Shown one piece after another: positions 1-64,000 of a DNA stretch of 64,000 bases. The notes beneath the pieces are model-generated. The model saw only the letters and a program-made list of their open reading frames with translations. It had not been told where the DNA came from and ran no database searches. The translations under genes were made by a program, and so were the position numbers. Source of the DNA: Candidatus Aminicenantota bacterium (GTDB taxonomy: Bacteria > Acidobacteriota > Aminicenantia > Aminicenantales > UBA4085). Every line of letters starts with the position of its first letter. Position 1 is the first letter of the stretch. Location of the stretch: NCBI GenBank assembly GCA_003141555.1, contig PLMN01000029.1:1-64000 (forward strand), given 5' to 3'.

Positions 1-49
1 CGCTATCATGCTACCTTTTTCCGCGCGGGGCTCGCAACGACCCTTATTC

Positions 50-78
50 TTGACAGGTTCCAGGCTAGCGGCTATAGT
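50..78 (+). promoter_or_regulatory. Promoter of the cysD operon
   Basis: TTGACA (50-55), a 17-base spacer and TATAGT (73-78) form a near-consensus sigma70-type promoter. The expected transcription start is about 85, which leaves a 17-base leader before the cysD ATG at 102. No sulfur-responsive operator was recognised. Confidence 0.7.
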
Positions 79-101
79 CTGAGTCCATCCGGCATGGGAT
101 C

Positions 102-1031
102 ATGAAGCCAAGCCCGAAGCTCGAGAAATCCGTGAAAAAGTATTCCCTGACCCATCTCCGCCAGCTCGAGGCCGAGAGCATCCACATCATGCGCGAGGTC
201 GCGGCCGAGTTCGAGCGGCCGGTCATGCTCTATTCCGTGGGCAAGGACTCGTCCTGCATGGTCCGCCTGGCCCAGAAGGCCTTTTATCCCGGCAAGTTCC
301 CGTTTCCCCTGATGCATGTCGATACCGGCTACAAGTTCAGGGAAATGTATGAGTTCCGGGATAAATTCGTCAAGAAGATCGGGGCCGACCTGATCGTCTA
401 TAAGCACGCTCAGGCCGGGATCGCAAACCCCTTCTGCCTGGGCACCCAGAAATGCTGCGCCATCCTCAAAACGCAGGCCTTGGTCGACTCCATCCGCGAG
501 CACCGGTTCGACGCCGCCTTCGGCGGGGCCCGCCGCGAGGAGGAGAAGTCGCGCGCCAAGGAACGGGTGTTCTCCTTCCGCGATGAGCTCGGGCAGTGGG
601 ATCCCAAGAACCAGCGGCCCGAGCTCTGGAACATCTACAACGCCAAGGTGAACAAGGGCGAGTCCATCCGCGTCTTCCCCCTGTCCAACTGGACCGAGCT
701 CGACGTCTGGCAGTACATTTACCTGGAGAACATCCCGGTCGTGCCCATGTATTTCGCCGAGAAGCGGGACATGATCGTCCGCGACGGCCAGCTCATCCCG
801 CTCGACGGGCCGATCCCGCTCAAGGACGGCGAAAAGCCGCGCAAGATCATGAGCCGGTTCCGGACGCTGGGTTGCTATCCCTGCACTGGGGCCGTCCGCT
901 CCACCGCCAAGACCGTGCCCGACATCATCGCCGAGATGATGACCGTGCGCGTCTCGGAGCGCTCGACCCGGGTCATCGACCACGACGCCGAGGGCTCGAT
1001 GGAGATCAAGAAGCGGGAAGGGTATTTCTGA
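102..1031 (+). CDS. cysD: Sulfate adenylyltransferase subunit 2 (CysD)
   Basis: The 309-residue protein is the catalytic, PAPS-reductase-fold half of ATP sulfurylase, which makes adenylylsulfate (APS) from ATP and sulfate in the cytoplasm. The PP-loop SVGKDSSCM lies at about residues 45-53, followed by the family-typical [16 protein letters not shown] and the C-terminal [14 protein letters not shown]. Length and motifs fit full-length CysD. The ATG at 102 directly precedes the conserved N-terminal [13 protein letters not shown]. Its stop overlaps the start of cysNC by one base of shared sequence (TGATG), so the two subunits are translationally coupled. In this setting the enzyme more likely serves PAPS production than assimilation alone, because no sulfite-forming reductase gene is visible. 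Confidence 0.96.
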
Positions 1032-2956
1032 TGCCGTCGATCGCCGCGTTTCTGAAGGAGAACGAGAAGAAGGACCTCCTCCGCTTCTCCACGGCCGGGA
1101 GCATCGACGACGGCAAGTCCACTCTCATCGGCCGGCTGCTCCACGACTCGAAGAACGTCTACGAGGACCAGCTCGCCTCGCTCCGCAAGGTGTCGCGCGA
1201 CACGTCCTCGGCCGAGAAGATCGATCTCGCCCTCCTCACCGACGGCCTGAGGGCCGAGCGCGAGCAGGGGATCACCATCGACGTGGCCTACCGCTATTTC
1301 TCGACGCCCAAGCGCAAGTACATCATCGCCGATACGCCCGGCCACGAGCAGTACACCCGCAACATGGCCACGGGCGCATCCATGGCCAACCTGTCCCTGA
1401 TCCTTATCGACGCGCAGAACGGCGTCCTGCCCCAAACGCGGCGCCATGCCTTCATCGCCTCACTCCTCGGCATCCCGCACCTCATCGTCGTCGTGAACAA
1501 GATGGACCTCGTCGGCTACGACCGAAAGGTCTTCGAGGCGATCAGGGACGACTTCACGGCCTTTGCCGCCAAGCTCCAGAACGTGGACATCCGGTTCATC
1601 CCGGTCAGCGCCCTCCGGGGCGACAACGTCGTCACCCGCAGCCGAAGGATGCCCTGGTATGCCGGAGAAAGCCTGCTCGAGCTCCTCGACGGCATCTATA
1701 TCGGCAGCGACCGGAACCTGCTCGATTTTAGATTCCCGGTGCAGTACGTCATCCGGCCGGATCTTCGGTTCCGGGGCTACGCCGGCGTCGTAGCGTCCGG
1801 CGTCGTCCGCAAGGGCGACGAGGTTCTGGCCCTGCCGTCCCTGAAGACGACGCGGGTGAAATCCATCGTGACCTACGACGGGAATTTGGACGAGGCGTTC
1901 CCGCCGATGTCGGTCTGCCTCACCCTCGAGGACGAGATCGACCTCAGCCGGGGCGAAATGCTCGTCCACCGCCACAACCTGCCGCGGACCGAGCGCCGCT
2001 TCGAAGCCATGGTGGTCTGGATGGGGGACAAGCCCCTCGATCTCGCCTTGCCGTATCTCGTCAAGCACACGACCCGGCTCACCCGGGCCCGGATCGACCA
2101 GGTCCGCTACAAGGTGAATATCAATACGCTTCATCGGCTGCCCGCGAAGACGCTGGCCCTGAACGAGATCGGCCGGGTCGTCTTCACCTCGAACCTGCCC
2201 CTGTTTTGCGATCCCTACACCAAGAACCGGGCGACAGGCTCTTTCATCCTGATCGACACCATCGCCAACACGACGGTCGGCGCGGGGATGATCATCGACC
2301 GCGAGCCGCCGGGCCAGCTGCCCGCGCGGATGGGCGGGGCCTCGGAAAAGAGGGGCGCGGCGGCGGGCCGTCCGCGGCGGCTCGTTTCCGCCCGGGACCG
2401 GGCCTCCCGCTACGGGCAGAAGGCCGCCACGATCTGGCTGACCGGGCTGGCCGGCTGCGGCAAGACCGAAGTGGCCTACGCCCTGGAGCGCAAGCTGTTC
2501 GACCTCGGCGCGGTCTCGGTCGTCCTCGAAGGGGAGAATGTCCGTCACGGGCTGAGCCGCGAGCTGGATTTCAGCGCGGAAGGCCTCACCGAGCACTTGA
2601 GGCGCGTCGCGGAAACGGCCCGGATGCTGAACGACGCCGGCCTGATCGTCCTCTGCGCCTTCGTATCCCCATCGGCCTCGGTCCGCGCCCAGGCGGCCGG
2701 CATCGTCGGCAAGAGCCGTTTCCTGGAAGTCCACGTGGACGCTCCGATCGAATGGTGCGAAGAACATGACAAAGCGGGCCTCTATCGCAAGGCCCGCCAG
2801 GGGAAGATCCGGAATCTGGCCGGTATCGACATCCCCTACGAGCCGCCCGTCCGGCCCGTTCTCCGGGTCGAGCCCGCCCGGACGGGAATCGACGCGGCCG
2901 CGGAGGCCATCGTGAAAAAGCTGCGGGCCGCGCGCATTTTCCCTGCGAAACAGTAG
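1031..2956 (+). CDS. cysNC: Bifunctional CysNC: sulfate adenylyltransferase GTPase subunit fused to an APS kinase domain
   Basis: This 641-residue fusion has an EF-Tu-like CysN GTPase at about residues 1-430, with G1 GSIDDGKST (23-31), G3 DTPGHEQY and G4 NKMD, then beta-barrel domains. An APS kinase (CysC) domain follows at about 455-641 with P-loop GLAGCGKT. CysN drives APS synthesis with CysD, and CysC would phosphorylate APS to PAPS. I chose ATG 1031, coupled to the cysD stop; the open frame extends upstream but that stretch overlaps cysD. The oddity is that the CysC half has lost family positions. The usual DGDN is EGEN, the usual FSxxDRxEN is FSAEGLTEH, and the SPxRxxR loop is SPSASVR. 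A canonical stand-alone CysC lies downstream at 4744. Confidence 0.93.
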
Positions 2957-3059
2957 CCCGCGAGCCCCGAGGGGGGCGGCTTTCCGGTTGAAAACAAGGA
3001 GAATGTGGGGTATAAATACGTTTTCCTTTCGGCCGTCCGAGCGGCATCCGGAGAACAAC

Positions 3060-3275
3060 ATGGACAAAGAATTCACGACGATTTCAATCCCCACCGCCCT
3101 TTACAAGAAGGTTGAGGATACGATCCGCGGCACCGAAGTCTCCTCGGTCGCGAGCTACGTGGCCAAGGTCGTGGGGGAAGCGCTCTTGAAAGCCGAGGCC
3201 GAGCCCGAGGTCCTCAGCAAGGAAGATGAGGAGAAGGTCAAGGATCGCCTGAAGGCGCTGGGCTACATCGACTGA
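3060..3275 (+). CDS. Small ribbon-helix-helix-like protein
   Basis: This 71-residue protein has an N-terminal beta-strand-like stretch (FTTISIPTALYKKVEDTI) and a helix-rich SSVASYVAKVVGEALL. That pattern resembles ribbon-helix-helix DNA-binding folds of the CopG/MetJ type. An acidic tail (LSKEDEEKVKDRLKALGY) follows. The ATG at 3060 has a GGAG ribosome-binding site at good spacing; a longer frame from 2988 lacks one. It sits 13 bases before the AP-superfamily phosphodiesterase, so it is probably its operon partner. It may be a regulator of the sulfate/sugar cluster or simply a small accessory protein. The DNA-binding role is inferred from fold resemblance only. Confidence 0.75.
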   Translation: MDKEFTTISIPTALYKKVEDTIRGTEVSSVASYVAKVVGEALLKAEAEPEVLSKEDEEKVKDRLKALGYID

Positions 3276-3288
3276 GCGAAGGATCGCC

Positions 3289-4680
3289 ATGGACCGCAGA
3301 TTCCTGATCATCGGGCTCGACTCGGCCCCGTCGGAAATCGTCATCGACCGCCGGGCCGAATTCCCCGTTCTCGCCCGCCTGATCGAAGGCGGGCTGCACG
3401 GCAAGATGCGGAGCTCCGACCCCCCGATCACGATCCCGGCCTGGATGGTGATGACCACCGGCAAGGATCCCGGCCGCCTGGGCCTGTACGGGTTCCGGCA
3501 CCGGACGGGGTACAGCTACGACAAGATGTGGATCGCCACTTCGCAGGCGTTCAAGGAGCGGGCGATCTGGGACGTGGTCGGCGACCACGGCGGGCGGAGC
3601 TGCCTGGTGAGCATTCCCCCGAGCTACCCGCCGCGGCGCGTGCCGGGGGAGCTCATCTCGTGCTTCATCACTCCCGACCAGGAAAAGGAATACACCTATC
3701 CCAAGGAGCTGCGAGCGGAGATCGAGGCGAAATTCGGGCCCTACCGGTTCGACGTGGTCTTCCGGACCGAGGATCGGGACGAAATTCTCAAGGAGATCTA
3801 TGCGATGACGGCCAAGCGGTTCGACGTCATCGGCTACTTGATGGACACCCGCCCCTGGGATTTCTTCATGTTCGTCGAGATCGGCGTGGACCGCATCCAG
3901 CACGCCTTCTGGAAATACATGGATAAGGAGCATCACCTCTACGAGCCGGGGAACAAGTACGAGACCGCGATCTTGGACTATTACAAGTATCTGGACGGGC
4001 GAATCGGCGAGCTTCTGGCCCGGGTCGGCGAGGAGACCGTGGTCCTGGTGATCTCCGACCACGGGGCCAAGCGGATGAAGGGCGCGTTCTGCATCAACGA
4101 GTGGCTGATCCGCGAGGGCGACCTCGTCCTCAAGGAAGAGCCCAGGCGGGGGGCGAACATCGAGAAGACGCCCGTCGATTGGCCGAAAACCAAGGTCTGG
4201 GGGTGGGGCGGATACTACGCCCGCCTGTTCTTCAACGTCGAAGGCCGCGAGCCGCAGGGCATCATCAAGCCCGAGGACTACGAGAAGGAGCGGGAAGCGA
4301 TGATCGAGCGCCTGATGGCCATCCGGGGGCCGAACGGCGAGGCGTGGGCGACCCGGGTCATCAAGCCCAATGAGTACTTTGCCGAGGTCCGGGGCGACTA
4401 TCCGGACCTCATGGTCTATTTCGACGACCTGTATTGGCGGTCGGCGGGGACGTTGGGTTACGGCACGCTCTACCTCGCCGAGAACGACACGGGGCCGGAC
4501 GACGCCGTGCACGCCCAGGAGGGGATGTATATCCTCTACGACCCGCGCCGGAAGGAAAGCCGGCGTCTCGACATCGACATCACCGACGTGGCCCCCACCG
4601 TCCTCGCGGCCATGGGCCTGCCCGTGCCCGCGGATATGCGCGGCAAAGTCCTGGGGTCAAAGGCCGGGGGCAGGTCTTAG
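3289..4680 (+). CDS. Alkaline-phosphatase-superfamily phosphodiesterase/nucleotide pyrophosphatase
   Basis: This 463-residue, apparently cytoplasmic protein has no signal peptide. It carries a full set of metal and nucleophile positions of the type I phosphodiesterase/nucleotide pyrophosphatase family: LIIGLDSAPSE near the N-terminus, the nucleophile region PPITIPAWMVMTTGKDP, IGVDRIQHAFW, ISDHGAK and a late HAQEGMYI. It should hydrolyse phospho- or sulfo-diesters or a nucleotide-linked substrate. The substrate cannot be read from sequence, but placement between cysNC and cysC suggests turnover of a sulfo- or sugar-nucleotide. The last residues (SKAGGRS) are encoded by a repeat that begins at 4652, so the original C-terminus was probably replaced. 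Confidence 0.85.
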   Translation: MDRRFLIIGLDSAPSEIVIDRRAEFPVLARLIEGGLHGKMRSSDPPITIPAWMVMTTGKDPGRLGLYGFRHRTGYSYDKMWIATSQAFKERAIWDVVGDHGGRSCLVSIPPSYPPRRVPGELISCFITPDQEKEYTYPKELRAEIEAKFGPYRFDVVFRTEDRDEILKEIYAMTAKRFDVIGYLMDTRPWDFFMFVEIGVDRIQHAFWKYMDKEHHLYEPGNKYETAILDYYKYLDGRIGELLARVGEETVVLVISDHGAKRMKGAFCINEWLIREGDLVLKEEPRRGANIEKTPVDWPKTKVWGWGGYYARLFFNVEGREPQGIIKPEDYEKEREAMIERLMAIRGPNGEAWATRVIKPNEYFAEVRGDYPDLMVYFDDLYWRSAGTLGYGTLYLAENDTGPDDAVHAQEGMYILYDPRRKESRRLDIDITDVAPTVLAAMGLPVPADMRGKVLGSKAGGRS

Positions 4681-4733
4681 CCCTTCACCTTGACGAATGC
4701 GTACGATTTGTTGAGTGTCAAGACCTGACCCCA
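4652..4733. repeat. Short inverted-repeat element (REP/MITE-like) at the end of the phosphodiesterase gene
   Basis: The left arm TGGGGTCA (4652-4659) and CAGGTCTT (4671-4678) are mirrored by AAGACCTGACCCCA at 4720-4733, so the ends of this roughly 80-base segment are complementary. The left arm lies inside the phosphodiesterase coding sequence and supplies its stop codon. The right arm ends just before the cysC ribosome-binding site AAGGAG. It resembles small non-autonomous elements mobilised by REP-associated transposases, but no transposase is in the window. Confidence 0.5.
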
Positions 4734-4743
4734 AGGAGATATT

Positions 4744-5283
4744 ATGTGCGAGCATGATCAGAAGGGCGTGACGCTGTGGTTCACCGGCTTGCCGAGCTCG
4801 GGCAAGTCGGCCATCGCCGACCGCCTCTACGAGTTCCTGAAGGACCGCGGCTATCGCGCCGAGCGCCTCGACGGGGACATCGTCCGGCAGGACCTGACCC
4901 GCGACTTGGGCTTCTCCCGGGCCGACCGCGAGGAGAACATCCGCCGCGTGGCCTTCGTCGCCAAGCTCCTGACCCGGAACGAGATCTTCGTCCTCTGCTC
5001 GTTCGTCTCGCCCTACCGTGAGATGAGGGACCGCGCCCGCCGTACGGTCGGTTCCTTCCTCGAAGTCTACGTCAAATGCCCGCTCGAGGTCTGCATCGAA
5101 CGGGACGTGAAGGGCATGTACGGGAAGGCCCGGGCGGGAGAGATCAAGGGCTTCACCGGCGTTTCCGATCCCTACGAGGAGCCGCTCCGGCCCGATCTCG
5201 TCCTGGAAACCGACAAGGAGCCCCTCGACCGGAGCGTCGACCGGGTCCTTTCCCGGATGAAAGAGCTCGGCTTTTTGGAGTAA
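4744..5283 (+). CDS. cysC: Adenylylsulfate kinase (stand-alone CysC)
   Basis: The 179-residue protein phosphorylates APS to PAPS using ATP. All family motifs are intact: P-loop GLPSSGKS, LDGDIVR, FSRADREENIRRV, the FVSPYREMRDRAR loop, and KARAGEIKGFTGVSDPYE near the C-terminus. Length is normal for bacterial CysC. AAGGAG precedes the ATG. Because the kinase half of the upstream CysNC fusion lacks several of these positions, this is probably the enzyme that actually makes PAPS. PAPS production points to sulfotransferases elsewhere, or to assimilatory reduction. Confidence 0.95.
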   Translation: MCEHDQKGVTLWFTGLPSSGKSAIADRLYEFLKDRGYRAERLDGDIVRQDLTRDLGFSRADREENIRRVAFVAKLLTRNEIFVLCSFVSPYREMRDRARRTVGSFLEVYVKCPLEVCIERDVKGMYGKARAGEIKGFTGVSDPYEEPLRPDLVLETDKEPLDRSVDRVLSRMKELGFLE

Positions 5284-5309
5284 GATAGGAAGTCGAGGGG
5301 GGAACGCCC

Positions 5310-6254
5310 ATGAAATCCTGCCTGGTGACCGGCGGCGCGGGCTTCATCGGCTCGCATTTGAGCGAACAGCTCCTGGGCTGCGGATACGCGGTCCGGGTTC
5401 TCGACAACTTCTCCACGGGGAAGCCCGAGAACCTGGCTTCCTTCCGGGACCGGATCGAGCTCCACGAGGGCGACATCCGCGACATCGCGGCCTGCCGCAA
5501 GGCGTGCGAAGGCGTGGACTACGTCTTCCACCTGGCGGCGCTCGCCTCCGTGCCGCTCTCGGTCGAGAACCCCTTCCTGACCAACGAGATCAACGTCACC
5601 GGCACGTTGAACGTCCTCTGGGCGGCCAGGGACGCCGGGGCGAAGCGGCTCGTCTTCGCCTCCTCCACTTCGGTCTACGGCGACAACCCGGAGCTTCCCA
5701 AGCGCGAATCGATGGCCGGCGTGCCGCTCTCGCCTTACGCCCTGAGCAAGCTCCTCGGCGAGAAGACGTGCCAGTCGTTCAGCAAGATCTACGGGCTGTC
5801 GACGGTCTGCCTCCGCTACTTCAACGTCTACGGGCCGCGCCAGGACCCCAAGTCCCAGTACGCGGCGGCCGTGCCGATCTTCATCTCGCGGATGGTCGCC
5901 GGCGAGCGCCCGGTCGTCTACGGCGACGGCGAGCAGACCCGCGACTTCGTCTTCGTCCTGGACATCGCCCAGGCCAACATCCTGGCCGCGGAAACTCCGG
6001 GCGTCACGGGCGACGTCTTCAACATCGCCTCGGAAGGCAGCCTGACGATCAATGCTCTCGTCCGGACGATCAACGAGGTCTTGGGCTCGTCGCTCGAGCC
6101 GACCTACGAGCCGCCCCGGGCCGGGGACATCCTCCGCTCCGCGGGGGACATCGAGCACGCCCGCGACCGGCTGAACTTCAGGCCGCTCTATGATTTCCGC
6201 CGCGGCCTGGAGATGACGATCGCCTGGTTCAAGGCCAAGGAGAACCCCGCATGA
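5310..6254 (+). CDS. NAD-dependent sugar-nucleotide epimerase/dehydratase (extended SDR)
   Basis: The 314-residue protein has the Rossmann motif GGAGFIGSH at residues 7-15 and the catalytic Tyr/Lys pair in SPYALSK at about 142-148. NVYGPRQDP and GDGEQTRDFVFV complete the signature of UDP-hexose 4-epimerases of the WbpP/GalE-like class. Substrate (UDP-GlcNAc, UDP-GlcA or UDP-Glc) cannot be decided. Its stop overlaps the ugd start in an ATGA, so the two are coupled and probably act on the same UDP-sugar pool for polysaccharide synthesis. Confidence 0.88.
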   Translation: MKSCLVTGGAGFIGSHLSEQLLGCGYAVRVLDNFSTGKPENLASFRDRIELHEGDIRDIAACRKACEGVDYVFHLAALASVPLSVENPFLTNEINVTGTLNVLWAARDAGAKRLVFASSTSVYGDNPELPKRESMAGVPLSPYALSKLLGEKTCQSFSKIYGLSTVCLRYFNVYGPRQDPKSQYAAAVPIFISRMVAGERPVVYGDGEQTRDFVFVLDIAQANILAAETPGVTGDVFNIASEGSLTINALVRTINEVLGSSLEPTYEPPRAGDILRSAGDIEHARDRLNFRPLYDFRRGLEMTIAWFKAKENPA

Positions 6255-7555
6255 AAATCGCAGTCCTCGGAACCGGCTACGTCGGCCTCGTGACGGCCGC
6301 CGGCCTCTCCGAATTCGGGCATTCCGTCGTCGGAGCCGACAAAGTGGCCGCCAAGATCGAGGCCATCCGCCGGGGCAGAATCCCGATTTACGAGCCCGGC
6401 CTCGACGAGCTCCTCGAGTCCAACCTCCGAAAGGGGACCCTCTCGTTCAGCACGGACCTGGCCGCCACGGTCCAGGCGGCCGACGTCATCTTCGTCTGCG
6501 TCGGGACGCCCCAGGGCGACGACGGCAGCGCCGACATGTCCCAGATCGAGGAAGTCTCGCGGCTGATCGCCGAGAACCTGAACGGCTACAAGGTCGTCGT
6601 CGAGAAGAGCACGGTCCCGGTCAAGACCTCGGTCCGGATCAAGCGGACGATCTCGCTCTATAACAAGACCGGGGCGGAGTTCGACGTGGCCTCCAATCCG
6701 GAGTTCCTGCGTGAGGGCGCGGCCGTGCCGGATTTCCTCGAGCCCGACCGGATCATTATCGGCGTCGAGACCGACCGGGCCCGGGATCTCATGTTCCGGA
6801 TCTATGACCGGTTCAAGGACCGGATCCTGGTGACGAACATCGACACCGCCGAGCTCATCAAGCACGCCTCCAACTCCTTCCTCTCCATGAAGATTTCCTA
6901 CATCAACCTCATGGCCAACCTCTGCGAGCGGACCGAGGCCGATGTCGAGCTTGTGGCGAAAGGCATGGGCCTCGATCCTCGGATCGGGCCCCGGTTCTTG
7001 AAAGCCGGGATCGGCTTCGGCGGATCGTGCTTTCCGAAGGACATCCGGGCGCTGATCAGGATCGGCGACGATCTGGGCGTGGACATGAGCCTGCTCAAGG
7101 AGACCGAACGGGTGAATCAGGGGCGGGCTCGGATCTTTATCGACAAGCTTAAGAGCGCCCTCTGGATCCTCAAGGACAAGAAGGTCGGGGTGCTCGGCCT
7201 GGCCTTCAAGCCCGAGACCGACGATGTCCGAGCGGCGCCCAGCATCAGAATCATCCAGGCCCTGCTCGACGAGGGAGCCTGCGTCCGGCTCCACGATCCC
7301 AAGGCCGGCGACAACATGAGGGAGTTCTTCCCCGAAGACGGCGTCCGGACCGTCTACTGCTCCTCGCCCTATCAGGCGGCCGAAGGGGCGAACGCGCTCC
7401 TCTGCTGTACGGAGTGGAAAGAATACGCCGAACTCGACCTGGCCCGGATCCGCGACCTCATGGTCAACCCTATCCTGGTCGACGGTCGGAATATGTTCGA
7501 TCCTGCGGCGGTCAGCGCCCAGGGGCTCGAATATTTCTCGATCGGCCGAAGATAG
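6251..7555 (+). CDS. ugd: UDP-glucose 6-dehydrogenase
   Basis: The 434-residue enzyme oxidises UDP-glucose to UDP-glucuronate with two NAD. It has the N-terminal GTGYVGLV nucleotide-binding motif (7-14), the family STVPVKT segment, ASNPEFLREG, and the catalytic-cysteine motif GFGGSCFPKD at about residue 260. The C-terminal UDP-binding domain contains GLAFKPETDD. Full length. It is the last gene of the run that starts at cysD and is coupled to the epimerase. PAPS and UDP-glucuronate made side by side suggest a sulfated uronate-bearing glycan. Confidence 0.96.
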   Translation: MKIAVLGTGYVGLVTAAGLSEFGHSVVGADKVAAKIEAIRRGRIPIYEPGLDELLESNLRKGTLSFSTDLAATVQAADVIFVCVGTPQGDDGSADMSQIEEVSRLIAENLNGYKVVVEKSTVPVKTSVRIKRTISLYNKTGAEFDVASNPEFLREGAAVPDFLEPDRIIIGVETDRARDLMFRIYDRFKDRILVTNIDTAELIKHASNSFLSMKISYINLMANLCERTEADVELVAKGMGLDPRIGPRFLKAGIGFGGSCFPKDIRALIRIGDDLGVDMSLLKETERVNQGRARIFIDKLKSALWILKDKKVGVLGLAFKPETDDVRAAPSIRIIQALLDEGACVRLHDPKAGDNMREFFPEDGVRTVYCSSPYQAAEGANALLCCTEWKEYAELDLARIRDLMVNPILVDGRNMFDPAAVSAQGLEYFSIGRR

Positions 7556-7578
7556 GGCTGGGCGCCTGGGGCTTTTAC

Positions 7579-7653
7579 CGCTAACACTCGCTCGCGATTG
7601 TAGGCGCGAGCGAGTACTGCGGAATGGATCCCCGGGCAAGGCCCGGGGCCCCT
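7579..7653. repeat. Double-hairpin dispersed repeat, copy A
   Basis: The first stem is ACTCGCTCGCG (7586-7596) with CGCGAGCGAGT (7605-7615) and an 8-base loop, flanked by CCGC/GCGG. The second stem is CCCCGGGC (7630-7637) with GCCCGGGG (7641-7648) and loop AAG. A second copy at 55556-55627 has the same loops but different, still complementary, stem bases. It sits between the convergent ends of ugd and hypE, so it may also terminate transcription. Confidence 0.75.
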
Positions 7654-7657
7654 GCCG

Positions 7658-8644
7658 CTAGCAGATTCGGGGCAGCAGCTCCGACGTCAGGGGCTCGAGC
7701 AGCCGCAATCCCCCCGACGCCGTCCGGAGCAAGAGCTCGCCCGGCCGTCCGGTCGTGCCGTCCACCCGGCCGATAATGGCCGCCCTTCTTCCAAGCGGAT
7801 GCTTCCTGATCCCGGCCAGGACCGCGGCCGCTTTTTTCTCGGGGACGACCGCCACCGCCCGGCCTTCGCAGGCCAGATACAGCGGATCGATGCCCAGAAG
7901 GTCCGCCGCCGCGCGGACGGCCCTGGAGAGCGGGATGCTCTCCTCTTCGATGATCAAGGGATGGGGGGCTTGTTCGGCCAGCTCGGTGAGGATTGTGGCC
8001 AGGCCGCCCCGGGTGATGTCCCGCATCCAGAGGACGCCTGATTTCCAGAAAGGGAGGAGGAAAATCAGGGGGGCGCAGTCACTCCGAACAGGGGCTTCAA
8101 TGCCGAAATCGCCCCGGGCCGTCAGGATGGCCAGGCTGTGCTCGCCGAGCGTTCCGGTTAGGATGATCCGATCGCCCGGCCGGACGCTCCGGGGCCGCGG
8201 CACGGCCACGACCTTGCCGATGCCGGAGGTGTTGATGTAGATCTTGTCGCCCTGGCCTTGGCGAACGACCTTGGTGTCGCCGGTGACGATCCGGACTCCC
8301 GCCGCGGCCGCCGCCGTCCGGATTGAGCGGAGGATCCGGTCGAGGTCGGCTTCCTCCAGGCCCTCTTCCAGGATGAGCCCCAGGGAAAGAAAACGGGGCG
8401 CTGCGCCGGAGACGACCAGATCGTTGACCGTGCCGTTGACCGCCAGCTTGCCGATGTCGCCGCCGGGGAAGAAGATCGGGTCGACGACATAGCTGTCGGT
8501 CGTGAACGCGATCCCGCCGGGGAGATGGGAGGCGTCCAGGAGCCCCGCCAGCTCGCGATTTCCGAAGGCGGGCAGGATCTTGCCCGCGATGAAATCGCGC
8601 ATCGATTTGCCGCCGCTTCCGAGCTCCAGGCTGATCCGGCTCAC
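7658..8644 (-). CDS. hypE: Hydrogenase maturation protein HypE
   Basis: The 328-residue protein dehydrates the HypF-donated carbamoyl group on its C-terminal cysteine to a thiocyanate that becomes the CN ligand of [NiFe]-hydrogenase. It starts at a GTG (8644) overlapping the hypD stop (GTGA) and begins SRISLELGSGGKSM, the usual HypE N-terminus. TGDTKVV and the PurM-like ATP-binding core are present, and the obligatory C-terminal PRIC is intact. A longer upstream frame is an overlap artefact. hypA, hypB, hypF and structural genes are not in the window. Confidence 0.95.
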   Translation of the reverse strand: MSRISLELGSGGKSMRDFIAGKILPAFGNRELAGLLDASHLPGGIAFTTDSYVVDPIFFPGGDIGKLAVNGTVNDLVVSGAAPRFLSLGLILEEGLEEADLDRILRSIRTAAAAAGVRIVTGDTKVVRQGQGDKIYINTSGIGKVVAVPRPRSVRPGDRIILTGTLGEHSLAILTARGDFGIEAPVRSDCAPLIFLLPFWKSGVLWMRDITRGGLATILTELAEQAPHPLIIEEESIPLSRAVRAAADLLGIDPLYLACEGRAVAVVPEKKAAAVLAGIRKHPLGRRAAIIGRVDGTTGRPGELLLRTASGGLRLLEPLTSELLPRIC

Positions 8645-9753
8645 GGGCGGGGGGCTCCGTACTTGTGATAAACCAGACAGGCGCCCTCGAACGAGACCAT
8701 GCATGGCCCGTAGGGGGAGTCGGGCTTGCACGTCCGGCTAAACAGCGGGCACTCCGGCGGGGCGATGAGGCCCCGCAGCACGTCACCGCAACGGCAGCCG
8801 GGGAGGTCGGCCGATCGGGGTTCGATCCGCAGCCCGTATTTGGACTCCGCATCGAAGGCGGCAAGGGCGGGCTTCAGCTTCAAGCCGCTCGCCGGGATGA
8901 CGCCGAGCCCCCGCCAGCACGCGTCCATGGGCTCGAGCATCTCGGCCATCAGGGCCCGGGCGACCGGGTTTCCGTCCTGCCGCACGACCCGAGTATATTC
9001 GTTGGCGACCCGCGGTTTTCCCTCGCGGATCTGGTCCAGAACCGACAGGATTCCGAGGAGGATATCGCCGGGCTCGAAGCCGGCGACGGCCCCGGGGAAG
9101 CCGTGGTCGCGGGCTATGAATTCGTAGGGCGCCGTGCCGATGATGGCGCTCACGTGGCCGGGATAGAGGAAGCCCGAGATCCGAACCTCGCCCGATTCGA
9201 GGATGGCCTTGAGCGGGGGAGGGATCAGCCACAGCGCGGACAGGATGGAATAATTCGCCAAGCGCTCCGCCGCGGCCGACTTGGCCATGAAGGCGATCGA
9301 GGGGATGGTCGTCTCGAAGCCGACCCCGAAGAACACGACGTCTTTTCCCGGGCTCTTCCGGGCCAGGGCGATCGACTCCTCGGGAGAGTAGACGACCTTC
9401 ACCTCCGACCCGCGGGCCGGGACGGCGGCCTGGAGCGACCCGCGGCGGGTCGGGACCCGGGTCATGTCGCCGAACGTGGCGAGGACCGTGTTCTCGCGCC
9501 CCGTGACCAGGCCGAGGGCGGCCTCGTGGATCTCGTTGGGCGTGATGCAGACCGGACAGCCGGGCCCGGAGACCATCTCCACGCCCGCGGCCTCGAGCAG
9601 GCCCTTGAGGCCGTGGCGATGGATGGTCATGGTATGCGTGCCGCAGACCTCCATGATCCGGACGGGGGACGTCAGGCCGCGCCGGCGCTCGGCAATTTTC
9701 TCGAGAAGCGCGGCGATGACCCTTTTATCCCGGAATCCGTTCATGGGGCGCAT
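8641..9753 (-). CDS. hypD: Hydrogenase maturation protein HypD
   Basis: The 370-residue iron-sulfur scaffold works with HypC to assemble Fe(CN)2CO. It has the invariant CGTHTM, SGPGCPVC and GFETT motifs, and late cysteines (GCRCGD, CKPDSPYGPCMV) that ligate the [4Fe-4S] cluster. ATG at 9753 is used here; ATG 9744 is an alternative. It lies 9 bases after hypC and overlaps hypE, so hypCDE form one transcript. Confidence 0.95.
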   Translation of the reverse strand: MRPMNGFRDKRVIAALLEKIAERRRGLTSPVRIMEVCGTHTMTIHRHGLKGLLEAAGVEMVSGPGCPVCITPNEIHEAALGLVTGRENTVLATFGDMTRVPTRRGSLQAAVPARGSEVKVVYSPEESIALARKSPGKDVVFFGVGFETTIPSIAFMAKSAAAERLANYSILSALWLIPPPLKAILESGEVRISGFLYPGHVSAIIGTAPYEFIARDHGFPGAVAGFEPGDILLGILSVLDQIREGKPRVANEYTRVVRQDGNPVARALMAEMLEPMDACWRGLGVIPASGLKLKPALAAFDAESKYGLRIEPRSADLPGCRCGDVLRGLIAPPECPLFSRTCKPDSPYGPCMVSFEGACLVYHKYGAPRP

Positions 9754-9762
9754 AGCCGCCGC

Positions 9763-9987
9763 TCAGCTTTTTTCCGCCATTTCGCGGAGCATATCCAGCG
9801 TCTCCAGGGCATCCGCTTCGTCGAGGCGGGAGATGGCGAAGCCGGCGTGGACGATCACCCAGTCGCCGATCTTCACGTCGTCGAGAAGAGCGAAATTCGT
9901 CTTGATCTTGGTCCCGAGGTAGTCGATCCGGCCGGTTTGAAAGGCGGGGTCGACCTCGATCACTTTCGATGGTATTCCCAGGCACAT
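9763..9987 (-). CDS. hypC: Hydrogenase assembly chaperone HypC/HupF
   Basis: The 74-residue protein begins MCLGIPSKV, with the essential Cys2 that binds the HypD iron centre and the hydrogenase large subunit. It continues with the OB-like strand pattern ending in DWVIVHAGFAI. Full length. AGAGGA precedes the ATG. First gene of hypCDE. Confidence 0.95.
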   Translation of the reverse strand: MCLGIPSKVIEVDPAFQTGRIDYLGTKIKTNFALLDDVKIGDWVIVHAGFAISRLDEADALETLDMLREMAEKS

Positions 9988-10002
9988 GGATGTCCTCTTT
10001 TT

Positions 10003-10030
10003 TCTATATCTAACTTATTTAGTTTATCAA
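10003..10030 (-). promoter_or_regulatory. Putative hypC promoter
   Basis: Reading on the minus strand, TTGATA (10030-10025), a 16-base spacer and TATAGA (10008-10003) precede hypC. The start would be near 9996, leaving a short leader that still contains AGGA. It lies back to back with the uppS promoter. Confidence 0.45.
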
Positions 10031-10065
10031 ATTTGGAGAGCTCTGGAAAGGGGTTTCCCGCCGTT

Positions 10066-10095
10066 TTGACTATTGGAGGAGAAAACCCGTATAAT
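10066..10095 (+). promoter_or_regulatory. uppS operon promoter, leaderless arrangement
   Basis: TTGACT (10066-10071), an 18-base spacer and a perfect TATAAT (10090-10095). The -10 ends 6 bases before the uppS ATG at 10102, so the predicted transcript starts at or beside the start codon. GGAGGAG at 10075-10081 lies inside the spacer and could act as an SD only for a transcript starting upstream, and it is too far from the ATG. Confidence 0.65.
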
Positions 10096-10101
10096 GTCCG
10101 C

Positions 10102-10875
10102 ATGTTCAAGGATTTAGAGGGGTTTCTCGCGCCGGGAAGCGACGAAGAGCGCCTGGCCCGGGAGATCGACCGCACCCGGCTTCCGCAGCACGTGGCCGTC
10201 ATCATGGACGGCAACGGCCGCTGGGCGAAAGCCCGGAATCTGCCCCGGACCGAAGGTCACCGGGCGGCGATCGAGTCCGTCCGTGAGATCGTGGAAACGG
10301 CCGCCCGGACCGGGATCAAGGTCCTGACCCTGTTTGCCTTCTCCTCGGAGAACTGGAAGCGTCCCCAGCGGGAAGTTTCGACCCTGTTCCGGCTGATGGT
10401 CGACTTCCTCAAGAAGGAGGACAAAATCCTCATCGAGAACGACATCCGACTGACCGTCCTCGGCCGCAAGGACGGGCTGCCGGCGAAGGCGCGCCGGGAG
10501 CTCGACCGCGTGGAGCGGATCACGCGGGACAACCGGCGGATGCGGTTCTGCGTCGCCTTGAACTACGGCGGCCGGGCCGAAATCGTCGATGCCGTGAAAG
10601 GCATTCTCGCCGATGGGATCACCAATCCCGGGGCGGTGGATGAGGAGGCCATTTCGCGCCGCCTCTACACCGCGGGCCTCCCCGATCCCGACCTCCTGAT
10701 CCGGACGAGCGGCGAGCGCCGGATCTCCAATTTCCTGTTGTGGCAGATCGCCTACGCCGAGATCTGGATCACGCCGGTGTTCTGGCCCGAGTTCCGCAAA
10801 TTCCATTTCCTTCAAGCCATCGCCGATTACCAGAAGCGGGAGCGACGGTTCGGCGACGTCCGGCCGCCTTCATGA
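10102..10875 (+). CDS. uppS: Isoprenyl transferase / undecaprenyl diphosphate synthase
   Basis: The 257-residue cis-prenyltransferase makes the C55 lipid carrier used for peptidoglycan and glycans. The catalytic VAVIMDGNGRWA (about residues 30-41), FAFSSENWKRP, LNYGGRAEIVDA, RTSGERRISNFLLWQ and a late FWPEF motif are all present. ATG 10102 is supported by the promoter and by family length; the open frame extends far upstream without homology. Its stop overlaps cdsA (ATGA). First gene of an envelope/isoprenoid operon reaching larE. Confidence 0.95.
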   Translation: MFKDLEGFLAPGSDEERLAREIDRTRLPQHVAVIMDGNGRWAKARNLPRTEGHRAAIESVREIVETAARTGIKVLTLFAFSSENWKRPQREVSTLFRLMVDFLKKEDKILIENDIRLTVLGRKDGLPAKARRELDRVERITRDNRRMRFCVALNYGGRAEIVDAVKGILADGITNPGAVDEEAISRRLYTAGLPDPDLLIRTSGERRISNFLLWQIAYAEIWITPVFWPEFRKFHFLQAIADYQKRERRFGDVRPPS

Positions 10876-11678
10876 GCCTGGTCCAGAGAACTCCGACCGC
10901 GATCGTCCTGCTGGCCCTCCTCTTTGCCGCGATCCAGTGGGCCCCCCCGACGGTGTTCTTCCTCGTCCTCCAGGGGGTCGTCGTCCTCGCCCTCGTCGAA
11001 TTCTATAACCTCGCCCGGAGGAAGAGGCTCCAACCCCAGCGGGCGGCCGGGATCGCCGCGGCTTTTCTCCTGAGCGCCTCGTTCTATTTCCGGACCGTGC
11101 CTCTCTCCCTGACTCTCTTCGGGGTCCTTTTCCTTCTCGGAGCGTATTACCTGGCCTATGCCCGGACCCTGGAGCGGATCATGGCCGTCCCGGGATCGAT
11201 GGCGATCACGGCCTTCGGCGCTCTCTATGTCGGATTTACCCTGAATTTCATCTATCTCCTCCGTGTCGAAAAGGGGCCGTCTTATTTGTATTTCTTCTTC
11301 GCCGTCATCTTCATCGGCGACACCGGAGCATACTTGTTCGGCAAGCTCCTCGGAAAGCACCCGATGTCCCCCCTTGTGAGCCCCCGAAAGACCTGGGAGG
11401 GCTGCGCCGGCGGGCTGGTCCTGGCGGGACTCGGCGCCGCGGCGGCCCAGCAGCTGATCCTCAAGTCCGTCCCCCTCGGCCAAGCCGTCCTTTGCGCGCT
11501 CGTCATCCACGCCGTGGCCCAGATGAGCGATCCTCTCGAGTCGCTGTTCAAGCGGGCGGTCGGGGTCAAGGATTCCTCCAACCTCCTGCCCGGCCACGGC
11601 GGCTTCCTGGACCGCGTCGACAGCCTCATCCTGGCGGGGCCGGCCTTCTATTTCTACATCCTGTCCTTCTGGAAATAG
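10872..11678 (+). CDS. cdsA: Phosphatidate cytidylyltransferase
   Basis: The 268-residue inner-membrane enzyme makes CDP-diacylglycerol from CTP and phosphatidate. About seven hydrophobic segments are followed by the CdsA signature LFKRAVGVKDSSNLLPGHGG and DRVDS near the C-terminus. GDTGAYLFGKLLGKH and SPRKTWEG are also typical. Translationally coupled to uppS by an ATGA overlap. Confidence 0.93.
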   Translation: MSLVQRTPTAIVLLALLFAAIQWAPPTVFFLVLQGVVVLALVEFYNLARRKRLQPQRAAGIAAAFLLSASFYFRTVPLSLTLFGVLFLLGAYYLAYARTLERIMAVPGSMAITAFGALYVGFTLNFIYLLRVEKGPSYLYFFFAVIFIGDTGAYLFGKLLGKHPMSPLVSPRKTWEGCAGGLVLAGLGAAAAQQLILKSVPLGQAVLCALVIHAVAQMSDPLESLFKRAVGVKDSSNLLPGHGGFLDRVDSLILAGPAFYFYILSFWK

Positions 11679-11684
11679 CCCCGG

Positions 11685-12842
11685 ATGAAGAGCGTCGCCA
11701 TCCTCGGATCCACCGGCACGATCGGCCGGAACACGCTCGACGTCATCCGGCGCCATCCCGGGGAATTCCGGGTCGCGGCCCTGGCCGCGGGCGCGAATTC
11801 CCGGCTCCTCGCGGAGCAGGTCCGCGAGTTCCGGCCCCGGATCGTCTCCCTGGACCGGCCCGAGGACGCGGCCTCGTTCCGCCGGGGCATCGGAATCCGG
11901 GGGCTTAAGGTCCTGGCCGGCCTCGAGGGAGCCGTGGAAATCGGGGGCGGTCCGGAGAGCACCGTCGTCGTCTCGGCCATCACGGGGATCGCCGGACTGA
12001 GGCCCACCCTGGCCGCGGTCCGGGCCGGGAAGATCGTCGCCCTGGCGAACAAGGAATCCATGGTCGTGGCCGGATCTCTGCTCCGCAAAGCCGCGGCGGC
12101 CTCCGGGGCCGTGATCGTGCCCGTGGACTCCGAGCATTCCGGCGTGTTCCAGTGCCTGACCGGCGGGAACCGGCCCCATGTGAAAAAGGTGATCCTGACC
12201 GCCTCGGGCGGCCCGTTCTTCAAGACCCCGCTCCGCGAGTTCCGGACGAAGTCGGTCGCCGAGGCCTTGGCCCATCCGCGGTGGAGGATGGGCCGCAAAG
12301 TGACCGTCGATTCGGCCACCCTCATGAACAAGGGGCTGGAGCTCATTGAGGCCCGGGCCCTGTTCGATCTCGAGCCCGGCGAGCTCGGCATCCTCATCCA
12401 TCCCCAGAGCATCGTTCACGCCCTGGTGGAGCTCTGCGACGGGTCGATCCTCGCCCAGCTCAGCCCGACGGATATGCGGTTCCCCATCCAGTATGCCTTG
12501 ACCTATCCGGGACGCCGCGAGTCCGGCCTCCCGCCGCTCGACCTCGCGGCCGCGGGGCCGCTCGAGTTCCACGAAGTCGAGCTCCGGCGCTACCCTCTTC
12601 TCGCCCTGGCCCTCCGGGCCTTGAAGGAAGGCGGCAGTCTCCCCGTGGCCCTGAATGCGGCCAACGAGGTCGCGGTCGAGGCCTTCCTCTCGGGGAGGAT
12701 CGGCTTCCTGGGAATCACCGACGTCCTCCACGCCGCCCTGGACCGGCACATCCGGGCGAGCGTCCTGGATCTCGACGACATCTTCGACATCGACCGGCGG
12801 ACGCGGGAGCGGACCGCCCGGATCATTCAACGCAAGGAATAG
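11685..12842 (+). CDS. dxr: 1-deoxy-D-xylulose 5-phosphate reductoisomerase
   Basis: The 385-residue NADPH enzyme makes MEP, the committed step of non-mevalonate isoprenoid synthesis. It has the N-terminal GSTGTIGRNTLDV, ALANKESMV, PVDSEHSG, the flexible loop TASGGPF, and HPRWRMGRKVTVDSATLMNK; the metal-binding and substrate residues of the family are in place. The end carries NAANEVAVEAFL. It starts 6 bases after cdsA. Confidence 0.96.
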   Translation: MKSVAILGSTGTIGRNTLDVIRRHPGEFRVAALAAGANSRLLAEQVREFRPRIVSLDRPEDAASFRRGIGIRGLKVLAGLEGAVEIGGGPESTVVVSAITGIAGLRPTLAAVRAGKIVALANKESMVVAGSLLRKAAAASGAVIVPVDSEHSGVFQCLTGGNRPHVKKVILTASGGPFFKTPLREFRTKSVAEALAHPRWRMGRKVTVDSATLMNKGLELIEARALFDLEPGELGILIHPQSIVHALVELCDGSILAQLSPTDMRFPIQYALTYPGRRESGLPPLDLAAAGPLEFHEVELRRYPLLALALRALKEGGSLPVALNAANEVAVEAFLSGRIGFLGITDVLHAALDRHIRASVLDLDDIFDIDRRTRERTARIIQRKE

Positions 12843-12849
12843 AACACCC

Positions 12850-14202
12850 ATGGGCCCAATCATCGGCACAATCGTCGCCTTCCTCCTCGTCTTCGGGATT
12901 TTGGTCCTGGTCCATGAGCTCGGCCATTTCGCCACGGCCAAGTTCGTCGGCGTCCGGGTCGAGGCCTTCTCCTTCGGCTTCGGCAAGCGGCTCTTCGGAT
13001 TCAAGCGTGGGGACACGGACTACCGGATCTGCCTCGTTCCCGTCGGCGGCTATGTAAAGTTCCTGGGGGAGGAGGCCGTCGAGCCGGGCGCGGCGCTCGA
13101 GCCCGACAACTTCATGGCCAAGAGCCGCTGGAAGCGGTTCCTGATCATCGTCATGGGGGCGGTGATGAATATCCTCCTGGCGATCGCGGCCTTTACCGTG
13201 GTCAACATGGCCGGCGTGACCGTGCCCGAATACCTCAACGACAAGCCGGTCATCGGCTGGATCGATGCCGGATCGCCCGCGGAAAAGGCCGACCTTCGGA
13301 TCGACGACGAAATCCTCCGGATCAACGCCAAGACCGTCGCCACCTGGAACGACGTCGAGATGGCGATCGGCACCCGCCCGGAGAAGGTCCTGACGATCGA
13401 CATCCGGCGCGCCGGCCGGGAGATGCCCGTGACGCTCATGACCGGGCTGGATAAGAAATACAAGTTCGACCTGGGATATGCCGGCTTCTATGGAAAAATC
13501 CTGACCCAGGTCCAGCTGGTCAATCCCGGCTCGCCGGCCGAAAAGGGCGGGCTGAAGCCGGGCGACGTCGTCCAGACGATCAACGGTGAGCCGGTCTATT
13601 TTTATAAGTTCGTCCAAGTGCTCGAGAAGAACCCCGAGAAGGAGCTCGAGATCGGCGTCCTGCGCGACGGCCGGCCGCTCGCCCTCCACGTGACGCCGCG
13701 CCGCGAGGGGCAGGTCGGTAAGATCGGCGTCCTTCAGGTCATGAAGTCGGTCGAGAAGAAATATGCCTTTTTCGGGGCGCTCGGCCAGAGCCTTAAAGAC
13801 TGCTCCTCCATGGCCCTGACGCTCCTCGACCTCATCAAGAAGCTCTTCACCGGGCAAGCCTCGGCCTCCAAGAATTTGGGCGGCCCGCTCGAGATCGCCA
13901 GCATGTCCTACTCGTTCTTCCAGCTCGGATTCATCAGGCTCCTCTGGTTCATGGGCTTCATCAGCCTCCAGCTCGGCGTCATCAACCTCCTCCCGATCCC
14001 CGTCCTGCCGCTCGACGGAACGCAGATCTTCATCCTCGGCTTGGAGGGGATCCTGCGCCGCGACCTCAGCCCCAAGCTCAAGCAGATCTGGACGCAGCTC
14101 ATGTTCATCGTCTTCATGGCCCTCTTCGCCTTTCTCATCGTGAACGACGTCGTGCGCCGCCTGCCGCAGGGCTGGAAGAGCCTGCTCCCGTTCCTGAAAT
14201 GA
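12850..14202 (+). CDS. rseP: Site-2 membrane zinc metalloprotease RseP
   Basis: The 450-residue protease has the active-site HELGH in its first transmembrane helix (about residues 20-24). The matching LDG motif lies in the third core helix (PVLPLDGTQIF, about 385-395). Two PDZ domains lie between them, each with a GSPAEKA/GG ligand loop. It probably cleaves an anti-sigma factor or signal-peptide remnants in the inner membrane. No sigma/anti-sigma pair is in the window. ATG 12850 follows dxr by 7 bases; its stop overlaps ispG. Confidence 0.94.
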   Translation: MGPIIGTIVAFLLVFGILVLVHELGHFATAKFVGVRVEAFSFGFGKRLFGFKRGDTDYRICLVPVGGYVKFLGEEAVEPGAALEPDNFMAKSRWKRFLIIVMGAVMNILLAIAAFTVVNMAGVTVPEYLNDKPVIGWIDAGSPAEKADLRIDDEILRINAKTVATWNDVEMAIGTRPEKVLTIDIRRAGREMPVTLMTGLDKKYKFDLGYAGFYGKILTQVQLVNPGSPAEKGGLKPGDVVQTINGEPVYFYKFVQVLEKNPEKELEIGVLRDGRPLALHVTPRREGQVGKIGVLQVMKSVEKKYAFFGALGQSLKDCSSMALTLLDLIKKLFTGQASASKNLGGPLEIASMSYSFFQLGFIRLLWFMGFISLQLGVINLLPIPVLPLDGTQIFILGLEGILRRDLSPKLKQIWTQLMFIVFMALFAFLIVNDVVRRLPQGWKSLLPFLK

Positions 14203-15341
14203 CCCATAGCGCCAAGCTCGTCCTGCGCCCCGAAGCCGCCCCGTTCCCCCGGCGCGCGACGCGCCGGATTCTTCTCGGCGGGATTCCCATCGGCGGCGGG
14301 GCGCCGATCCCGGTCCAATCCATGACCAAGACCGATACCCGCGACGTCCGGGCGACGGTGGCCCAGATCCGGAGGCTCGAACGGGCCGGATGCGAAATCG
14401 TCCGGCTGGCGGTGCCCGACGCGGAGGCCGTCAAGGCCCTGGGCAGGATCCGGGCCCGGGTCCGCGTGCCGCTCGTAGCCGATATCCACTTCGACCACCG
14501 CCTGGCCCTGGCCTCCATCGCCCTGGGCGTCGACGGGTTGAGGATCAACCCGGGCAACATCGGCTCCCGGGAAAAGGTCCGCGAAGTCGTGCGAGCCGCC
14601 AAGGACCGCGGCATTCCGATTCGGATCGGGGTGAATTCGGGCTCGCTCGAAAAAGATCTCCTCCGGAGCCGGGGAGGGGCCACGGCCGAGGCCATGGTCG
14701 AGAGCGCCCTCCGGCACATCGCCCTCCTCGAGGAGCTCGATTTCCGGGCGATCAAAGTCTCGCTTAAAGCCTCGGACGTGCCCCGCACGGTCGAAGCCTA
14801 TCGTCTCCTCGCCCGGAAGGTCGACTACCCGTTCCACGCGGGGATCACTGAAGCCGGGACCCTCCTGTCCGGCGCGATCAAGTCGTCCGTCGGCCTCGGC
14901 ATCCTGCTCGCCGAGGGCCTGGCCGACACGGTCCGCGTCTCCCTGACCGCGCCGCCCGAGGACGAGGTGCGGGCGGGGTTCCAAATCCTGGCCAGCCTGG
15001 GATTGCGCCGCCGCGGGGTGAACGTGGTCTCGTGCCCGACGTGCGGGCGCTGCGAAGTGGACATGGCCCCGATTGCCGCCGCGGTCGAAAAGAGCCTGGC
15101 CGGCCTCGGCGCGGATATGACCGTCGCCGTCATGGGGTGCATGGTCAACGGCCCCGGCGAAGCTCGGGAAGCCGATCTCGGCGTGGCCTGCGGCCGAGGC
15201 TCGGGGGCGCTCTTCCGCAAGGGGAAGCTCCTTCGCCGCGTGGCCGCCGCGGACATCGCCGCGGAGATCGTCCGGGAAGCCGGACGCCTCGCGGGGGAGA
15301 AGCCCGTCCCCCCGGGCAAATCCCCAAAGGACAAGGCATGA
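14199..15341 (+). CDS. ispG: 4-hydroxy-3-methylbut-2-enyl diphosphate synthase (IspG/GcpE)
   Basis: The 380-residue iron-sulfur enzyme converts MEcPP to HMBPP. The N-terminal TIM barrel holds PIPVQSMTKTDTRDV and LRINPGNIG. The C-terminal cluster ligands are CPTCGRCE and MGCMVNGPGEA. No eukaryote-type insertion is present, so it is the short bacterial form. Coupled to rseP (ATGA) and to larE (ATGA). Confidence 0.96.
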   Translation: MTHSAKLVLRPEAAPFPRRATRRILLGGIPIGGGAPIPVQSMTKTDTRDVRATVAQIRRLERAGCEIVRLAVPDAEAVKALGRIRARVRVPLVADIHFDHRLALASIALGVDGLRINPGNIGSREKVREVVRAAKDRGIPIRIGVNSGSLEKDLLRSRGGATAEAMVESALRHIALLEELDFRAIKVSLKASDVPRTVEAYRLLARKVDYPFHAGITEAGTLLSGAIKSSVGLGILLAEGLADTVRVSLTAPPEDEVRAGFQILASLGLRRRGVNVVSCPTCGRCEVDMAPIAAAVEKSLAGLGADMTVAVMGCMVNGPGEAREADLGVACGRGSGALFRKGKLLRRVAAADIAAEIVREAGRLAGEKPVPPGKSPKDKA

Positions 15342-16225
15342 GCCCGAAAGCGAAGACATCGAACCGGGTCCGGACGGCTGCCCTGGCGGCCAAGCTTGAA
15401 AAGCTTCAAGGACTGTTGAAGAGTATGGGGAGCGTCCTGGTCGCTTTTTCCGGCGGCGTGGACAGCACCTTATTGCTCAAGGCGGCGTCGGAAGCGCTGG
15501 GGGACCGTGTCTTGGCCGTGATCGCCAGCTCGGAAACCTATCCCGGCCGCGAGATCCGCCAGGCCCGGGAGATCTCCAAGGCGATGGGCGTCCGAACCAA
15601 GGTCATTCATACCTGCGAAATCGATAATCCCGAATTCGTCAAGAACCCGCCGATGCGGTGCTACCACTGCAAGAGGGAGCTCTTCTCCGCGCTCAAGGCC
15701 ATCGCCGAGGCGGAGGGGATTCCCCGCGTCCTGGACGGCCAGAACGTGGACGACCTGGGCGATTTCCGGCCGGGGGCGAAGGCGGGCCGGGAGCTCGGCG
15801 TGCGGTCGCCGCTCAAGGAGGCGGGCTTGACGAAGGACGATATCCGCGCGATCTCGAAGGCCTACGGCCTGCCCACCTGGAACAAGCCGTCGCTCGCCTG
15901 CCTCGCCTCGCGGTTTCCGTACGATACGCCGATCGACATCAAGAGCCTCAAGCAGGTGGGCGCGGCCGAGGACTTCCTGAGGAGCTTCGGCGCCGGCCAG
16001 CTGCGCGTCCGGCACCACGGCTCGATTGCCCGGATCGAAGTGGCGCCGGAGGAATTCAGGAAGCTCCTGGCGCCGGGAGTCCGGAAAAAGATCCTCGCCC
16101 GGCTGAAGAAGCTCGGCTACCTTTACGTGACGATTGACTTGGCGGGGTACCGGACGGGGAGCATGAACGAAGCCCTCTCGAAAAAGAGGAAGCGGGTGCC
16201 GGGCAAAGCGCCCCGGCCGGACTGA
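15338..16225 (+). CDS. larE: LarE-like ATP-dependent sulfur transferase
   Basis: The 295-residue PP-loop protein has SGGVDST at about 39-45 (ATP adenylation), MRCYHCKREL, DGQNVDDLGDFRPG and the PSLACLASRFPYDTP segment. That last segment holds the cysteine that LarE enzymes sacrifice as sulfur donor to the nickel-pincer nucleotide of lactate racemase. larB, larC and larA are not in the window. It overlaps ispG by 4 bases, an unusual location, so another sulfur-transfer role is possible. The C-terminal residues are lysine/arginine-rich. Confidence 0.9.
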   Translation: MSPKAKTSNRVRTAALAAKLEKLQGLLKSMGSVLVAFSGGVDSTLLLKAASEALGDRVLAVIASSETYPGREIRQAREISKAMGVRTKVIHTCEIDNPEFVKNPPMRCYHCKRELFSALKAIAEAEGIPRVLDGQNVDDLGDFRPGAKAGRELGVRSPLKEAGLTKDDIRAISKAYGLPTWNKPSLACLASRFPYDTPIDIKSLKQVGAAEDFLRSFGAGQLRVRHHGSIARIEVAPEEFRKLLAPGVRKKILARLKKLGYLYVTIDLAGYRTGSMNEALSKKRKRVPGKAPRPD

Positions 16226-16266
16226 GGACCCCTCTCGGGGTTTGGGGAGGGAACGAAAAAAATGAT

Positions 16267-16310
16267 TCCCGGGGGAAAGCCTCGCCTTGCGGCGCCGCTT
16301 TCCCCCGGGA
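16267..16310. terminator. Large palindrome between convergent larE and exbD
   Basis: TCCCGGGGGAAAGC (16267-16280) is perfectly complementary to GCTTTCCCCCGGGA (16297-16310), with a 16-base GC-rich loop. Placed between two convergent genes, it most likely acts as a bidirectional transcription stop. There is no long T-run, so a nucleoprotein or REP role remains possible. Confidence 0.6.
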
Positions 16311-16327
16311 GGGGATGACGAGGGTCG

Positions 16328-16768
16328 TTAGCCCTTTTCGGAAGTCTTCTTTTCCGTGATGATGGCAATGTTCTCGATGCCGGCTTCGCGGATCTTGAAA
16401 TAGATCCCGTCGGGCTCGACGAGCTTGCCGTATTCAAGGTCGCCGTCGATCTTGAGGTAGAGCTTCTTCTCCTGAACGGTCAGAAACGCCTCCTCGAGCA
16501 GCGATTGGAGCTTGTCGAGGGTGGTCTTTTCATGGTTCAGGTAGATCGTGCCGTCCTTCTTGACGTAGAGGACAACGAATTCATTGCTCTCGAGGTTTGG
16601 GGGCATCGGTGCCGTATTCATCGCCGTCGGCAGCTTGATGTCGACGCCCTTCTGGACGAGAGGGGTTACGACCATGAAGATGATCAGCAGAACAAGAAGA
16701 ACATCACACAGGGGCACGACGTTGGGCTCGGATCGGACCTTTTCCTTGCCCCCTAATGAGAAGGACAT
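16328..16768 (-). CDS. exbD: ExbD/TolR-family biopolymer transport protein
   Basis: The 146-residue inner-membrane protein is a subunit of the proton-driven TonB energiser. A short cytoplasmic N-terminus leads into one transmembrane helix, VVPLCDVLLVLLIIFMVVTP, with the essential proton-carrying Asp. A periplasmic domain follows that ends GIENIAIITEK. Last gene of tonB-exbB-exbD, 37 bases after exbB. Confidence 0.9.
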   Translation of the reverse strand: MSFSLGGKEKVRSEPNVVPLCDVLLVLLIIFMVVTPLVQKGVDIKLPTAMNTAPMPPNLESNEFVVLYVKKDGTIYLNHEKTTLDKLQSLLEEAFLTVQEKKLYLKIDGDLEYGKLVEPDGIYFKIREAGIENIAIITEKKTSEKG

Positions 16769-16805
16769 GGCATGCCTCTCTTTGCGACGATGCGCGGTCG
16801 AGCCG

Positions 16806-17477
16806 CTACTTGCCCTGGCGAACGAAGAAGTCGATGACCTGGGACGTGGTGTTGGCCATCTCCGCGTCGTAGACTTCGACCTTGGTGTTCAGGTAGTTGT
16901 AGCACCACAGGGCGATGACGGCGACTCCGATTCCGAAGGCCGTGGTAACCAGGGCTTCGGCGATGCCTCCGGCGACGGCGCCGATGCCGCCCGAGCCGGT
17001 GAGGGCCATGCCCTTGAAGGCGTTGATGATGCCCGAAATCGTGCCGAAGAGGCCGATGAAGGGGGCGGAGGTGGCGATCGTGGCCAGGACGCTCAGGCCT
17101 TTCTTCAGCTCCTGGTTGAACACGGAGGCGGCGCGGTCGCAACCCCGCTCGGCCGTCTGGAGCTGCTCTTCATGGCTGATGCCGGCGGCCTTTCCTTCGG
17201 TGAATTCGGCAATTCCGGCGGCGGTGATGCGGGCCAGGTGGCTGCCCTTGTATTCCTTCTTGGAGGCGAGGGCGAGGGCTTCCTTGATTTGTCCGTTCTT
17301 CAACATCTCGGCGAGCTTCGGGGCGATTTCGCGGGACTTGTTCTTCGCCCGTCCATACGCCATCGATCTCTCGATGAGCATATAGAGAGAAACGATCGAG
17401 AGGGCGATCAGGATGAACGAGACGGCTTTGGCTACGGGACCCATAGCCTGAAACATTTCTACGAGACCAAATTGCAT
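16806..17477 (-). CDS. exbB: MotA/TolQ/ExbB-family proton channel
   Basis: The 223-residue membrane protein has an N-terminal helix (VAKAVSFILIALSIVSLYMLI), a long cytoplasmic helical stretch, and two C-terminal helices. These include LSVLATIATSAPFIGLFGTISGIINAF, the hallmark of ExbB/TolQ. A strong AAGGAGG ribosome-binding site precedes the ATG. It works with ExbD to power TonB. Middle gene of the operon. Confidence 0.93.
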   Translation of the reverse strand: MQFGLVEMFQAMGPVAKAVSFILIALSIVSLYMLIERSMAYGRAKNKSREIAPKLAEMLKNGQIKEALALASKKEYKGSHLARITAAGIAEFTEGKAAGISHEEQLQTAERGCDRAASVFNQELKKGLSVLATIATSAPFIGLFGTISGIINAFKGMALTGSGGIGAVAGGIAEALVTTAFGIGVAVIALWCYNYLNTKVEVYDAEMANTTSQVIDFFVRQGK

Positions 17478-17522
17478 TTAAGAACCTCCTTTTAGTATTC
17501 CAAAGCCATTCAGCTTCGTTAT

Positions 17523-18302
17523 TTATTTCAAGTTGAACCGGACCGTCACCGTGAAGATGACGCCCCGGGGCCGGCCGTTGATGATCATCGGCTCGTAGAC
17601 CCACTGGCGGACGGCATCGATGGCCGCCTGGTCGAGCAGGGGGATGGAGCGCAGGACCTTGACGTCGCGGACGCGGCCGTACATGTCGGTTTGGGCCTCG
17701 ATGATGACGATGCCCTCGACGCGCGCCTGGCGGGCGATCTCGGGATAGACGGGATCGACCTGTTTGAGGAGCTTGGGGGGCTTGACTTCGCCGATGGCCC
17801 GCACGGGGGCCTCGACCTCGCCCACGACGCCGCCCAGCACGCCGCCCACGACGCCGCCCAGCACGCCGCCGATGACGCCGCCTTCGACTCCGCCTTCGAC
17901 GCCGCCCTCGACTCCGACGCTCGAGATCTGCTCTTCAGCGATCTCGTTGGGGATCTCGACGGGCGCGACGAGCTTGCCGGCGTCGAGGTTGGTCTGGGCC
18001 TGGACGGGCTTGATCCGCTTGGTCTCGGACTTGGTGGCCTTCTTCGCCGGCGGCGGCGGAGGAGGCGGGGGAGGCGGGGGAGGCGCGAGGAACGCGCTCG
18101 TAATCTCGATCGTCGGAAGATTGCTGACCGAGAGGAGGGGGATGACGACGAGAACGCCGACGATGAGGAGATGGAAGATGAGGGCGATCGGGAGGGCGAT
18201 CGCCCGGCCCTTGACGTCCTTTTCCCCGCTGACGAACGAATCCTTGAAGATGTCGGGAATGGCACCGCGAGTTTGAGGTTGCGGCTTGAGTTGTTCAGCC
18301 AT
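17523..18302 (-). CDS. tonB: TonB energy transducer with Gly/Val-repeat linker
   Basis: The 259-residue protein has a cytoplasmic N-terminus, one signal-anchor helix (about 32-52, ALIFHLLIVGVLVVIPLL) and an 11-proline run. A Lys-rich part follows, then a striking repeat of EGGV, IGGV, LGGV and VGGV units at about residues 130-157. A C-terminal TonB domain (about 175-259) with YPEIARQARVEGIVIIEA ends the protein. It spans the periplasm to energise TonB-dependent receptors, none of which are in this window. The repeat is encoded by roughly 12-base DNA units and may vary in copy number. Confidence 0.92.
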   Translation of the reverse strand: MAEQLKPQPQTRGAIPDIFKDSFVSGEKDVKGRAIALPIALIFHLLIVGVLVVIPLLSVSNLPTIEITSAFLAPPPPPPPPPPPPAKKATKSETKRIKPVQAQTNLDAGKLVAPVEIPNEIAEEQISSVGVEGGVEGGVEGGVIGGVLGGVVGGVLGGVVGEVEAPVRAIGEVKPPKLLKQVDPVYPEIARQARVEGIVIIEAQTDMYGRVRDVKVLRSIPLLDQAAIDAVRQWVYEPMIINGRPRGVIFTVTVRFNLK

Positions 18303-18354
18303 GTTTGACCTCTTTATACCTCGTAGGTTGTGGTATGTAACTCAACGAAGAAAA

Positions 18355-18383
18355 AGTATAAATGAAACCGGCCCCGTTGACAA
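18355..18383 (-). promoter_or_regulatory. tonB-exbB-exbD promoter
   Basis: On the minus strand TTGTCA (18383-18378), a 17-base spacer and TATACT (18360-18355) lie upstream of tonB. The start would be near 18348, giving a leader of about 45 bases that contains GAGGT before the ATG at 18302. No Fur box was recognised. Confidence 0.65.
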
Positions 18384-18397
18384 GCGTTTCGCGCAAA

Positions 18398-19573
18398 TTA
18401 TTTTTTCCGGGCGACGGCTTTCTTGGGCTTGAAAAGCTGCGTCCAGAACAGGACGACCGGGCAGGAGAGGTAGATCGTCGAATAGACGCCCTCGATCGAG
18501 CCGAAGAGCATGAGGAAAGCGAAGTCGTTGATGCTCTTGCCCCCGAAAAGGAACAGGGACAGCACGGCCAGGAAGACCGTGCCCGTGGTGATGATCGTCC
18601 GGCCGAGGCTCTGGTTGATGCTTCGGTTGAGGATGGCCTCGAAGCCGTCCTTGCGCATGAGCTTCAGGTTCTCGCGCACCCGGTCGAAAACGACGACCGT
18701 GTCGTTGATCGAGTATCCGACGATGGTCAGGAGGGCGGCGATGATGGGCAGATTGATCTCCCGGCTGGTGAAGGAATACACGCTCAGAGCCATCAGGACG
18801 TCCTGGGTCAGGGTGACGATGGCCGAGACGCCGTATTCGATCTTGAACCGGAAGCCGATGTAGACCAGCATCCCGATCAGGGACCAGATAACCGCCAGGG
18901 TGGCCTTCTTCCGCAGGTCGGCGCCCGCCTGGGGGCCGACGGTTTCCTTGCTGACGACGGTCAGCTTGCCGAGGTACGTCTTGGCTTGGACTTCCTTGAT
19001 CACGTCCGGGCCGACGCCGGCCTGGGCCAGCAGGCCGAAGTCCTCGATGATCCCGCTGCCCGTCGTCTTGCGAGTCCGGAAGTCGATGATCTTCTGGGCG
19101 TTTTCCTCGGCCGTCTGGGGAAAGGAGGGCTTGAGGAGTGCGGACAGGGTGGCCAGGTCGATGGTGTTGAGGTCCTTGAGGCCCCGGGCCGACTCGGCCT
19201 TGCCGTCGTCGCCCCGGAGGGTCTCGATGACGCGGTTGCCGAGCTTTTCGTGGGCTTCGAGCTCCTGCTGGGCGTCCTTGGCGTTGACGACTTGCATCGT
19301 CCGGATGAGATATTCGCGCTTCGGCTGCCCGCTCTCCTGGATGACGCTCTCGCCCAGTCCCGCCCGGGTCAGCTCGGACCGGATGTCGGACGTCGAAGTC
19401 GCATCCTTGAAGACGATGTGGATCAGCGTCCCGCCGCCGAAGTCGACGCCCATCTTCAGGCCCTTGCCGAAAAAGATGTTCGCCGCGCCGGCGAGGATGA
19501 CCACGCCCGTGAAGGCCAGGGCGTGGAACCGGTATTTCATGAAGTTGATGTTGGGGGTCTTGAAGAGTTGCAT
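18398..19573 (-). CDS. secF: Protein translocase subunit SecF
   Basis: The 391-residue RND-type membrane protein pulls secreted proteins through with the proton gradient as part of SecDF-YajC. It has an N-terminal helix, the MGVDFGGGT motif, five C-terminal helices, TIVGYSINDTVVVFDRVREN and a final Lys-rich tail. It is longer than the roughly 320 residues of E. coli SecF because of an extended periplasmic segment at about residues 105-205. That segment includes helical stretches such as LKDLNTIDLATLSALL. It starts 3 bases after secD. Confidence 0.92.
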   Translation of the reverse strand: MQLFKTPNINFMKYRFHALAFTGVVILAGAANIFFGKGLKMGVDFGGGTLIHIVFKDATSTSDIRSELTRAGLGESVIQESGQPKREYLIRTMQVVNAKDAQQELEAHEKLGNRVIETLRGDDGKAESARGLKDLNTIDLATLSALLKPSFPQTAEENAQKIIDFRTRKTTGSGIIEDFGLLAQAGVGPDVIKEVQAKTYLGKLTVVSKETVGPQAGADLRKKATLAVIWSLIGMLVYIGFRFKIEYGVSAIVTLTQDVLMALSVYSFTSREINLPIIAALLTIVGYSINDTVVVFDRVRENLKLMRKDGFEAILNRSINQSLGRTIITTGTVFLAVLSLFLFGGKSINDFAFLMLFGSIEGVYSTIYLSCPVVLFWTQLFKPKKAVARKK

Positions 19574-19576
19574 GGC

Positions 19577-21106
19577 TCAGATACTCAAAGTTTGGGTCTT
19601 GTTGGAGTGGGTCGCGTCGAAGATCAAATGCGAGACGAACACGGCCGTGAAGAGGTTGGCCACGAGGCCGATGATCAGGGTCACGGCGTAGCCCTTGATC
19701 GGGCCGGTCCCGAACTGAAAGAGGAAGACGGCGGAGATGATCGTCGTCATGTGGGAGTCGAAGATCGTCCGGAAAGCCCGTTCGAAGCCGAGGGAGATGG
19801 AGTTGAGGATGCTCTTGCCCAGGGCGTACTCCTCTCGGATGCGCTCGAAGACGAGGACGTTGCAGTCGACGGCCATCCCGATGCCGAGGATGATGCCCGC
19901 GATGCCGGGCAGGGTGAGTGACGCCCGGAAGTAGGCCAGCGTCCCGAAGAGAATGATCTGGTTGAGGATCAGGGCGACGATGGCGTTGATGCCCGAGATC
20001 TTGTAGTAGACGACCATGAAGCTCATGATCGCGATCAGGGCGATCATGGCCGCCAGGAAGCCCGCCCGGATGGAGTCGGCGCCGAGGGAGGGCCCGATCG
20101 TCCGGTTTTCGAGGGTCTTGATGCCGGCCGGCAGCGACCCGGCCTTGAGGATGATCACCAGGTCGTCAGCCTTCTCGATCGTGAAATGGCCTTGGATGAT
20201 GCCGCTGTCGCCGATGCGGGCATTGATGTTCGGGGCCGATTGGACCTTCTTGTCGAGGATGATGGCCAGCCGCTTGCCGATGTTCTCGCCCGTCACCTGT
20301 TCGAACCGGGCCGCGCCGTCGGACTTCAGCTGGAAGGCCACGGCCGGGGCGCCGTACTCGTCCTGACTGCGGCGGACCATGCGCAGGTCCTTGCCGGTGA
20401 CGGTCGCCACCTTGTTGACAAGGTAGAAGCCTTGGGCCTCCTGCTTGGGGTCGCCCTTGATGACTTCCATGTCGTCGGGGACGACGCCGTTATAGTCCTT
20501 GAGGAGGGCTTCCTCGGTCTCGATCGGGCCGGCTTTTACGAGCTTCCACTCGAGGACGGCGGCCGTCTTGATGAGCTCCTGGACGTGTTCGGGATTGTCC
20601 ACGCCCGGGAGCTCGACGATGATCTGTTCCTGGCCGTAGCGCTGGATGATCGGCTCCGCAACGCCGAACATATCGACCCGGTTCCGGATCGTCTCGAGCG
20701 ACTGGTCGACGGCCTGGTCCCTCATGGCCATGGCCGCGGCCGGCTTCAAGCTGACGGTCGCCGTTGCGCCGGAGATGGAATATTGCCAGTCGCGGAGATA
20801 TTGGTCAAACTGGTCGCGTATCTTGCCTTCCTGATCGGAGGCCAGCCCCTGGACCGTGAACCGGCCGGGGGCCAACCGGGTCATGGAGGTGAAAGTGATG
20901 GTGTTCTTCTTGAAGAGGTCCTGCATGCGCAGAATCTCCTGGTCGGTCTCCATCGTGACCGCGTCCTCCGTGACGATCTGCATGACCAGGTGGATGCCGC
21001 CCTTGAGGTCCAGGCCGAGGTTGATCTTGTTCTTGAAGAACATGAACACGGCAACGGCCAGGACCGCCACGGTCAGCACGATTTTCCAACGGAGTCCTTT
21101 TTTCAT
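19577..21106 (-). CDS. secD: Protein translocase subunit SecD
   Basis: The 509-residue partner of SecF has an N-terminal helix, NLGLDLKGGIHLVMQ, a periplasmic P1 domain with VELPGVDNPEHVQELI, and six C-terminal helices. These include IILGIGMAVDCNVLVFERIREE, the RND proton-relay region. Full length. Encoded between yajC and secF. Confidence 0.94.
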   Translation of the reverse strand: MKKGLRWKIVLTVAVLAVAVFMFFKNKINLGLDLKGGIHLVMQIVTEDAVTMETDQEILRMQDLFKKNTITFTSMTRLAPGRFTVQGLASDQEGKIRDQFDQYLRDWQYSISGATATVSLKPAAAMAMRDQAVDQSLETIRNRVDMFGVAEPIIQRYGQEQIIVELPGVDNPEHVQELIKTAAVLEWKLVKAGPIETEEALLKDYNGVVPDDMEVIKGDPKQEAQGFYLVNKVATVTGKDLRMVRRSQDEYGAPAVAFQLKSDGAARFEQVTGENIGKRLAIILDKKVQSAPNINARIGDSGIIQGHFTIEKADDLVIILKAGSLPAGIKTLENRTIGPSLGADSIRAGFLAAMIALIAIMSFMVVYYKISGINAIVALILNQIILFGTLAYFRASLTLPGIAGIILGIGMAVDCNVLVFERIREEYALGKSILNSISLGFERAFRTIFDSHMTTIISAVFLFQFGTGPIKGYAVTLIIGLVANLFTAVFVSHLIFDATHSNKTQTLSI

Positions 21107-21136
21107 GGCTATCGATCCCTCCGGGAAATGACGCGG

Positions 21137-23687
<2,551 letters not shown>

Positions 23688-23693
23688 GCTTGG

Positions 23694-23722
23694 ATTCTAG
23701 CAACATTGTTGATGTCGGTAAA
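23694..23722 (-). promoter_or_regulatory. ychF promoter, leaderless arrangement
   Basis: On the minus strand TTTACC (23722-23717), a 17-base spacer and TAGAAT (23699-23694) are followed by only 6 bases before the GTG start at 23687. The -35 lies inside the spacer of the divergent lepB promoter, so the two polymerases would compete for the site. Confidence 0.55.
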
Positions 23723-23737
23723 GTTTTAAGATATAGT
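23709..23737 (+). promoter_or_regulatory. lepB promoter, overlapping the divergent ychF promoter
   Basis: TTGATG (23709-23714), a 17-base spacer and TATAGT (23732-23737). The start would be about 23744, with an 18-base leader to ATG 23762. It shares 14 bases with the ychF promoter on the other strand. Confidence 0.6.
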
Positions 23738-23761
23738 AGCCGCTTCTATTCAGGATGCGCC

Positions 23762-24478
23762 ATGACAGAGACGACGAACAAGCCGGCCGGGAAGAAGCGC
23801 GAACAGAGCCTTTTCCGGGAGTATTTCGAGCTGATCGCCGAAACGGCCGTCTTCGTTTTCTTCGTGATGACCTTCGTCGTCCAGGCGTTCCAAATCCCGA
23901 CGGGGTCCATGGAGCCCACCCTCCTCGTGGGGGATTTCCTCCTCGTCAACAAGTTGATCTACGCCAACACCCTGACCCCCTTCGAGGACAAGATTTTGCC
24001 CCGCCGCGGCCTGACCCGCCAGGACATCGTCGTCTTCAAGTATCCGAACGAGCTCTCCAAGGATTTCGTCAAGCGGGTGATCGGGCTGCCGGGGGAGAAG
24101 CTGGAGATCAAGAACAAGCAGGTCTTCATCAACGACAAGCCGCTCGAGGAAAAATACAAGGTCCACAGCGACGCCCAGGTCATCGCCAAAACCGACACCT
24201 ACAACTATGACGACACCATCCGGGACAACTACGGCCCGGTCACCGTCCCGGCCGGCCACATCTTCGTCATGGGCGACAACCGGGACAACAGCGCCGACTC
24301 GCGCTACTGGGGGTTCCTGCCGCTTGACTACGTCAAGGGCCGGCCGTGGGTGATTTATTTTTCCTACAAGGCCGAACGGGACGCCTATCTCAAGACGAGC
24401 GTCCAGGACCGGCTGAAGAAGCTGGTCACTTTCCTGCCCAAGGCCCGCTGGGGCCGGATGCTCAAGGTCATCCACTGA
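23762..24478 (+). CDS. lepB: Signal peptidase I
   Basis: The 238-residue membrane serine peptidase removes signal peptides. One N-terminal helix (ETAVFVFFVMTFVVQAFQIP) leads to the nucleophile motif IPTGSMEPTL, then the general-base lysine region KRVIGLPGEKLEIK and the GDNRDNSADSRYWGFLP box. All catalytic elements are intact. ATG 23762 is favoured over a longer frame because of the promoter and family alignment. It is convergent with the AP-superfamily membrane gene, whose stop lies one base away. Confidence 0.95.
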   Translation: MTETTNKPAGKKREQSLFREYFELIAETAVFVFFVMTFVVQAFQIPTGSMEPTLLVGDFLLVNKLIYANTLTPFEDKILPRRGLTRQDIVVFKYPNELSKDFVKRVIGLPGEKLEIKNKQVFINDKPLEEKYKVHSDAQVIAKTDTYNYDDTIRDNYGPVTVPAGHIFVMGDNRDNSADSRYWGFLPLDYVKGRPWVIYFSYKAERDAYLKTSVQDRLKKLVTFLPKARWGRMLKVIH

Positions 24479-26134
24479 TCACTTGAGCTTCTTGATGTTG
24501 GCGTCCTCGTAGGACGTGATCGTCAGGACGGGGTTGTCATCCGTGAACGGCTTTTCGAAGAGCGAGCCCTTGACGATCCCGTCCATGTCCTTCCCGACCG
24601 GAAGCCCGATGTAATAAAGAATGGTCGGGGCCATGTCCACGAGCCGGATGGCGTCAAAGCTCTCGCCCCGGACGATGCCCTTGCCGAAAAAGAAGGCCAC
24701 GCCGGCCGGGGCCTGCTCGTGGTAGGCGGACACCTCGGAATTGCCCAGAGCCCACTCCACCACCCGCTTCCAGAAGGGCAGGGGCTCGGCGCCGTGGGGC
24801 GAATAGACGATGAACAGCTCGCCCTCGCGCAGGGAGGCGAGATACTTGCTGATGATCTGATCGTAGAATTGGCAGTATTTCTCGATGACCGCCCCGAATT
24901 TCTGGAGCTCGTCCTGGCGGATGTCGCCGAACTCGTCCGGGAAGCTGTATTTGTAAAAATACATCTCGGCCGTCACGGCGCCGTCGAGGAGGAGGGAAAA
25001 GACCTGGGGCTCCAGGTCGGTTTTGGCCTGGAAGGCCTGCTCCTCCGATTCGGCGTCGCGGAGGAAGGCCTGCTTCACCTGGGTGAAAATCCACGAGCTC
25101 TCATATTGCAGATCCTGGTAGATCGACCGGAAGAGCTTGTCCGTCCGGGGATTGGGCTTCCGGGCGACGCCGGGGGCGATGAACGGTCCGTCCATCCGGA
25201 CGGCGGGCGCCTTGGACTCGGCCAGGATCTGCCAGATGTCCTTGGCGGCCGGTTTGGCGTCGTTGGGCAGGATCGTCAGCAGTCCCAGCCGTTTCATCTG
25301 CCGGAAGAGAATGAACCGCGGGACGACCTCGAGCTCCGCGGCCATGCCCGGGAGGCGATACTTGACGTCGGAGATCAGGCGGTGCTTGCCCGGGAGCTTG
25401 CCGGTGTTGAACGTCGCGATCAGGACGGGAGGATCGCTGGGCGTGAAGCCGTCGAGCTGCCCCCAGGCGCCCTCCTTCATCAGCCAGCTGAAATTGGGGA
25501 GCTTCCGCTCGTTGACGTAGGGGAGGAGAATTTCCAGGTTCAGGCCTTCCAGGCAGAGGATCGTGACCCTCTTCTCGATCGCCTTGGCTTCGACGTTGGC
25601 CAGCTTGAAGGCTTTCGGCGGCGTGGGGTAGTTCAGCCGCTGGACGGCGGCGAGGACCAGGACGGCGGCCGTCAGCCCGAAGAAATAGACGAAATCCAGC
25701 CTCCGGGGCGTCAGGTGGTGGTGACGGTAATGGATGACCAGGCCGGCGATCGCCAGAATGAACAGGGCGAACATCTGGGTGCGCAGAAGGGTCCGCATGC
25801 CGGGGACGAAAAAGGAGATGAAGTAGAGGTAATTCTCGCGATAGATGACCAGGAAGGCGAGGGTCAGGAGGGAGAAAGCCAGCGTCAGGAACGACGGGGA
25901 CAGGAACGGGACCGGCGCCTTCTTCTCCGCGAAGAACCTGTAGATCGAGGCGACGGCGAGGACGACTAGGGCCGCGAGGATCCCATAGGTGAGCATCAGG
26001 ATGAGGGCCAGGTTGAACCAGGACGCCAGGCTGAAGGCGAGGTTGATGTTGAGGTCGATCACCAGGAGGGCCAGGAGGATCGAAAAAAAGAGTCCTCCGG
26101 CCAGCGCGTTGGTTGCGAGGCGCAGGAACTTCAC
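24479..26134 (-). CDS. Membrane-anchored alkaline-phosphatase-superfamily protein, metal site altered
   Basis: The 551-residue protein has about five N-terminal transmembrane segments (residues 1-170) and then a phosphodiesterase/sulfatase-like domain. Family landmarks include LCLEGLNLEILLPYV, TFNTGKLPGKHRL and LVDMAPTILYYIGLPVG. However, the usual metal ligand Asp of SDHG is Pro here (YSPHGAE) and the first Asp is Glu (CLEGL), so catalysis may be lost or changed. The start is GTG 26134. It could be a membrane phospho- or sulfo-hydrolase or a binding protein; the substrate is unknown. Confidence 0.75.
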   Translation of the reverse strand: MKFLRLATNALAGGLFFSILLALLVIDLNINLAFSLASWFNLALILMLTYGILAALVVLAVASIYRFFAEKKAPVPFLSPSFLTLAFSLLTLAFLVIYRENYLYFISFFVPGMRTLLRTQMFALFILAIAGLVIHYRHHHLTPRRLDFVYFFGLTAAVLVLAAVQRLNYPTPPKAFKLANVEAKAIEKRVTILCLEGLNLEILLPYVNERKLPNFSWLMKEGAWGQLDGFTPSDPPVLIATFNTGKLPGKHRLISDVKYRLPGMAAELEVVPRFILFRQMKRLGLLTILPNDAKPAAKDIWQILAESKAPAVRMDGPFIAPGVARKPNPRTDKLFRSIYQDLQYESSWIFTQVKQAFLRDAESEEQAFQAKTDLEPQVFSLLLDGAVTAEMYFYKYSFPDEFGDIRQDELQKFGAVIEKYCQFYDQIISKYLASLREGELFIVYSPHGAEPLPFWKRVVEWALGNSEVSAYHEQAPAGVAFFFGKGIVRGESFDAIRLVDMAPTILYYIGLPVGKDMDGIVKGSLFEKPFTDDNPVLTITSYEDANIKKLK

Positions 26135-26222
26135 GCCCCGAAACGTAACACGAAAGCGGGAGAATGGTCAACGCCGCGCTCGGGGGGAGACGTCTGTGTC
26201 CCCTTTTTCCGCTTTCCCCATG

Positions 26223-26251
26223 TTGACCGTCCGGAGTTATTCCCTTAAGAT
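26223..26251 (+). promoter_or_regulatory. recD2 promoter, leaderless arrangement
   Basis: TTGACC (26223-26228), a 17-base spacer and TAAGAT (26246-26251). The -10 ends 7 bases before ATG 26259, and no Shine-Dalgarno site at useful spacing precedes that ATG. Confidence 0.5.
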
Positions 26252-26258
26252 AGAGGCA

Positions 26259-28436
26259 ATGCCCGAACAATTCGAGGGGACGATCGAGTCGATCCTTTTC
26301 TTCAATCCCGAGAACGGCTATTCGATCCTCAAGTTCGCGGCCGAGGGCGGCGAGTTCATGACCGTCCTCGGGATGTTCCCGCCGCTCTCACCCGGCGAAC
26401 GGCTGCGTGTGAGCGGGGCGTGGGAGGTCAACCCGAAATTCGGCCGCCAGTTCAAGGCCGAGAGCTACGTCCCCATTCTCCCTTCGACCATCCAGGGGAT
26501 CGAGAAATTCCTGTCCTGCGGCTTGATTTCGGGCATCGGCCCCGTCCTGGCCAAGCGGATCGTCAGGAAATTCGGCGAGCGGACGCTCGACGTCCTGGCC
26601 TCCGATGCCGACCGGATGACGGAGGTCGAGGGCGTCGGGGCGGTCAAGCTCCGCGAGATCAAGAAGTCCTGGGCCGAGCACAGCGACATCCGCGACCTCA
26701 TCATCTTCCTCCAGGAGCACGACGTCTCGACCAACCTGGCGACGAAGATCTATCGCCACTACGGGGCGAAATCCTACCATGTCCTGAAGACGAACCCGTA
26801 TCAGCTCTGCCTGGACATTTGGGGCATCGGCTTCAAGACCGCGGACCAGATCGCCCTGAAGCTGGGCATGGACCCGGCCTCGGTCGAGCGGGTCAAAGCC
26901 TTTCTCCTCTATCTGCTCGAGAAGGACAACGAGCAGGGCCACGTCTTCTCCTACGAGAGCGAGCTCGTCGCCCGCTGCCGGGAGGAGATCGGGGTCGACG
27001 ACGAGAAGATCGGGAAGGCCCTGGCCGACCTGAAGGCCAAGGGCCTTGTCGTCGCCGAAACTCTCGCCGCAGATACGGCGGTCTACCGCCCCTTTTTTCA
27101 CATGGCCCAGGAGGACGTCGTCCGGGCGATCCACGACCTGGCCCGGGCTGAATTCGCCCGGCCGCCCTTCGACGTCGACCAGGTGATCGCCGAGACCGAG
27201 AAGGAGATGGGGCTTCAGTTTTCCGAGACGCAGAAGCGGGCCATCCGCGAGAGCTTCCAGAAAAAGATCCTGGTCATCACCGGCGGGCCGGGGACGGGCA
27301 AGACGACGATCATCAAGGCCGTGACCGCGGTCTTCGACAAGTGGGGCCGGAAGGTGCTCCTGGCCGCGCCCACGGGCCGGGCGGCCAAGCGGCTGACCGA
27401 GACCACGGGCCGCGAAGCCAAGACGATCCACCGGACGCTCGAGTTCCTCCCCAAGCTCGGCACGTTCCGCCGCAACGAGCGCCACCCTCTGGCCGGCGAC
27501 GCGCTCATCGTCGACGAGTTCTCGATGGTCGACCTGGCCCTCATGCATTCCCTGATCAAGGCCGTCCCGGCTTCGATGCGGCTGATCATCGTCGGCGACA
27601 AGGACCAGCTCCCGGCGCTCGGCCCGGGGACCCTGCTCCGCGACCTCATCGAATCCGGGCAGGTGAGCGTCGTCCGGCTGGCCGAGATCTTCCGCCAGGA
27701 GCGCGACAGCCTGATCGTGGCCAACGCCCATCGGATCAACCAGGGCGAGAAGATCGTCTACCCGCCGCGCGGCGACCAGGATTCCGACTTCTACTTCGTC
27801 CACCGGGAGGACGAGCAGAAGGCCCTCAAGACGATTCTCGACCTCTGCGGCTACGGCATCCCCCGGAAGCTCGGCCTGCCGCCGATCTCGACCCAGATCC
27901 AAGTCATCAGCCCGATGTACAAGGGCCTCCTCGGCGTCGAGCGGCTGAACACGGAGCTCCAGCGGCGGCTGAACGGCCGCGAGGAGGGGCTCAAGATCGG
28001 GACGCGGGAGATCCGCCTCCACGACAAAGTCATGCAGGTCCGGAACAACTACGAGAAGGACGTCTACAACGGCGATATAGGGACCGTCGTCCATCTCGAC
28101 AAGCCGCGCTATCGGGTGATCGTCCATTACGACGGCCGCCCGGTCATCTACGAGAAGGACGCCCTGGACGACATCACCCTGGCCTACGCCGTGTCCGTCC
28201 ACAAGGCCCAGGGCAGCGAATACCAGGCCGTGGTCATGCCCCTCATGACCCAGCATTTCATCATGCTCCAACGGAACCTCTTCTACACCGCCCTCACCCG
28301 GGCGAAGAGGCTGAGCATCATCGTCGGATCATACAAGGCGCTTTACATCGCCATCAAGAACGACAAGCCCGTCAAGCGCAACAGCCTGATCAAGGAGAAG
28401 CTGGTCGCGGCGGGCGAGGCCCTGGCGAGGGCCTGA
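26259..28436 (+). CDS. recD2: ATP-dependent DNA helicase, RecD2 type
   Basis: The 725-residue SF1B 5'-3' helicase acts in DNA repair outside RecBCD. An OB-like N-terminus is followed by helix-hairpin-helix repeats (FLSCGLISGIGPVLAKRIV, VEGVGAVKLREIKK, LDIWGIGFKTADQIA). Next come Walker A GGPGTGKTT at about residue 345, DEFSMVD, GDKDQLPALGPG, and the C-terminal UvrD-like AYAVSVHKAQGSEY and LTRAK. The start at 26259 gives MPEQFEGTIESI, the usual RecD2 N-terminus; the longer frame is antisense overlap. Probably the first gene of a six-gene run to 34299. Confidence 0.92.
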   Translation: MPEQFEGTIESILFFNPENGYSILKFAAEGGEFMTVLGMFPPLSPGERLRVSGAWEVNPKFGRQFKAESYVPILPSTIQGIEKFLSCGLISGIGPVLAKRIVRKFGERTLDVLASDADRMTEVEGVGAVKLREIKKSWAEHSDIRDLIIFLQEHDVSTNLATKIYRHYGAKSYHVLKTNPYQLCLDIWGIGFKTADQIALKLGMDPASVERVKAFLLYLLEKDNEQGHVFSYESELVARCREEIGVDDEKIGKALADLKAKGLVVAETLAADTAVYRPFFHMAQEDVVRAIHDLARAEFARPPFDVDQVIAETEKEMGLQFSETQKRAIRESFQKKILVITGGPGTGKTTIIKAVTAVFDKWGRKVLLAAPTGRAAKRLTETTGREAKTIHRTLEFLPKLGTFRRNERHPLAGDALIVDEFSMVDLALMHSLIKAVPASMRLIIVGDKDQLPALGPGTLLRDLIESGQVSVVRLAEIFRQERDSLIVANAHRINQGEKIVYPPRGDQDSDFYFVHREDEQKALKTILDLCGYGIPRKLGLPPISTQIQVISPMYKGLLGVERLNTELQRRLNGREEGLKIGTREIRLHDKVMQVRNNYEKDVYNGDIGTVVHLDKPRYRVIVHYDGRPVIYEKDALDDITLAYAVSVHKAQGSEYQAVVMPLMTQHFIMLQRNLFYTALTRAKRLSIIVGSYKALYIAIKNDKPVKRNSLIKEKLVAAGEALARA

Positions 28437-28465
28437 GGAAGACCACTCAAGAGGAGGGAAACGCC

Positions 28466-28942
28466 ATGAGAAAACCGAGAACGGCGACCGTCGCCCTGAT
28501 TGCCTTGGCCGTCGGGCTGGCCATCGGGGCCGCCCAGATCCTCGTCGTCAAGGTCCAGACGACCCAGCTCCGCAACGCCCCCCAGTTCTTCGGGCCGGCG
28601 CTCGCGTCCCTGAAAGCGGGGGACAAGCTCGAGAAGCTCGGCGAGGCGAACGGCTGGGTCCAGGTGAGGACCGCGGCCGGGGTCGTCGGCTGGATCCATT
28701 CGAGCGCCGTGGGCGAAAGCTCCACGACGCTGGCGTCCACGGGGCAGCCGGTCCGGACGCAGGCCACGGCCAACGAAGTCGCCCTGGCCGGGCGGGGATT
28801 CAACCAGCAGGTCGAGGACAGCTACAAGGCCAAGCATGCCGAATTGAGCTTCGTCTGGGTGGACCGGATGGTCCAGATCAAGATCGCGGCGGCCCAGCTC
28901 GAGGATTTCCTCCGGCGCGGCCACCTGGGAGGCGTCAAGTGA
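28466..28942 (+). CDS. Secreted protein with an SH3-like domain
   Basis: The 158-residue protein has an N-terminal signal helix (TATVALIALAVGLAIGAAQ). A bacterial SH3-like domain follows at about 25-90, recognisable from LRNAPQFFG, LKAGDKLEKLGEANGWVQVRT and VGWIHSSAV. An uncharacterised helical tail ends it. Such domains bind cell wall or other envelope ligands. A GAGGAGGG ribosome-binding site supports the start. The stop overlaps the following M48 protease (GTGA), so they probably work together in the periplasm. Confidence 0.8.
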   Translation: MRKPRTATVALIALAVGLAIGAAQILVVKVQTTQLRNAPQFFGPALASLKAGDKLEKLGEANGWVQVRTAAGVVGWIHSSAVGESSTTLASTGQPVRTQATANEVALAGRGFNQQVEDSYKAKHAELSFVWVDRMVQIKIAAAQLEDFLRRGHLGGVK

Positions 28943-29856
28943 GCGCCCCGATAACGGTCTGGCGCGCCGCTCTCGCGCTCCTCGTTGTCTGTCTCCTCGC
29001 CGCCGCATGCTCGGTCATCCAGAAGGGAACGGACATGCTGGGCTCGGCCGGCAATACCGCCGGTACGGTCCAGACCGTCAAGACGGCGGCGGACAAGGTT
29101 CGCAGCTCGTTCGCCGACATCACCGAGGAGGAGGAGTACTACATCGGGCGGTCCGTGGCGGCGATGATCCTGGCCCGCTACCCCGTCTACCAGAACGATG
29201 CCCTGACCCGCTACGTCAACGCCGTGGGCAACGCCGTGGCCCTCTTTTCCGACCGGCCGGAAATTTACGCCGGCTACCACTTCCTCATCCTCGACACGGA
29301 AGAGGTGAACGCCCTGGCCGCGCCCGGGGGGATGATCTTCGTCACCAAGGGTCTGCTCCGCCGGTGCAAGGACGAGGAGACTCTGGCCCTCATCCTGGCC
29401 CACGAGGTCGGCCACGTCGCGGCCAAGCACGGCCTCCAGGCGATCAAGAAGTCGCGCCTCACGGACGCGTTCATGTACCTCGGCAGCCAGGCCGTCCAGC
29501 ACTTCGGCTCGGAGGACCTGGCGAAGCTCACGACCGCCTTCGAGGGAGCGCTGAACGACATCGTCGAGCAGCTGGTCGTGCGCGGCTACGACCGGGCCTC
29601 GGAGTACGAGGCGGACGGATTGGCCGTCAAGTTCGGGGCCCGGACGGGCTATGAGCCGGGGGCCATCGTCCGCTTCCTGAAGACCATGGTCGGCGACACG
29701 ACCAACGCGGCGGGGAAGGGCTGGTTCAAAACCCATCCCTCGCCCGAGGACCGCATCGACCGCGCCGGCCGGGCCATCGCCGCCCTCGGCCCGGCGCCGA
29801 AGATCGACGCCGCGCGGACCCAGAGGTTCGTCCAGTCCGCCGCCACGCTGAAATAG
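28939..29856 (+). CDS. M48-family metalloprotease lipoprotein
   Basis: The 305-residue protein has a lipoprotein signal ending LLAAACS. Its M48 peptidase domain carries HEVGH at about residue 155, AAKHG next to it and the third zinc ligand in SEYEADGLAV. It should be a periplasmic protease of the BepA/LoiP type acting in outer-membrane protein quality control. It starts with GTG, coupled to the SH3-like gene. Confidence 0.88.
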   Translation: MSAPITVWRAALALLVVCLLAAACSVIQKGTDMLGSAGNTAGTVQTVKTAADKVRSSFADITEEEEYYIGRSVAAMILARYPVYQNDALTRYVNAVGNAVALFSDRPEIYAGYHFLILDTEEVNALAAPGGMIFVTKGLLRRCKDEETLALILAHEVGHVAAKHGLQAIKKSRLTDAFMYLGSQAVQHFGSEDLAKLTTAFEGALNDIVEQLVVRGYDRASEYEADGLAVKFGARTGYEPGAIVRFLKTMVGDTTNAAGKGWFKTHPSPEDRIDRAGRAIAALGPAPKIDAARTQRFVQSAATLK

Positions 29857-29896
29857 GGCGGCGGGAGGGCAGGGCTCGGTCGGACGGCGCCCCGGG

Positions 29897-31966
29897 ATGA
29901 GAAATAAGCTTCTCCGCGGACTCCTGGTCGGTTTGGCGGCCGTGCTGGCCGCGGCCGCCCTGGATTCGCTCCACGCGTTCCGCGCCCTCGAATGGAAGAC
30001 CTGGGACGCGCGGATGCGCCTGTTCGCCGATCCCTCTCGCGCGAGCCGGGACATCGTCCTCGTCCTGGTGGACGAGTACAGCCTCGATCTCTATAAGAAA
30101 GAACAAACACTGACGTGGCCATGGCCGCGCGAGATCTACTCCTATATCGTCCGCTACCTGAAATCGGGCGGCGCGGCCGCCTGCTACTTCGATTTTGCCT
30201 TGAGCGACGATGCGATCCGCGGGGTCGCCGACGACCAGGCCCTGGCCCGGGCGGCCGCCGAGGCGGGCAACGTCCTGTTCCCGATCGCCCTGAGCACCGA
30301 CGACAAAGAGAGCGATGAGTCGGCGATCACAGTTTTAAAGCGATTCTCGCTGCCGGCGTCCGCCCCGGCGCGCTCGACCGAGACGTTCCGTTCGATCACG
30401 ACGCCGCTCCTCGACTATCTCCAGGCGGCGAAGGCCGTAGCCAATGTCCGCGCGCTCCCGGACGGGGACGGCATCTACCGGCGCCTGCCGCTTTCTCTCG
30501 CCTTCCGCGACCTCATCCTGCCTTCGGTCCCCCTCGCCCTCGCCGGGTCCGCGGCGCCTGCCTCCGTTCCCACGGACAAGGCGGGCAACATGATCGTCAG
30601 GTTCTGGGGCCCCACGGGGACGTATCGGACCTATCCCATCGCCGCCCTTCTCAACTCGTGGGCCCAGATCCAGGAGGGGAAAGCGCCTCAGGTTCCACCG
30701 GCCGAGTTCGCGGGCAAGACCGTCCTCATCGGGCTGTCCGCCGTCGGCCTGTTCGACCTCAAGTCCAGCCCCTTGAGCGCGGTCATCCCCGGCGCCGAAA
30801 TCGAGGCCGCTGCCCTCGATACCCTCCTTCATAAGAGCTATTTCAAGCCGGCCGCGCCGACCGCGACCTTCGCCCTGGCGCTCCTCTTCGCGGTCGCGGC
30901 CGGGATCGCGATCTCGCGGATCCGCAAGACGGCGTTCGTCGTCGCCGCGTTCGTCCTGTTCCTGGCGCTCCCCGCGGCAGCGGCCATCGTTGCGTTCGCC
31001 GGCGGGACGTGGCTCGATTTCGTCTTTCCCGAAGCGGGGGTTCTTTTCGCCCTGATCGGGGCGTCCGTCCTCAACTATTCCATCGAGGGAAAGGAGCGAC
31101 GGTTCATCAAAGGCGTTTTCTCCCATTACCTGAGCCCGGCCGTGATTGAACGACTGATCGACGACCCCAAGCTCGTCCGGCTCGGCGGCGAGCAGCGGGA
31201 GATCACGTCCTTCTTTTCGGACGTGGCCGGCTTCACCTCGATCTCCGAGCATCTCGCGCCGGCCGACCTCGTCCGCCTGCTCAACGACTACCTCTCGGAG
31301 ATGACCGACCTCATCCTGGACGGGGGTGGGACCTTGGACAAGTACGAAGGCGACGCCATCGTCGCCTTCTGGAACGCCCCGCTCGACATTCCCGGCCACG
31401 CCCTTCGCGCCTGCCGGACCGCCCTGGCCTGCGGGCGTCGGCTGGCCGAGATCCGGCCCGGCCTCGAAGCGCGCTACGGATATGGGCTCCGGATGCGGAT
31501 CGGGTTGAACACGGGGCCGGCCGTCGTCGGGAACATGGGTTCGGGCCGCCGCTTCGACTATACGGCCATGGGAGATACCGTCAACCTTGCCGCCCGGCTG
31601 GAGAGCGCGGGCAAGCAATATGGGGTCTCGCTCCTCGCCGGAGAATCGACCGTGGCCGCGGCCGGCGAGGCGATCCTCGCCCGGGAAGCGGACCTTATCC
31701 GCGTCGTCGGGAAGGCCCGGCCCGTTCGGATTTTCGAGCTCCTGAGCGAGCGTGCCCAGGCATCGGCGGCCGACCTGGAGCGCCACCGCCTTTACGGCGA
31801 AGCCCTCGTCCTGTTCCGCGAGCGCTCGTTGGGGAGGGCGCTGGATGCGTTCGGCGCGCTGGGCGCCGACGCGCTCGCCCAAATCTATGTCGAGCGCTGC
31901 CGCGCGTTTCTGCGCGCCGGGCCGCCCCCGGACTGGGACGGCGTCTTCGACCTGAAATCCAAATGA
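29897..31966 (+). CDS. CHASE2-domain class III adenylyl cyclase
   Basis: The 689-residue membrane protein has one N-terminal helix and an extracytoplasmic CHASE2 sensor (about 35-300, with DIVLVLVDEYSLDLY). Three further helices (about 310-400) precede a cytoplasmic cyclase domain (about 425-605). Both metal Asp residues are present (FFSDVAGF, YEGDAIVAF). The Lys of LDKYEGD and the Asp of FDYTAMGD specify adenine. NLAARLE holds the transition-state Asn and Arg. It should therefore make cAMP in response to an envelope signal. Next genes: an MBL hydrolase after 13 bases, then a cNMP-binding channel. Confidence 0.92.
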   Translation: MRNKLLRGLLVGLAAVLAAAALDSLHAFRALEWKTWDARMRLFADPSRASRDIVLVLVDEYSLDLYKKEQTLTWPWPREIYSYIVRYLKSGGAAACYFDFALSDDAIRGVADDQALARAAAEAGNVLFPIALSTDDKESDESAITVLKRFSLPASAPARSTETFRSITTPLLDYLQAAKAVANVRALPDGDGIYRRLPLSLAFRDLILPSVPLALAGSAAPASVPTDKAGNMIVRFWGPTGTYRTYPIAALLNSWAQIQEGKAPQVPPAEFAGKTVLIGLSAVGLFDLKSSPLSAVIPGAEIEAAALDTLLHKSYFKPAAPTATFALALLFAVAAGIAISRIRKTAFVVAAFVLFLALPAAAAIVAFAGGTWLDFVFPEAGVLFALIGASVLNYSIEGKERRFIKGVFSHYLSPAVIERLIDDPKLVRLGGEQREITSFFSDVAGFTSISEHLAPADLVRLLNDYLSEMTDLILDGGGTLDKYEGDAIVAFWNAPLDIPGHALRACRTALACGRRLAEIRPGLEARYGYGLRMRIGLNTGPAVVGNMGSGRRFDYTAMGDTVNLAARLESAGKQYGVSLLAGESTVAAAGEAILAREADLIRVVGKARPVRIFELLSERAQASAADLERHRLYGEALVLFRERSLGRALDAFGALGADALAQIYVERCRAFLRAGPPPDWDGVFDLKSK

Positions 31967-31979
31967 AGGGAGCGCGGGC

Positions 31980-32804
31980 ATGGAGCTGACATTCTGGGGT
32001 GTGCGGGGGACGTGCCCGATCGACCGCAAGGATGCCACCCGGATCGGGGGCAACACGCCCTGCGCGAGTATTGAGACCGCCCGCGGGGACTGGATCGTCA
32101 TCGATGCGGGCACGGGGATTTATGAGCTCGGGCGGCGCCTGGCCGCGGCCGGGCCGCGGCCGAAGCGCCTCTCGATCTTTTTCACCCATTTCCACCTCGA
32201 CCATGTCCAGGGCCTGCCCTTTTTCGAGCCGCTCCGGGACCCCGGGACGGAAATCGTCTTCTATTCCCCGGCCGAGCCGCGTGACTTGCGAGCGCATCTC
32301 GGCCGGCTGATGGGCGCGCCCTTCTTCCCCGTGGCCTTTGAGGCGACGGCTTCGAAAAAGGAGTTCCGGAGAATCGACGGCCGGACGATCCGCGTGGGCG
32401 GCGCCGCGGTGTCCGCCTGCCCGCTGAACCATCCCCAAGGCTCGGTCGCCTACAAGATCGAAGAGGGCGGGGCGGCCGTCGTCTTTGCCACGGACACCGA
32501 GCCTCCGGCCGGAGGGGTGGATGGTTGGCTAGCCGAGTTCGCCCGTGAAGCGGACGTCCTCGTCTGCGACGCGACGTTCACCCCGCGTGAATATGCCGCG
32601 GGCCGGCAGGGCTGGGGCCACGGCACGTGGCGGGACGGCGCGAAGCTGGCCGCCGCGGCCCGCGTCAGACGCCTGCTTCTGTCCCATTTCAGCGGCTGGC
32701 ATACGGATCGGACGGTCCGGGCGATCGAGCGGCGGGCGCGCGCGGTCTTTGCGGCCTCCGACGCGGCGCGCGAGGGAATGAGGCTCTCTCTTCCGAGCGC
32801 ATGA
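31980..32804 (+). CDS. MBL-fold metallo-hydrolase
   Basis: The 274-residue cytoplasmic protein has the two-metal site HxHxDH (THFHLDHVQG), a further His in LNHPQG, the bridging Asp in FATDTEPP and a terminal His in LLLSHFSGWH. It belongs to the PhnP-like group that includes phosphodiesterases, starting MELTFWGVRGTCP. Substrate unknown. Sandwiched between an adenylyl cyclase and a cNMP-binding channel, it is a candidate cyclic-nucleotide phosphodiesterase, but that is context only. Confidence 0.85.
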   Translation: MELTFWGVRGTCPIDRKDATRIGGNTPCASIETARGDWIVIDAGTGIYELGRRLAAAGPRPKRLSIFFTHFHLDHVQGLPFFEPLRDPGTEIVFYSPAEPRDLRAHLGRLMGAPFFPVAFEATASKKEFRRIDGRTIRVGGAAVSACPLNHPQGSVAYKIEEGGAAVVFATDTEPPAGGVDGWLAEFAREADVLVCDATFTPREYAAGRQGWGHGTWRDGAKLAAAARVRRLLLSHFSGWHTDRTVRAIERRARAVFAASDAAREGMRLSLPSA

Positions 32805-32820
32805 CGAAAGGCGGAGAACG

Positions 32821-34299
32821 ATGACCGACATGGCGGCGGGCAAAGATACGGGCTGGCGGCTGATCGCGGCGCGGACCTGGGTTCCGGCGGCCGTCGTCCT
32901 TCTCATCCTGATCGTCCTGGGAGTCGCCTCGCCCGGCGATGCCCTGCAGTCCTACCTCGAGGCGGGCCTCGTCCTGTTCGGTGCGGTCTTCGTCGTCCGC
33001 CTGGCCGAGGCGGCCGTTCGGGCCTGGTACGCGGGGCGGCGCCGGCCCTATCCGATCCCCGACGTCCTCCGCGGCCTGATCCTCGGCGTCGTCTACATCC
33101 TCATCCTCTTCTACGTCCTCAAGAACATCCTGCGGGTGGACCTGACGGCCTATCTGGCCGGCTCGGCCGTCCTGACCATGGTCCTCGGCCTCGCCTTCCA
33201 GGGCGTGCTGAGCAACATCTTCTCGGGCATGTCGCTCCACTTCACCCGATCGTTCAGCCGCGGCGACTGGGTGAGCGTCGGCGCGCACGAGGGCATCGTC
33301 GTGGACACCAACTGGCGTGAAACGCGCCTTCTCGACCGGCAATCCAACATCATCGTCCTGCCCAACAACATCGTCGCGTCGGAGAAGATCACGAACTTTT
33401 CCCAGCCGGACGCGAAGACCGCGATCACCATCCCGTTCAAGCTCAGCTACCAGGCGCCGGCGGCCGAAGTCCTGGGAATCCTCGTCGAAGCGGCCCGCGA
33501 GTGGCCCGAGGTCCTCGACGCCCCGCCGCCTCTGGCCTACATCCAGAGCTACGACGAGCTCGGCGTCTCCTACCTGGCCAAGTTCTGGATCGGCGATTAC
33601 GGCCGTCGGGATCCGATCATCACGAACGTCGCCCGCCTGGCCTGGTACAAGCTCCGGCGACATGGCCTTGAAATCGCAATGTCGTTCGGCGACCGGATGA
33701 AGGACATGATGCAGGCCGGCGCGCCGCGCGCCGCGGAGGATCAAGAGGCGACGTTCCGCGACCTCCTCCATTCCCCGATCTTGCGCCGGCACGGGGACGC
33801 CGCCGGCGAGCTGATCGTGGCGGAGGAGGGAGTGCGCGCCCTGGCCGCTCTGCTCACTCGCGGCGTCTATACGAAAGGCGAGGTACTCTGCCGGCAGGGC
33901 GAGAAGGGCGCCAGCGCCTTCGTCGTGGCGGCGGGGTCGGTCAAGGGCCAGATCGCTTACGAGGAAAACGGCAAGACCTACATGTCCGAGTTCGCGGTCG
34001 GCCCGGGCGGGATCTTCGGCGAGATGTCGCTCTTCACCGGCATGCCGCGGACGGCGACGGGTGTTATCGCCGAGGACGCGGTCCTGCTCGAGGTCCGGGG
34101 CGAGGATTTCGCCGTGCTCCTCGAGCGCAACCCGGCGCTGGCCGAGGAGATCGCCGAGACGGTGAGCGCCCGCAACGCCAAGAACCGGGAGTTCCTGTCC
34201 AAGATCAAGGAGCTATCCGCGCAGGACATCCAGGCCGGCGTGAGCAAGACGACGGTCCTGGAGCATCTGAAGAGGTTCGTCCGCCGCCTGAAGGGCTGA
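32821..34299 (+). CDS. MscS-family mechanosensitive channel with C-terminal cyclic-nucleotide-binding domain
   Basis: The 492-residue protein has four hydrophobic segments, the last being the MscS pore helix region (LAGSAVLTMVLGLAFQGVLSNI). A beta domain follows (GDWVSVGAHEGIVVDTNWRETRLLD), and from about residue 335 a cNMP-binding fold. The phosphate-binding cassette FGEMSLFTGMPRTAT retains Glu and Arg. It should be an inner-membrane channel gated by cAMP or cGMP rather than, or in addition to, tension. It starts 16 bases after the MBL gene, in the same presumed transcript as the cyclase. Confidence 0.9.
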   Translation: MTDMAAGKDTGWRLIAARTWVPAAVVLLILIVLGVASPGDALQSYLEAGLVLFGAVFVVRLAEAAVRAWYAGRRRPYPIPDVLRGLILGVVYILILFYVLKNILRVDLTAYLAGSAVLTMVLGLAFQGVLSNIFSGMSLHFTRSFSRGDWVSVGAHEGIVVDTNWRETRLLDRQSNIIVLPNNIVASEKITNFSQPDAKTAITIPFKLSYQAPAAEVLGILVEAAREWPEVLDAPPPLAYIQSYDELGVSYLAKFWIGDYGRRDPIITNVARLAWYKLRRHGLEIAMSFGDRMKDMMQAGAPRAAEDQEATFRDLLHSPILRRHGDAAGELIVAEEGVRALAALLTRGVYTKGEVLCRQGEKGASAFVVAAGSVKGQIAYEENGKTYMSEFAVGPGGIFGEMSLFTGMPRTATGVIAEDAVLLEVRGEDFAVLLERNPALAEEIAETVSARNAKNREFLSKIKELSAQDIQAGVSKTTVLEHLKRFVRRLKG

Positions 34300-34323
34300 A
34301 GCTCGCGCGCCGCCGGCGCCGGT

Positions 34324-34352
34324 TTGCAAAGGCGGGATGATTCCGCTATATT
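34324..34352 (+). promoter_or_regulatory. tRNA-Arg promoter
   Basis: TTGCAA (34324-34329), a 17-base spacer and TATATT (34347-34352) lie 20 bases before the mature tRNA 5' end, which suits a short 5' leader removed by RNase P. Confidence 0.6.
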
Positions 34353-34372
34353 GAATTCCGTTTCCGTCTGGC

Positions 34373-34447
34373 GCGCCTGTAGCTCAGTATGGATAGAGCA
34401 AAGGTTTCCTAAACCTTAGGTCGCCCGTTCGAGCCGGGCCAGGCGCG
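34373..34447 (+). tRNA. tRNA-Arg (anticodon CCT)
   Basis: The acceptor stem GCGCCTG pairs with CAGGCGC, the D-arm has GCTC/GAGC, and the anticodon stem AAGGT/ACCTT encloses loop TTCCTAA with anticodon CCT. The T-arm GCCCG TTCGAGC CGGGC follows. CCA is not encoded. The 3' part from 34405 is the left attachment site of the genomic island and is duplicated at 49171. The gene remains intact because the element restores the same sequence. Confidence 0.93.
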
Positions 34448-34455
34448 CTTCCTTT
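34405..34455 (+). repeat. attL: island attachment site within tRNA-Arg
   Basis: 51 bases starting in the anticodon loop and running past the tRNA 3' end are repeated without mismatch at 49171-49221. This is the classic crossover segment of a tyrosine integrase that uses a tRNA gene. Confidence 0.92.
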
Positions 34456-34651
34456 TTCCCCTATAAGGGCCAAGAAATCAATAAGTTATGGGGGGAGGTC
34501 CGATTTTCCCCTGTCCCCCTTTGTCCGCCCAATTCCGGCCTATTCCGGCGAAAACACGTCACAAAAGTCGACATTGAAATATGCATTTTCTGTCGCTTTG
34601 AGTGAGGATTTTCCCATCGGTTGGAACTACGATCCTGCCCTAGCGCTGAAA

Positions 34652-35353
34652 TTAACCTTCCGTTTTTTCCGTATTCCAATAAATCCAAGTGGAATGAAAC
34701 TGATTTTTTATTATTATATAATCGTCCATCAAATCGATCAGGTGATCAGTTTGGGCTTTGTTAATATGCATTTTTCTCATTAAGTCTCGTTTTCTTAAGA
34801 CCTTTTCCTTTTTAATGAGCTCCCCGAACTTTGACAGAATCATAAAATGCGACGTCAATTGTGGAAGTATCTTCTTAAAGTGCTCATGTATGGGGATATA
34901 AAGAATCGCTTGCAGCGTCTTCATATTATTAAGCCGCTTGATCATCGTTGATGTATCTGGTACCGGCAGCTCTGGTACATTGTATTTTCCATTACTCATC
35001 TCTCGAATTCTTATTTCTTCGGCTTTAGCAAGCGTCTTATCATTTATGCGGAATCTCTCCGTTATGGCAGGAGGCAACTTAATTAGATCATTCATATTTG
35101 GCGGCATAATATTCATCCATTCCCGATCAACACATAAACAAAGCCACAATAAAAAAATATAATATTCATTGAGTGTGTTATGTTTTGGTTTTAATCTATG
35201 ATACAGATATTTTGAAACAGTGTTCGTTCCTTTGTAATGGAGCTCATATCCCTTCCATTCTCTTCGAAACGCCTCACAAAAATCTATCGTTTGTGTATCA
35301 GGGAAAAAAGGTGAATAAATATCTTTAGCCTGAGAAGTATTATCGTATTTCAT
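34652..35353 (-). CDS. Hypothetical protein of the island
   Basis: This 233-residue, AT-rich gene has no signal peptide or membrane helix. It contains a hydrophobic patch (YYIFLLWLCLCV), charged helices in the second half and a C-terminal part (RKRDLMRKMHINKAQTDHLIDLMDDYIII) that could be a winged helix. No family was recognised. It is divergent from the XRE regulator gene, with which it may share a control region, and its base composition differs strongly from the flanking chromosome. Confidence 0.6.
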   Translation of the reverse strand: MKYDNTSQAKDIYSPFFPDTQTIDFCEAFRREWKGYELHYKGTNTVSKYLYHRLKPKHNTLNEYYIFLLWLCLCVDREWMNIMPPNMNDLIKLPPAITERFRINDKTLAKAEEIRIREMSNGKYNVPELPVPDTSTMIKRLNNMKTLQAILYIPIHEHFKKILPQLTSHFMILSKFGELIKKEKVLRKRDLMRKMHINKAQTDHLIDLMDDYIIIKNQFHSTWIYWNTEKTEG

Positions 35354-35434
35354 TTATAATCTTCACAAACCTGTCACAAATTATACCCCTTTATCTTCCG
35401 TTACACCAATTTTGTTTCCTGAGAGAATAATGGC

Positions 35435-35683
35435 GTGAGGTTAGCAATGAAAAACAGCCTTGGCAATAAAATCAGAATGGCCAGATTGCTTTGTCATCTG
35501 ACTCAGGATGAACTATCAAAGGTAACTGGCATCGATCGAGCGCGCTTATCCCGAATCGAAAATAACTTTGTTAATCCCTCTGATCGAGAGAAATCGAGCA
35601 TTTGCAGCGCGATCAGAGTACGTTCTTCGAAAATGGGGTATGACAAAGCGATTCTAATGGAGAACCTAGATGATATCGCATAA
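35435..35683 (+). CDS. XRE-family helix-turn-helix regulator
   Basis: The 82-residue protein (GTG 35435; ATG 35447 is an alternative) contains a Cro/C1-type HTH: GNKIRMARLLCHLTQDELS, then TGIDRARLSRIENNFVNPS. It probably represses the divergent or downstream island genes. It overlaps the next gene by 14 bases. Confidence 0.8.
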   Translation: MRLAMKNSLGNKIRMARLLCHLTQDELSKVTGIDRARLSRIENNFVNPSDREKSSICSAIRVRSSKMGYDKAILMENLDDIA

Positions 35684-35918
35684 TGCTCGTGAATCGGATC
35701 CGGATAGGCCCCGGAGACGGTGGATCACCATTCGAGAAGCAGCAGAATACCTCGGCCTTTCGATAAAGGGCGCCTATGACATGGCCTCCGCTGGCAAGCT
35801 CCCGGCCGCTCGCGTCGGCCGCCTGGTCCGGATCGACGTGAAGGCCCTCGAAGCCGAGCTCGAGCGCCAGGTCTCAGGCCAAGCGCCGGCCGCCCGGGCA
35901 AAGGGCCGCGGAAAATGA
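35670..35918 (+). CDS. Excisionase/MerR-like DNA-binding protein (HTH_17 type)
   Basis: The 82-residue protein has the typical WITIREAAEYLGLSIKGAYDMASAGKLPAARVGRLVRI helix-turn-helix-wing and an Ala/Lys-rich tail. It overlaps the helicase-like gene start (ATGA). Position directly before the replication ATPase suggests a replication or copy-control role rather than excision, but both are possible. Confidence 0.8.
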   Translation: MISHNARESDPDRPRRRWITIREAAEYLGLSIKGAYDMASAGKLPAARVGRLVRIDVKALEAELERQVSGQAPAARAKGRGK

Positions 35919-37348
35919 GCAAGGGCGACCTCGAGCGGGCCATCCTGGGCTCGCTCATTATCCGGCCTCAGTATTTTGAGCAGGCAGATCTCACACCGGG
36001 GCTTTTTTCAAGCGGGCGCTACCGGAAGACGTTTGAGATACTGTCCGAACTTTGGGAAACGACGCGCGAAGAGATCTCCCTGCCCGTCCTGGCCGAAAGA
36101 ATCGGCGGGGAGGATCCGGGGATCTTCGTCGCCAGCCTGGTAGACGGGCTCCATCATTTCACGCCCGGGCAATTCGTCCAGAGCGTTGAATATCTCATGT
36201 GGCTTCGCCGGACGCGTGAGATCGGCCGGGATCTGGCCCATGAGCTCGCCCTCGAAGAGAAGACGGGGCTCCCGGACCGGGCGTCCTGGGCCCGGATATT
36301 TGAGAAGATCGACGGCCTCCGGAAATCGACGGGAAAGCAACCTGGGGCAATCCTCCGGCTTCTCAGCGAAATCGAGCCCCAGACCGTTACATGGACCTGG
36401 CCGAACAGGATCCCCCGCGGGAAGCTCACGCTAATCGTCGGGGACCCGGGGCTCGGGAAGTCCTTTTTCTGCGTAGACCTGGCCGCGCGGATATCTCAGG
36501 GCCGAAAATGGCCGGATTGTCCTGGCCAAGCGGAGCAAGGTGCCGCCCTCCTCCTCACGGCCGAAGACGGCTTGGCCGATACAATCCGCGTCCGGGCCGA
36601 CGCAGCCGGCGCCGACGCCTCCCGGATTATTATCCTCGAAGGCGTCCGGGAGGGAGGGGAAATCAAATCGTTCAACCTGGCCGAACATGTTCCTATCCTC
36701 GAGGCCGTTATTCAGGACCGCGCGGATCTTGCGCTTATCGTCATCGATCCCATAAGCGCATACCTCGGGGACCTGGACAGCCACAAAAACGCCGAAGTCC
36801 GCGGCGCCCTAGCCCCGCTGTCCGCGTTGGCTGAAAAATCAAATGTCTCAATTGTCGGGGTCTCCCATTTGAACAAATCGACGGCCTCCGAAAAGGCCAT
36901 TTACCGCGTCATGGGAAGCCTTTCATTCGTCGCCGCCGCCCGGGCATGTTGGGGCGTCATCATGGACCCGGAGGATCCGGACCAGGAGCATCCATCCGGA
37001 CGCGTCCTGATCCCCGTAAAAACAAACCTCAGCGTACGGCCCGAACCTCTCGCCTTCAAGATCGACGAATCCGCCCGGCTTGTCTATGATCCCCGGACCG
37101 TCCATCTCAACGCCGACGAGGCCATGAATTCGAAGCGGGAGGACAGGGAGCAGCGGTCAATTACCGAGACCTGGCTCCGGGACGTCCTCAAGTCCGGCCC
37201 CCTGGACGTCAAAGAAATCATGAAACAAGCCCGGGGGGAGGCAATCCCGGAGCCCTCAATTTATCGGGCAAGCCAAAAGCTCGGGGTAACGCGTTTAAGA
37301 AGCGGCTCGGGCCCTAACAGTCGGAGCGTTTGGGAGATTCGGGCATGA
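35915..37348 (+). CDS. DnaB-N / RepA-like replication ATPase
   Basis: The 477-residue protein has a DnaB N-terminal-like helical domain (about 1-110, beginning LERAILGSLIIRPQYF). A RecA-fold RepA-type helicase domain follows (about 150-350) with Walker A GDPGLGKSF, ALLLTAEDGLADT, Walker B LIVIDPISAYLGD and SHLNKSTASEKA. A C-terminal winged-helix-like segment (about 395-477) ends it. It probably drives replication of the excised island. Downstream lies an iteron-like repeat cluster. No separate primase gene was recognised. Confidence 0.85.
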   Translation: MSKGDLERAILGSLIIRPQYFEQADLTPGLFSSGRYRKTFEILSELWETTREEISLPVLAERIGGEDPGIFVASLVDGLHHFTPGQFVQSVEYLMWLRRTREIGRDLAHELALEEKTGLPDRASWARIFEKIDGLRKSTGKQPGAILRLLSEIEPQTVTWTWPNRIPRGKLTLIVGDPGLGKSFFCVDLAARISQGRKWPDCPGQAEQGAALLLTAEDGLADTIRVRADAAGADASRIIILEGVREGGEIKSFNLAEHVPILEAVIQDRADLALIVIDPISAYLGDLDSHKNAEVRGALAPLSALAEKSNVSIVGVSHLNKSTASEKAIYRVMGSLSFVAAARACWGVIMDPEDPDQEHPSGRVLIPVKTNLSVRPEPLAFKIDESARLVYDPRTVHLNADEAMNSKREDREQRSITETWLRDVLKSGPLDVKEIMKQARGEAIPEPSIYRASQKLGVTRLRSGSGPNSRSVWEIRA

Positions 37349-37665
37349 GACCCCTCAGAATTCTCAGGTTCAAAATAAGTGATAATTCTTATAATTCTGA
37401 GAAATCTGAGAAATCTGGAAATGTCAGAATTCTCAGACTTATCAGGATTCTCAGAATTCTCATTGAATATAGAGCGAGAAATCTGGCCGCGGGCAGCCGC
37501 CTCTCTGCCCGCTTCATCCTCCCCGGATTGACGGTAGAGCGCCGGACATACAGTCCGCGGGTCATATCTGGAAAATCTGAGGCTCTGTCGACTTTCGTGA
37601 CGACATCGAAACCTCTGGATGTGCGTATCGTCAGTAATATCAATAGGTTAATATTTGAAGAGTAA
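37345..37665 (+). CDS. Doubtful ORF over the iteron-like region
   Basis: A 106-codon frame begins in an ATGA overlap with the replication ATPase stop. Its first half is merely a translation of the short repeats (RILRLIRILRILI), and the rest matches nothing known. Coding status is doubtful; it is listed only because the overlap could allow coupled translation. Confidence 0.2.
   Translation: MRPLRILRFKISDNSYNSEKSEKSGNVRILRLIRILRILIEYRARNLAAGSRLSARFILPGLTVERRTYSPRVISGKSEALSTFVTTSKPLDVRIVSNINRLIFEE
37354..37486. repeat. Iteron-like repeat cluster, possible replication origin
   Basis: The unit TCAGAATTC(TCA) occurs at 37355, 37424 and 37451, with a variant TCAGGATTC at 37442. The related unit CTGAGAAAT is tandem at 37397 and 37406, with CTGGAAATG at 37415 and a last GAGAAATCTGG at about 37476. 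The segment is AT-rich and lies directly after the RepA/DnaB-like gene, as expected of initiator-binding iterons. Confidence 0.5.
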
Positions 37666-37706
37666 TCCACTAAAAAGGTCGAAAAGACAATGCTGAGGAT
37701 CGAGGA

Positions 37707-38027
37707 ATGAACAAAAAAGCGCGAGTCGAAAAGATCGAAAAGACGTTGCGCGTCGCAGCCCTAAAGCAGGAAGACATCGCCATCGAGCGGGGGTTTAGAG
37801 AGTTTTTCGACTTCTATGGTCTCGTTGGTCCTTATGAGCTTTTTAGTGTTCTTGATCTGTATGAACAAACCGGGCTCGATCTGAATCAACGTGTCCGTCA
37901 GTTTCTAGCTGGAATGAAGAGGGCAGAGAAACCGGAAGACATCGACCGCGTCCGGCGGCTTATTGAACGCTGTAAAGCGAAGATGTCCGAGACTACCGGG
38001 TCAAGTGAAGTAGTCATGAAAAGTTGA
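37707..38027 (+). CDS. Hypothetical island protein
   Basis: The 106-residue protein is rich in charged helices (KKARVEKIEKTLRVAALKQ at the start; EDIDRVRRLIERCKAKM near the end), possibly coiled coil. No family was recognised. A GAGGA site precedes the ATG, and the next gene starts 3 bases after its stop, so the two form a pair. Confidence 0.6.
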   Translation: MNKKARVEKIEKTLRVAALKQEDIAIERGFREFFDFYGLVGPYELFSVLDLYEQTGLDLNQRVRQFLAGMKRAEKPEDIDRVRRLIERCKAKMSETTGSSEVVMKS

Positions 38028-38030
38028 AGG

Positions 38031-38441
38031 ATGGAAAAGCTGAATTCAACAAAGAGGCCATGTCGGGCGACGACGACGGACGGGCCCAGCTGTCAAGCCG
38101 CAGCGCTTCCGGGGTCGGATTATTGTTTCTTCCATGACCCGGAACGGGCCGATGAACGAAGGGAAGCCAAGGCCGCCGGCGGGCGCCATGGCAAGATGAA
38201 GACGCTGGCCGCGGACGCGCCGGCCGTCAGGGTCGAATCCTGTCAGGACGTCGTCCGCCTTATATCGGAGACGATCAATCAGGTCCGCCGGGGCGAACTT
38301 GATCCGCGGGTTGCCAACGCCGTAGGATACCTGGCCAACATCCTGATAAAGGCCGCCGAACAGGGCGATATGGAAAAGAGGATCGAACAGCTCGAGGCCG
38401 CGGTGCAAGCGCAGGCCGACGCAGGCAAGGGGTCGAAATGA
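38031..38441 (+). CDS. Small cysteine/histidine-motif island protein
   Basis: The 136-residue protein has an N-terminal Cys/His signature, CRATTTDGPSCQ followed by GSDYCFFHDPE. This probable zinc knuckle is seen in small proteins of phages and integrative elements. A helical C-terminus includes QLEAAVQAQADAGK. Function unknown. It overlaps a further short frame at 38438. Confidence 0.65.
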   Translation: MEKLNSTKRPCRATTTDGPSCQAAALPGSDYCFFHDPERADERREAKAAGGRHGKMKTLAADAPAVRVESCQDVVRLISETINQVRRGELDPRVANAVGYLANILIKAAEQGDMEKRIEQLEAAVQAQADAGKGSK

Positions 38442-38611
38442 CGCGGCGAACATCGGACCCGGCAAAGATCGGCCGCCCCGCTATCCCTCCTAGCGGGTCC
38501 CGGGTTTCCCCTCTTTTCGCCCCGGGGAAGGTCCGGGCCGCCTATTCCCGCGTATTTTACACGGCGGGTGAGAATATGGCCCCGGTCCGGCGTCTATCCC
38601 ATGAGGCCTAG
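38438..38611 (+). CDS. Possible short coupled ORF (57 codons)
   Basis: A frame starting MTRRTSDPAKIGRPAIPP begins in an ATGA overlap with the preceding gene and ends at TAG 38609-38611. It is basic and proline-rich, with no recognised domain. The overlap is the only support. The remaining bases to 38710 show no gene. Confidence 0.25.
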   Translation: MTRRTSDPAKIGRPAIPPSGSRVSPLFAPGKVRAAYSRVFYTAGENMAPVRRLSHEA

Positions 38612-38710
38612 CAATTCGGGCCTAGCCCGGCCCCGTGATCTAGGAAGGCCCGCCGATCCGCTATTGCCTGTTATTTCAAACGCGGACAGATGTATTCATT
38701 CCGCATAGGG

Positions 38711-39229
38711 CTATATTTTGTCCTTTCCTCTTGGCACACTATAAGTAATCATCAAACTATAATCCATATATTGAAGTTCGATTTTCGTAGACGGAAAATA
38801 CCAGGCGACTACAGATTTATTTACAATTCTATCGCTATTGTCCTTAAATGAAGGTGCGCCATATTTTTCCGTAAAGATCGGTTCTAAATTTTTAAAGCGC
38901 ATTTGAAAAAGTCCATACTGCTTATCCGCCGCATAAATCTGTATCATTTTAAGGGTTTTCGCCGTCTTATCCATAGCAAAATAGACGTTATATTTATCGC
39001 CGTTAATATCGTAATTATTAATTCCTATGGAAGCATATAAATTCAATTGATCCCAATCTTGGGCTTTATCTAAATGGACGGCCTCGCCTTTAAATGCTTT
39101 AAGGATTTCGTCCTCAGTCATGCCCCATTTTGCTTCCCTCCATCCTTGCACGTCCTTTAATTGGCCGAAAGTAGGGAGTGCGCAAATAAGACCGAAAAAA
39201 AGGAAGCAGACAATAATTTTGGTTTTCAT
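38711..39229 (-). CDS. Secreted island protein of unknown function
   Basis: The 172-residue protein has a clear signal peptide (KTKIIVCFLFFGLICALPTFG). A mature part follows with alternating strand pattern, including WREAKWGMTEDEILKAF, a pattern seen in small periplasmic proteins of unknown function. AT-rich. A GGAGGG ribosome-binding site precedes the ATG. Part of the minus-strand cargo group 38711-40597. Confidence 0.7.
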   Translation of the reverse strand: MKTKIIVCFLFFGLICALPTFGQLKDVQGWREAKWGMTEDEILKAFKGEAVHLDKAQDWDQLNLYASIGINNYDINGDKYNVYFAMDKTAKTLKMIQIYAADKQYGLFQMRFKNLEPIFTEKYGAPSFKDNSDRIVNKSVVAWYFPSTKIELQYMDYSLMITYSVPRGKDKI

Positions 39230-39303
39230 GGTTCCCTCCTTTTATCTCAATGATACCATAAAAACATAAGTCCCGAAGGTCGAAAGGTCCATCCCGGACC
39301 CGA

Positions 39304-39495
39304 TCAGCCCGGCGAATTAAACTCCCCGGCCTCTGTTTCATCGAAGCCCCGCCCGCAAGCTAGGCAGCGGTAGACAAGGTAGCCGTCCTCTTCGTCCGGC
39401 TCCCCGTCATCCCCCGGCATAACGCGGACCTTTAGCATACCGTCCTCTAGCCGGATCCGGGAGCTCCCGCAAAAAGGACAGGCTTTAGCTTCCAT
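39304..39495 (-). CDS. Small zinc-ribbon protein, copy 1
   Basis: The 63-residue protein has two CxxC knuckles (CPFCGSSRIRL near the start, RCLACGRGFDE near the end) flanking VRVMPGDDGEPDEEDGYLVY. A close paralogue lies at 45042 in opposite orientation, and the two share long identical nucleotide runs. No DNA-binding or enzymatic partner is evident. Confidence 0.7.
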   Translation of the reverse strand: MEAKACPFCGSSRIRLEDGMLKVRVMPGDDGEPDEEDGYLVYRCLACGRGFDETEAGEFNSPG

Positions 39496-39569
39496 GCTGT
39501 TATTATATCCAAGCCCGGCCCCGGCGGACTCGCGTGTGTCTTTTGCGTTTTTTATGGCGTCGGGAAAAT

Positions 39570-39782
39570 CTATTTAAGAATAATGGTTAAACAATAAACT
39601 ACGCCCGCAACTATGAGTATAGCAATAATAAGGCCGATTATATGAACAGGATCTTTAAAGTCTATTCCGCCCGATGATAATTTTTTCGCTTCTTTTCGAT
39701 TAATGGGCTCCCCGCAATTTGGGCAAGTCGGCGCATTCTCTGAAACATCTTTTCCGCAAGCTCGGCATTTGATTAGGCTCAT
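39570..39782 (-). CDS. Zinc-ribbon membrane protein
   Basis: The 70-residue protein has an N-terminal zinc ribbon (CRACGKDVSENAPTCPNCGEPI) and one C-terminal transmembrane helix (IIGLIIAILIVAGVVYCLTIIL). Such small zinc-ribbon anchors are common and of unknown function. AT-rich, within the island cargo. Confidence 0.75.
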   Translation of the reverse strand: MSLIKCRACGKDVSENAPTCPNCGEPINRKEAKKLSSGGIDFKDPVHIIGLIIAILIVAGVVYCLTIILK

Positions 39783-39835
39783 ATTATCCTCCCCTGATAT
39801 TTGTTGTAGACCCTAAGGACTTATCGAACAGATAT

Positions 39836-40597
39836 TTATTTGACTATACAATCGACGCTATGCGTTTCAAATAAATTGTCATTGCTTAGCATTATTCTAT
39901 TACTTTGTTTATTGTCTATTGAGGCCCAAACTAGCCAATAATAATTTTCTTCTCCATTTATTACTTGACGATGGGCTGACGCAACTAGAGCATATTTGCC
40001 CGGCTTGAGCTTGAGAGAAAATTTGCCATCGGCGTCAGTCTTGGCTGTTTGTATCGGCTGAGGCAATCCATCCATATAAAATGGGGCTTCTTTCATCTTA
40101 TTAGATTTAACTAGTATTTCATCTAATTGGAGTTTTTTAACTTGGGCCATATTTCGCAGTTCATCCAATTTTTTCTTTGCGGCTAAATATCTATTTTCGA
40201 GTTCTTTGGCATTATTTGTTGAACCGGCCCCCTCTACGCCCGCAATAAATACCCGCTCATTTGAATTTTTTTCCCTAAGTCTTTCATTTTCCTCTTTTAC
40301 TGCTTGGGCGGTTTCTTGCTCAAGAGCCCCGATTTCTTTCTTTAGGGTCTCCAATTGTGGCGATATTTTATCAAGCTCTGATGTTGCGATTTTAACCTTT
40401 GATTGAATGATTGGGCTTATATCGGTTTCATTAAAAGCCATTACTTCCACAAGGGCGAGCTTGAACGTCTGGGCACCTTTTGTAACTATGAAAATGTCTC
40501 CGTTCAATTCGGTATCAGCCGTGCCTTTTCCCGTTCCTTTACAGCCGTTTGATATTAGGATTCCTAAGAGGACAATCAATAAATACGTTTTTTTCAT
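39836..40597 (-). CDS. Lipoprotein with coiled coil and carboxypeptidase-regulatory-like domain
   Basis: The 253-residue protein has a lipobox (LISNGC). A long coiled coil at about 70-170 is marked by ELDKISPQLETLKKEIGAL and LENRYLAAKKKLDELRN. A C-terminal beta-sandwich-like segment follows (KTDADGKFSLKLKPGKYALVA), which is typical of carboxypeptidase-regulatory-like repeats. Envelope-associated, function unknown. AT-rich cargo. Confidence 0.75.
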   Translation of the reverse strand: MKKTYLLIVLLGILISNGCKGTGKGTADTELNGDIFIVTKGAQTFKLALVEVMAFNETDISPIIQSKVKIATSELDKISPQLETLKKEIGALEQETAQAVKEENERLREKNSNERVFIAGVEGAGSTNNAKELENRYLAAKKKLDELRNMAQVKKLQLDEILVKSNKMKEAPFYMDGLPQPIQTAKTDADGKFSLKLKPGKYALVASAHRQVINGEENYYWLVWASIDNKQSNRIMLSNDNLFETHSVDCIVK

Positions 40598-40815
40598 CGT
40601 TCCCTCCCTGGAGCCTTTAAGGATAAATCCATTATAGGCGGATATTCGAGCTTGCGCAAAAGGGCATATCTTTTTAGATCCCCCGCGCAGCCTCGAAGGT
40701 CCGCTGTCCGCCTTGTGGGGCCTGTCCTAGCCCATTTTCCAGCCCCGCAGGGCCTCCCAGGGCCTCAATTGTGTTTTATCAAGGGAAAATACCCAAAAAA
40801 ATCGTCTAAAAATAC

Positions 40816-41598
40816 TCATGAGGCCGCGGGTATCTTTTCCGGTTGCCTTTGCCGCATGAGGGCGTGTTTCATCCGATAGCTCTCGCCCTCGAACAGCAGG
40901 ATGTGCCCGTGGTGGGCGAGGCGGTCGATCATCGCCGCGGCCATCTGGTCGTCGGTGAAGATCGATCCCCATTTGGAAAACTCCATATTCGTCGTGATGA
41001 TCAGGCTCCTCCTTTCGTAGCTGTCGGAGATGATCCGGAACAGCAGCTGCGCGCCGTGCTTGTCGATCGGCACGTATCCCCATTCGTCCAAGATCAGAAG
41101 TTCGGCCTTCAAGATCATGGCGAGCGTCTTCTCCAGCGTTCCGCCGGCATAGGCCTCCGAGAGGCGAACGACCAGCTGGGCCGCGGTGAAGAAGCGGGTC
41201 CGGATGCCCTGCTCGCAGGCCAGGACCCCCAGCGCCGTCGCCAGATGCGTTTTCCCCGTCCCGACCGGCCCATAAAGGACCAGGTTCTTCTTGTCCTTGA
41301 TGAACGCGCCCCCGGCCAGATCCGCCCGGGACAGATTCGGCGGCAGCCTCAGGTTCTGATATTCGTAGCCCGCGAGCGTCTTGTAAACCGGGAAGCCCGC
41401 TTCCCGCAGATACCGGGCCTTGCGGACCTCTTCCCGGTTGGCCGCCTCGCTCTTCAGGACGCGCAGCAGGAACTCCTCCTGGGCGGCCGAGCCTTCCTCG
41501 GCGCACAGATGGAGGGCCGTTTGGCTGAAGGCGAGCCGTCGCAACAGCATTGAGATCTCTTCCCGCCGCTGTGTACGATCGACTCGGGGCTTTCTCAT
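40816..41598 (-). CDS. istB: IS21 helper ATPase IstB
   Basis: The 260-residue AAA+ protein has Walker A YGPVGTGKTHLA at about residue 107 and ILDEWGYVPID as Walker B. IITTNMEFSKW acts as sensor I. It forms filaments on target DNA and activates IstA. It overlaps istA by 4 bases. Its C-terminus reaches the left inner repeat. Confidence 0.93.
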   Translation of the reverse strand: MRKPRVDRTQRREEISMLLRRLAFSQTALHLCAEEGSAAQEEFLLRVLKSEAANREEVRKARYLREAGFPVYKTLAGYEYQNLRLPPNLSRADLAGGAFIKDKKNLVLYGPVGTGKTHLATALGVLACEQGIRTRFFTAAQLVVRLSEAYAGGTLEKTLAMILKAELLILDEWGYVPIDKHGAQLLFRIISDSYERRSLIITTNMEFSKWGSIFTDDQMAAAMIDRLAHHGHILLFEGESYRMKHALMRQRQPEKIPAAS

Positions 41599-43055
41599 GA
41601 TGGATCCAAGAGCGTCCGGTCATAGGTTTCCAGGTCCGGGCCCTGCTCGGGGGCCGACATCAGGCCGTCGTAGGCGATCCTCGTCGAGATGGCCTGGAGG
41701 CTGAAGGCATCCACCGTTTGCCGCCGGACCGCCTCCTCGAGAGATTCCAGGGCGACCTCCTGCCCGAACGTCGAGATGCTGTCCGAGAGGGCTGAGAGGA
41801 CCCGGCGCAAGTCCGGCCGGTCCAACGCGTCCAGCGATTCCCGAAGCGTTTCGCTCAACCCGGCCCGAAACGGACTGTTCGCCCAGGCCCGCGGCCGCCG
41901 CAGCAGCGTCTGCAGGCTCGTGGCATAATCGGCCGTATCGGTTCGTCCGTCCCCAAACGACCGACGATGGACGGCGAGCGCGCTTGCATCCGGCCGATAG
42001 ACGACGACCGTATGGGCCCGCAGGCCGACCGTCAGCGTTTTCTCGGCCTGCTCCGGCGCGCTGGAGTACCAGTGCCGGCCGTCCAGGCAGAACTTCCCGT
42101 ACCCGTTGGTCCGGACCTTCTCCAGCCGCTCGACCAGGAACGGCCGCTCCGGAAGCGGACTCAGATGCCGGCGCTCCTCGGCCCATAGCTCGCTGATCGT
42201 TAGGGCCTTTTTGTAATGGGGCCGGTCAAAATCCTTCTCCGCCTTCTCGAGAAGCTCCCGGTTCCAGCTCTCCAAGTCCGCCACCTCGGGCATCGGCACG
42301 AAAAAGTTCCGCCGGACGTAGCCGACCTTGTTCTCGACGTGCCCCTTCTCGTGGCCCGCCTCCGGATTGCAGAAGCTCACCGAGAAGCCGTAATGACACT
42401 TGAACCGCAGGAACAGGTCGTTCAGGCTGATCTTGTCCCGGACCCGCCGCCCCACGCCGCCGGCGTTATCGAAGACGATCCGCCGCGGCACCCCGCCGAT
42501 CCAATGAAACACGTCCGCGAGCCCCTGGCAGACGCACTCGGCCGACTCCCCGCCGAACGACTGGAAAAAACCTCCGTTGCTGTGGGGGAAGCTCAGACAC
42601 AGGTACTTGATCGTCCGCTTCAGGCCGCCCTCGAGAACATCCGCTTCCCCGAAGTCCGCCTGCGCTTCCCCCGCCGGCCAGACAAGCTCCAAGTAGCCCG
42701 GCTCGGCTCCCCGCTCCCGCTTCTTCTCCTTCAGGTACCGCTGGACCAGCGGATAGGAACAACGGTACGCTTCCGGGTACTCGGCCTCGAGCCTCTGATG
42801 GACGCGCTTGGCCGTGTGCCGCTGCTTGAACCGCATCCGCCGGTCTTCGGCCAGCCATTCGTCGATCTTCGGCTTCCAGGGATCCAGCTTCGACGCCGCC
42901 GTCTTCTTGCCCAGGAGGCCGCCGTTGAAGTCTTCGACCTTCATGTACTTGGCCACGGTCTTGCGGTTGAGGCTGAGCCGGCCGGCGATCTCCTGCGGCC
43001 CCAGCCCTTGTCGTTGAAGTTCCTTGATTTCGTCGATTTGATTCATTCGAAGCAT
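41595..43055 (-). CDS. istA: IS21 transposase IstA
   Basis: The 486-residue transposase has an N-terminal HTH (EIKELQRQGLGPQEIAGRL). An RNase-H-like DDE core follows, with Asp in QADFGEADV, Asp in IVFDNAGG and Glu in GHEKGHVENKVGYVRR, all present. A C-terminal beta-barrel region completes it. Full length, with no frameshift, so the element may be active. Confidence 0.93.
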   Translation of the reverse strand: MLRMNQIDEIKELQRQGLGPQEIAGRLSLNRKTVAKYMKVEDFNGGLLGKKTAASKLDPWKPKIDEWLAEDRRMRFKQRHTAKRVHQRLEAEYPEAYRCSYPLVQRYLKEKKRERGAEPGYLELVWPAGEAQADFGEADVLEGGLKRTIKYLCLSFPHSNGGFFQSFGGESAECVCQGLADVFHWIGGVPRRIVFDNAGGVGRRVRDKISLNDLFLRFKCHYGFSVSFCNPEAGHEKGHVENKVGYVRRNFFVPMPEVADLESWNRELLEKAEKDFDRPHYKKALTISELWAEERRHLSPLPERPFLVERLEKVRTNGYGKFCLDGRHWYSSAPEQAEKTLTVGLRAHTVVVYRPDASALAVHRRSFGDGRTDTADYATSLQTLLRRPRAWANSPFRAGLSETLRESLDALDRPDLRRVLSALSDSISTFGQEVALESLEEAVRRQTVDAFSLQAISTRIAYDGLMSAPEQGPDLETYDRTLLDPS

Positions 43056-43214
43056 GTCTCCTCCCTGTAGGATGTTATCCTACAGGGCTTTGCCCCGCGA
43101 TCTTCATGGGTATTTTTGACGATTTTTCTGTCCATCGCCCGTTGATCATTCCGTCCATTTTCCCTATATCACAAAGACTCAATAGCCGCCTTTAGCCTTC
43201 CCCTGGCCGGATTT

Positions 43215-43436
43215 CTATTTCCGCAGCTTTTTCGCCCGCCCCGTCAACAGCTCGAAGAGGCCCGCGGTTATGCCGTTCGCCTTCGGCCCGAGTAAGCTTG
43301 CCGTCAATCCGGCCTGGGGATCTGCGTCAATGGCCAGGACCGCGCGGCCGGCCAGGGCCAAGTCCGCGGCCAGGTTCGCCGCCGTTGTGGTTTTAGTGCA
43401 ACCGCCCTTTTAATTTGCTACTGTATAGATCCTCAA
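43215..43436 (-). pseudogene. parA: Truncated, nonsense-mutated parA partition ATPase
   Basis: From TTG 43436, preceded by AAAGGAG, the frame reads LRIYTVAN, then a TAA stop (43412-43410) where ParA proteins have Gln. It continues KGGCTKTTTAANLAADLALAG and AIDADPQAGLTASLLG. This is the deviant Walker A (KGGxxKT) and Walker A' region of ParA. The frame ends at 43215 after 74 codons, against about 250 in ParA, close to the IS21 right end. No parB is visible. It indicates plasmid-like ancestry of the island. Confidence 0.8.
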
Positions 43437-43634
43437 GGCCGGATTCTCCTTTCATGCCTTCAAGATAGCCGAGGATAATTGCTTTAAAAATGATAGTTTA
43501 CAAGGGGCCGATTTCCGGTCATTCCGACTTTTAGCTTTTTTCCGTTGATTGTTTAGTTTTGATAGGTTACAGAGGGTTCAAGTTGACATAACAGATATTA
43601 TACGCCACGACCCGCACTCTTGGCGTCCCTTCAT

Positions 43635-43991
43635 TTATGCCTCATTCCGGCGGATTCGTGCCAGGTATTCCGTCAGCGTCCGCCTGGGAATTCCCCATGA
43701 TTCCGCCGTCTTGTTGATCCCCCCTTCCGCCAGGTCCGCGAATAGCTTCCCTTGGTCCAGCTTCCGCAACCTTGACCGCTTCGCTGATGACCTGGCCTTG
43801 ATCCCATAGGTCCGAAGTCCCCTCCGGACAGCGTCCTTTGAACATCCCAACGTCGCGGCGACATCCCGGACAGACATCCGATCCCTAACATACAGCTTGA
43901 CCAGATCCGCCTTCGATGGCGCCGGCCCAGCTGGCGGACGTCCCCGCTTCGGCATCTGACCGATGGCTTCCTGATACTTGATCCGGCCCAT
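43635..43991 (-). CDS. Helix-turn-helix DNA-binding protein
   Basis: The 118-residue basic protein has two HTH-like units: KADLVKLYVRDRMSVRDVAATLGCSKDAVRRGL and DLAEGGINKTAESWGIPRRTLTEYL. The first resembles resolvase/homeodomain-like HTHs. It probably binds island DNA. It lies upstream of the parA remnant on the same strand. Confidence 0.65.
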   Translation of the reverse strand: MGRIKYQEAIGQMPKRGRPPAGPAPSKADLVKLYVRDRMSVRDVAATLGCSKDAVRRGLRTYGIKARSSAKRSRLRKLDQGKLFADLAEGGINKTAESWGIPRRTLTEYLARIRRNEA

Positions 43992-44101
43992 AAGAATTAT
44001 TCCCCGGTCAATCGTCCTTCATCATGAGGCTGTATCATCGCCGTCATGGCGTCTTTTCGGCCGGCCAAGCGGCGGGCTGGTCCCGGCCCCTGGCGCCTCA
44101 T

Positions 44102-44836
44102 TCATTTCGCTATGAAAGTCCCCCAAGTTTTTGGCGCTCGTATAAAACTCCCGTTCAAATAAACAATGTTTTTATCGGGGTCATAGCCGTCATATAGCCC
44201 GGCGTTTTCATTTTTAGGGTCATAAACCCAGTCTTCCAGTTTCCCCGATCTTCCGAATGACATGATTAAAAAGTCATCAGCGCCGCCATTCGCCATTCCA
44301 TAAGATTGGCCGGCAATACTCTTTCCGCAAAGGACATGATAAGGTTTTCCCCAAGGGTCAGTTGTAGGGAGGGATTTTACATATAATGGACAAAGAGCCT
44401 TATATATTTCGCCTTCCCGATTAAAATTATCCGCTGGCCCAAAAGAGAATTTCCCATGGTCTGTAATATAATCGGTAAGAGCCATCCCCATCAGCTCAAT
44501 CTCTTTCTGGGCAATCTTCATTTTTTCAGTCGAGTCAAATTGATTTGATACGGTTGCCGTTGGAATCCACCCCCCCAGTTTGTTTTGCACTTCGTCAAGT
44601 TGCCAGCCTTTGTCATACTTCCTTATTTTAGAATTCACTTCGGTCCCATTAATTTGAAATTTAACCAGCATGACGTCATTTGTTTCTTTGGCAATTCCTG
44701 TTATTTCGACTTTGTCTTTTTCTGTAAGATGAAAAGTTGTCTTCACCACTTTAGATGCATTTTCCGAGTCTAATTTAGGACCGCAGTTGACAGTCAAGAA
44801 CAGAACAGCAAGCCCGACAAAGAATTTAGTTTTCAT
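44102..44836 (-). CDS. Lipoprotein with a GspG-like pseudopilin domain
   Basis: The 244-residue protein has a lipobox (LFLTVNC). Its C-terminal half resembles the type II secretion major pseudopilin core, with the diagnostic DPWGKPYHV and a calcium-loop-like end. It lacks the usual N-terminal prepilin helix, so it is a secreted relative, not a pilin. AT-rich cargo, function unknown. Confidence 0.7.
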   Translation of the reverse strand: MKTKFFVGLAVLFLTVNCGPKLDSENASKVVKTTFHLTEKDKVEITGIAKETNDVMLVKFQINGTEVNSKIRKYDKGWQLDEVQNKLGGWIPTATVSNQFDSTEKMKIAQKEIELMGMALTDYITDHGKFSFGPADNFNREGEIYKALCPLYVKSLPTTDPWGKPYHVLCGKSIAGQSYGMANGGADDFLIMSFGRSGKLEDWVYDPKNENAGLYDGYDPDKNIVYLNGSFIRAPKTWGTFIAK

Positions 44837-45041
44837 AATACCTCCTTTGACAGATTATAGAATTCGTTCAAGTCCTGACCTTCGTCCAGGATAATCTGAC
44901 ACGGCGCCGGAAGTTCGATGGCTAATTTTCCTCCCATATAGCTAGTTGCACTAATTCTCAATTGGAAGTGAGATATTGTCAAGTTGAGAACATAGCAGCT
45001 ATGCTAACCTAATGGAGACAGAGTAACATTAGGGTTAGATC

Positions 45042-45248
45042 ATGGACGATAAATTAAGCTGTCCGTTTTGCGGGAGCTTTAATATCCGTCTACGGGAAGG
45101 GCTGCTAAGGGTCCGCATTATGCCGGAAGATGACGGGGAGCCGGACGAAGCGCGGGGCTACCTAGTCTATCGCTGCCTAGCTTGCGGGCGCGGCTTTGAT
45201 GAAATAGAGGCCGAAGGCCCGGCGCCCGGGCTGAGTAGGACGCCTTGA
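45042..45248 (+). CDS. Small zinc-ribbon protein, copy 2
   Basis: The 68-residue paralogue of the 39304 protein is in opposite orientation. It shows the same CPFCGS...RCLACGRGFDE layout and the shared DDGEPDE core. The two copies flank the lipoproteins, IS21 and parA remnant. It is GC-richer than the adjacent lipoprotein genes. Confidence 0.7.
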   Translation: MDDKLSCPFCGSFNIRLREGLLRVRIMPEDDGEPDEARGYLVYRCLACGRGFDEIEAEGPAPGLSRTP

Positions 45249-45296
45249 CTTTTATCCCATAACGGACGTATTCAGGGAACGGCTGAAGAGGGAACA

Positions 45297-45953
45297 ATGA
45301 AACGCATTATTTTTTTCGTTATTTTCGTCTGCGCTTTATTCGGGTCATGCAAAAACTCTACGCCGACAACTCCAACTACGCCGACGGTCACAAAAGTTTA
45401 TCCCAAAATTGATAGTTTCACCGCCTCAAGCGCGGAAATATCTTACAACGGCGCCGTTACGCTGTCCTGGTCAACGCGGGACGCCACGCATATCGTCATC
45501 ACGCCCATCATCGGTGACGTGGCCGCAAGCGGAACGATGCAAATAGTCCTCAAGGAAACGACGGCCTTCATGCTCACCGCTGAAAATAACGACGGGGCCG
45601 TAACTCAACAGATCCAGATAAAAGTAGACTTTCCCGATGAATGTAAAACAATCGCCATAAAGCAATGGATGTTTTATTCGACCTTCGTCCACGTGGAGAC
45701 ATCGCCGAATTATAGCAACCGCGATGTTATTAATGTTGAGATCACGGCAAATATGTTCGATGCAAATAATAAAATTGTCGATTGGGGGAAGGGAACGATT
45801 CCGATTATTCGAGTCGGTGAAACGGGGACAATCAATATATTTTTCGATCACGATTCGGGGTTGAGCTTCAGCAGCTCGACGCTCACCGTTACAAATTGTA
45901 ATGTTGCAACTTCGCAGGTTATGAGACAGGCGAAAGCGAAAAAAATCCGCTGA
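45297..45953 (+). CDS. Secreted lipoprotein with Ig-like domain
   Basis: The 218-residue protein has a lipobox (LFGSC) and a Thr/Pro linker (TPTTPTTPTVTK). A beta-sandwich-like domain follows (SFTASSAEISYNGAVTLSWST, a PKD/Ig-like opening), then a second all-beta part. Envelope-located, ligand unknown. Part of the plus-strand cargo. Confidence 0.7.
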   Translation: MKRIIFFVIFVCALFGSCKNSTPTTPTTPTVTKVYPKIDSFTASSAEISYNGAVTLSWSTRDATHIVITPIIGDVAASGTMQIVLKETTAFMLTAENNDGAVTQQIQIKVDFPDECKTIAIKQWMFYSTFVHVETSPNYSNRDVINVEITANMFDANNKIVDWGKGTIPIIRVGETGTINIFFDHDSGLSFSSSTLTVTNCNVATSQVMRQAKAKKIR

Positions 45954-46256
45954 GGTTGCCGGACGCCTGAAGGACAAAAGCTGGGCGAACTCAAAGCCCG
46001 GGATTCGGCGGGCGGGGACGCGGGGGGGTATATATAGGTCGTTTCCCGGCTAATATAGGCCTACAGAGGCCGTAGGGCGCGATTCTAGGCGGTTCAGCTT
46101 AGGGCTTCCCCCCCGCGTCGGGGCTTTCCGAAATAGATCATCAATTGCTTGAGTATCTCCATTGCAAGTAGTATATTTTTGCTAGGGAGTTGAGCGGTAA
46201 CCCGGATGCCTTTCAGGCAATTATATCGTGTATATCATTCTTCAAAGGGGGGATCA
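45954..46256. other. Non-coding stretch in the island
   Basis: About 300 bases with a G-rich run (46000-46030), a tract around TATATATAGG and an imperfect inverted segment (AGGCCTACAGAGGCC at about 46064). TTGCTT (46145) and TAGTAT (46169), 18 bases apart, may be the promoter of the gene at 46257. No gene was recognised. Confidence 0.4.
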
Positions 46257-46616
46257 ATGAACAAAAATATTTTGATGCTTTCTGTTTTAATCCTTTTTTC
46301 ATTGTCTATTAATCATGATTCCGCTACTATTTCGCCGAATAACCTAGTTGTTCAAATTGAATATACTAAACCAATTTCCAGCGTCCAATCATTGAATGTT
46401 ATCTTCCAATCAAGGCCGAGTGCGCAACTCGCAGAACAAATGGTAAGAGACGCGATAAACATGATGATAAAAAATATTCCTCCTTCTGTAGAAATTCTTG
46501 GTGTTGCTTGGTTTTCAAAAAATGGCACAGAGGAAAGTGAAGAAATGATAGCATTCGCTAATGCCAAAACTTCCATTGTATATAACCCTAAGACCAAACA
46601 ATTTTCATATCTTTAA
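46257..46616 (+). CDS. Small secreted island protein
   Basis: The 119-residue protein has a signal peptide (NKNILMLSVLILFSLSINHDS) and a mature domain with no recognised family. A GGGGGGA site precedes ATG 46257, which is preferred to an upstream in-frame start at 46206. It is followed after 18 bases by another membrane protein gene. Confidence 0.6.
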   Translation: MNKNILMLSVLILFSLSINHDSATISPNNLVVQIEYTKPISSVQSLNVIFQSRPSAQLAEQMVRDAINMMIKNIPPSVEILGVAWFSKNGTEESEEMIAFANAKTSIVYNPKTKQFSYL

Positions 46617-46634
46617 TAAAATGGGGGGAGTGCT

Positions 46635-47144
46635 ATGCCTGAATTAACGCCTGAAGAAAAACAGAAAATCTATTTGGAAGAAAAAGAACGGCTCGAAGCA
46701 CAAACACGGCTTACAAACGAAAAGAAGGCCCTTGAACTGGCAAAGAAACAGAAAGCGACAAAAAATAGCGCGATCGGGTGTTCTGTCGTCCTAATTCTTA
46801 TTTTAAGCATTTACCTTTGTTCAGTATTCTCTCCGTCAAAAAAGCAGTCGACACCTGAGCTCAACGCCAACGTTCGTTATTCTGGAACACAAATAATAAT
46901 AAAAAACAATGACTCTTTTTCTTGGGATAACATAAAGATTGAATTGAATGCCGGACTTTTAGATAGCGGCTATTATTACGAAGGCGGCTCGATTGCAGCT
47001 GGTGCAACTGCGACAATTGGAATCTTGAATTTTGCCAAAAGCAGCGGGGAGAGATTGAATCCACTATCAATTAAAGTCCGCACGGCCACCGTGGGGGCCG
47101 ATACTCCAAGCGGCAGAGCGTATTATTCAGGCAAATGGGATTAG
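46635..47144 (+). CDS. Single-pass membrane protein of the island
   Basis: The 169-residue protein has a charged N-terminal coiled coil (PEEKQKIYLEEKERLEAQT), one helix (SAIGCSVVLILILSIYLCSVF) and an extracytoplasmic beta-rich domain (about 85-169). Function unknown. AT-rich. A GGGGGAG site precedes the ATG. Confidence 0.65.
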   Translation: MPELTPEEKQKIYLEEKERLEAQTRLTNEKKALELAKKQKATKNSAIGCSVVLILILSIYLCSVFSPSKKQSTPELNANVRYSGTQIIIKNNDSFSWDNIKIELNAGLLDSGYYYEGGSIAAGATATIGILNFAKSSGERLNPLSIKVRTATVGADTPSGRAYYSGKWD

Positions 47145-47550
47145 AATAGGCTTCGCTTTCTTTTTTCATCGTCTTCACGTCCCGTGGGGAAGATAACTGC
47201 CCCATCGCCGAATACCTGAATGACGTATGCTGGCCGGGTCAAGTGGCCTGATCCGTAATTTTTGCGCTAGTTTTGTATTCCACCGGAAGCGGGCTACCTA
47301 AAGGTGGGAAAGCTCGAAAAATCTGGCCTCGCAGAAACAGACATTCGACGGGGCTCATTTTCACACCCGCCGTAATACCCCTGACCGCCGAGGCGCGGGC
47401 GTTCTGAGGAGTAAAAAGGGCGGGATACGGAGGTTGGTAGGGGGGTAGCGGGGCGGACGGCCCGACCTATTTCCCCTGTTAAAAAGGCGCCTTGCGCGGC
47501 CGCTGGACATGATTCTGGGCTATTGGGGGGCTAAGGGTGAGATCCAGATG
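47145..47550. other. Non-coding stretch in the island
   Basis: About 400 bases between the membrane protein and the Xis-like gene, with GC-rich runs near 47430-47460. I see no convincing gene, RNA or repeat in it. It could hold recombination-directionality-factor binding sites. Confidence 0.4.
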
Positions 47551-47745
47551 CTATTTCTTGGCCCCGTCCTTCCCGATCGTCTTTGATTCAAGATAGGCGT
47601 CGATCTCCGTGCGCCGGAAAAGCACTCGCTTTCCGAGTTTAATATAGGGGAATTCGTGACGCTTCATTAGGAGATATAGCGTTCGGTTCGAGATCCGAAG
47701 GTATTTCAGCGCCTCGGCCTTGGTCAACAGGTCATTCTCGACCAT
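47551..47745 (-). CDS. Excisionase-like HTH_17 protein
   Basis: The 64-residue protein is LLTKAEALKYLRISNRTLYLLMKRHEFPYIKLGKRVLFRRTEI, a compact winged HTH of the excisionase family, ending in a Lys-rich tail. It is divergent from the integrase cassette, so it may control the integration/excision balance. Confidence 0.8.
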   Translation of the reverse strand: MVENDLLTKAEALKYLRISNRTLYLLMKRHEFPYIKLGKRVLFRRTEIDAYLESKTIGKDGAKK

Positions 47746-47787
47746 GATGGCATCTTAGCAGGATCGCCTTTTTTGAGCAAAAAAATC

Positions 47788-47817
47788 TTGACAATAATGA
47801 TATTATCAGATTATATT
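47788..47817 (+). promoter_or_regulatory. Promoter of the xis-int cassette
   Basis: TTGACA (47788-47793), an 18-base spacer and TATATT (47812-47817). The surrounding ATATTATCAGATTATATTAG is AT-rich with repeated half-sites and may also be a binding site for the divergent HTH proteins. Confidence 0.55.
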
Positions 47818-47853
47818 AGATATATAAAGATACTTTTTTTGGGAAATAACGTT

Positions 47854-48030
47854 ATGAACGATTATCTTACCATTGCGGACGTAATGAAAATCCTCCGGGT
47901 CTCAAGAACCACCGCCTACGGCTACATTCGCTCCCGTCGACTTGCGTCCTTCAAGGTGGGCCATCTTGTTAGGATCAAGGCTGACGATCTTCAACGGTTC
48001 GTCGAGGGCCAGCCCAAGAAGTCCCGATAG
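47854..48030 (+). CDS. Excisionase-like HTH protein upstream of the integrase
   Basis: The 58-residue protein reads DYLTIADVMKILRVSRTTAYGYIRSRRLASFKVGHLVRI, a typical excisionase HTH. ATG 47854 is preferred over an AT-rich extension from 47773. It lies 11 bases before the integrase, the usual xis-int order. Confidence 0.82.
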   Translation: MNDYLTIADVMKILRVSRTTAYGYIRSRRLASFKVGHLVRIKADDLQRFVEGQPKKSR

Positions 48031-48041
48031 GGGGCAGCCTA

Positions 48042-49154
48042 ATGATCAAACCGAAGAATGACCGGAATCTCAAATTCCGAGATGGGAAATGGTATGTCGA
48101 TTTCACGTATCGCGGAAAGCGTATCCGGGAATTCGGCGGTTACACGAAGGAGCAAGCCCGAAACGCCCTGGCCAAGCTCCGGATCGAAAGGCTGGACGAA
48201 AAACTCGGGTTCAAGAAGCGTGAGCTCGAGGACGTTCCCTTTGAAAAATTCGCGGACGAATATCTCGAGACCTACTGCAAGCAGAATAAGAAATCTTGGA
48301 AAACCGACGAGCTGATCCTGGGAAGGCTGAAAATCTATTTCAAAGACGAGACCCTGCAAGGCATTAGCCCGGAGAAAATCGAGAGGTTCAAGGCGAAGCG
48401 GAGGGCGGACGTATCTCCGGCGACGGTCAACCGCGACGTCGCCATTATGCGGACAATGTTCAACAAGGCGGTGGAGTGGGGGAGGCTCGAGGTAAGCCCC
48501 CTCCGCTCTATCAGAAGGTTCAAGGAAGCCCCGGGACGGGAAAGGATATTGACAGCTGAGGAGGTCGGGCGGCTTCTCGCAAGCGCGTCCGATTCATCCC
48601 GGCCCGTCATGATTGTCGCGCTCAATACCGGCATGCGGCGGACCGAGATCCTCAGCCTTAAATGGGCGAACGTCGATCTGACCCGCGGATACATCTTCAT
48701 TGAGGACTCGAAGAGCGGCAAGCCCCGCAAGATTCCGATGAATGGCGCCGTCATGGACACGTTCCTGAAGCTGCCCCATGATGCGGAATTCGTCTTTTTC
48801 AACCGGGAGACGGGCGGGCCGATCAAGGACATAAAGACGGCGTTTCATGCGGCTTGCCGACGCGCGAAAAGGGACCCGAATGACAAGGAGGACCCCGGCA
48901 TTATCGGCGTCCGCTTCCATGATCTAAGGCATACTGCCGCGTCCAAGATGATCGAGGCGGGCGTCGATCTTGTCACGGTCTCGAAAATCCTGGGGCATGC
49001 CTCGATTCAAATGACAATGCGGTACGCCCATCCGACGCCGGAGAATATGCGGCGGGCCGTCGAGCGCCTGGGGGAAATCTTGGATCCGACCCGTCAAAAA
49101 GTCGACACGGTTTCAGTACCGAAGCCCATAAGCCCTACTGTTCAATACAATTAA
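48042..49154 (+). CDS. int: Tyrosine integrase of the island
   Basis: The 370-residue recombinase has an N-terminal AP2-like arm-binding part and a SAM-like core-binding domain (about 60-150). Its catalytic domain shows TGMRRTEIL (Arg I), the Lys of DSKSGKPRKIP, HDLRH (His/Arg II), ILGHASIQ (GH) and the nucleophile Tyr in MTMRYAH. The complete set suggests activity. It ends 16 bases before attR, as expected of an integrase that targets tRNA-Arg. Confidence 0.95.
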   Translation: MIKPKNDRNLKFRDGKWYVDFTYRGKRIREFGGYTKEQARNALAKLRIERLDEKLGFKKRELEDVPFEKFADEYLETYCKQNKKSWKTDELILGRLKIYFKDETLQGISPEKIERFKAKRRADVSPATVNRDVAIMRTMFNKAVEWGRLEVSPLRSIRRFKEAPGRERILTAEEVGRLLASASDSSRPVMIVALNTGMRRTEILSLKWANVDLTRGYIFIEDSKSGKPRKIPMNGAVMDTFLKLPHDAEFVFFNRETGGPIKDIKTAFHAACRRAKRDPNDKEDPGIIGVRFHDLRHTAASKMIEAGVDLVTVSKILGHASIQMTMRYAHPTPENMRRAVERLGEILDPTRQKVDTVSVPKPISPTVQYN

Positions 49155-49170
49155 GCCGATAACGCTCATT

Positions 49171-49221
49171 TTTCCTAAACCTTAGGTCGCCCGTTCGAGC
49201 CGGGCCAGGCGCGCTTCCTTT
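49171..49221 (+). repeat. attR: right attachment site (tRNA-Arg 3' fragment)
   Basis: An exact 51-base copy of 34405-34455, i.e. the anticodon loop through the 3' end of tRNA-Arg without the 5' half. It is not a functional tRNA. Chromosomal sequence resumes at 49222. Confidence 0.93.
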
Positions 49222-49622
49222 CCATGCTCCCCTGTTTTTCTGGATCGCTTCACTTGGATTCGGTCAATCGTCGATAGGAGGAGTGACTTGTGTAGAGACA
49301 CGCGACCGGATTGTGCCCCAGGACCCGATCCTTGGCGATCAGGACCGCGGCCGGGACGAGGGCATGAAGCTCTCTTTGAAAAGCGTCCCCGCCTGTCCAT
49401 GCCGGAAGCGTAGGGCCGCCCGCAGGACCGTGTCAAGAGTCATGAAGGCCATGGATTCCGGGGAGGAGCGTCAAGAAGCTCTCCGCCGTTGGCGGCGGAT
49501 CGCCGACGGGGATATAATGACATCCTCCGATCGCTTTCGGAGAACGTTCCGATGGGCTCTCTCGCGATCGGAAAGCCTCAGCCAAGAGGCACTCCGCTCA
49601 ATCTGGAAAGGAGAAGAAGCAA
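49222..49622. other. Non-coding stretch after attR
   Basis: Intergenic to the nitroreductase, apart from its promoter at 49489. No complete gene is visible. On the minus strand a third-frame stretch (AFQRELHALVPAAVLIAKD around 49350-49420) looks protein-like but has no start or length, and may be a gene remnant. Confidence 0.4.
49489..49518 (+). promoter_or_regulatory. Nitroreductase promoter
   Basis: TTGGCG (49489-49494), an 18-base spacer and a perfect TATAAT (49513-49518). The leader of about 97 bases contains a CCGATCG...CGATCGG type inverted repeat. Confidence 0.5.
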
Positions 49623-50276
49623 ATGGACACGAAGGAATTGGCCGAGCTGATGAAAAGCCGGCGTTCCATCCGCAGTTGGCTCGACAAGCCCGTCTCCGAG
49701 GACGCGTTGCTCCGGGCCATCGAGCTGGCGACCTGGGCGCCCAACGGCGGCAACCAGCAGAACTGGATGTTCTACGTCGTTCTCGACAGGGGCGTCATCC
49801 ATGCGATCGCCGACGCGGTCCAGGCGCGTGCCGATTATGTCGCCGCCCTGCCCGAGGCGAGCCTGATCGGGGAGAATCTCGCCCGGATGCTGAAGCGCTC
49901 GGACTTCTTCCGAAGCGCGCCGTCGATCGTCGCGGTCGCGTCGTCCGTGTACAAGTCGCCGCTGGACCTGATCGCCTCGGCCCTGAAAAAGCCCGACGCG
50001 AAGATCCAGCAGATGAGCGAATGGCGAAGCATCGCCAACACGCGGATCCAGTCGGTCGCGTCGGCGATCGCGTATCTCCTCCTGGTCCTGCACCAGATGG
50101 GCCTGGGGGCGGTCTGGATGACGGGCCCGATGCAGGCGAAGGGCGAGATCGAAAAGCTCCTGAAGGTGCCGGCGGACATGGACCTCGCGGCCATCATCCC
50201 GGTCGGGTATCCGGCGGAGAATCCCGCGCCGCGGGAAAGAAAGCCGGTCAAGGATGTGACCCGGATCATCACATAA
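49623..50276 (+). CDS. Nitroreductase-family flavoprotein
   Basis: The 217-residue FMN oxidoreductase starts with the family motif ELMKSRRSIRSWLDKPVSEDALL and has APNGGNQQNW. The late part GLGAVWMTGPM and IIPVGYPAE are also typical. Substrate unknown (nitroaromatic, quinone or flavin). AAAGGAG precedes the ATG. Single gene with its own promoter. Confidence 0.88.
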   Translation: MDTKELAELMKSRRSIRSWLDKPVSEDALLRAIELATWAPNGGNQQNWMFYVVLDRGVIHAIADAVQARADYVAALPEASLIGENLARMLKRSDFFRSAPSIVAVASSVYKSPLDLIASALKKPDAKIQQMSEWRSIANTRIQSVASAIAYLLLVLHQMGLGAVWMTGPMQAKGEIEKLLKVPADMDLAAIIPVGYPAENPAPRERKPVKDVTRIIT

Positions 50277-50404
50277 GCGGGCGGCCGGCCTCGACCCGGC
50301 CGGAAGATGCCGACCCTCGAAAATTCTTCTTCGATGTCTTGATTCCTGCAAATCGAAAGGGCTAAGATGGGCGAGACCTTATCCGCGGGAAGAAATGGAC
50401 GGCT

Positions 50405-51556
50405 ATGCGCATCTATGTTGCGAAGGCGCTCCTCCTTGCCGCCGTCGCGGCGGCGGGCGCGGGCGCGGGCGTCTGCGCAGAGTGGGACCTGCGGGGCCAG
50501 CTCTCCTTCTGGCTCGCGGCGCATGACCGGCCGGCCCGCGAGGCCGCGCTCGGCGTCCGCTACATCCCGACGCTTTCCTTCAAGGTCGACCTGGGCCGCG
50601 GGTCCGGCCTCGACGCCGAGGCGTCGCTCAACGTCACCGGCGCGGCGCAGGGACCGTCATTAGGCTCGCTCGCGACGAGCCGCGCGGCCAAGCCCTACCG
50701 CCTCTGGGTCCGGTTCTCCACGGCCCGGTTCGAGGCGCGCGCCGGCCTGCAGAAGATCAACTTCGGCTCGGCCATGCTCCTCCGGCCGCTGATGTGGTTC
50801 GACCGGATCGACCCCAACGACCCGCTCCAGCTCACCGACGGAGTCTATGGCCTGCTCCTGAAATATACGTTCCTCGACAACGCCAACATCTGGATGTGGG
50901 GGCTCGTCGGCAACGACCAGACGAAAGGGTGGGAGACAGTCCCGTCGAACCGCGCCGCGCCCGAATTCGGGGGCCGGGTCCAGCTCCCCGCGCTCTCGGG
51001 CGAGCTCGCTTTGACCTATCATCATCGGCTTCTGGACACCGCCCATAGCCTCGTGCCGCTCCCGCCGGGGGAGAAGGGTTCCGTCGCCGAAGACCGGCTT
51101 GGTTTCGACGGGAAATGGGATGTCGGGCCCGGCGTGTGGGTCGAGGCCGTCCTCGCCCATCAGGATTATCTCCTCTATCCCCTGCGCTACCAGAAGATGG
51201 TCAACGTCGGCCTGGACTACACGTTCGGCCTGGGCAACGGCCTCCATCTCCTGGCCGAGCATCTCGTCATCGACGCCTCCGCCGAAGCGTGGTCGGGCGG
51301 CGAAACGCGCTCCCTCAGCGCCCTGAGCCTGGATTACCCCCTCGGGATCCTCGACCGTCTCAAGGGCATGGCCTTCCACGATTGGAAGACGGGCGACTGG
51401 TACCGCTTCGCCAGCTGGCAGCGGACCTACGACCGCTGGTCGATCTACTTGATCGGCTTCTGGAACCCCGACCGTTATCAGATCTACGCCGGATCGGGCG
51501 CCTCCAACCTCTTCGCCGGCAAAGGATTTCAAATCACGGTGGTCTTCAATCACTGA
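50405..51556 (+). CDS. Predicted outer-membrane beta-barrel protein
   Basis: The 383-residue protein has a signal peptide (YVAKALLLAAVAAAGAGAGVCA) and many amphipathic strands rich in aromatic residues, such as RLWVRFSTARFEARAGLQKINF. It ends in a hydrophobic strand QITVVFNH. It lies 11 bases before an FtsX-type ABC exporter and a LolA-like carrier, so it is probably part of one envelope transport operon. Family not recognised. Confidence 0.7.
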   Translation: MRIYVAKALLLAAVAAAGAGAGVCAEWDLRGQLSFWLAAHDRPAREAALGVRYIPTLSFKVDLGRGSGLDAEASLNVTGAAQGPSLGSLATSRAAKPYRLWVRFSTARFEARAGLQKINFGSAMLLRPLMWFDRIDPNDPLQLTDGVYGLLLKYTFLDNANIWMWGLVGNDQTKGWETVPSNRAAPEFGGRVQLPALSGELALTYHHRLLDTAHSLVPLPPGEKGSVAEDRLGFDGKWDVGPGVWVEAVLAHQDYLLYPLRYQKMVNVGLDYTFGLGNGLHLLAEHLVIDASAEAWSGGETRSLSALSLDYPLGILDRLKGMAFHDWKTGDWYRFASWQRTYDRWSIYLIGFWNPDRYQIYAGSGASNLFAGKGFQITVVFNH

Positions 51557-51567
51557 GCGAGGTTGTC

Positions 51568-52269
51568 ATGAACGACGGAATGATCATCCGGACGACGAGC
51601 CTGGTCAAGATCTACCCCCTCGGCGAACAATCGATCACGGCGCTTGACGACGTCAACCTGGACGTGCGCACGGGCGAGTTTGCCGGGCTCGTCGGGCCCA
51701 GCGGCTCGGGCAAGACGACGCTCCTGAACATCCTCGGTTCGCTCGATGTTCCCACCCGGGGAAGCGCGGAGGTCCTCGGAGAGCGGATCGAGACGCTGTC
51801 CCACAGGAAGGCCGCCGATCTGCGGAACCGTCACATCGGCTTCATCTTCCAGACCTTCAACCTCCTGCCCGTCTATTCCGTTTACGAGAACGTGGAATTT
51901 CCGCTCCTCCTCCTCGGCTTTTCCCCCGCCGCCCGGCGCAAGGCCATCCAGGCCGCGCTCGAATGGGTCCACCTGGCCGACCGGGCGAAGTCCCGGCCGA
52001 GCCAGCTCTCGGGCGGCCAGTCTCAGCGCGTGGCCATCGCCCGGGCGATCGTCAAGAAGCCGGCCCTGGTGCTGGCCGACGAGCCGACGGCCAACCTGGA
52101 CGCCGAGAACTCCCACGGCATTCTCCGGACGATGGAGGACATCAACCGCGAGCTCGGGACTACGTTCCTGTTCTCCACCCATGACGGCAAGGTCATCCAG
52201 CACCTGCGGCGGACGATCACCCTCGTCGACGGCCGCGTGGCCAAGGACGAGGTCCGGAGCGGGGCGTAG
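51568..52269 (+). CDS. ABC transporter ATPase, MacB/LolD type
   Basis: The 233-residue ATPase has Walker A GPSGSGKTT, Q-loop FIFQTFNLLP, signature LSGGQSQRVAIARA, Walker B LVLADEPTANLD and H-loop STHDGK. It pairs with the two FtsX-like permeases that follow. The ATG 51568 start is preferred to a longer antisense-derived frame. Role inferred: mechanotransmission-type export or lipoprotein/lipid release at the inner membrane. Confidence 0.93.
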   Translation: MNDGMIIRTTSLVKIYPLGEQSITALDDVNLDVRTGEFAGLVGPSGSGKTTLLNILGSLDVPTRGSAEVLGERIETLSHRKAADLRNRHIGFIFQTFNLLPVYSVYENVEFPLLLLGFSPAARRKAIQAALEWVHLADRAKSRPSQLSGGQSQRVAIARAIVKKPALVLADEPTANLDAENSHGILRTMEDINRELGTTFLFSTHDGKVIQHLRRTITLVDGRVAKDEVRSGA

Positions 52270-52278
52270 GAGGCGGAC

Positions 52279-53460
52279 ATGCTTATCCCCAAACTCGCCT
52301 TCAAGAACATGCGGGGCGCCGGGCTGAAGACCTGGCTGAACGCCGGCGTGCTGTCCATGGCTTTCGTCGTCATCATCTGGACGCAGGGGCTCTACCAGGG
52401 CATCGACGCGGAAGCTTCGCGGGCGATGACGGACGCCGAGTACGGCGGCGGCCAGTTCTGGATGAACGGCTACGATCCATATGATCCGCTGACGCTCCAG
52501 GACGCCCACGCTCCCGTCCCCGCCCCGCTCGTGTCGATGATCGACGCCGGGCGGGCCGCGGCGTTCCTCGTCGTCCCGGCGACCATCTATCCCAACGGGC
52601 GGCTGATGTCCGCCGTGCTGAAGGGCGTCGATCCGGACCAGCGGGTCCTTTCCCTCCCCGCCGCCGTGCTCAAGGCCTCGCATACCGAGGTGCCGGCCCT
52701 CATCGGCACCCGCATGGCCCAATCGGCCGGGCTCAAGAAAGGCGACGTCGTGACCGTCCGCTGGCGCGACGCGCGGGGGACGTTCGACGCCCGCGAGATC
52801 GAGATCGTCGAGGTCATGTCGACGGTCGTCGGGACGATCGACAGCGGCCTGATCTGGCTGCCCCTCGAAACGCTGCGCGAAATGGCCGCCCTGCCCGGCC
52901 AGGCGACCATCGTCGTGACGGCCAAGGGGACGGCGCCGGGCACGCTCCCGGCCGTGCCGGGCTGGACGTTCGTCGGACCGGACGTCCTCATGAAGGACGT
53001 CAAGACGCTCGTCCAAAGCAAGACGATCGGCGCCTCGATCATGTACGTCATCCTGATCTTCCTGGCCATGCTGGCCGTGTTCAACACCCAGCTCTTGTCC
53101 ATATGGCGCCGCCGCAAGGAGATCGGGACGATCATGGCCTTGGGGATGCCGCGGGGGCGGATCGTCGGGCTGTTCACCCTCGAGGGCGCCCTGACCGGCG
53201 TCCTGGCCGCCGCCATCGGCGCGGTGTACGGCATCCCCCTCCTGGCCTTGACCGCCATCCGCGGAATCGGGCTGGGCGCGAGCTTGGGCGACAGCTTCGG
53301 GCTCGCCCTGAGCGAGAAGCTCTATCCCGTTTACAGCGTCCTGCTGGTGGGCGGGACGACGCTCCTCATCTTTCTGGTGACCACGGCGGTCAGCTACCTT
53401 CCGACGCGCCGGATCTCCCGGCTCAAGCCGACCGACGCCCTGCGGGGGAGATTCTCATGA
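52279..53460 (+). CDS. FtsX-like ABC permease 1
   Basis: The 393-residue permease has an N-terminal helix, a periplasmic MacB-PCD-like domain (about 45-240) and three C-terminal helices ending TAVSYLPTRRISRLKPTDALRGRFS, the classic FtsX/LolE C-terminus. Its stop overlaps permease 2 (ATGA). Confidence 0.88.
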   Translation: MLIPKLAFKNMRGAGLKTWLNAGVLSMAFVVIIWTQGLYQGIDAEASRAMTDAEYGGGQFWMNGYDPYDPLTLQDAHAPVPAPLVSMIDAGRAAAFLVVPATIYPNGRLMSAVLKGVDPDQRVLSLPAAVLKASHTEVPALIGTRMAQSAGLKKGDVVTVRWRDARGTFDAREIEIVEVMSTVVGTIDSGLIWLPLETLREMAALPGQATIVVTAKGTAPGTLPAVPGWTFVGPDVLMKDVKTLVQSKTIGASIMYVILIFLAMLAVFNTQLLSIWRRRKEIGTIMALGMPRGRIVGLFTLEGALTGVLAAAIGAVYGIPLLALTAIRGIGLGASLGDSFGLALSEKLYPVYSVLLVGGTTLLIFLVTTAVSYLPTRRISRLKPTDALRGRFS

Positions 53461-54731
53461 TGACGTTTCTCCTCAAGGGCGTCCTCCGCGACCGGGGCCG
53501 GAGCCTTTTTCCGTTCATCGTGGTGACGACGGGCGTCTTCCTGACGGTCACGCTTTATTGCTACATCCGAGGCGCCGAACTCGACGTCGTCCGCTCGAAC
53601 GCCAACCTGCGCCACGGCCATGTCAAGGTCGTAACCCGGGCCTATGCGAAGGACGTGGACCAGATCCCCAACGACCTGGCGCTCCTGGGCGCGTCCGCCC
53701 AGATCCGGGATCTCGAGCGGGAGTATCCCGATCTGGAGTGGGTTCCCCGGATCGAGTTCGGGGGGCTGCTCGACATCCCCGACGCGCACGGCGAGACGCG
53801 GGCCCAGGCCCCCGTGGCTGGCTTCGGCGCGGACCTGCGGACACCGGGGAGCCCCGAGCCGGGCCTGCTGGGCCTAGCGAACATCCTGGTCGCCGGGCGC
53901 CTGCCCGAAGCGTCGGGCGAGATACTGCTCAGCGCGGGTCTCGCCGAGAGGCTGAAGGTCGGGCCGGGGGATGTGGCGACGCTGATCGGGACGACGATGC
54001 ACGGCGCCATGAGCATGGCGAACTTCAAGGTCGCGGGGACGATCCGCTTCGGGATCGGCGCCCTGGACCGGATGGGCCTCGTCGCCGACATCGCCGACGT
54101 GCGGAAGGCCCTCGACATGGATGACGCGGCCGGCGAGATTCTCGGCCTGTCCCGGGACGGGCTCTATCGCCCCGACCGGCTGGCGGCCGTGGCCGCCGCG
54201 TTCAACGCCCGCTTCGCCGGGAGCGGCGACGAATTCCTTCCGGTCATGCAGACGCTGCGCGACCAGCCGGGCATGGCCATGATGTTCGACCGGATCCGCG
54301 ACGTGACGAACATCATCCTCGGCGTCTTCCTCCTGGCCATGTCGCTCGTCATGTGGAACGCGGGCCTGGTCGGAACGCTGCGCCGCTACGGGGAGTTCGG
54401 CGTCCGGCTGGCGATCGGCGAGGACAAGGGGCGCATCTATCGATCGCTCGTCGCCGAGTCGCTGATGATCGGCGTCCTGGGCTCAATCGCGGGCACGGTC
54501 CTCGGCCTGGCTCTGTCCTTTTACCTCCAGGCCGTGGGCATCAACCTGGCCGGCGTTCTCAAGAACGTCTCGTTCCTGATGCCGATCGTCATCCGGTCCC
54601 GCGTGGCCCCGGCCGCCTTCGTCGTCGGATTCGTTCCGGGGCTGCTGGCCACTCTCGTCGGCACGGGCATCGCCGGCCGGGGCATCTACCGCCGACAGAC
54701 CGCCCAGCTGTTCAAGGAGCTCGAATCATGA
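53457..54731 (+). CDS. FtsX-like ABC permease 2
   Basis: The 424-residue permease has an N-terminal helix (FPFIVVTTGVFLTVTLYCYI), a large periplasmic domain with GLLDIPDAHGE and LVAGRLPEASGEILLS, and three C-terminal helices. LRRYGEFGVRLAIGEDKGRIYRSLVAES is the coupling helix. Overlaps the neighbouring genes on both sides, giving a heteromeric pair like LolC/LolE. Confidence 0.88.
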   Translation: MMTFLLKGVLRDRGRSLFPFIVVTTGVFLTVTLYCYIRGAELDVVRSNANLRHGHVKVVTRAYAKDVDQIPNDLALLGASAQIRDLEREYPDLEWVPRIEFGGLLDIPDAHGETRAQAPVAGFGADLRTPGSPEPGLLGLANILVAGRLPEASGEILLSAGLAERLKVGPGDVATLIGTTMHGAMSMANFKVAGTIRFGIGALDRMGLVADIADVRKALDMDDAAGEILGLSRDGLYRPDRLAAVAAAFNARFAGSGDEFLPVMQTLRDQPGMAMMFDRIRDVTNIILGVFLLAMSLVMWNAGLVGTLRRYGEFGVRLAIGEDKGRIYRSLVAESLMIGVLGSIAGTVLGLALSFYLQAVGINLAGVLKNVSFLMPIVIRSRVAPAAFVVGFVPGLLATLVGTGIAGRGIYRRQTAQLFKELES

Positions 54732-55495
54732 AGCGCCTGATTCCCGGACTGATCCTCCTCCTTGCCGCGGCATCCTCGGCCGCCCTTCTCCCGGCCCGCC
54801 AGGTGCCCGCCGCGGCGCCCTCGGCGTCCGTCCTCCTGGACCGCGTCGACGCGAACGCGATTGCGGGCAACAAGATCCTGATCGCCGAGATGGTCATCCG
54901 CGGCCGGCGCGACAGCCGCTCGGTCAAGTCCAAGTCCTGGGTCCAGGGGGCGGACAAGGCCTTCACCGAGTACCTCGAACCGGCCCGGGAGAAGGGCACC
55001 AAGATGCTCAAGCTGGGCGACCAGCTCTGGACCTATTCGCCCGACACCGACCGGACGATCGCCATCTCCGGCCACATGCTCCGCCAGTCGGTCATGGGCT
55101 CGGACCTGTCGTACGAGGACATGATGGAGGACAAGCGGCTGCGCCAGGCGTACGACGGCTCGGTCACGGGCGAGGAGGTCGTCCTCGACCGGCCATGCTG
55201 GGTCGTGGACCTCGTCTCCAAGACCGGCGACGCGGCTTACGCTTCACGGAAAATCCGCGTGGACAAGGAGCGCTTTATCGTCCTCAAGGAGGAGCGCTTC
55301 GCCAAGAGCGGGCGGCTTCTCAAGACGTTCGAGGTCCGGAGGGCCAAGCTCGTCCAGGGCCGATGGGTCGCCGCCGAGGCGGTGTTCCGCGATGTGCTGA
55401 AGCAGGGCGAGGGGACGGTCTTCAAGATCGAATCCATCGAGTTCGACGCGGCCATTCCCGAATCGCTTTTCACGAAAGCCTCGCTGCGCGCGTAG
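54728..55495 (+). CDS. LolA-like outer-membrane lipoprotein-sorting protein
   Basis: The 255-residue periplasmic protein has a signal peptide (RLIPGLILLLAAASSAALLPA) and a LolA/LppX-like half-barrel: TKMLKLGDQLWTYSPDTDRT, SYEDMMEDKRLRQAYDG, KIRVDKERFIVLKEE. This group (COG2834-type) is often encoded beside FtsX-type ABC transporters and presumably carries a lipid or lipoprotein across the periplasm. Coupled to permease 2 by an ATGA overlap. Confidence 0.88.
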   Translation: MKRLIPGLILLLAAASSAALLPARQVPAAAPSASVLLDRVDANAIAGNKILIAEMVIRGRRDSRSVKSKSWVQGADKAFTEYLEPAREKGTKMLKLGDQLWTYSPDTDRTIAISGHMLRQSVMGSDLSYEDMMEDKRLRQAYDGSVTGEEVVLDRPCWVVDLVSKTGDAAYASRKIRVDKERFIVLKEERFAKSGRLLKTFEVRRAKLVQGRWVAAEAVFRDVLKQGEGTVFKIESIEFDAAIPESLFTKASLRA

Positions 55496-55555
55496 CGAAC
55501 CCGGGCCGGAGCCCGGCTGGCGCGGGGGTGCGGGCCGAAGCGCCCGCCCCTTCCG

Positions 55556-55627
55556 CCGCACTCATTCACGGTCGTAGGCGTGAATGAGTGCGGCTTAAAA
55601 TGATCCCCAGGCAAGGCCTGGGGCCCC
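55556..55627. repeat. Double-hairpin dispersed repeat, copy B
   Basis: Perfect 15-bp stem CCGCACTCATTCACG (55556-55570) with CGTGAATGAGTGCGG (55579-55593), loop GTCGTAGG. The second stem is CCCCAGGC (55605-55612) with GCCTGGGG (55616-55623), loop AAG. Same architecture as 7579-7653 with compensatory stem changes. It follows the LolA-like gene and may end that transcript. Confidence 0.75.
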
Positions 55628-55716
55628 TGGTGCCGTTGACATCGTTCGGCGGCGGGCGATATATTCGAAAGGTGTTCGGCCTTCCAAGCCCATCTCGATC
55701 CTCCAGGAGGTTCCTC

Positions 55717-58134
55717 ATGCGTATGCTCAAGTCCCGGTCCGCGCTTCAAATGGCCCTTGTCTGCCTCGCCGCTGCGGCCGCGATGCTCGTTTCGGCCCAG
55801 GAGAGGAGCGGAAACGCTCCCCGCGCCCTGACGGCCGCGGATTATGCCCAGGCCGAGAAGTTCATGAGCGCCAACGCGGCGATCCTCGTCCTGCGGTCCG
55901 GCGTCCGGCCGAACTGGCTCTCCGGCGACCGGTTCTGGTATCGGAATGCCGTCGAGAACGACGGAACTGAATTCATCTTGGTCGATCCGGCGAGGGGCAA
56001 TCGCGCTCCGGCCTTCGATCACGCGGCGGTCGCCGCGGCCCTGTCCAAGGCGGCGGGCAAGAGCTGGGACGCGGCCCACCTTCCTTTCCAGGCGTTCGAG
56101 TTTTCGGCCGACGGCAAGTCGATCATCTTCCAAGCCGACGGCAAGCGCTGGACGTGCGACGTCCGGGGCAAGGCCTGCGCTCCGCTTGCGGGCGGCGCGG
56201 CCCCGGCGGCCGGGGCCCGGCGGGGCGGGGGGGCGCCCGGCGCGCGCGGCGGATTCGGCGGGGGGACCGACGCGGCGTCGCCCGACGGCAAGCTTGCCGC
56301 CTTCATCCGGAACGACAACCTGTGGCTGCGCGAGGTTGCTACGGGGACAGAGCGGGCGCTGACGACGGACGGGATAAAGGACTTCGGCTACGCGACCGAC
56401 AACGCCGGCTGGACCAGGAGCGACCGGCCCGTGGTCCTCTGGTCGCCGGATTCGAAAAAGATCGCGACCTTCCAGCAAGACCAGCGCGGAGTCGGCGAGA
56501 TGTATCTTGTCGAAACCAAGGTCGGTCACCCGACCCTCCAAGCCTGGAAATATCCGCTGCCCGGGGACGAGGTCGTGACGACGATCCAGCGCGTTATCAT
56601 CCACGTCGACGGCCCCCGCGTCGTCCGGCTGAAGATGCCGCCCGACGAACACCGCGGGACGCTCGCGGACGACATCAAGGCGCGGGGCGGCGGCCTCGAG
56701 GATGCCCAGTGGGCCCCGGACGGATCGACGCTCGTCTTCGTCTCCACGTCGCGCGACCACAAGCGCGAGGTCCTGCGCCAGGCCAATCCCGAGACCGGCG
56801 ATGTCCGCGACGTCCTTGAGGAGAAGGTCGACACGTTCTTCGAGTCGGGGGCGGGCTGGGTCAATTGGCGCTATCTGCCGTCGTCGAACGAATTCATCTG
56901 GTTCTCGGAGCGCGACAACTGGGGTCACCTCTATCTCTATGATTTCGGGACGGGCACGCTGAAGAACAGGATCACGTCGGGCGAGGGAAATGTCACCCAA
57001 GTGCTGAGCGTCAACGAGAAGGCGCGGACCCTGGTCTTCATCGGCGTCGGACGGGAAAAGGGGCGCGATCCCTATTTCCGCCATCTCTACGGCGCCCGGC
57101 TCGACGGGACCAAGACGTCCCTCCTGACGCCCGAGGAGGGCGACCACGAAGTCACCCTCTCTCCGGAGGGGCTGTATTTCATCGACGGCTGCTCGAAGCC
57201 CGACGTGCCGCCCGTGACCGTGCTGAGGAGCCTGGACGGAAAGCTGCTGGCTCCGCTCGAAAAGGCCGATATCTCGAAGCTCCTGGCCGCGGGCTGGAAG
57301 CCGCCGATGCCGTTCACGGTGAAAGCCCGCGACGGCGCGACCGACCTCTACGGTCTGCTGTTCCGGCCGACGAGCTTCGATCCTTCGCGGAAATACCCGA
57401 TCATCAACAACATCTATCCCGGCCCCCAGACGGGGAGCGTGGGAGGACGGAGCTTTTCCCCGGCCCGGGGCGACACGCAGGCCCTGGCCGAGCTCGGATT
57501 CGTCGTCATCCAGCTCGACGGCATGGGGACGCCGGGCCGGTCGAAGAAGTTTCACGAGGCCTACTACGGCGACATGGGCGACAACACCCTGCCCGACCAG
57601 GTGGCGGGCATGAAGCAGCTAGCCGCGCGATTCCCCTGGATCGATATCGACAAAGCGGGAATCTGGGGGCACTCGGGAGGCGGCTACGCGGCCGCCGACG
57701 CGATGTTCCGCTACCCCGATTTCTTCAAGGTCGGGATCTCCGAGGCCGGCAACCACGACAACCGGGGCTACGAGGACGATTGGGGCGAGAAGTGGCAGGG
57801 CCTGCTGACCAGGAATGCCGACGGAACGTCGAGCTACGACGGGCAGGCGAATCAGAACTTCGCCAAAAACCTCAAGGGCAAGCTCCTGCTGGCCCACGGC
57901 ACGATGGACAACAACGTGCCGCCCTATATGACCCTTCTCGTGGTGAACGAGCTGATCAAGGCCAACAAGGACTTCGACCTGCTGCTGCTGCCCAACCGCA
58001 GCCACGGCTTCGGAAACGAACCCTACATGATCCGGCGCCGCTGGGATTATTTCGTCCGGAACCTTCTGGGGGCCGAGCCGCCCCAGGGCTACGAGCTCAA
58101 GCCGGCCGCGCCGCGGCCGGCGCCCGGGAGATGA
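55717..58134 (+). CDS. Secreted S9-family (DPP IV-like) prolyl peptidase
   Basis: The 805-residue protein has a signal peptide (ALQMALVCLAAAAAMLVSAQ), an N-terminal beta-propeller (about 90-560) and an alpha/beta-hydrolase domain. The nucleophile is in WGHSGGGYAA (about residue 650), with Asp in GTMDNNVPP and His in NRSHGF. A Gly/Ala-rich insertion (about 165-185) is peculiar. It should cleave dipeptides from peptides in the periplasm. CAGGAGG precedes ATG 55717. Confidence 0.92.
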   Translation: MRMLKSRSALQMALVCLAAAAAMLVSAQERSGNAPRALTAADYAQAEKFMSANAAILVLRSGVRPNWLSGDRFWYRNAVENDGTEFILVDPARGNRAPAFDHAAVAAALSKAAGKSWDAAHLPFQAFEFSADGKSIIFQADGKRWTCDVRGKACAPLAGGAAPAAGARRGGGAPGARGGFGGGTDAASPDGKLAAFIRNDNLWLREVATGTERALTTDGIKDFGYATDNAGWTRSDRPVVLWSPDSKKIATFQQDQRGVGEMYLVETKVGHPTLQAWKYPLPGDEVVTTIQRVIIHVDGPRVVRLKMPPDEHRGTLADDIKARGGGLEDAQWAPDGSTLVFVSTSRDHKREVLRQANPETGDVRDVLEEKVDTFFESGAGWVNWRYLPSSNEFIWFSERDNWGHLYLYDFGTGTLKNRITSGEGNVTQVLSVNEKARTLVFIGVGREKGRDPYFRHLYGARLDGTKTSLLTPEEGDHEVTLSPEGLYFIDGCSKPDVPPVTVLRSLDGKLLAPLEKADISKLLAAGWKPPMPFTVKARDGATDLYGLLFRPTSFDPSRKYPIINNIYPGPQTGSVGGRSFSPARGDTQALAELGFVVIQLDGMGTPGRSKKFHEAYYGDMGDNTLPDQVAGMKQLAARFPWIDIDKAGIWGHSGGGYAAADAMFRYPDFFKVGISEAGNHDNRGYEDDWGEKWQGLLTRNADGTSSYDGQANQNFAKNLKGKLLLAHGTMDNNVPPYMTLLVVNELIKANKDFDLLLLPNRSHGFGNEPYMIRRRWDYFVRNLLGAEPPQGYELKPAAPRPAPGR

Positions 58135-58137
58135 CGA

Positions 58138-58671
58138 TTACTTGTCGGTCCTGAGGTTGTTCTTGAACTCCATGATCCCGGGGAGGCTCTTGGTCACCAT
58201 CTCCGCCCTCTGCTTGTCCTGGGCGTTGGAGACCATACCCTCGAGAGCCACGTGGCCGCCCTTGACGATCACATGGATCGAGGGATCGGCGCCCATCGTG
58301 TAGCGGTTCAGATCGGATGTCGAGGCGATCGCCCGGAAAACGCTGAATCGGAGGGCGTCGTCGCTCGGGGACGGCGGGAGGACCTCGATATTGTTCGTGA
58401 CCTTGCCGACGCCCTTGATCCGGGCCACGCGCTTTCCCGCCTCGGCTTTGGTGATCTCGAGCAGCGCCTGCCCTTCAAGGGTCACATCCGAACCCGACGT
58501 TTGAAAGTACAGGTTGTCGAAGACGCCGTAGTGGGGGAGGGACAAGAGCACTTTGACGACCTGGTTCTCCAGGTCGTTCGTCGGGGACTGGGATTGGGCC
58601 CGGGCGGCGGGGGCGGCGAGCGCGATCGTTAGGGCAAGCGCGGCCATGGGGGCGAATGCCGTTTTTTTCAT
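58138..58671 (-). CDS. Secreted double BON-domain protein
   Basis: The 177-residue protein has a signal peptide (FAPMAALALTIALAAPAARAQ) and two BON domains (about 35-100 and 105-175), each with the conserved Gly (VTLEGQALLEI; VALEGMVSNAQDKQRAEM). BON domains bind phospholipid and stabilise the envelope under stress (OsmY-like). A GGAAGGAG site precedes the ATG. Single gene, convergent with the S9 peptidase. Confidence 0.9.
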   Translation of the reverse strand: MKKTAFAPMAALALTIALAAPAARAQSQSPTNDLENQVVKVLLSLPHYGVFDNLYFQTSGSDVTLEGQALLEITKAEAGKRVARIKGVGKVTNNIEVLPPSPSDDALRFSVFRAIASTSDLNRYTMGADPSIHVIVKGGHVALEGMVSNAQDKQRAEMVTKSLPGIMEFKNNLRTDK

Positions 58672-58824
58672 GGGATTCTCCTTCCTCTAATACTTACTTA
58701 TCCGATAGGATTAGACCATTCGGGCTTTAAATCCTTTGATCCATGGGAATAAACGGCGATGGCCCCCGCCGCGTTGCACCGTCCGGCCGGGAATCGGCGC
58801 CCGGCGTCCCCCCCGGGAAGGGGG

Positions 58825-59925
58825 TCAAGCGACGACCCGCGCCCGCAGGGACGCGGCCTCTTCGAAGATAGCCCGGATTTTATCATCCGTCACCCGGTCG
58901 TCCATGTTGATGCAGCAGACGCCGGTGAGCCAGGGATTGGCCGAGTCGGCGACGCGCTCCCGGATCGCCTCCCGGACTTCCGAGGCGCTCCGGCCGACGA
59001 TCTCGACGGGGCTCAGGCGGATGTTGAGAAACGTCTCCGGCAGCGCCCGGCGCAAAGCGCCCAGGTCCCCGCCCCAGCCGACATCCAGGAAATCCGGATG
59101 AGGAAGGCGGGCCAGGAGGTCCGCGAATCGATGGGGGTCGGCTCCGCAATAATGGATGCCGAACGGGCGATGCCGGACGCTCCAGACGCGGTCAATCTCC
59201 AGGATGAACGCCTCATAGTGGGCCACGGAAATCATGGTCAGGGCGCATTCGGAATGGAGGAACACGGGGCCTTTGAGGTGACGGACGGTCCGGTTGACCG
59301 ATATGGAGGTCGTTCCCGTCTGCGCGGCGATGAAGGCCGCAAAGCGCTCCATGACCTCGGCGATCCGACGAAAGAACGTCTTGACCTCCGCGGGCCGATC
59401 GGCCATGTCGAGGAAAATCGCCTGCCCCCGCAGATCCAGGGCCAGGTTCAGAATCCCGGCCCAGTTGACGTCCCCCGTCACGTAGCCGTGCCTGGTTTTC
59501 AAGGCCTCGATGAGTCGCTCGAGTCGCCGGAAGGCGGGGCTCCGGAAGGCCGTCTCGACGTCGAGCTTCAGATCAGTCCGTCCGGCGGGGACGACCTGAG
59601 GCGGGGCGTTTTCCGCGTATTCCAGGCGGCAGCCCAGCATCTCGGAAAGAAGGTAGCCGGCGGCGTTGTGCACGGGGCCGACGAGGGGGACGTCGCGGCC
59701 GCGATCTTCGCCGAGGCCGAGGTCGCCGAACCGCTCATAGAGGACGCTCTCCATCCGGCGCTCCGCTTCCACGCGGCGGGCGGGATGGTAGAAGAAGTCC
59801 TGATCGAAAACGATCCCCGCATGACGGTGCCACCAGGAGGGGTGAAGAACGATCTCGACCGGCAGGGGCGTGTTCCGGAGGACGGGATTCCGGAGGAAAC
59901 GCTTCATTTCCGGCATCCGCCTCAT
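58825..59925 (-). CDS. Uroporphyrinogen-decarboxylase-family protein, methyltransferase type
   Basis: The 366-residue protein resembles the MtaA/CmuA/UroD fold. It carries H-x-C (GIHYCGADPHRF, about residue 270) and a late cysteine pair (TGVCCINMDD). These are zinc-ligand positions of cobalamin-dependent methyltransferases rather than heme enzymes. The ATG at 59925 overlaps the stop of the large hydrolase gene (ATGA), so they are coupled. The substrate is unknown. Confidence 0.72.
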   Translation of the reverse strand: MRRMPEMKRFLRNPVLRNTPLPVEIVLHPSWWHRHAGIVFDQDFFYHPARRVEAERRMESVLYERFGDLGLGEDRGRDVPLVGPVHNAAGYLLSEMLGCRLEYAENAPPQVVPAGRTDLKLDVETAFRSPAFRRLERLIEALKTRHGYVTGDVNWAGILNLALDLRGQAIFLDMADRPAEVKTFFRRIAEVMERFAAFIAAQTGTTSISVNRTVRHLKGPVFLHSECALTMISVAHYEAFILEIDRVWSVRHRPFGIHYCGADPHRFADLLARLPHPDFLDVGWGGDLGALRRALPETFLNIRLSPVEIVGRSASEVREAIRERVADSANPWLTGVCCINMDDRVTDDKIRAIFEEAASLRARVVA

Positions 59926-62900
59926 TTCCCCGCCCAGCGGATGAGAGCGCCCGCCCAGTCCGGCTCGGCGGCATCCAGGAAGCTCCATATCGCCTCGGCT
60001 TTGACCAGTCCGCGGAGCGTGGCGAGGGCGGGAGCGTAGTTGGCCCGGGGCTGGACGGCCAGGAGCGGGACGTCGTCCCGGAACGCGTCGGTGAATGCCT
60101 CGAGGGTGGCCAGTCCGGCGACGAACTTGATTCGAGGCTCGATGAGGGCCGCCGCCAGCGCGGCCTGGCCCGCCGTCGGGCCCCGGCCGACGACCGCGAT
60201 CCTGGGAGAGTCGGCCGCCAGCGCGGCCGTGGCCCGGGCGATGTCCCAGCCCATGCCGAAGGCGGGGGACTGTCCGAGGTAGGTCGTGTAGCGCATCTCC
60301 AGACCCTTCAATTCCCCCGTTCCCCGCGGATCGATCGCCACGCAGGTGATGCCCGCGTCCCGAAGCCTTTCGACTCCGAAATCCACGGCCGCGGCGGCCT
60401 TCCCTGAATCCGCGACGAGAATCACGGTCGCCTTGAGCTTTCCCCGGGCGCCCCAAGCGACGGCGGGGACCGTCAGGCCGGGCTCCGTGACGAACGTCAG
60501 CCGGACTTTGCCTTCCGCTTCCTCCAGCTTCCTGATTTCGGGGGGGACGACCGCGGGGAGGCCGCCGTTCAGCCGGAGGTAGTCCGCCGCGGTCCCGGCG
60601 GCGGGTTGTTTGAACATCGCCCGGGCAATCCCGCGCATGGTCAGCGCGTTCGCGGGCTCCTGGGCCAGGACGAAGAGCTCGGGGGCTTCCGGGGGCTCGG
60701 TCTGGAATGCCGGCTCGGGAACCGGAGCGCCGTCGCCCGCGCCCTTCAGGTACTTGTCGAAGAAGCCCAGGGCGGTCTCGCGCATAGGACGGCTGTAGTC
60801 GTGGCCGCCCGGGAACATCCGCAGCCAGGCGTCGTCCGCCTTGCCGAACAGGCCCCACAGCCGGCGGAGCTTTTCGGCCGTCAGGCGCATGCCCGCCGCC
60901 GGAAATTCCGTGTCCTCTTCGGCCCCGATGATCAGGATCGGGGCCGGGGCCCGGACCGCGAGCACATCCGCCCGGTCGCCGATCTGGAGGGAGCCGGGCA
61001 CATGATTGCAGAGGCAGCCGTTGTTGGGGTTCACCTCGAGGCTGCTGGCATAGACGACGCTCGCGGCGCACGTGAAGCGGGGCTCGGCGGCGAAGGCCCA
61101 CATGGTCGCCAGGCCGCCGCCCGAAGCGCCGGTCAGGCCGACGCGCGTCATGTCGGCCTCCGGCCGGGTGGCCAGGTAATCCAGGGCCCGGATGAGGTCC
61201 CAGACATAGACGCTCGTGGCGTTCTGGGAGCCGAGGATGAGGCGGAGATCGTCGTGCGTCCCGGCAAAGCGGCGCTCGATCGGCCGATCGCCTTCGAAGC
61301 TGAACCCGGGCGAGTCGACGACCATCGCCAGGTAGCCGCCGAGGGCCTGGCCGATCAGGCGCGACTGGACCGTGGGCTCGTTTTTCTTGTAGCCCCAGTG
61401 GCCGTGGGGATTGACGATGACCGGCAGGCGCTTGCCGGCGGGCACGTCGGGGACATAGAGGTGGGCGGTTACCGGGAAGTTCGGCCGGCTTTCGAAGACG
61501 ATCTTCTCAAGGCGATACCCGGCCCGCTTGAGGATGCCCGTGACCCTGGCTTTAAGCGGTGTGCGGGGGGGCAGGGGATCGAGCCCCAGGTCCCTCATGA
61601 TCTCGCGGCGCTGGAGTTCGCGGCGCTTCTCAAGCTCTTCGGACGATGACGGCAACGGCAGCGCCGCCGCGGCCTTGACCTTCTTCTCGAGGAAAGCATT
61701 GACCGATTGGTCGCCCCGGATGTTCTGGGAGGAGAGCAGGGCATCATCATCGAGGTGGCCCGGGATGGGCTTCCCGGCGGAGAGGCCCTGCGTCCGGCCG
61801 ATGACCTCGCCGAGGGTGAGGAACGGAATCCCGCGGGCGCTCATGAAATCGGCGATGACGGACGAGGCGTAGGCCGCGCCTTCCGTTCCCGCGTCGATGA
61901 CGACGACGGGCTTCTCCCGGCCGCCCAGGGACAGCACCCTGGCGAGCGCGGCCGCGCAGGCGGGCACATGGAGGCGTTCGAGAAGCCTGGCGTTGAGCAG
62001 GATGATCCGGCCTTCGCCCCAGGGAAGGACCGCGAGGCCCCCGTTGCCCGGAACCTCCCAGCCGGGGGACGGGAGGAACTCCTGGCGGAGGATGTCGTCG
62101 TCCTCGATCCTTTCCAGGCCCAGGGCGCCGGCCGGATCGAAGACGCGCTCGCGGCGGCTTTCCATCCGGAGGGGCTTCGGCAGCCAGTCCATGGAGTAGC
62201 GGCCCGGCGCATACTCCTGGGCCAGGACGAGGAGGGTCATTCCCCTGAAGACGGGGTCGAGGATTTTTCGTTCCAGGGGGACATTGAAATGCCGATGGAA
62301 GTTCCAGGCCCGCGAGGAGATGAGAAGAAGGCCGTGGGCCGAAGGCGCAAGAACGGTCGGGTCGAGATAGGAAAGCGCCTCTTCGCTGGAATAGAGAAGG
62401 GGGGTCGGTCCCGGGAGCGACGGCACGACGAGATAGGGCGCGGCGGCGTCCAGGCCGGGGATTCGCTTGATCCGTCCGCCGCTTTCGACTTCGGCCGCGA
62501 CCGCGTGGCCCCAAGGCTCCCGCTTGAATTCGTAGACGAACTTGTCGCCGCGGCGATCCATGGCGAATTTGTGGAAGAAGGCGCTGCTCGGCAGCGGCTT
62601 GACCAGGGCCCATGCCCGGGTCAGGCCCAGGGCGGGCACGAAGACCCTAACCGTCTCGGGACCGGCTTCGAGCGCGGGCGCCGGCGGCCGGAGATCCGTG
62701 GGCGGGACGGGCGGGGGGTCGGGAACGGGCGCCGCGTTCTTGGCCATGCGCGCGGCTTCGGCTTTGACCTTGGGCAGCTCCTGCGACCAGTGGAACGCGT
62801 TCGTGTGCATCCGGAGGCGCTCGGTGAAAGGCTTGTAGTAGGCGCATTCCGAAAGGGCGGTCCACTGCGCGGCCGCTTCCTGCATATGGGCGGAGGCCTT

Positions 62901-64000
62901 CCCGGCCGCGTCCGCCGCCCCGGCTTCGGCCTGCCCCTCTCGCCACGCGGCCAGGAAGCGCTCGGCATAGTAGCGGCCGAGCCGGGCGGCCTGGCCGCAG
63001 GCCGTGGCGAGCTCCTTGAGCCTCTTGGCCTCGGCCGGAGGCGCGAAGGAGGGCGGGATGGCGGCGGCCTTTTCGGCTATTGCGGCCAGGGCGATGAGCC
63101 GGGCGGCAGTGGCTTGAGGCGGGATGCGCCCGTCGAGCACTCCGGCCGCGCTTACGGCAACCGCTTCCCTGATCGACAAATAGGCGTGGGAATCGAAGGG
63201 TTCGGCGGCCAGGTAGGCCGGCGTGTCGCCGCCCCATTCGAGCTCGATCGCGTGGTTGCGGTGATCGGGGCCGAGGGAGAACGCGGAAAAAGCGGTCGAA
63301 ACGATCCGCCCGGCCGCCTTCCAGGCCTCGACGAGCGGGACCGCGGCGGAACCGAGCTTGTCGGCGACCAGGGCGTCGAACCGTTCTTCGGGGATTTCAG
63401 GGTCGTAGCCCAAGCGGCCCCAAAGATTCAGATACATCCAGTCCCGCTCGTGCGTCCACTCGCAATAGGCGTCGTTCGGATCGGAAAGATAATAGCGCGG
63501 CGACTTGGGATAATAGGTCTCGAGGCCTTCGACGACGAACCCCGATGCCGTGCCGAGGGGCATGGACTTGACGGCCTTGCGGACGGCCGAGGGATCGTAG
63601 ACGGGCAGAATCCGGTGCGTGCCGTTGGCCCGCACCTGCCACACGATCTTGTAAGGCTCCGAGGGCCAAGTCCCGCCAAGGAGCGAAGGGTTCCCCGGCC
63701 AGAAGCGCGCCGCTTCGGGAGTTCCGGAATCACTGAGATAGTCCTCGAAGGAGTAGCTGTACCATCCGGCCATGCGGCCGCCCATCAGCATGTAGGGCGC
63801 GCCCCATTGCTCGCCGTTGAACTTGATCTCGACCGTGAAGTCCCGGGCCGCCTTGGCCAGGGACACGACCTGCGACTTTCGGGCCAGCCAGCTCCGGGTC
63901 ACAAGGGGGATGTCGCGGCCCGAAGCCTTAACCGCCTCGAGGTAGCTGTTGAAGAACGCCTCGCCGTGCCCGCTTTCCCCGATGCGGAAGCCGATGGCAT
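59922..64000 (-). CDS. Large multidomain hydrolase, 5' end outside the window
   Basis: At least 1359 residues, open to the window edge; an internal GTG at 63902 is not the true start. The N-terminal part has a glycoside-hydrolase-like region (AYCEWTHERDWMYLNLWGRL, GYDPEIPEERFDAL). A beta-rich middle region follows. Next is an alpha/beta hydrolase resembling acetyl-xylan esterases, with nucleophile elbow GASGGGL, Asp in IIGAEEDTEF and His in PGGHDYS. A last hydrolase-like domain has its elbow altered to GRGPTAGQ, lacking Ser. It is probably a secreted polysaccharide-degrading enzyme. Confidence 0.7.
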   Translation of the reverse strand, partial: AIGFRIGESGHGEAFFNSYLEAVKASGRDIPLVTRSWLARKSQVVSLAKAARDFTVEIKFNGEQWGAPYMLMGGRMAGWYSYSFEDYLSDSGTPEAARFWPGNPSLLGGTWPSEPYKIVWQVRANGTHRILPVYDPSAVRKAVKSMPLGTASGFVVEGLETYYPKSPRYYLSDPNDAYCEWTHERDWMYLNLWGRLGYDPEIPEERFDALVADKLGSAAVPLVEAWKAAGRIVSTAFSAFSLGPDHRNHAIELEWGGDTPAYLAAEPFDSHAYLSIREAVAVSAAGVLDGRIPPQATAARLIALAAIAEKAAAIPPSFAPPAEAKRLKELATACGQAARLGRYYAERFLAAWREGQAEAGAADAAGKASAHMQEAAAQWTALSECAYYKPFTERLRMHTNAFHWSQELPKVKAEAARMAKNAAPVPDPPPVPPTDLRPPAPALEAGPETVRVFVPALGLTRAWALVKPLPSSAFFHKFAMDRRGDKFVYEFKREPWGHAVAAEVESGGRIKRIPGLDAAAPYLVVPSLPGPTPLLYSSEEALSYLDPTVLAPSAHGLLLISSRAWNFHRHFNVPLERKILDPVFRGMTLLVLAQEYAPGRYSMDWLPKPLRMESRRERVFDPAGALGLERIEDDDILRQEFLPSPGWEVPGNGGLAVLPWGEGRIILLNARLLERLHVPACAAALARVLSLGGREKPVVVIDAGTEGAAYASSVIADFMSARGIPFLTLGEVIGRTQGLSAGKPIPGHLDDDALLSSQNIRGDQSVNAFLEKKVKAAAALPLPSSSEELEKRRELQRREIMRDLGLDPLPPRTPLKARVTGILKRAGYRLEKIVFESRPNFPVTAHLYVPDVPAGKRLPVIVNPHGHWGYKKNEPTVQSRLIGQALGGYLAMVVDSPGFSFEGDRPIERRFAGTHDDLRLILGSQNATSVYVWDLIRALDYLATRPEADMTRVGLTGASGGGLATMWAFAAEPRFTCAASVVYASSLEVNPNNGCLCNHVPGSLQIGDRADVLAVRAPAPILIIGAEEDTEFPAAGMRLTAEKLRRLWGLFGKADDAWLRMFPGGHDYSRPMRETALGFFDKYLKGAGDGAPVPEPAFQTEPPEAPELFVLAQEPANALTMRGIARAMFKQPAAGTAADYLRLNGGLPAVVPPEIRKLEEAEGKVRLTFVTEPGLTVPAVAWGARGKLKATVILVADSGKAAAAVDFGVERLRDAGITCVAIDPRGTGELKGLEMRYTTYLGQSPAFGMGWDIARATAALAADSPRIAVVGRGPTAGQAALAAALIEPRIKFVAGLATLEAFTDAFRDDVPLLAVQPRANYAPALATLRGLVKAEAIWSFLDAAEPDWAGALIRWAGK

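Follow-up and report, generated by a model that had tools for sequence, protein, structure and literature searches.

Does a bacterium of the Aminicenantes (Acidobacteriota) carry, in a single locus, both the enzymes that make and break a cyclic nucleotide (cNMP) and the channel that responds to it? The question is raised by positions 29897–34299 of the window, a 64 000-nucleotide stretch of a 3.79 Mb genome (97% complete), where a sequence-only reading had proposed a triad of CHASE2 adenylyl cyclase, MBL-fold hydrolase and cNMP-gated MscS channel. The three open reading frames lie on the + strand, separated by gaps of only 13 and 16 bases, and their coordinates, strand and Pfam identities were all verified. 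The triad is real but incomplete, as two further genes directly upstream, encoding an SH3b protein and an M48 metalloprotease, are equally conserved. The conserved unit is thus five genes, SH3b-M48-cyclase-MBL-channel, not three. Clear operon boundaries were not found in a promoter and terminator scan of the locus.

A CHASE2 adenylyl cyclase and its upstream partners

The cyclase gene (29897–31966, + strand) encodes a 689-amino-acid protein in which a CHASE2 sensor, located outside the cytoplasm, is fused to a class III adenylyl cyclase, as assigned from Pfam and from invariant residues. Both Pfam matches exceeded their cut-offs (CHASE2, PF05226, 7.5e-45, 153.9 bits versus a cut-off of 26.3; Guanylate_cyc, 2e-19). 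The metal residues Asp442 and Asp486, the adenine-specifying Lys482 and Asp554 and the transition-state Asn563 and Arg567 were invariant in an alignment of 23 homologues (45–75% identity to the protein in the window), so that the earlier claim of adenine-specifying residues held throughout. Judging from these residues, the module cyclase very probably produces cAMP. The genome from which the window comes encodes two class III cyclases, the second being of the FHA-GAF type and located near a Ser/Thr kinase. The same fusion of an extracytoplasmic CHASE2 sensor to a class III cyclase is found in CyaD1, CyaD2 and CyaK of S. meliloti, whose CHASE2 cyclases are switched on via the outer-membrane protein NsrA (PMC13001267). 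Those enzymes work via Clr, a transcription factor of the CRP family, whereas the effector here is a channel, no CRP was found in a PF00027 search of the genome, and the M48 and SH3b partners are new.

The gene of the SH3b protein (28466–28942, + strand; PF08239, 4.6e-11, and homologue alignments) overlaps by 4 bases that of the M48 metalloprotease (28939–29856, + strand; PF01435, 8.6e-31). The SH3b protein comprises an N-terminal hydrophobic signal or anchor segment, a bacterial SH3_3 domain and a conserved C-terminal GFNxQVE segment. The M48 protein contains an HEVGH zinc motif, a THP (HP plug) motif and a lipobox-like LAAAC; a lipobox-like sequence was found in most of its homologues, and it is predicted to be a lipoprotein. 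Its class membership rests on PF01435, the two nearest NCBIfam models both having been missed (BepA, 84.0 bits versus 570; LoiP, 48.2 versus 365). While it shares with E. coli BepA and LoiP the M48 domain, HEXXH and the conserved HP plug (PMC7950410), it differs from them in missing the family cut-offs, in having no TPR domain and in being tied to a cyclase operon. LoiP and YcaL of E. coli are outer-membrane lipoproteins (PMC7950410). The features of the two upstream proteins, combined with the position of CHASE2 outside the membrane, suggest an envelope input, for which the NsrA route of Sinorhizobium offers a precedent; we infer that both proteins act on the CHASE2 domain, and consider the odds even that the stimulus itself originates in the envelope.

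The MBL-fold hydrolase

The middle gene of the former triad (31980–32804, + strand) encodes a 274-amino-acid MBL-fold hydrolase, a putative cNMP phosphodiesterase, which matches Lactamase_B_2 (PF12706, 2e-19) above the Pfam cut-off and contains the motif THFHLDH at residues 69–75. Among 26 homologues (40–73% identity), His70, His72, Asp74, His75, His151 and Asp172 were invariant and His236 was conserved in at least 90%. Its proposed role as the cAMP phosphodiesterase fared less evenly. The role is plausible and has precedents: Rv1339 and C. glutamicum CpdA belong to a group of phosphodiesterases with the [T/S]HxHxDH motif (PMC9293780), and YhfI of B. subtilis favours cAMP and cGMP as substrates (PMC9117128). 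The module protein resembles these enzymes and Apyc1 in this motif, in PF12706 and in its fold (PMC9293780, PMC9117128), but, unlike the Rv1339/CpdA/YhfI group, it falls far under the cut-off of NF041851, the NCBIfam cNMP-degrading family (56.6 bits versus 400), shares only ~17% identity with YhfI and has a putative activity; its homologues outside the order, moreover, mostly have no cyclase gene next to them. The curated RNase Z models were not reached either (84 bits; cut-offs 252 and 293) and, with both kinds of cut-off missed, the sequence leaves the substrate unsettled.

The AlphaFold2 model (pLDDT 91.6) retrieved RNase Z as the top Foldseek match (1y44, E 1.2e-17), followed by YhfI (6kns, 2.8e-16; TM-score 0.71–0.72 by query length), with Apyc1 (7u2r, 1.6e-9) lower among the matches, and a profile search of PDB sequences agreed with this ranking. 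Assigning a substrate from the HxHxDH motif alone was rejected, as this motif is common to RNase Z. Reading the function from solitary relatives was likewise rejected, the 46 single homologues in other Acidobacteriota having no cyclase context.

The module MBLs of the Aminicenantes form one clade (SH-aLRT 97) that includes the MBLs of four variant genomes (G030, G039, G041 and G047), and forcing the module MBLs together to the exclusion of these four gave a worse fit (p-AU 0.04). The topology of the tree matches the families of the order, which indicates mainly vertical inheritance, the synteny being in part a product of shared descent. The MBLs of a second phylum that carries the locus form a separate clade, and a common MBL origin for both phyla (support 25) was neither shown nor rejected. 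In the four variant genomes the cyclase and channel of the module have been lost, and the MBL instead adjoins a divergent FHA-GAF cyclase, a single-domain cNMP-binding (CNB) protein and an AI-2E/PerM-type permease. The same hydrolase clade has thus been kept with two sets of cyclase, cNMP receptor and transporter that are unrelated to each other, and this retention gives the best hint, a genetic one, as to what the MBL may do.

The strongest rival explanation takes the unit as real but the MBL substrate as different (RNase Z-like, PhnP-like or an envelope-derived phosphodiester), with the hydrolase acting as an output or maturation enzyme and cAMP being removed elsewhere or by dilution. RNase Z is indeed the nearest protein by both fold and profile, and the solitary occurrence of most homologues beyond the order and the two missed cut-offs point the same way. 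Yet the MBL is strictly retained between cyclase and channel, in four genomes it has been kept next to a cyclase and a CNB protein that are unrelated to those of the module, and its length is near that of YhfI, the second-ranked fold. On balance we regard a different substrate as unlikely, albeit a serious contender, and think that the module MBL rather probably hydrolyses a cNMP.

The MscS-type channel

The last gene (32821–34299, + strand) encodes a 492-amino-acid MscS-type channel, as judged from Pfam, from conserved residues and from a predicted model of moderate confidence (pLDDT 78, pTM 0.50). The matches to cNMP_binding (1.9e-17), MS_channel_2nd (2.2e-16) and MS_channel_3rd (3.1e-5) were all over their cut-offs (PF00027, PF00924 and PF21082, respectively). 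Four predicted helices (residues 10–35, 40–72, 81–102 and the pore-lining 109–142) are followed by the MscS beta domain, a linker and a C-terminal cNMP-binding domain (residues about 335–455) that carries the cassette FGEMSLFTGMPRTATG. Gly400, Glu401, Arg410, Thr411 and Ala412 of this cassette were invariant in 24 channels and remained so after addition of the second-phylum channels L091 and L092; the phosphate-binding cassette is therefore intact, as had been noted from the window. Thr411, which follows the cassette Arg, was also considered as an indicator of preference for cAMP or cGMP, and was not decisive. The conserved cassette makes it very likely that the channel binds a cNMP, and gating by the ligand is probable.

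The bacterial cyclic nucleotide-gated (bCNG) channels, a group within the MscS superfamily (Caldwell et al., 2010) that includes Ss-bCNGa (Malcolm et al., 2012; both titles as cited in PMC4560390), likewise join the MscS pore and beta domain to a cNMP-binding domain at the C-terminus. The channel described here differs from them in sharing a fixed operon with a cyclase of its own and a putative hydrolase, and in being the only CNB protein found in its genome, where the PF00027 search returned a single match, the channel itself. The same holds in 13 relatives, so that 14 of 59 genomes had no cNMP_binding match outside the channel, a count made on metagenome-assembled genomes that are incomplete and which leaves other kinds of cAMP receptor, e.g. 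some GAF domains, uncounted. It is conceivable, though we hold it at slightly under an even chance, that in this lineage the MscS-type channel is the one receptor for cAMP, as far as CNB domains read it, with cyclase, hydrolase and envelope sensor fixed at its side, forming a dedicated pathway from envelope to ion flux with no transcription factor.

In known ligand-gated channels with the canonical CNB fold, the ligand usually activates. This argues, though not decisively, against a second rival explanation, in which the cNMP would inhibit or desensitise the channel, keeping it shut or setting its tension threshold while the envelope is intact. The sign of gating is not readable from sequence, and published bCNG members differ in their response to tension, going by the titles cited in PMC4560390; we nonetheless find inhibition rather unlikely and favour a cNMP that opens the channel.

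Conservation of the locus

All three genes of the former triad were present in 27 of the 59 related genomes and none of them in 22, with pairwise co-occurrence giving Fisher p-values from 2.5e-8 to 6.9e-12 and the cyclase-channel and MBL-channel pairs being gained or lost jointly (all uncorrected for phylogeny). Wherever the contig permitted, the three were adjacent in a single order and on the same strand in every locus, spaced by tens of bases or overlapping. Among the named loci, which share genomes with the count above and are thus not independent of it, the MBL gene lay directly upstream of the channel gene in all 35 channel loci having upstream sequence, and the cyclase (34/34), M48 (28/28) and SH3b (25/25) genes were present wherever the contig sufficed, the SH3b homologue lying immediately 5′ of the M48 gene in each of its 25 loci. 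Clustering of all flanking ORFs placed SH3b and M48 within the block. The upstream RecD-like helicase and the downstream genes, by contrast, vary from locus to locus. The five genes recur in identical order in three of seven genomes of the second phylum (L091, Candidatus Eisenbacteria; L092; and L239). The neighbourhood is therefore strictly syntenic throughout the order and extends to another phylum, so that the sequence-only reading withstood the refutation it had itself proposed, a lack of conserved neighbourhood in related genomes, and the adjacency of the three genes is far above chance expectation.

Several loci depart from this pattern. Two genomes (G017 and G042) contain SH3b-M48-cyclase-MBL with no channel nearby, and two others (G037 and G028) contain SH3b-M48-cyclase without MBL or channel; in G037 a two-helix ion channel carrying TrkA_N and TrkA_C domains lies 150 bases beyond the cyclase. 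A different gene order, MBL-cyclase-M48, occurs in G171 (L205), the sole such grouping among the outside relatives. From the variants without channel or MBL, SH3b-M48-cyclase seems to be the core sensor, the output of which can apparently be lost and possibly exchanged.

A gene order that is merely old and inherited, with no functional coupling, would fit an MBL tree that follows taxonomy and a synteny owed in part to shared descent, but it is very improbable given that the flanks have changed around five constant genes, that another phylum carries the set too, that the three genes are gained and lost jointly and that reading frames overlap in many loci. The five genes are almost certainly a functional unit.

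Proposed signalling circuit

We consider it reasonably likely that all five genes serve a single envelope-signalling circuit running from cAMP to a channel. In this scheme, the SH3b protein and M48 lipoprotein would both reside in the periplasm or outer membrane and relay a cell-wall or outer-membrane signal to CHASE2, and the cyclase so signalled would synthesise cAMP. The MscS-type channel, on binding cAMP through its C-terminal domain, would then open or become easier to open, leading to efflux of ions or solutes, and the MBL protein would reset the circuit by cleaving the cyclic nucleotide. Of the full loop that the sequence-only reading had envisaged, the conserved residues support well both the synthesis of cAMP and the binding of a cNMP by the channel, and the MBL step is plausible.

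A Pycsar-like abortive infection system, in which phage would trigger the cyclase and a CNB-linked membrane effector would kill the cell, shares with the module the layout of cyclase plus CNB-linked effector and matches to PycC and PycTIR models, but is the most improbable alternative of all, as these matches are confined to generic cyclase and CNB regions, none being full-length, the adenine-specifying Lys and Asp are invariant, the MBL tree tracks the families of the order with mainly vertical inheritance, and the set has an extracytoplasmic envelope sensor, an M48 protease and a putative off-switch in the hydrolase. Membership of Pycsar was rejected since there was no full-length match to the PycC and PycTIR/PycTM pair, and no defence genes were seen beside the five-gene set.

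A new assembly of known parts

Every part of the module has a known relative, namely the bCNG channels, the CHASE2 cyclases, the MBL phosphodiesterases and the M48 lipoproteins. As we found no description of the fixed five-gene set in the open-licence literature, it appears to be a new assembly of known parts. Most work on bacterial cAMP concerns its signalling to CRP-type transcription factors, and the partners with which bCNG channels work in the cell have not, to our knowledge, been established. In the present locus, one conserved operon brings together the enzyme that makes the nucleotide, one that probably breaks it down, the receptor channel and probable sensor partners, a system in which it can be tested what drives a cNMP-gated MscS channel physiologically and what the channel then brings about. 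The reading of the MBL protein also suggests what the substrate might be in a large group of MBL proteins that is so far uncharacterised. If the dedicated pathway with a single receptor is true, it would be a bacterial counterpart, in layout, of the cyclic-nucleotide-gated channel signalling of animal sensory cells.

Genomic context of the module

The module lies directly upstream of an integrated element of approximately 14.8 kb (34420-49211), located at tRNA-Arg(CCT) (34373-34448) and featuring two exact direct repeats of 26 bases (34420-34445 and 49186-49211), a tyrosine integrase (48042-49154) and a G+C content that is mostly lower (46-59% versus ~65%). Elsewhere, the window's genome encodes a second class III cyclase (locus L231, 1915-3522; G000:C24) with an FHA- and GAF-like N-terminus, which is adjoined by a Ser/Thr kinase gene. 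No CNB proteins were found in this genome besides the module channel.

Related clusters in other genomes

In G171, from another Acidobacteriota family, the MBL, CHASE2 cyclase and M48 genes are grouped in a different order and lack the channel (L205, 4366-8421). A potassium-channel-like gene containing Ion_trans_2 and TrkA_N/TrkA_C domains (L225, 9612-10601) was detected in the relative G037, where it follows SH3b, M48 and the CHASE2 cyclase, at the usual place of the MBL and MscS genes. The chromosome-level MAG bin34 (CP070750.1) carries, just downstream of the five-gene set, a second cluster encoding CNB, cyclase and CNB (L069, 10991-15381). Four genomes contain an alternative cluster (L226, 6336-10608; also L227, L228 and L229), composed of an FHA-GAF-cyclase divergent from a CNB protein, an AI-2E/PerM-type permease and a module-type MBL, with GD replacing GE in the CNB cassette.
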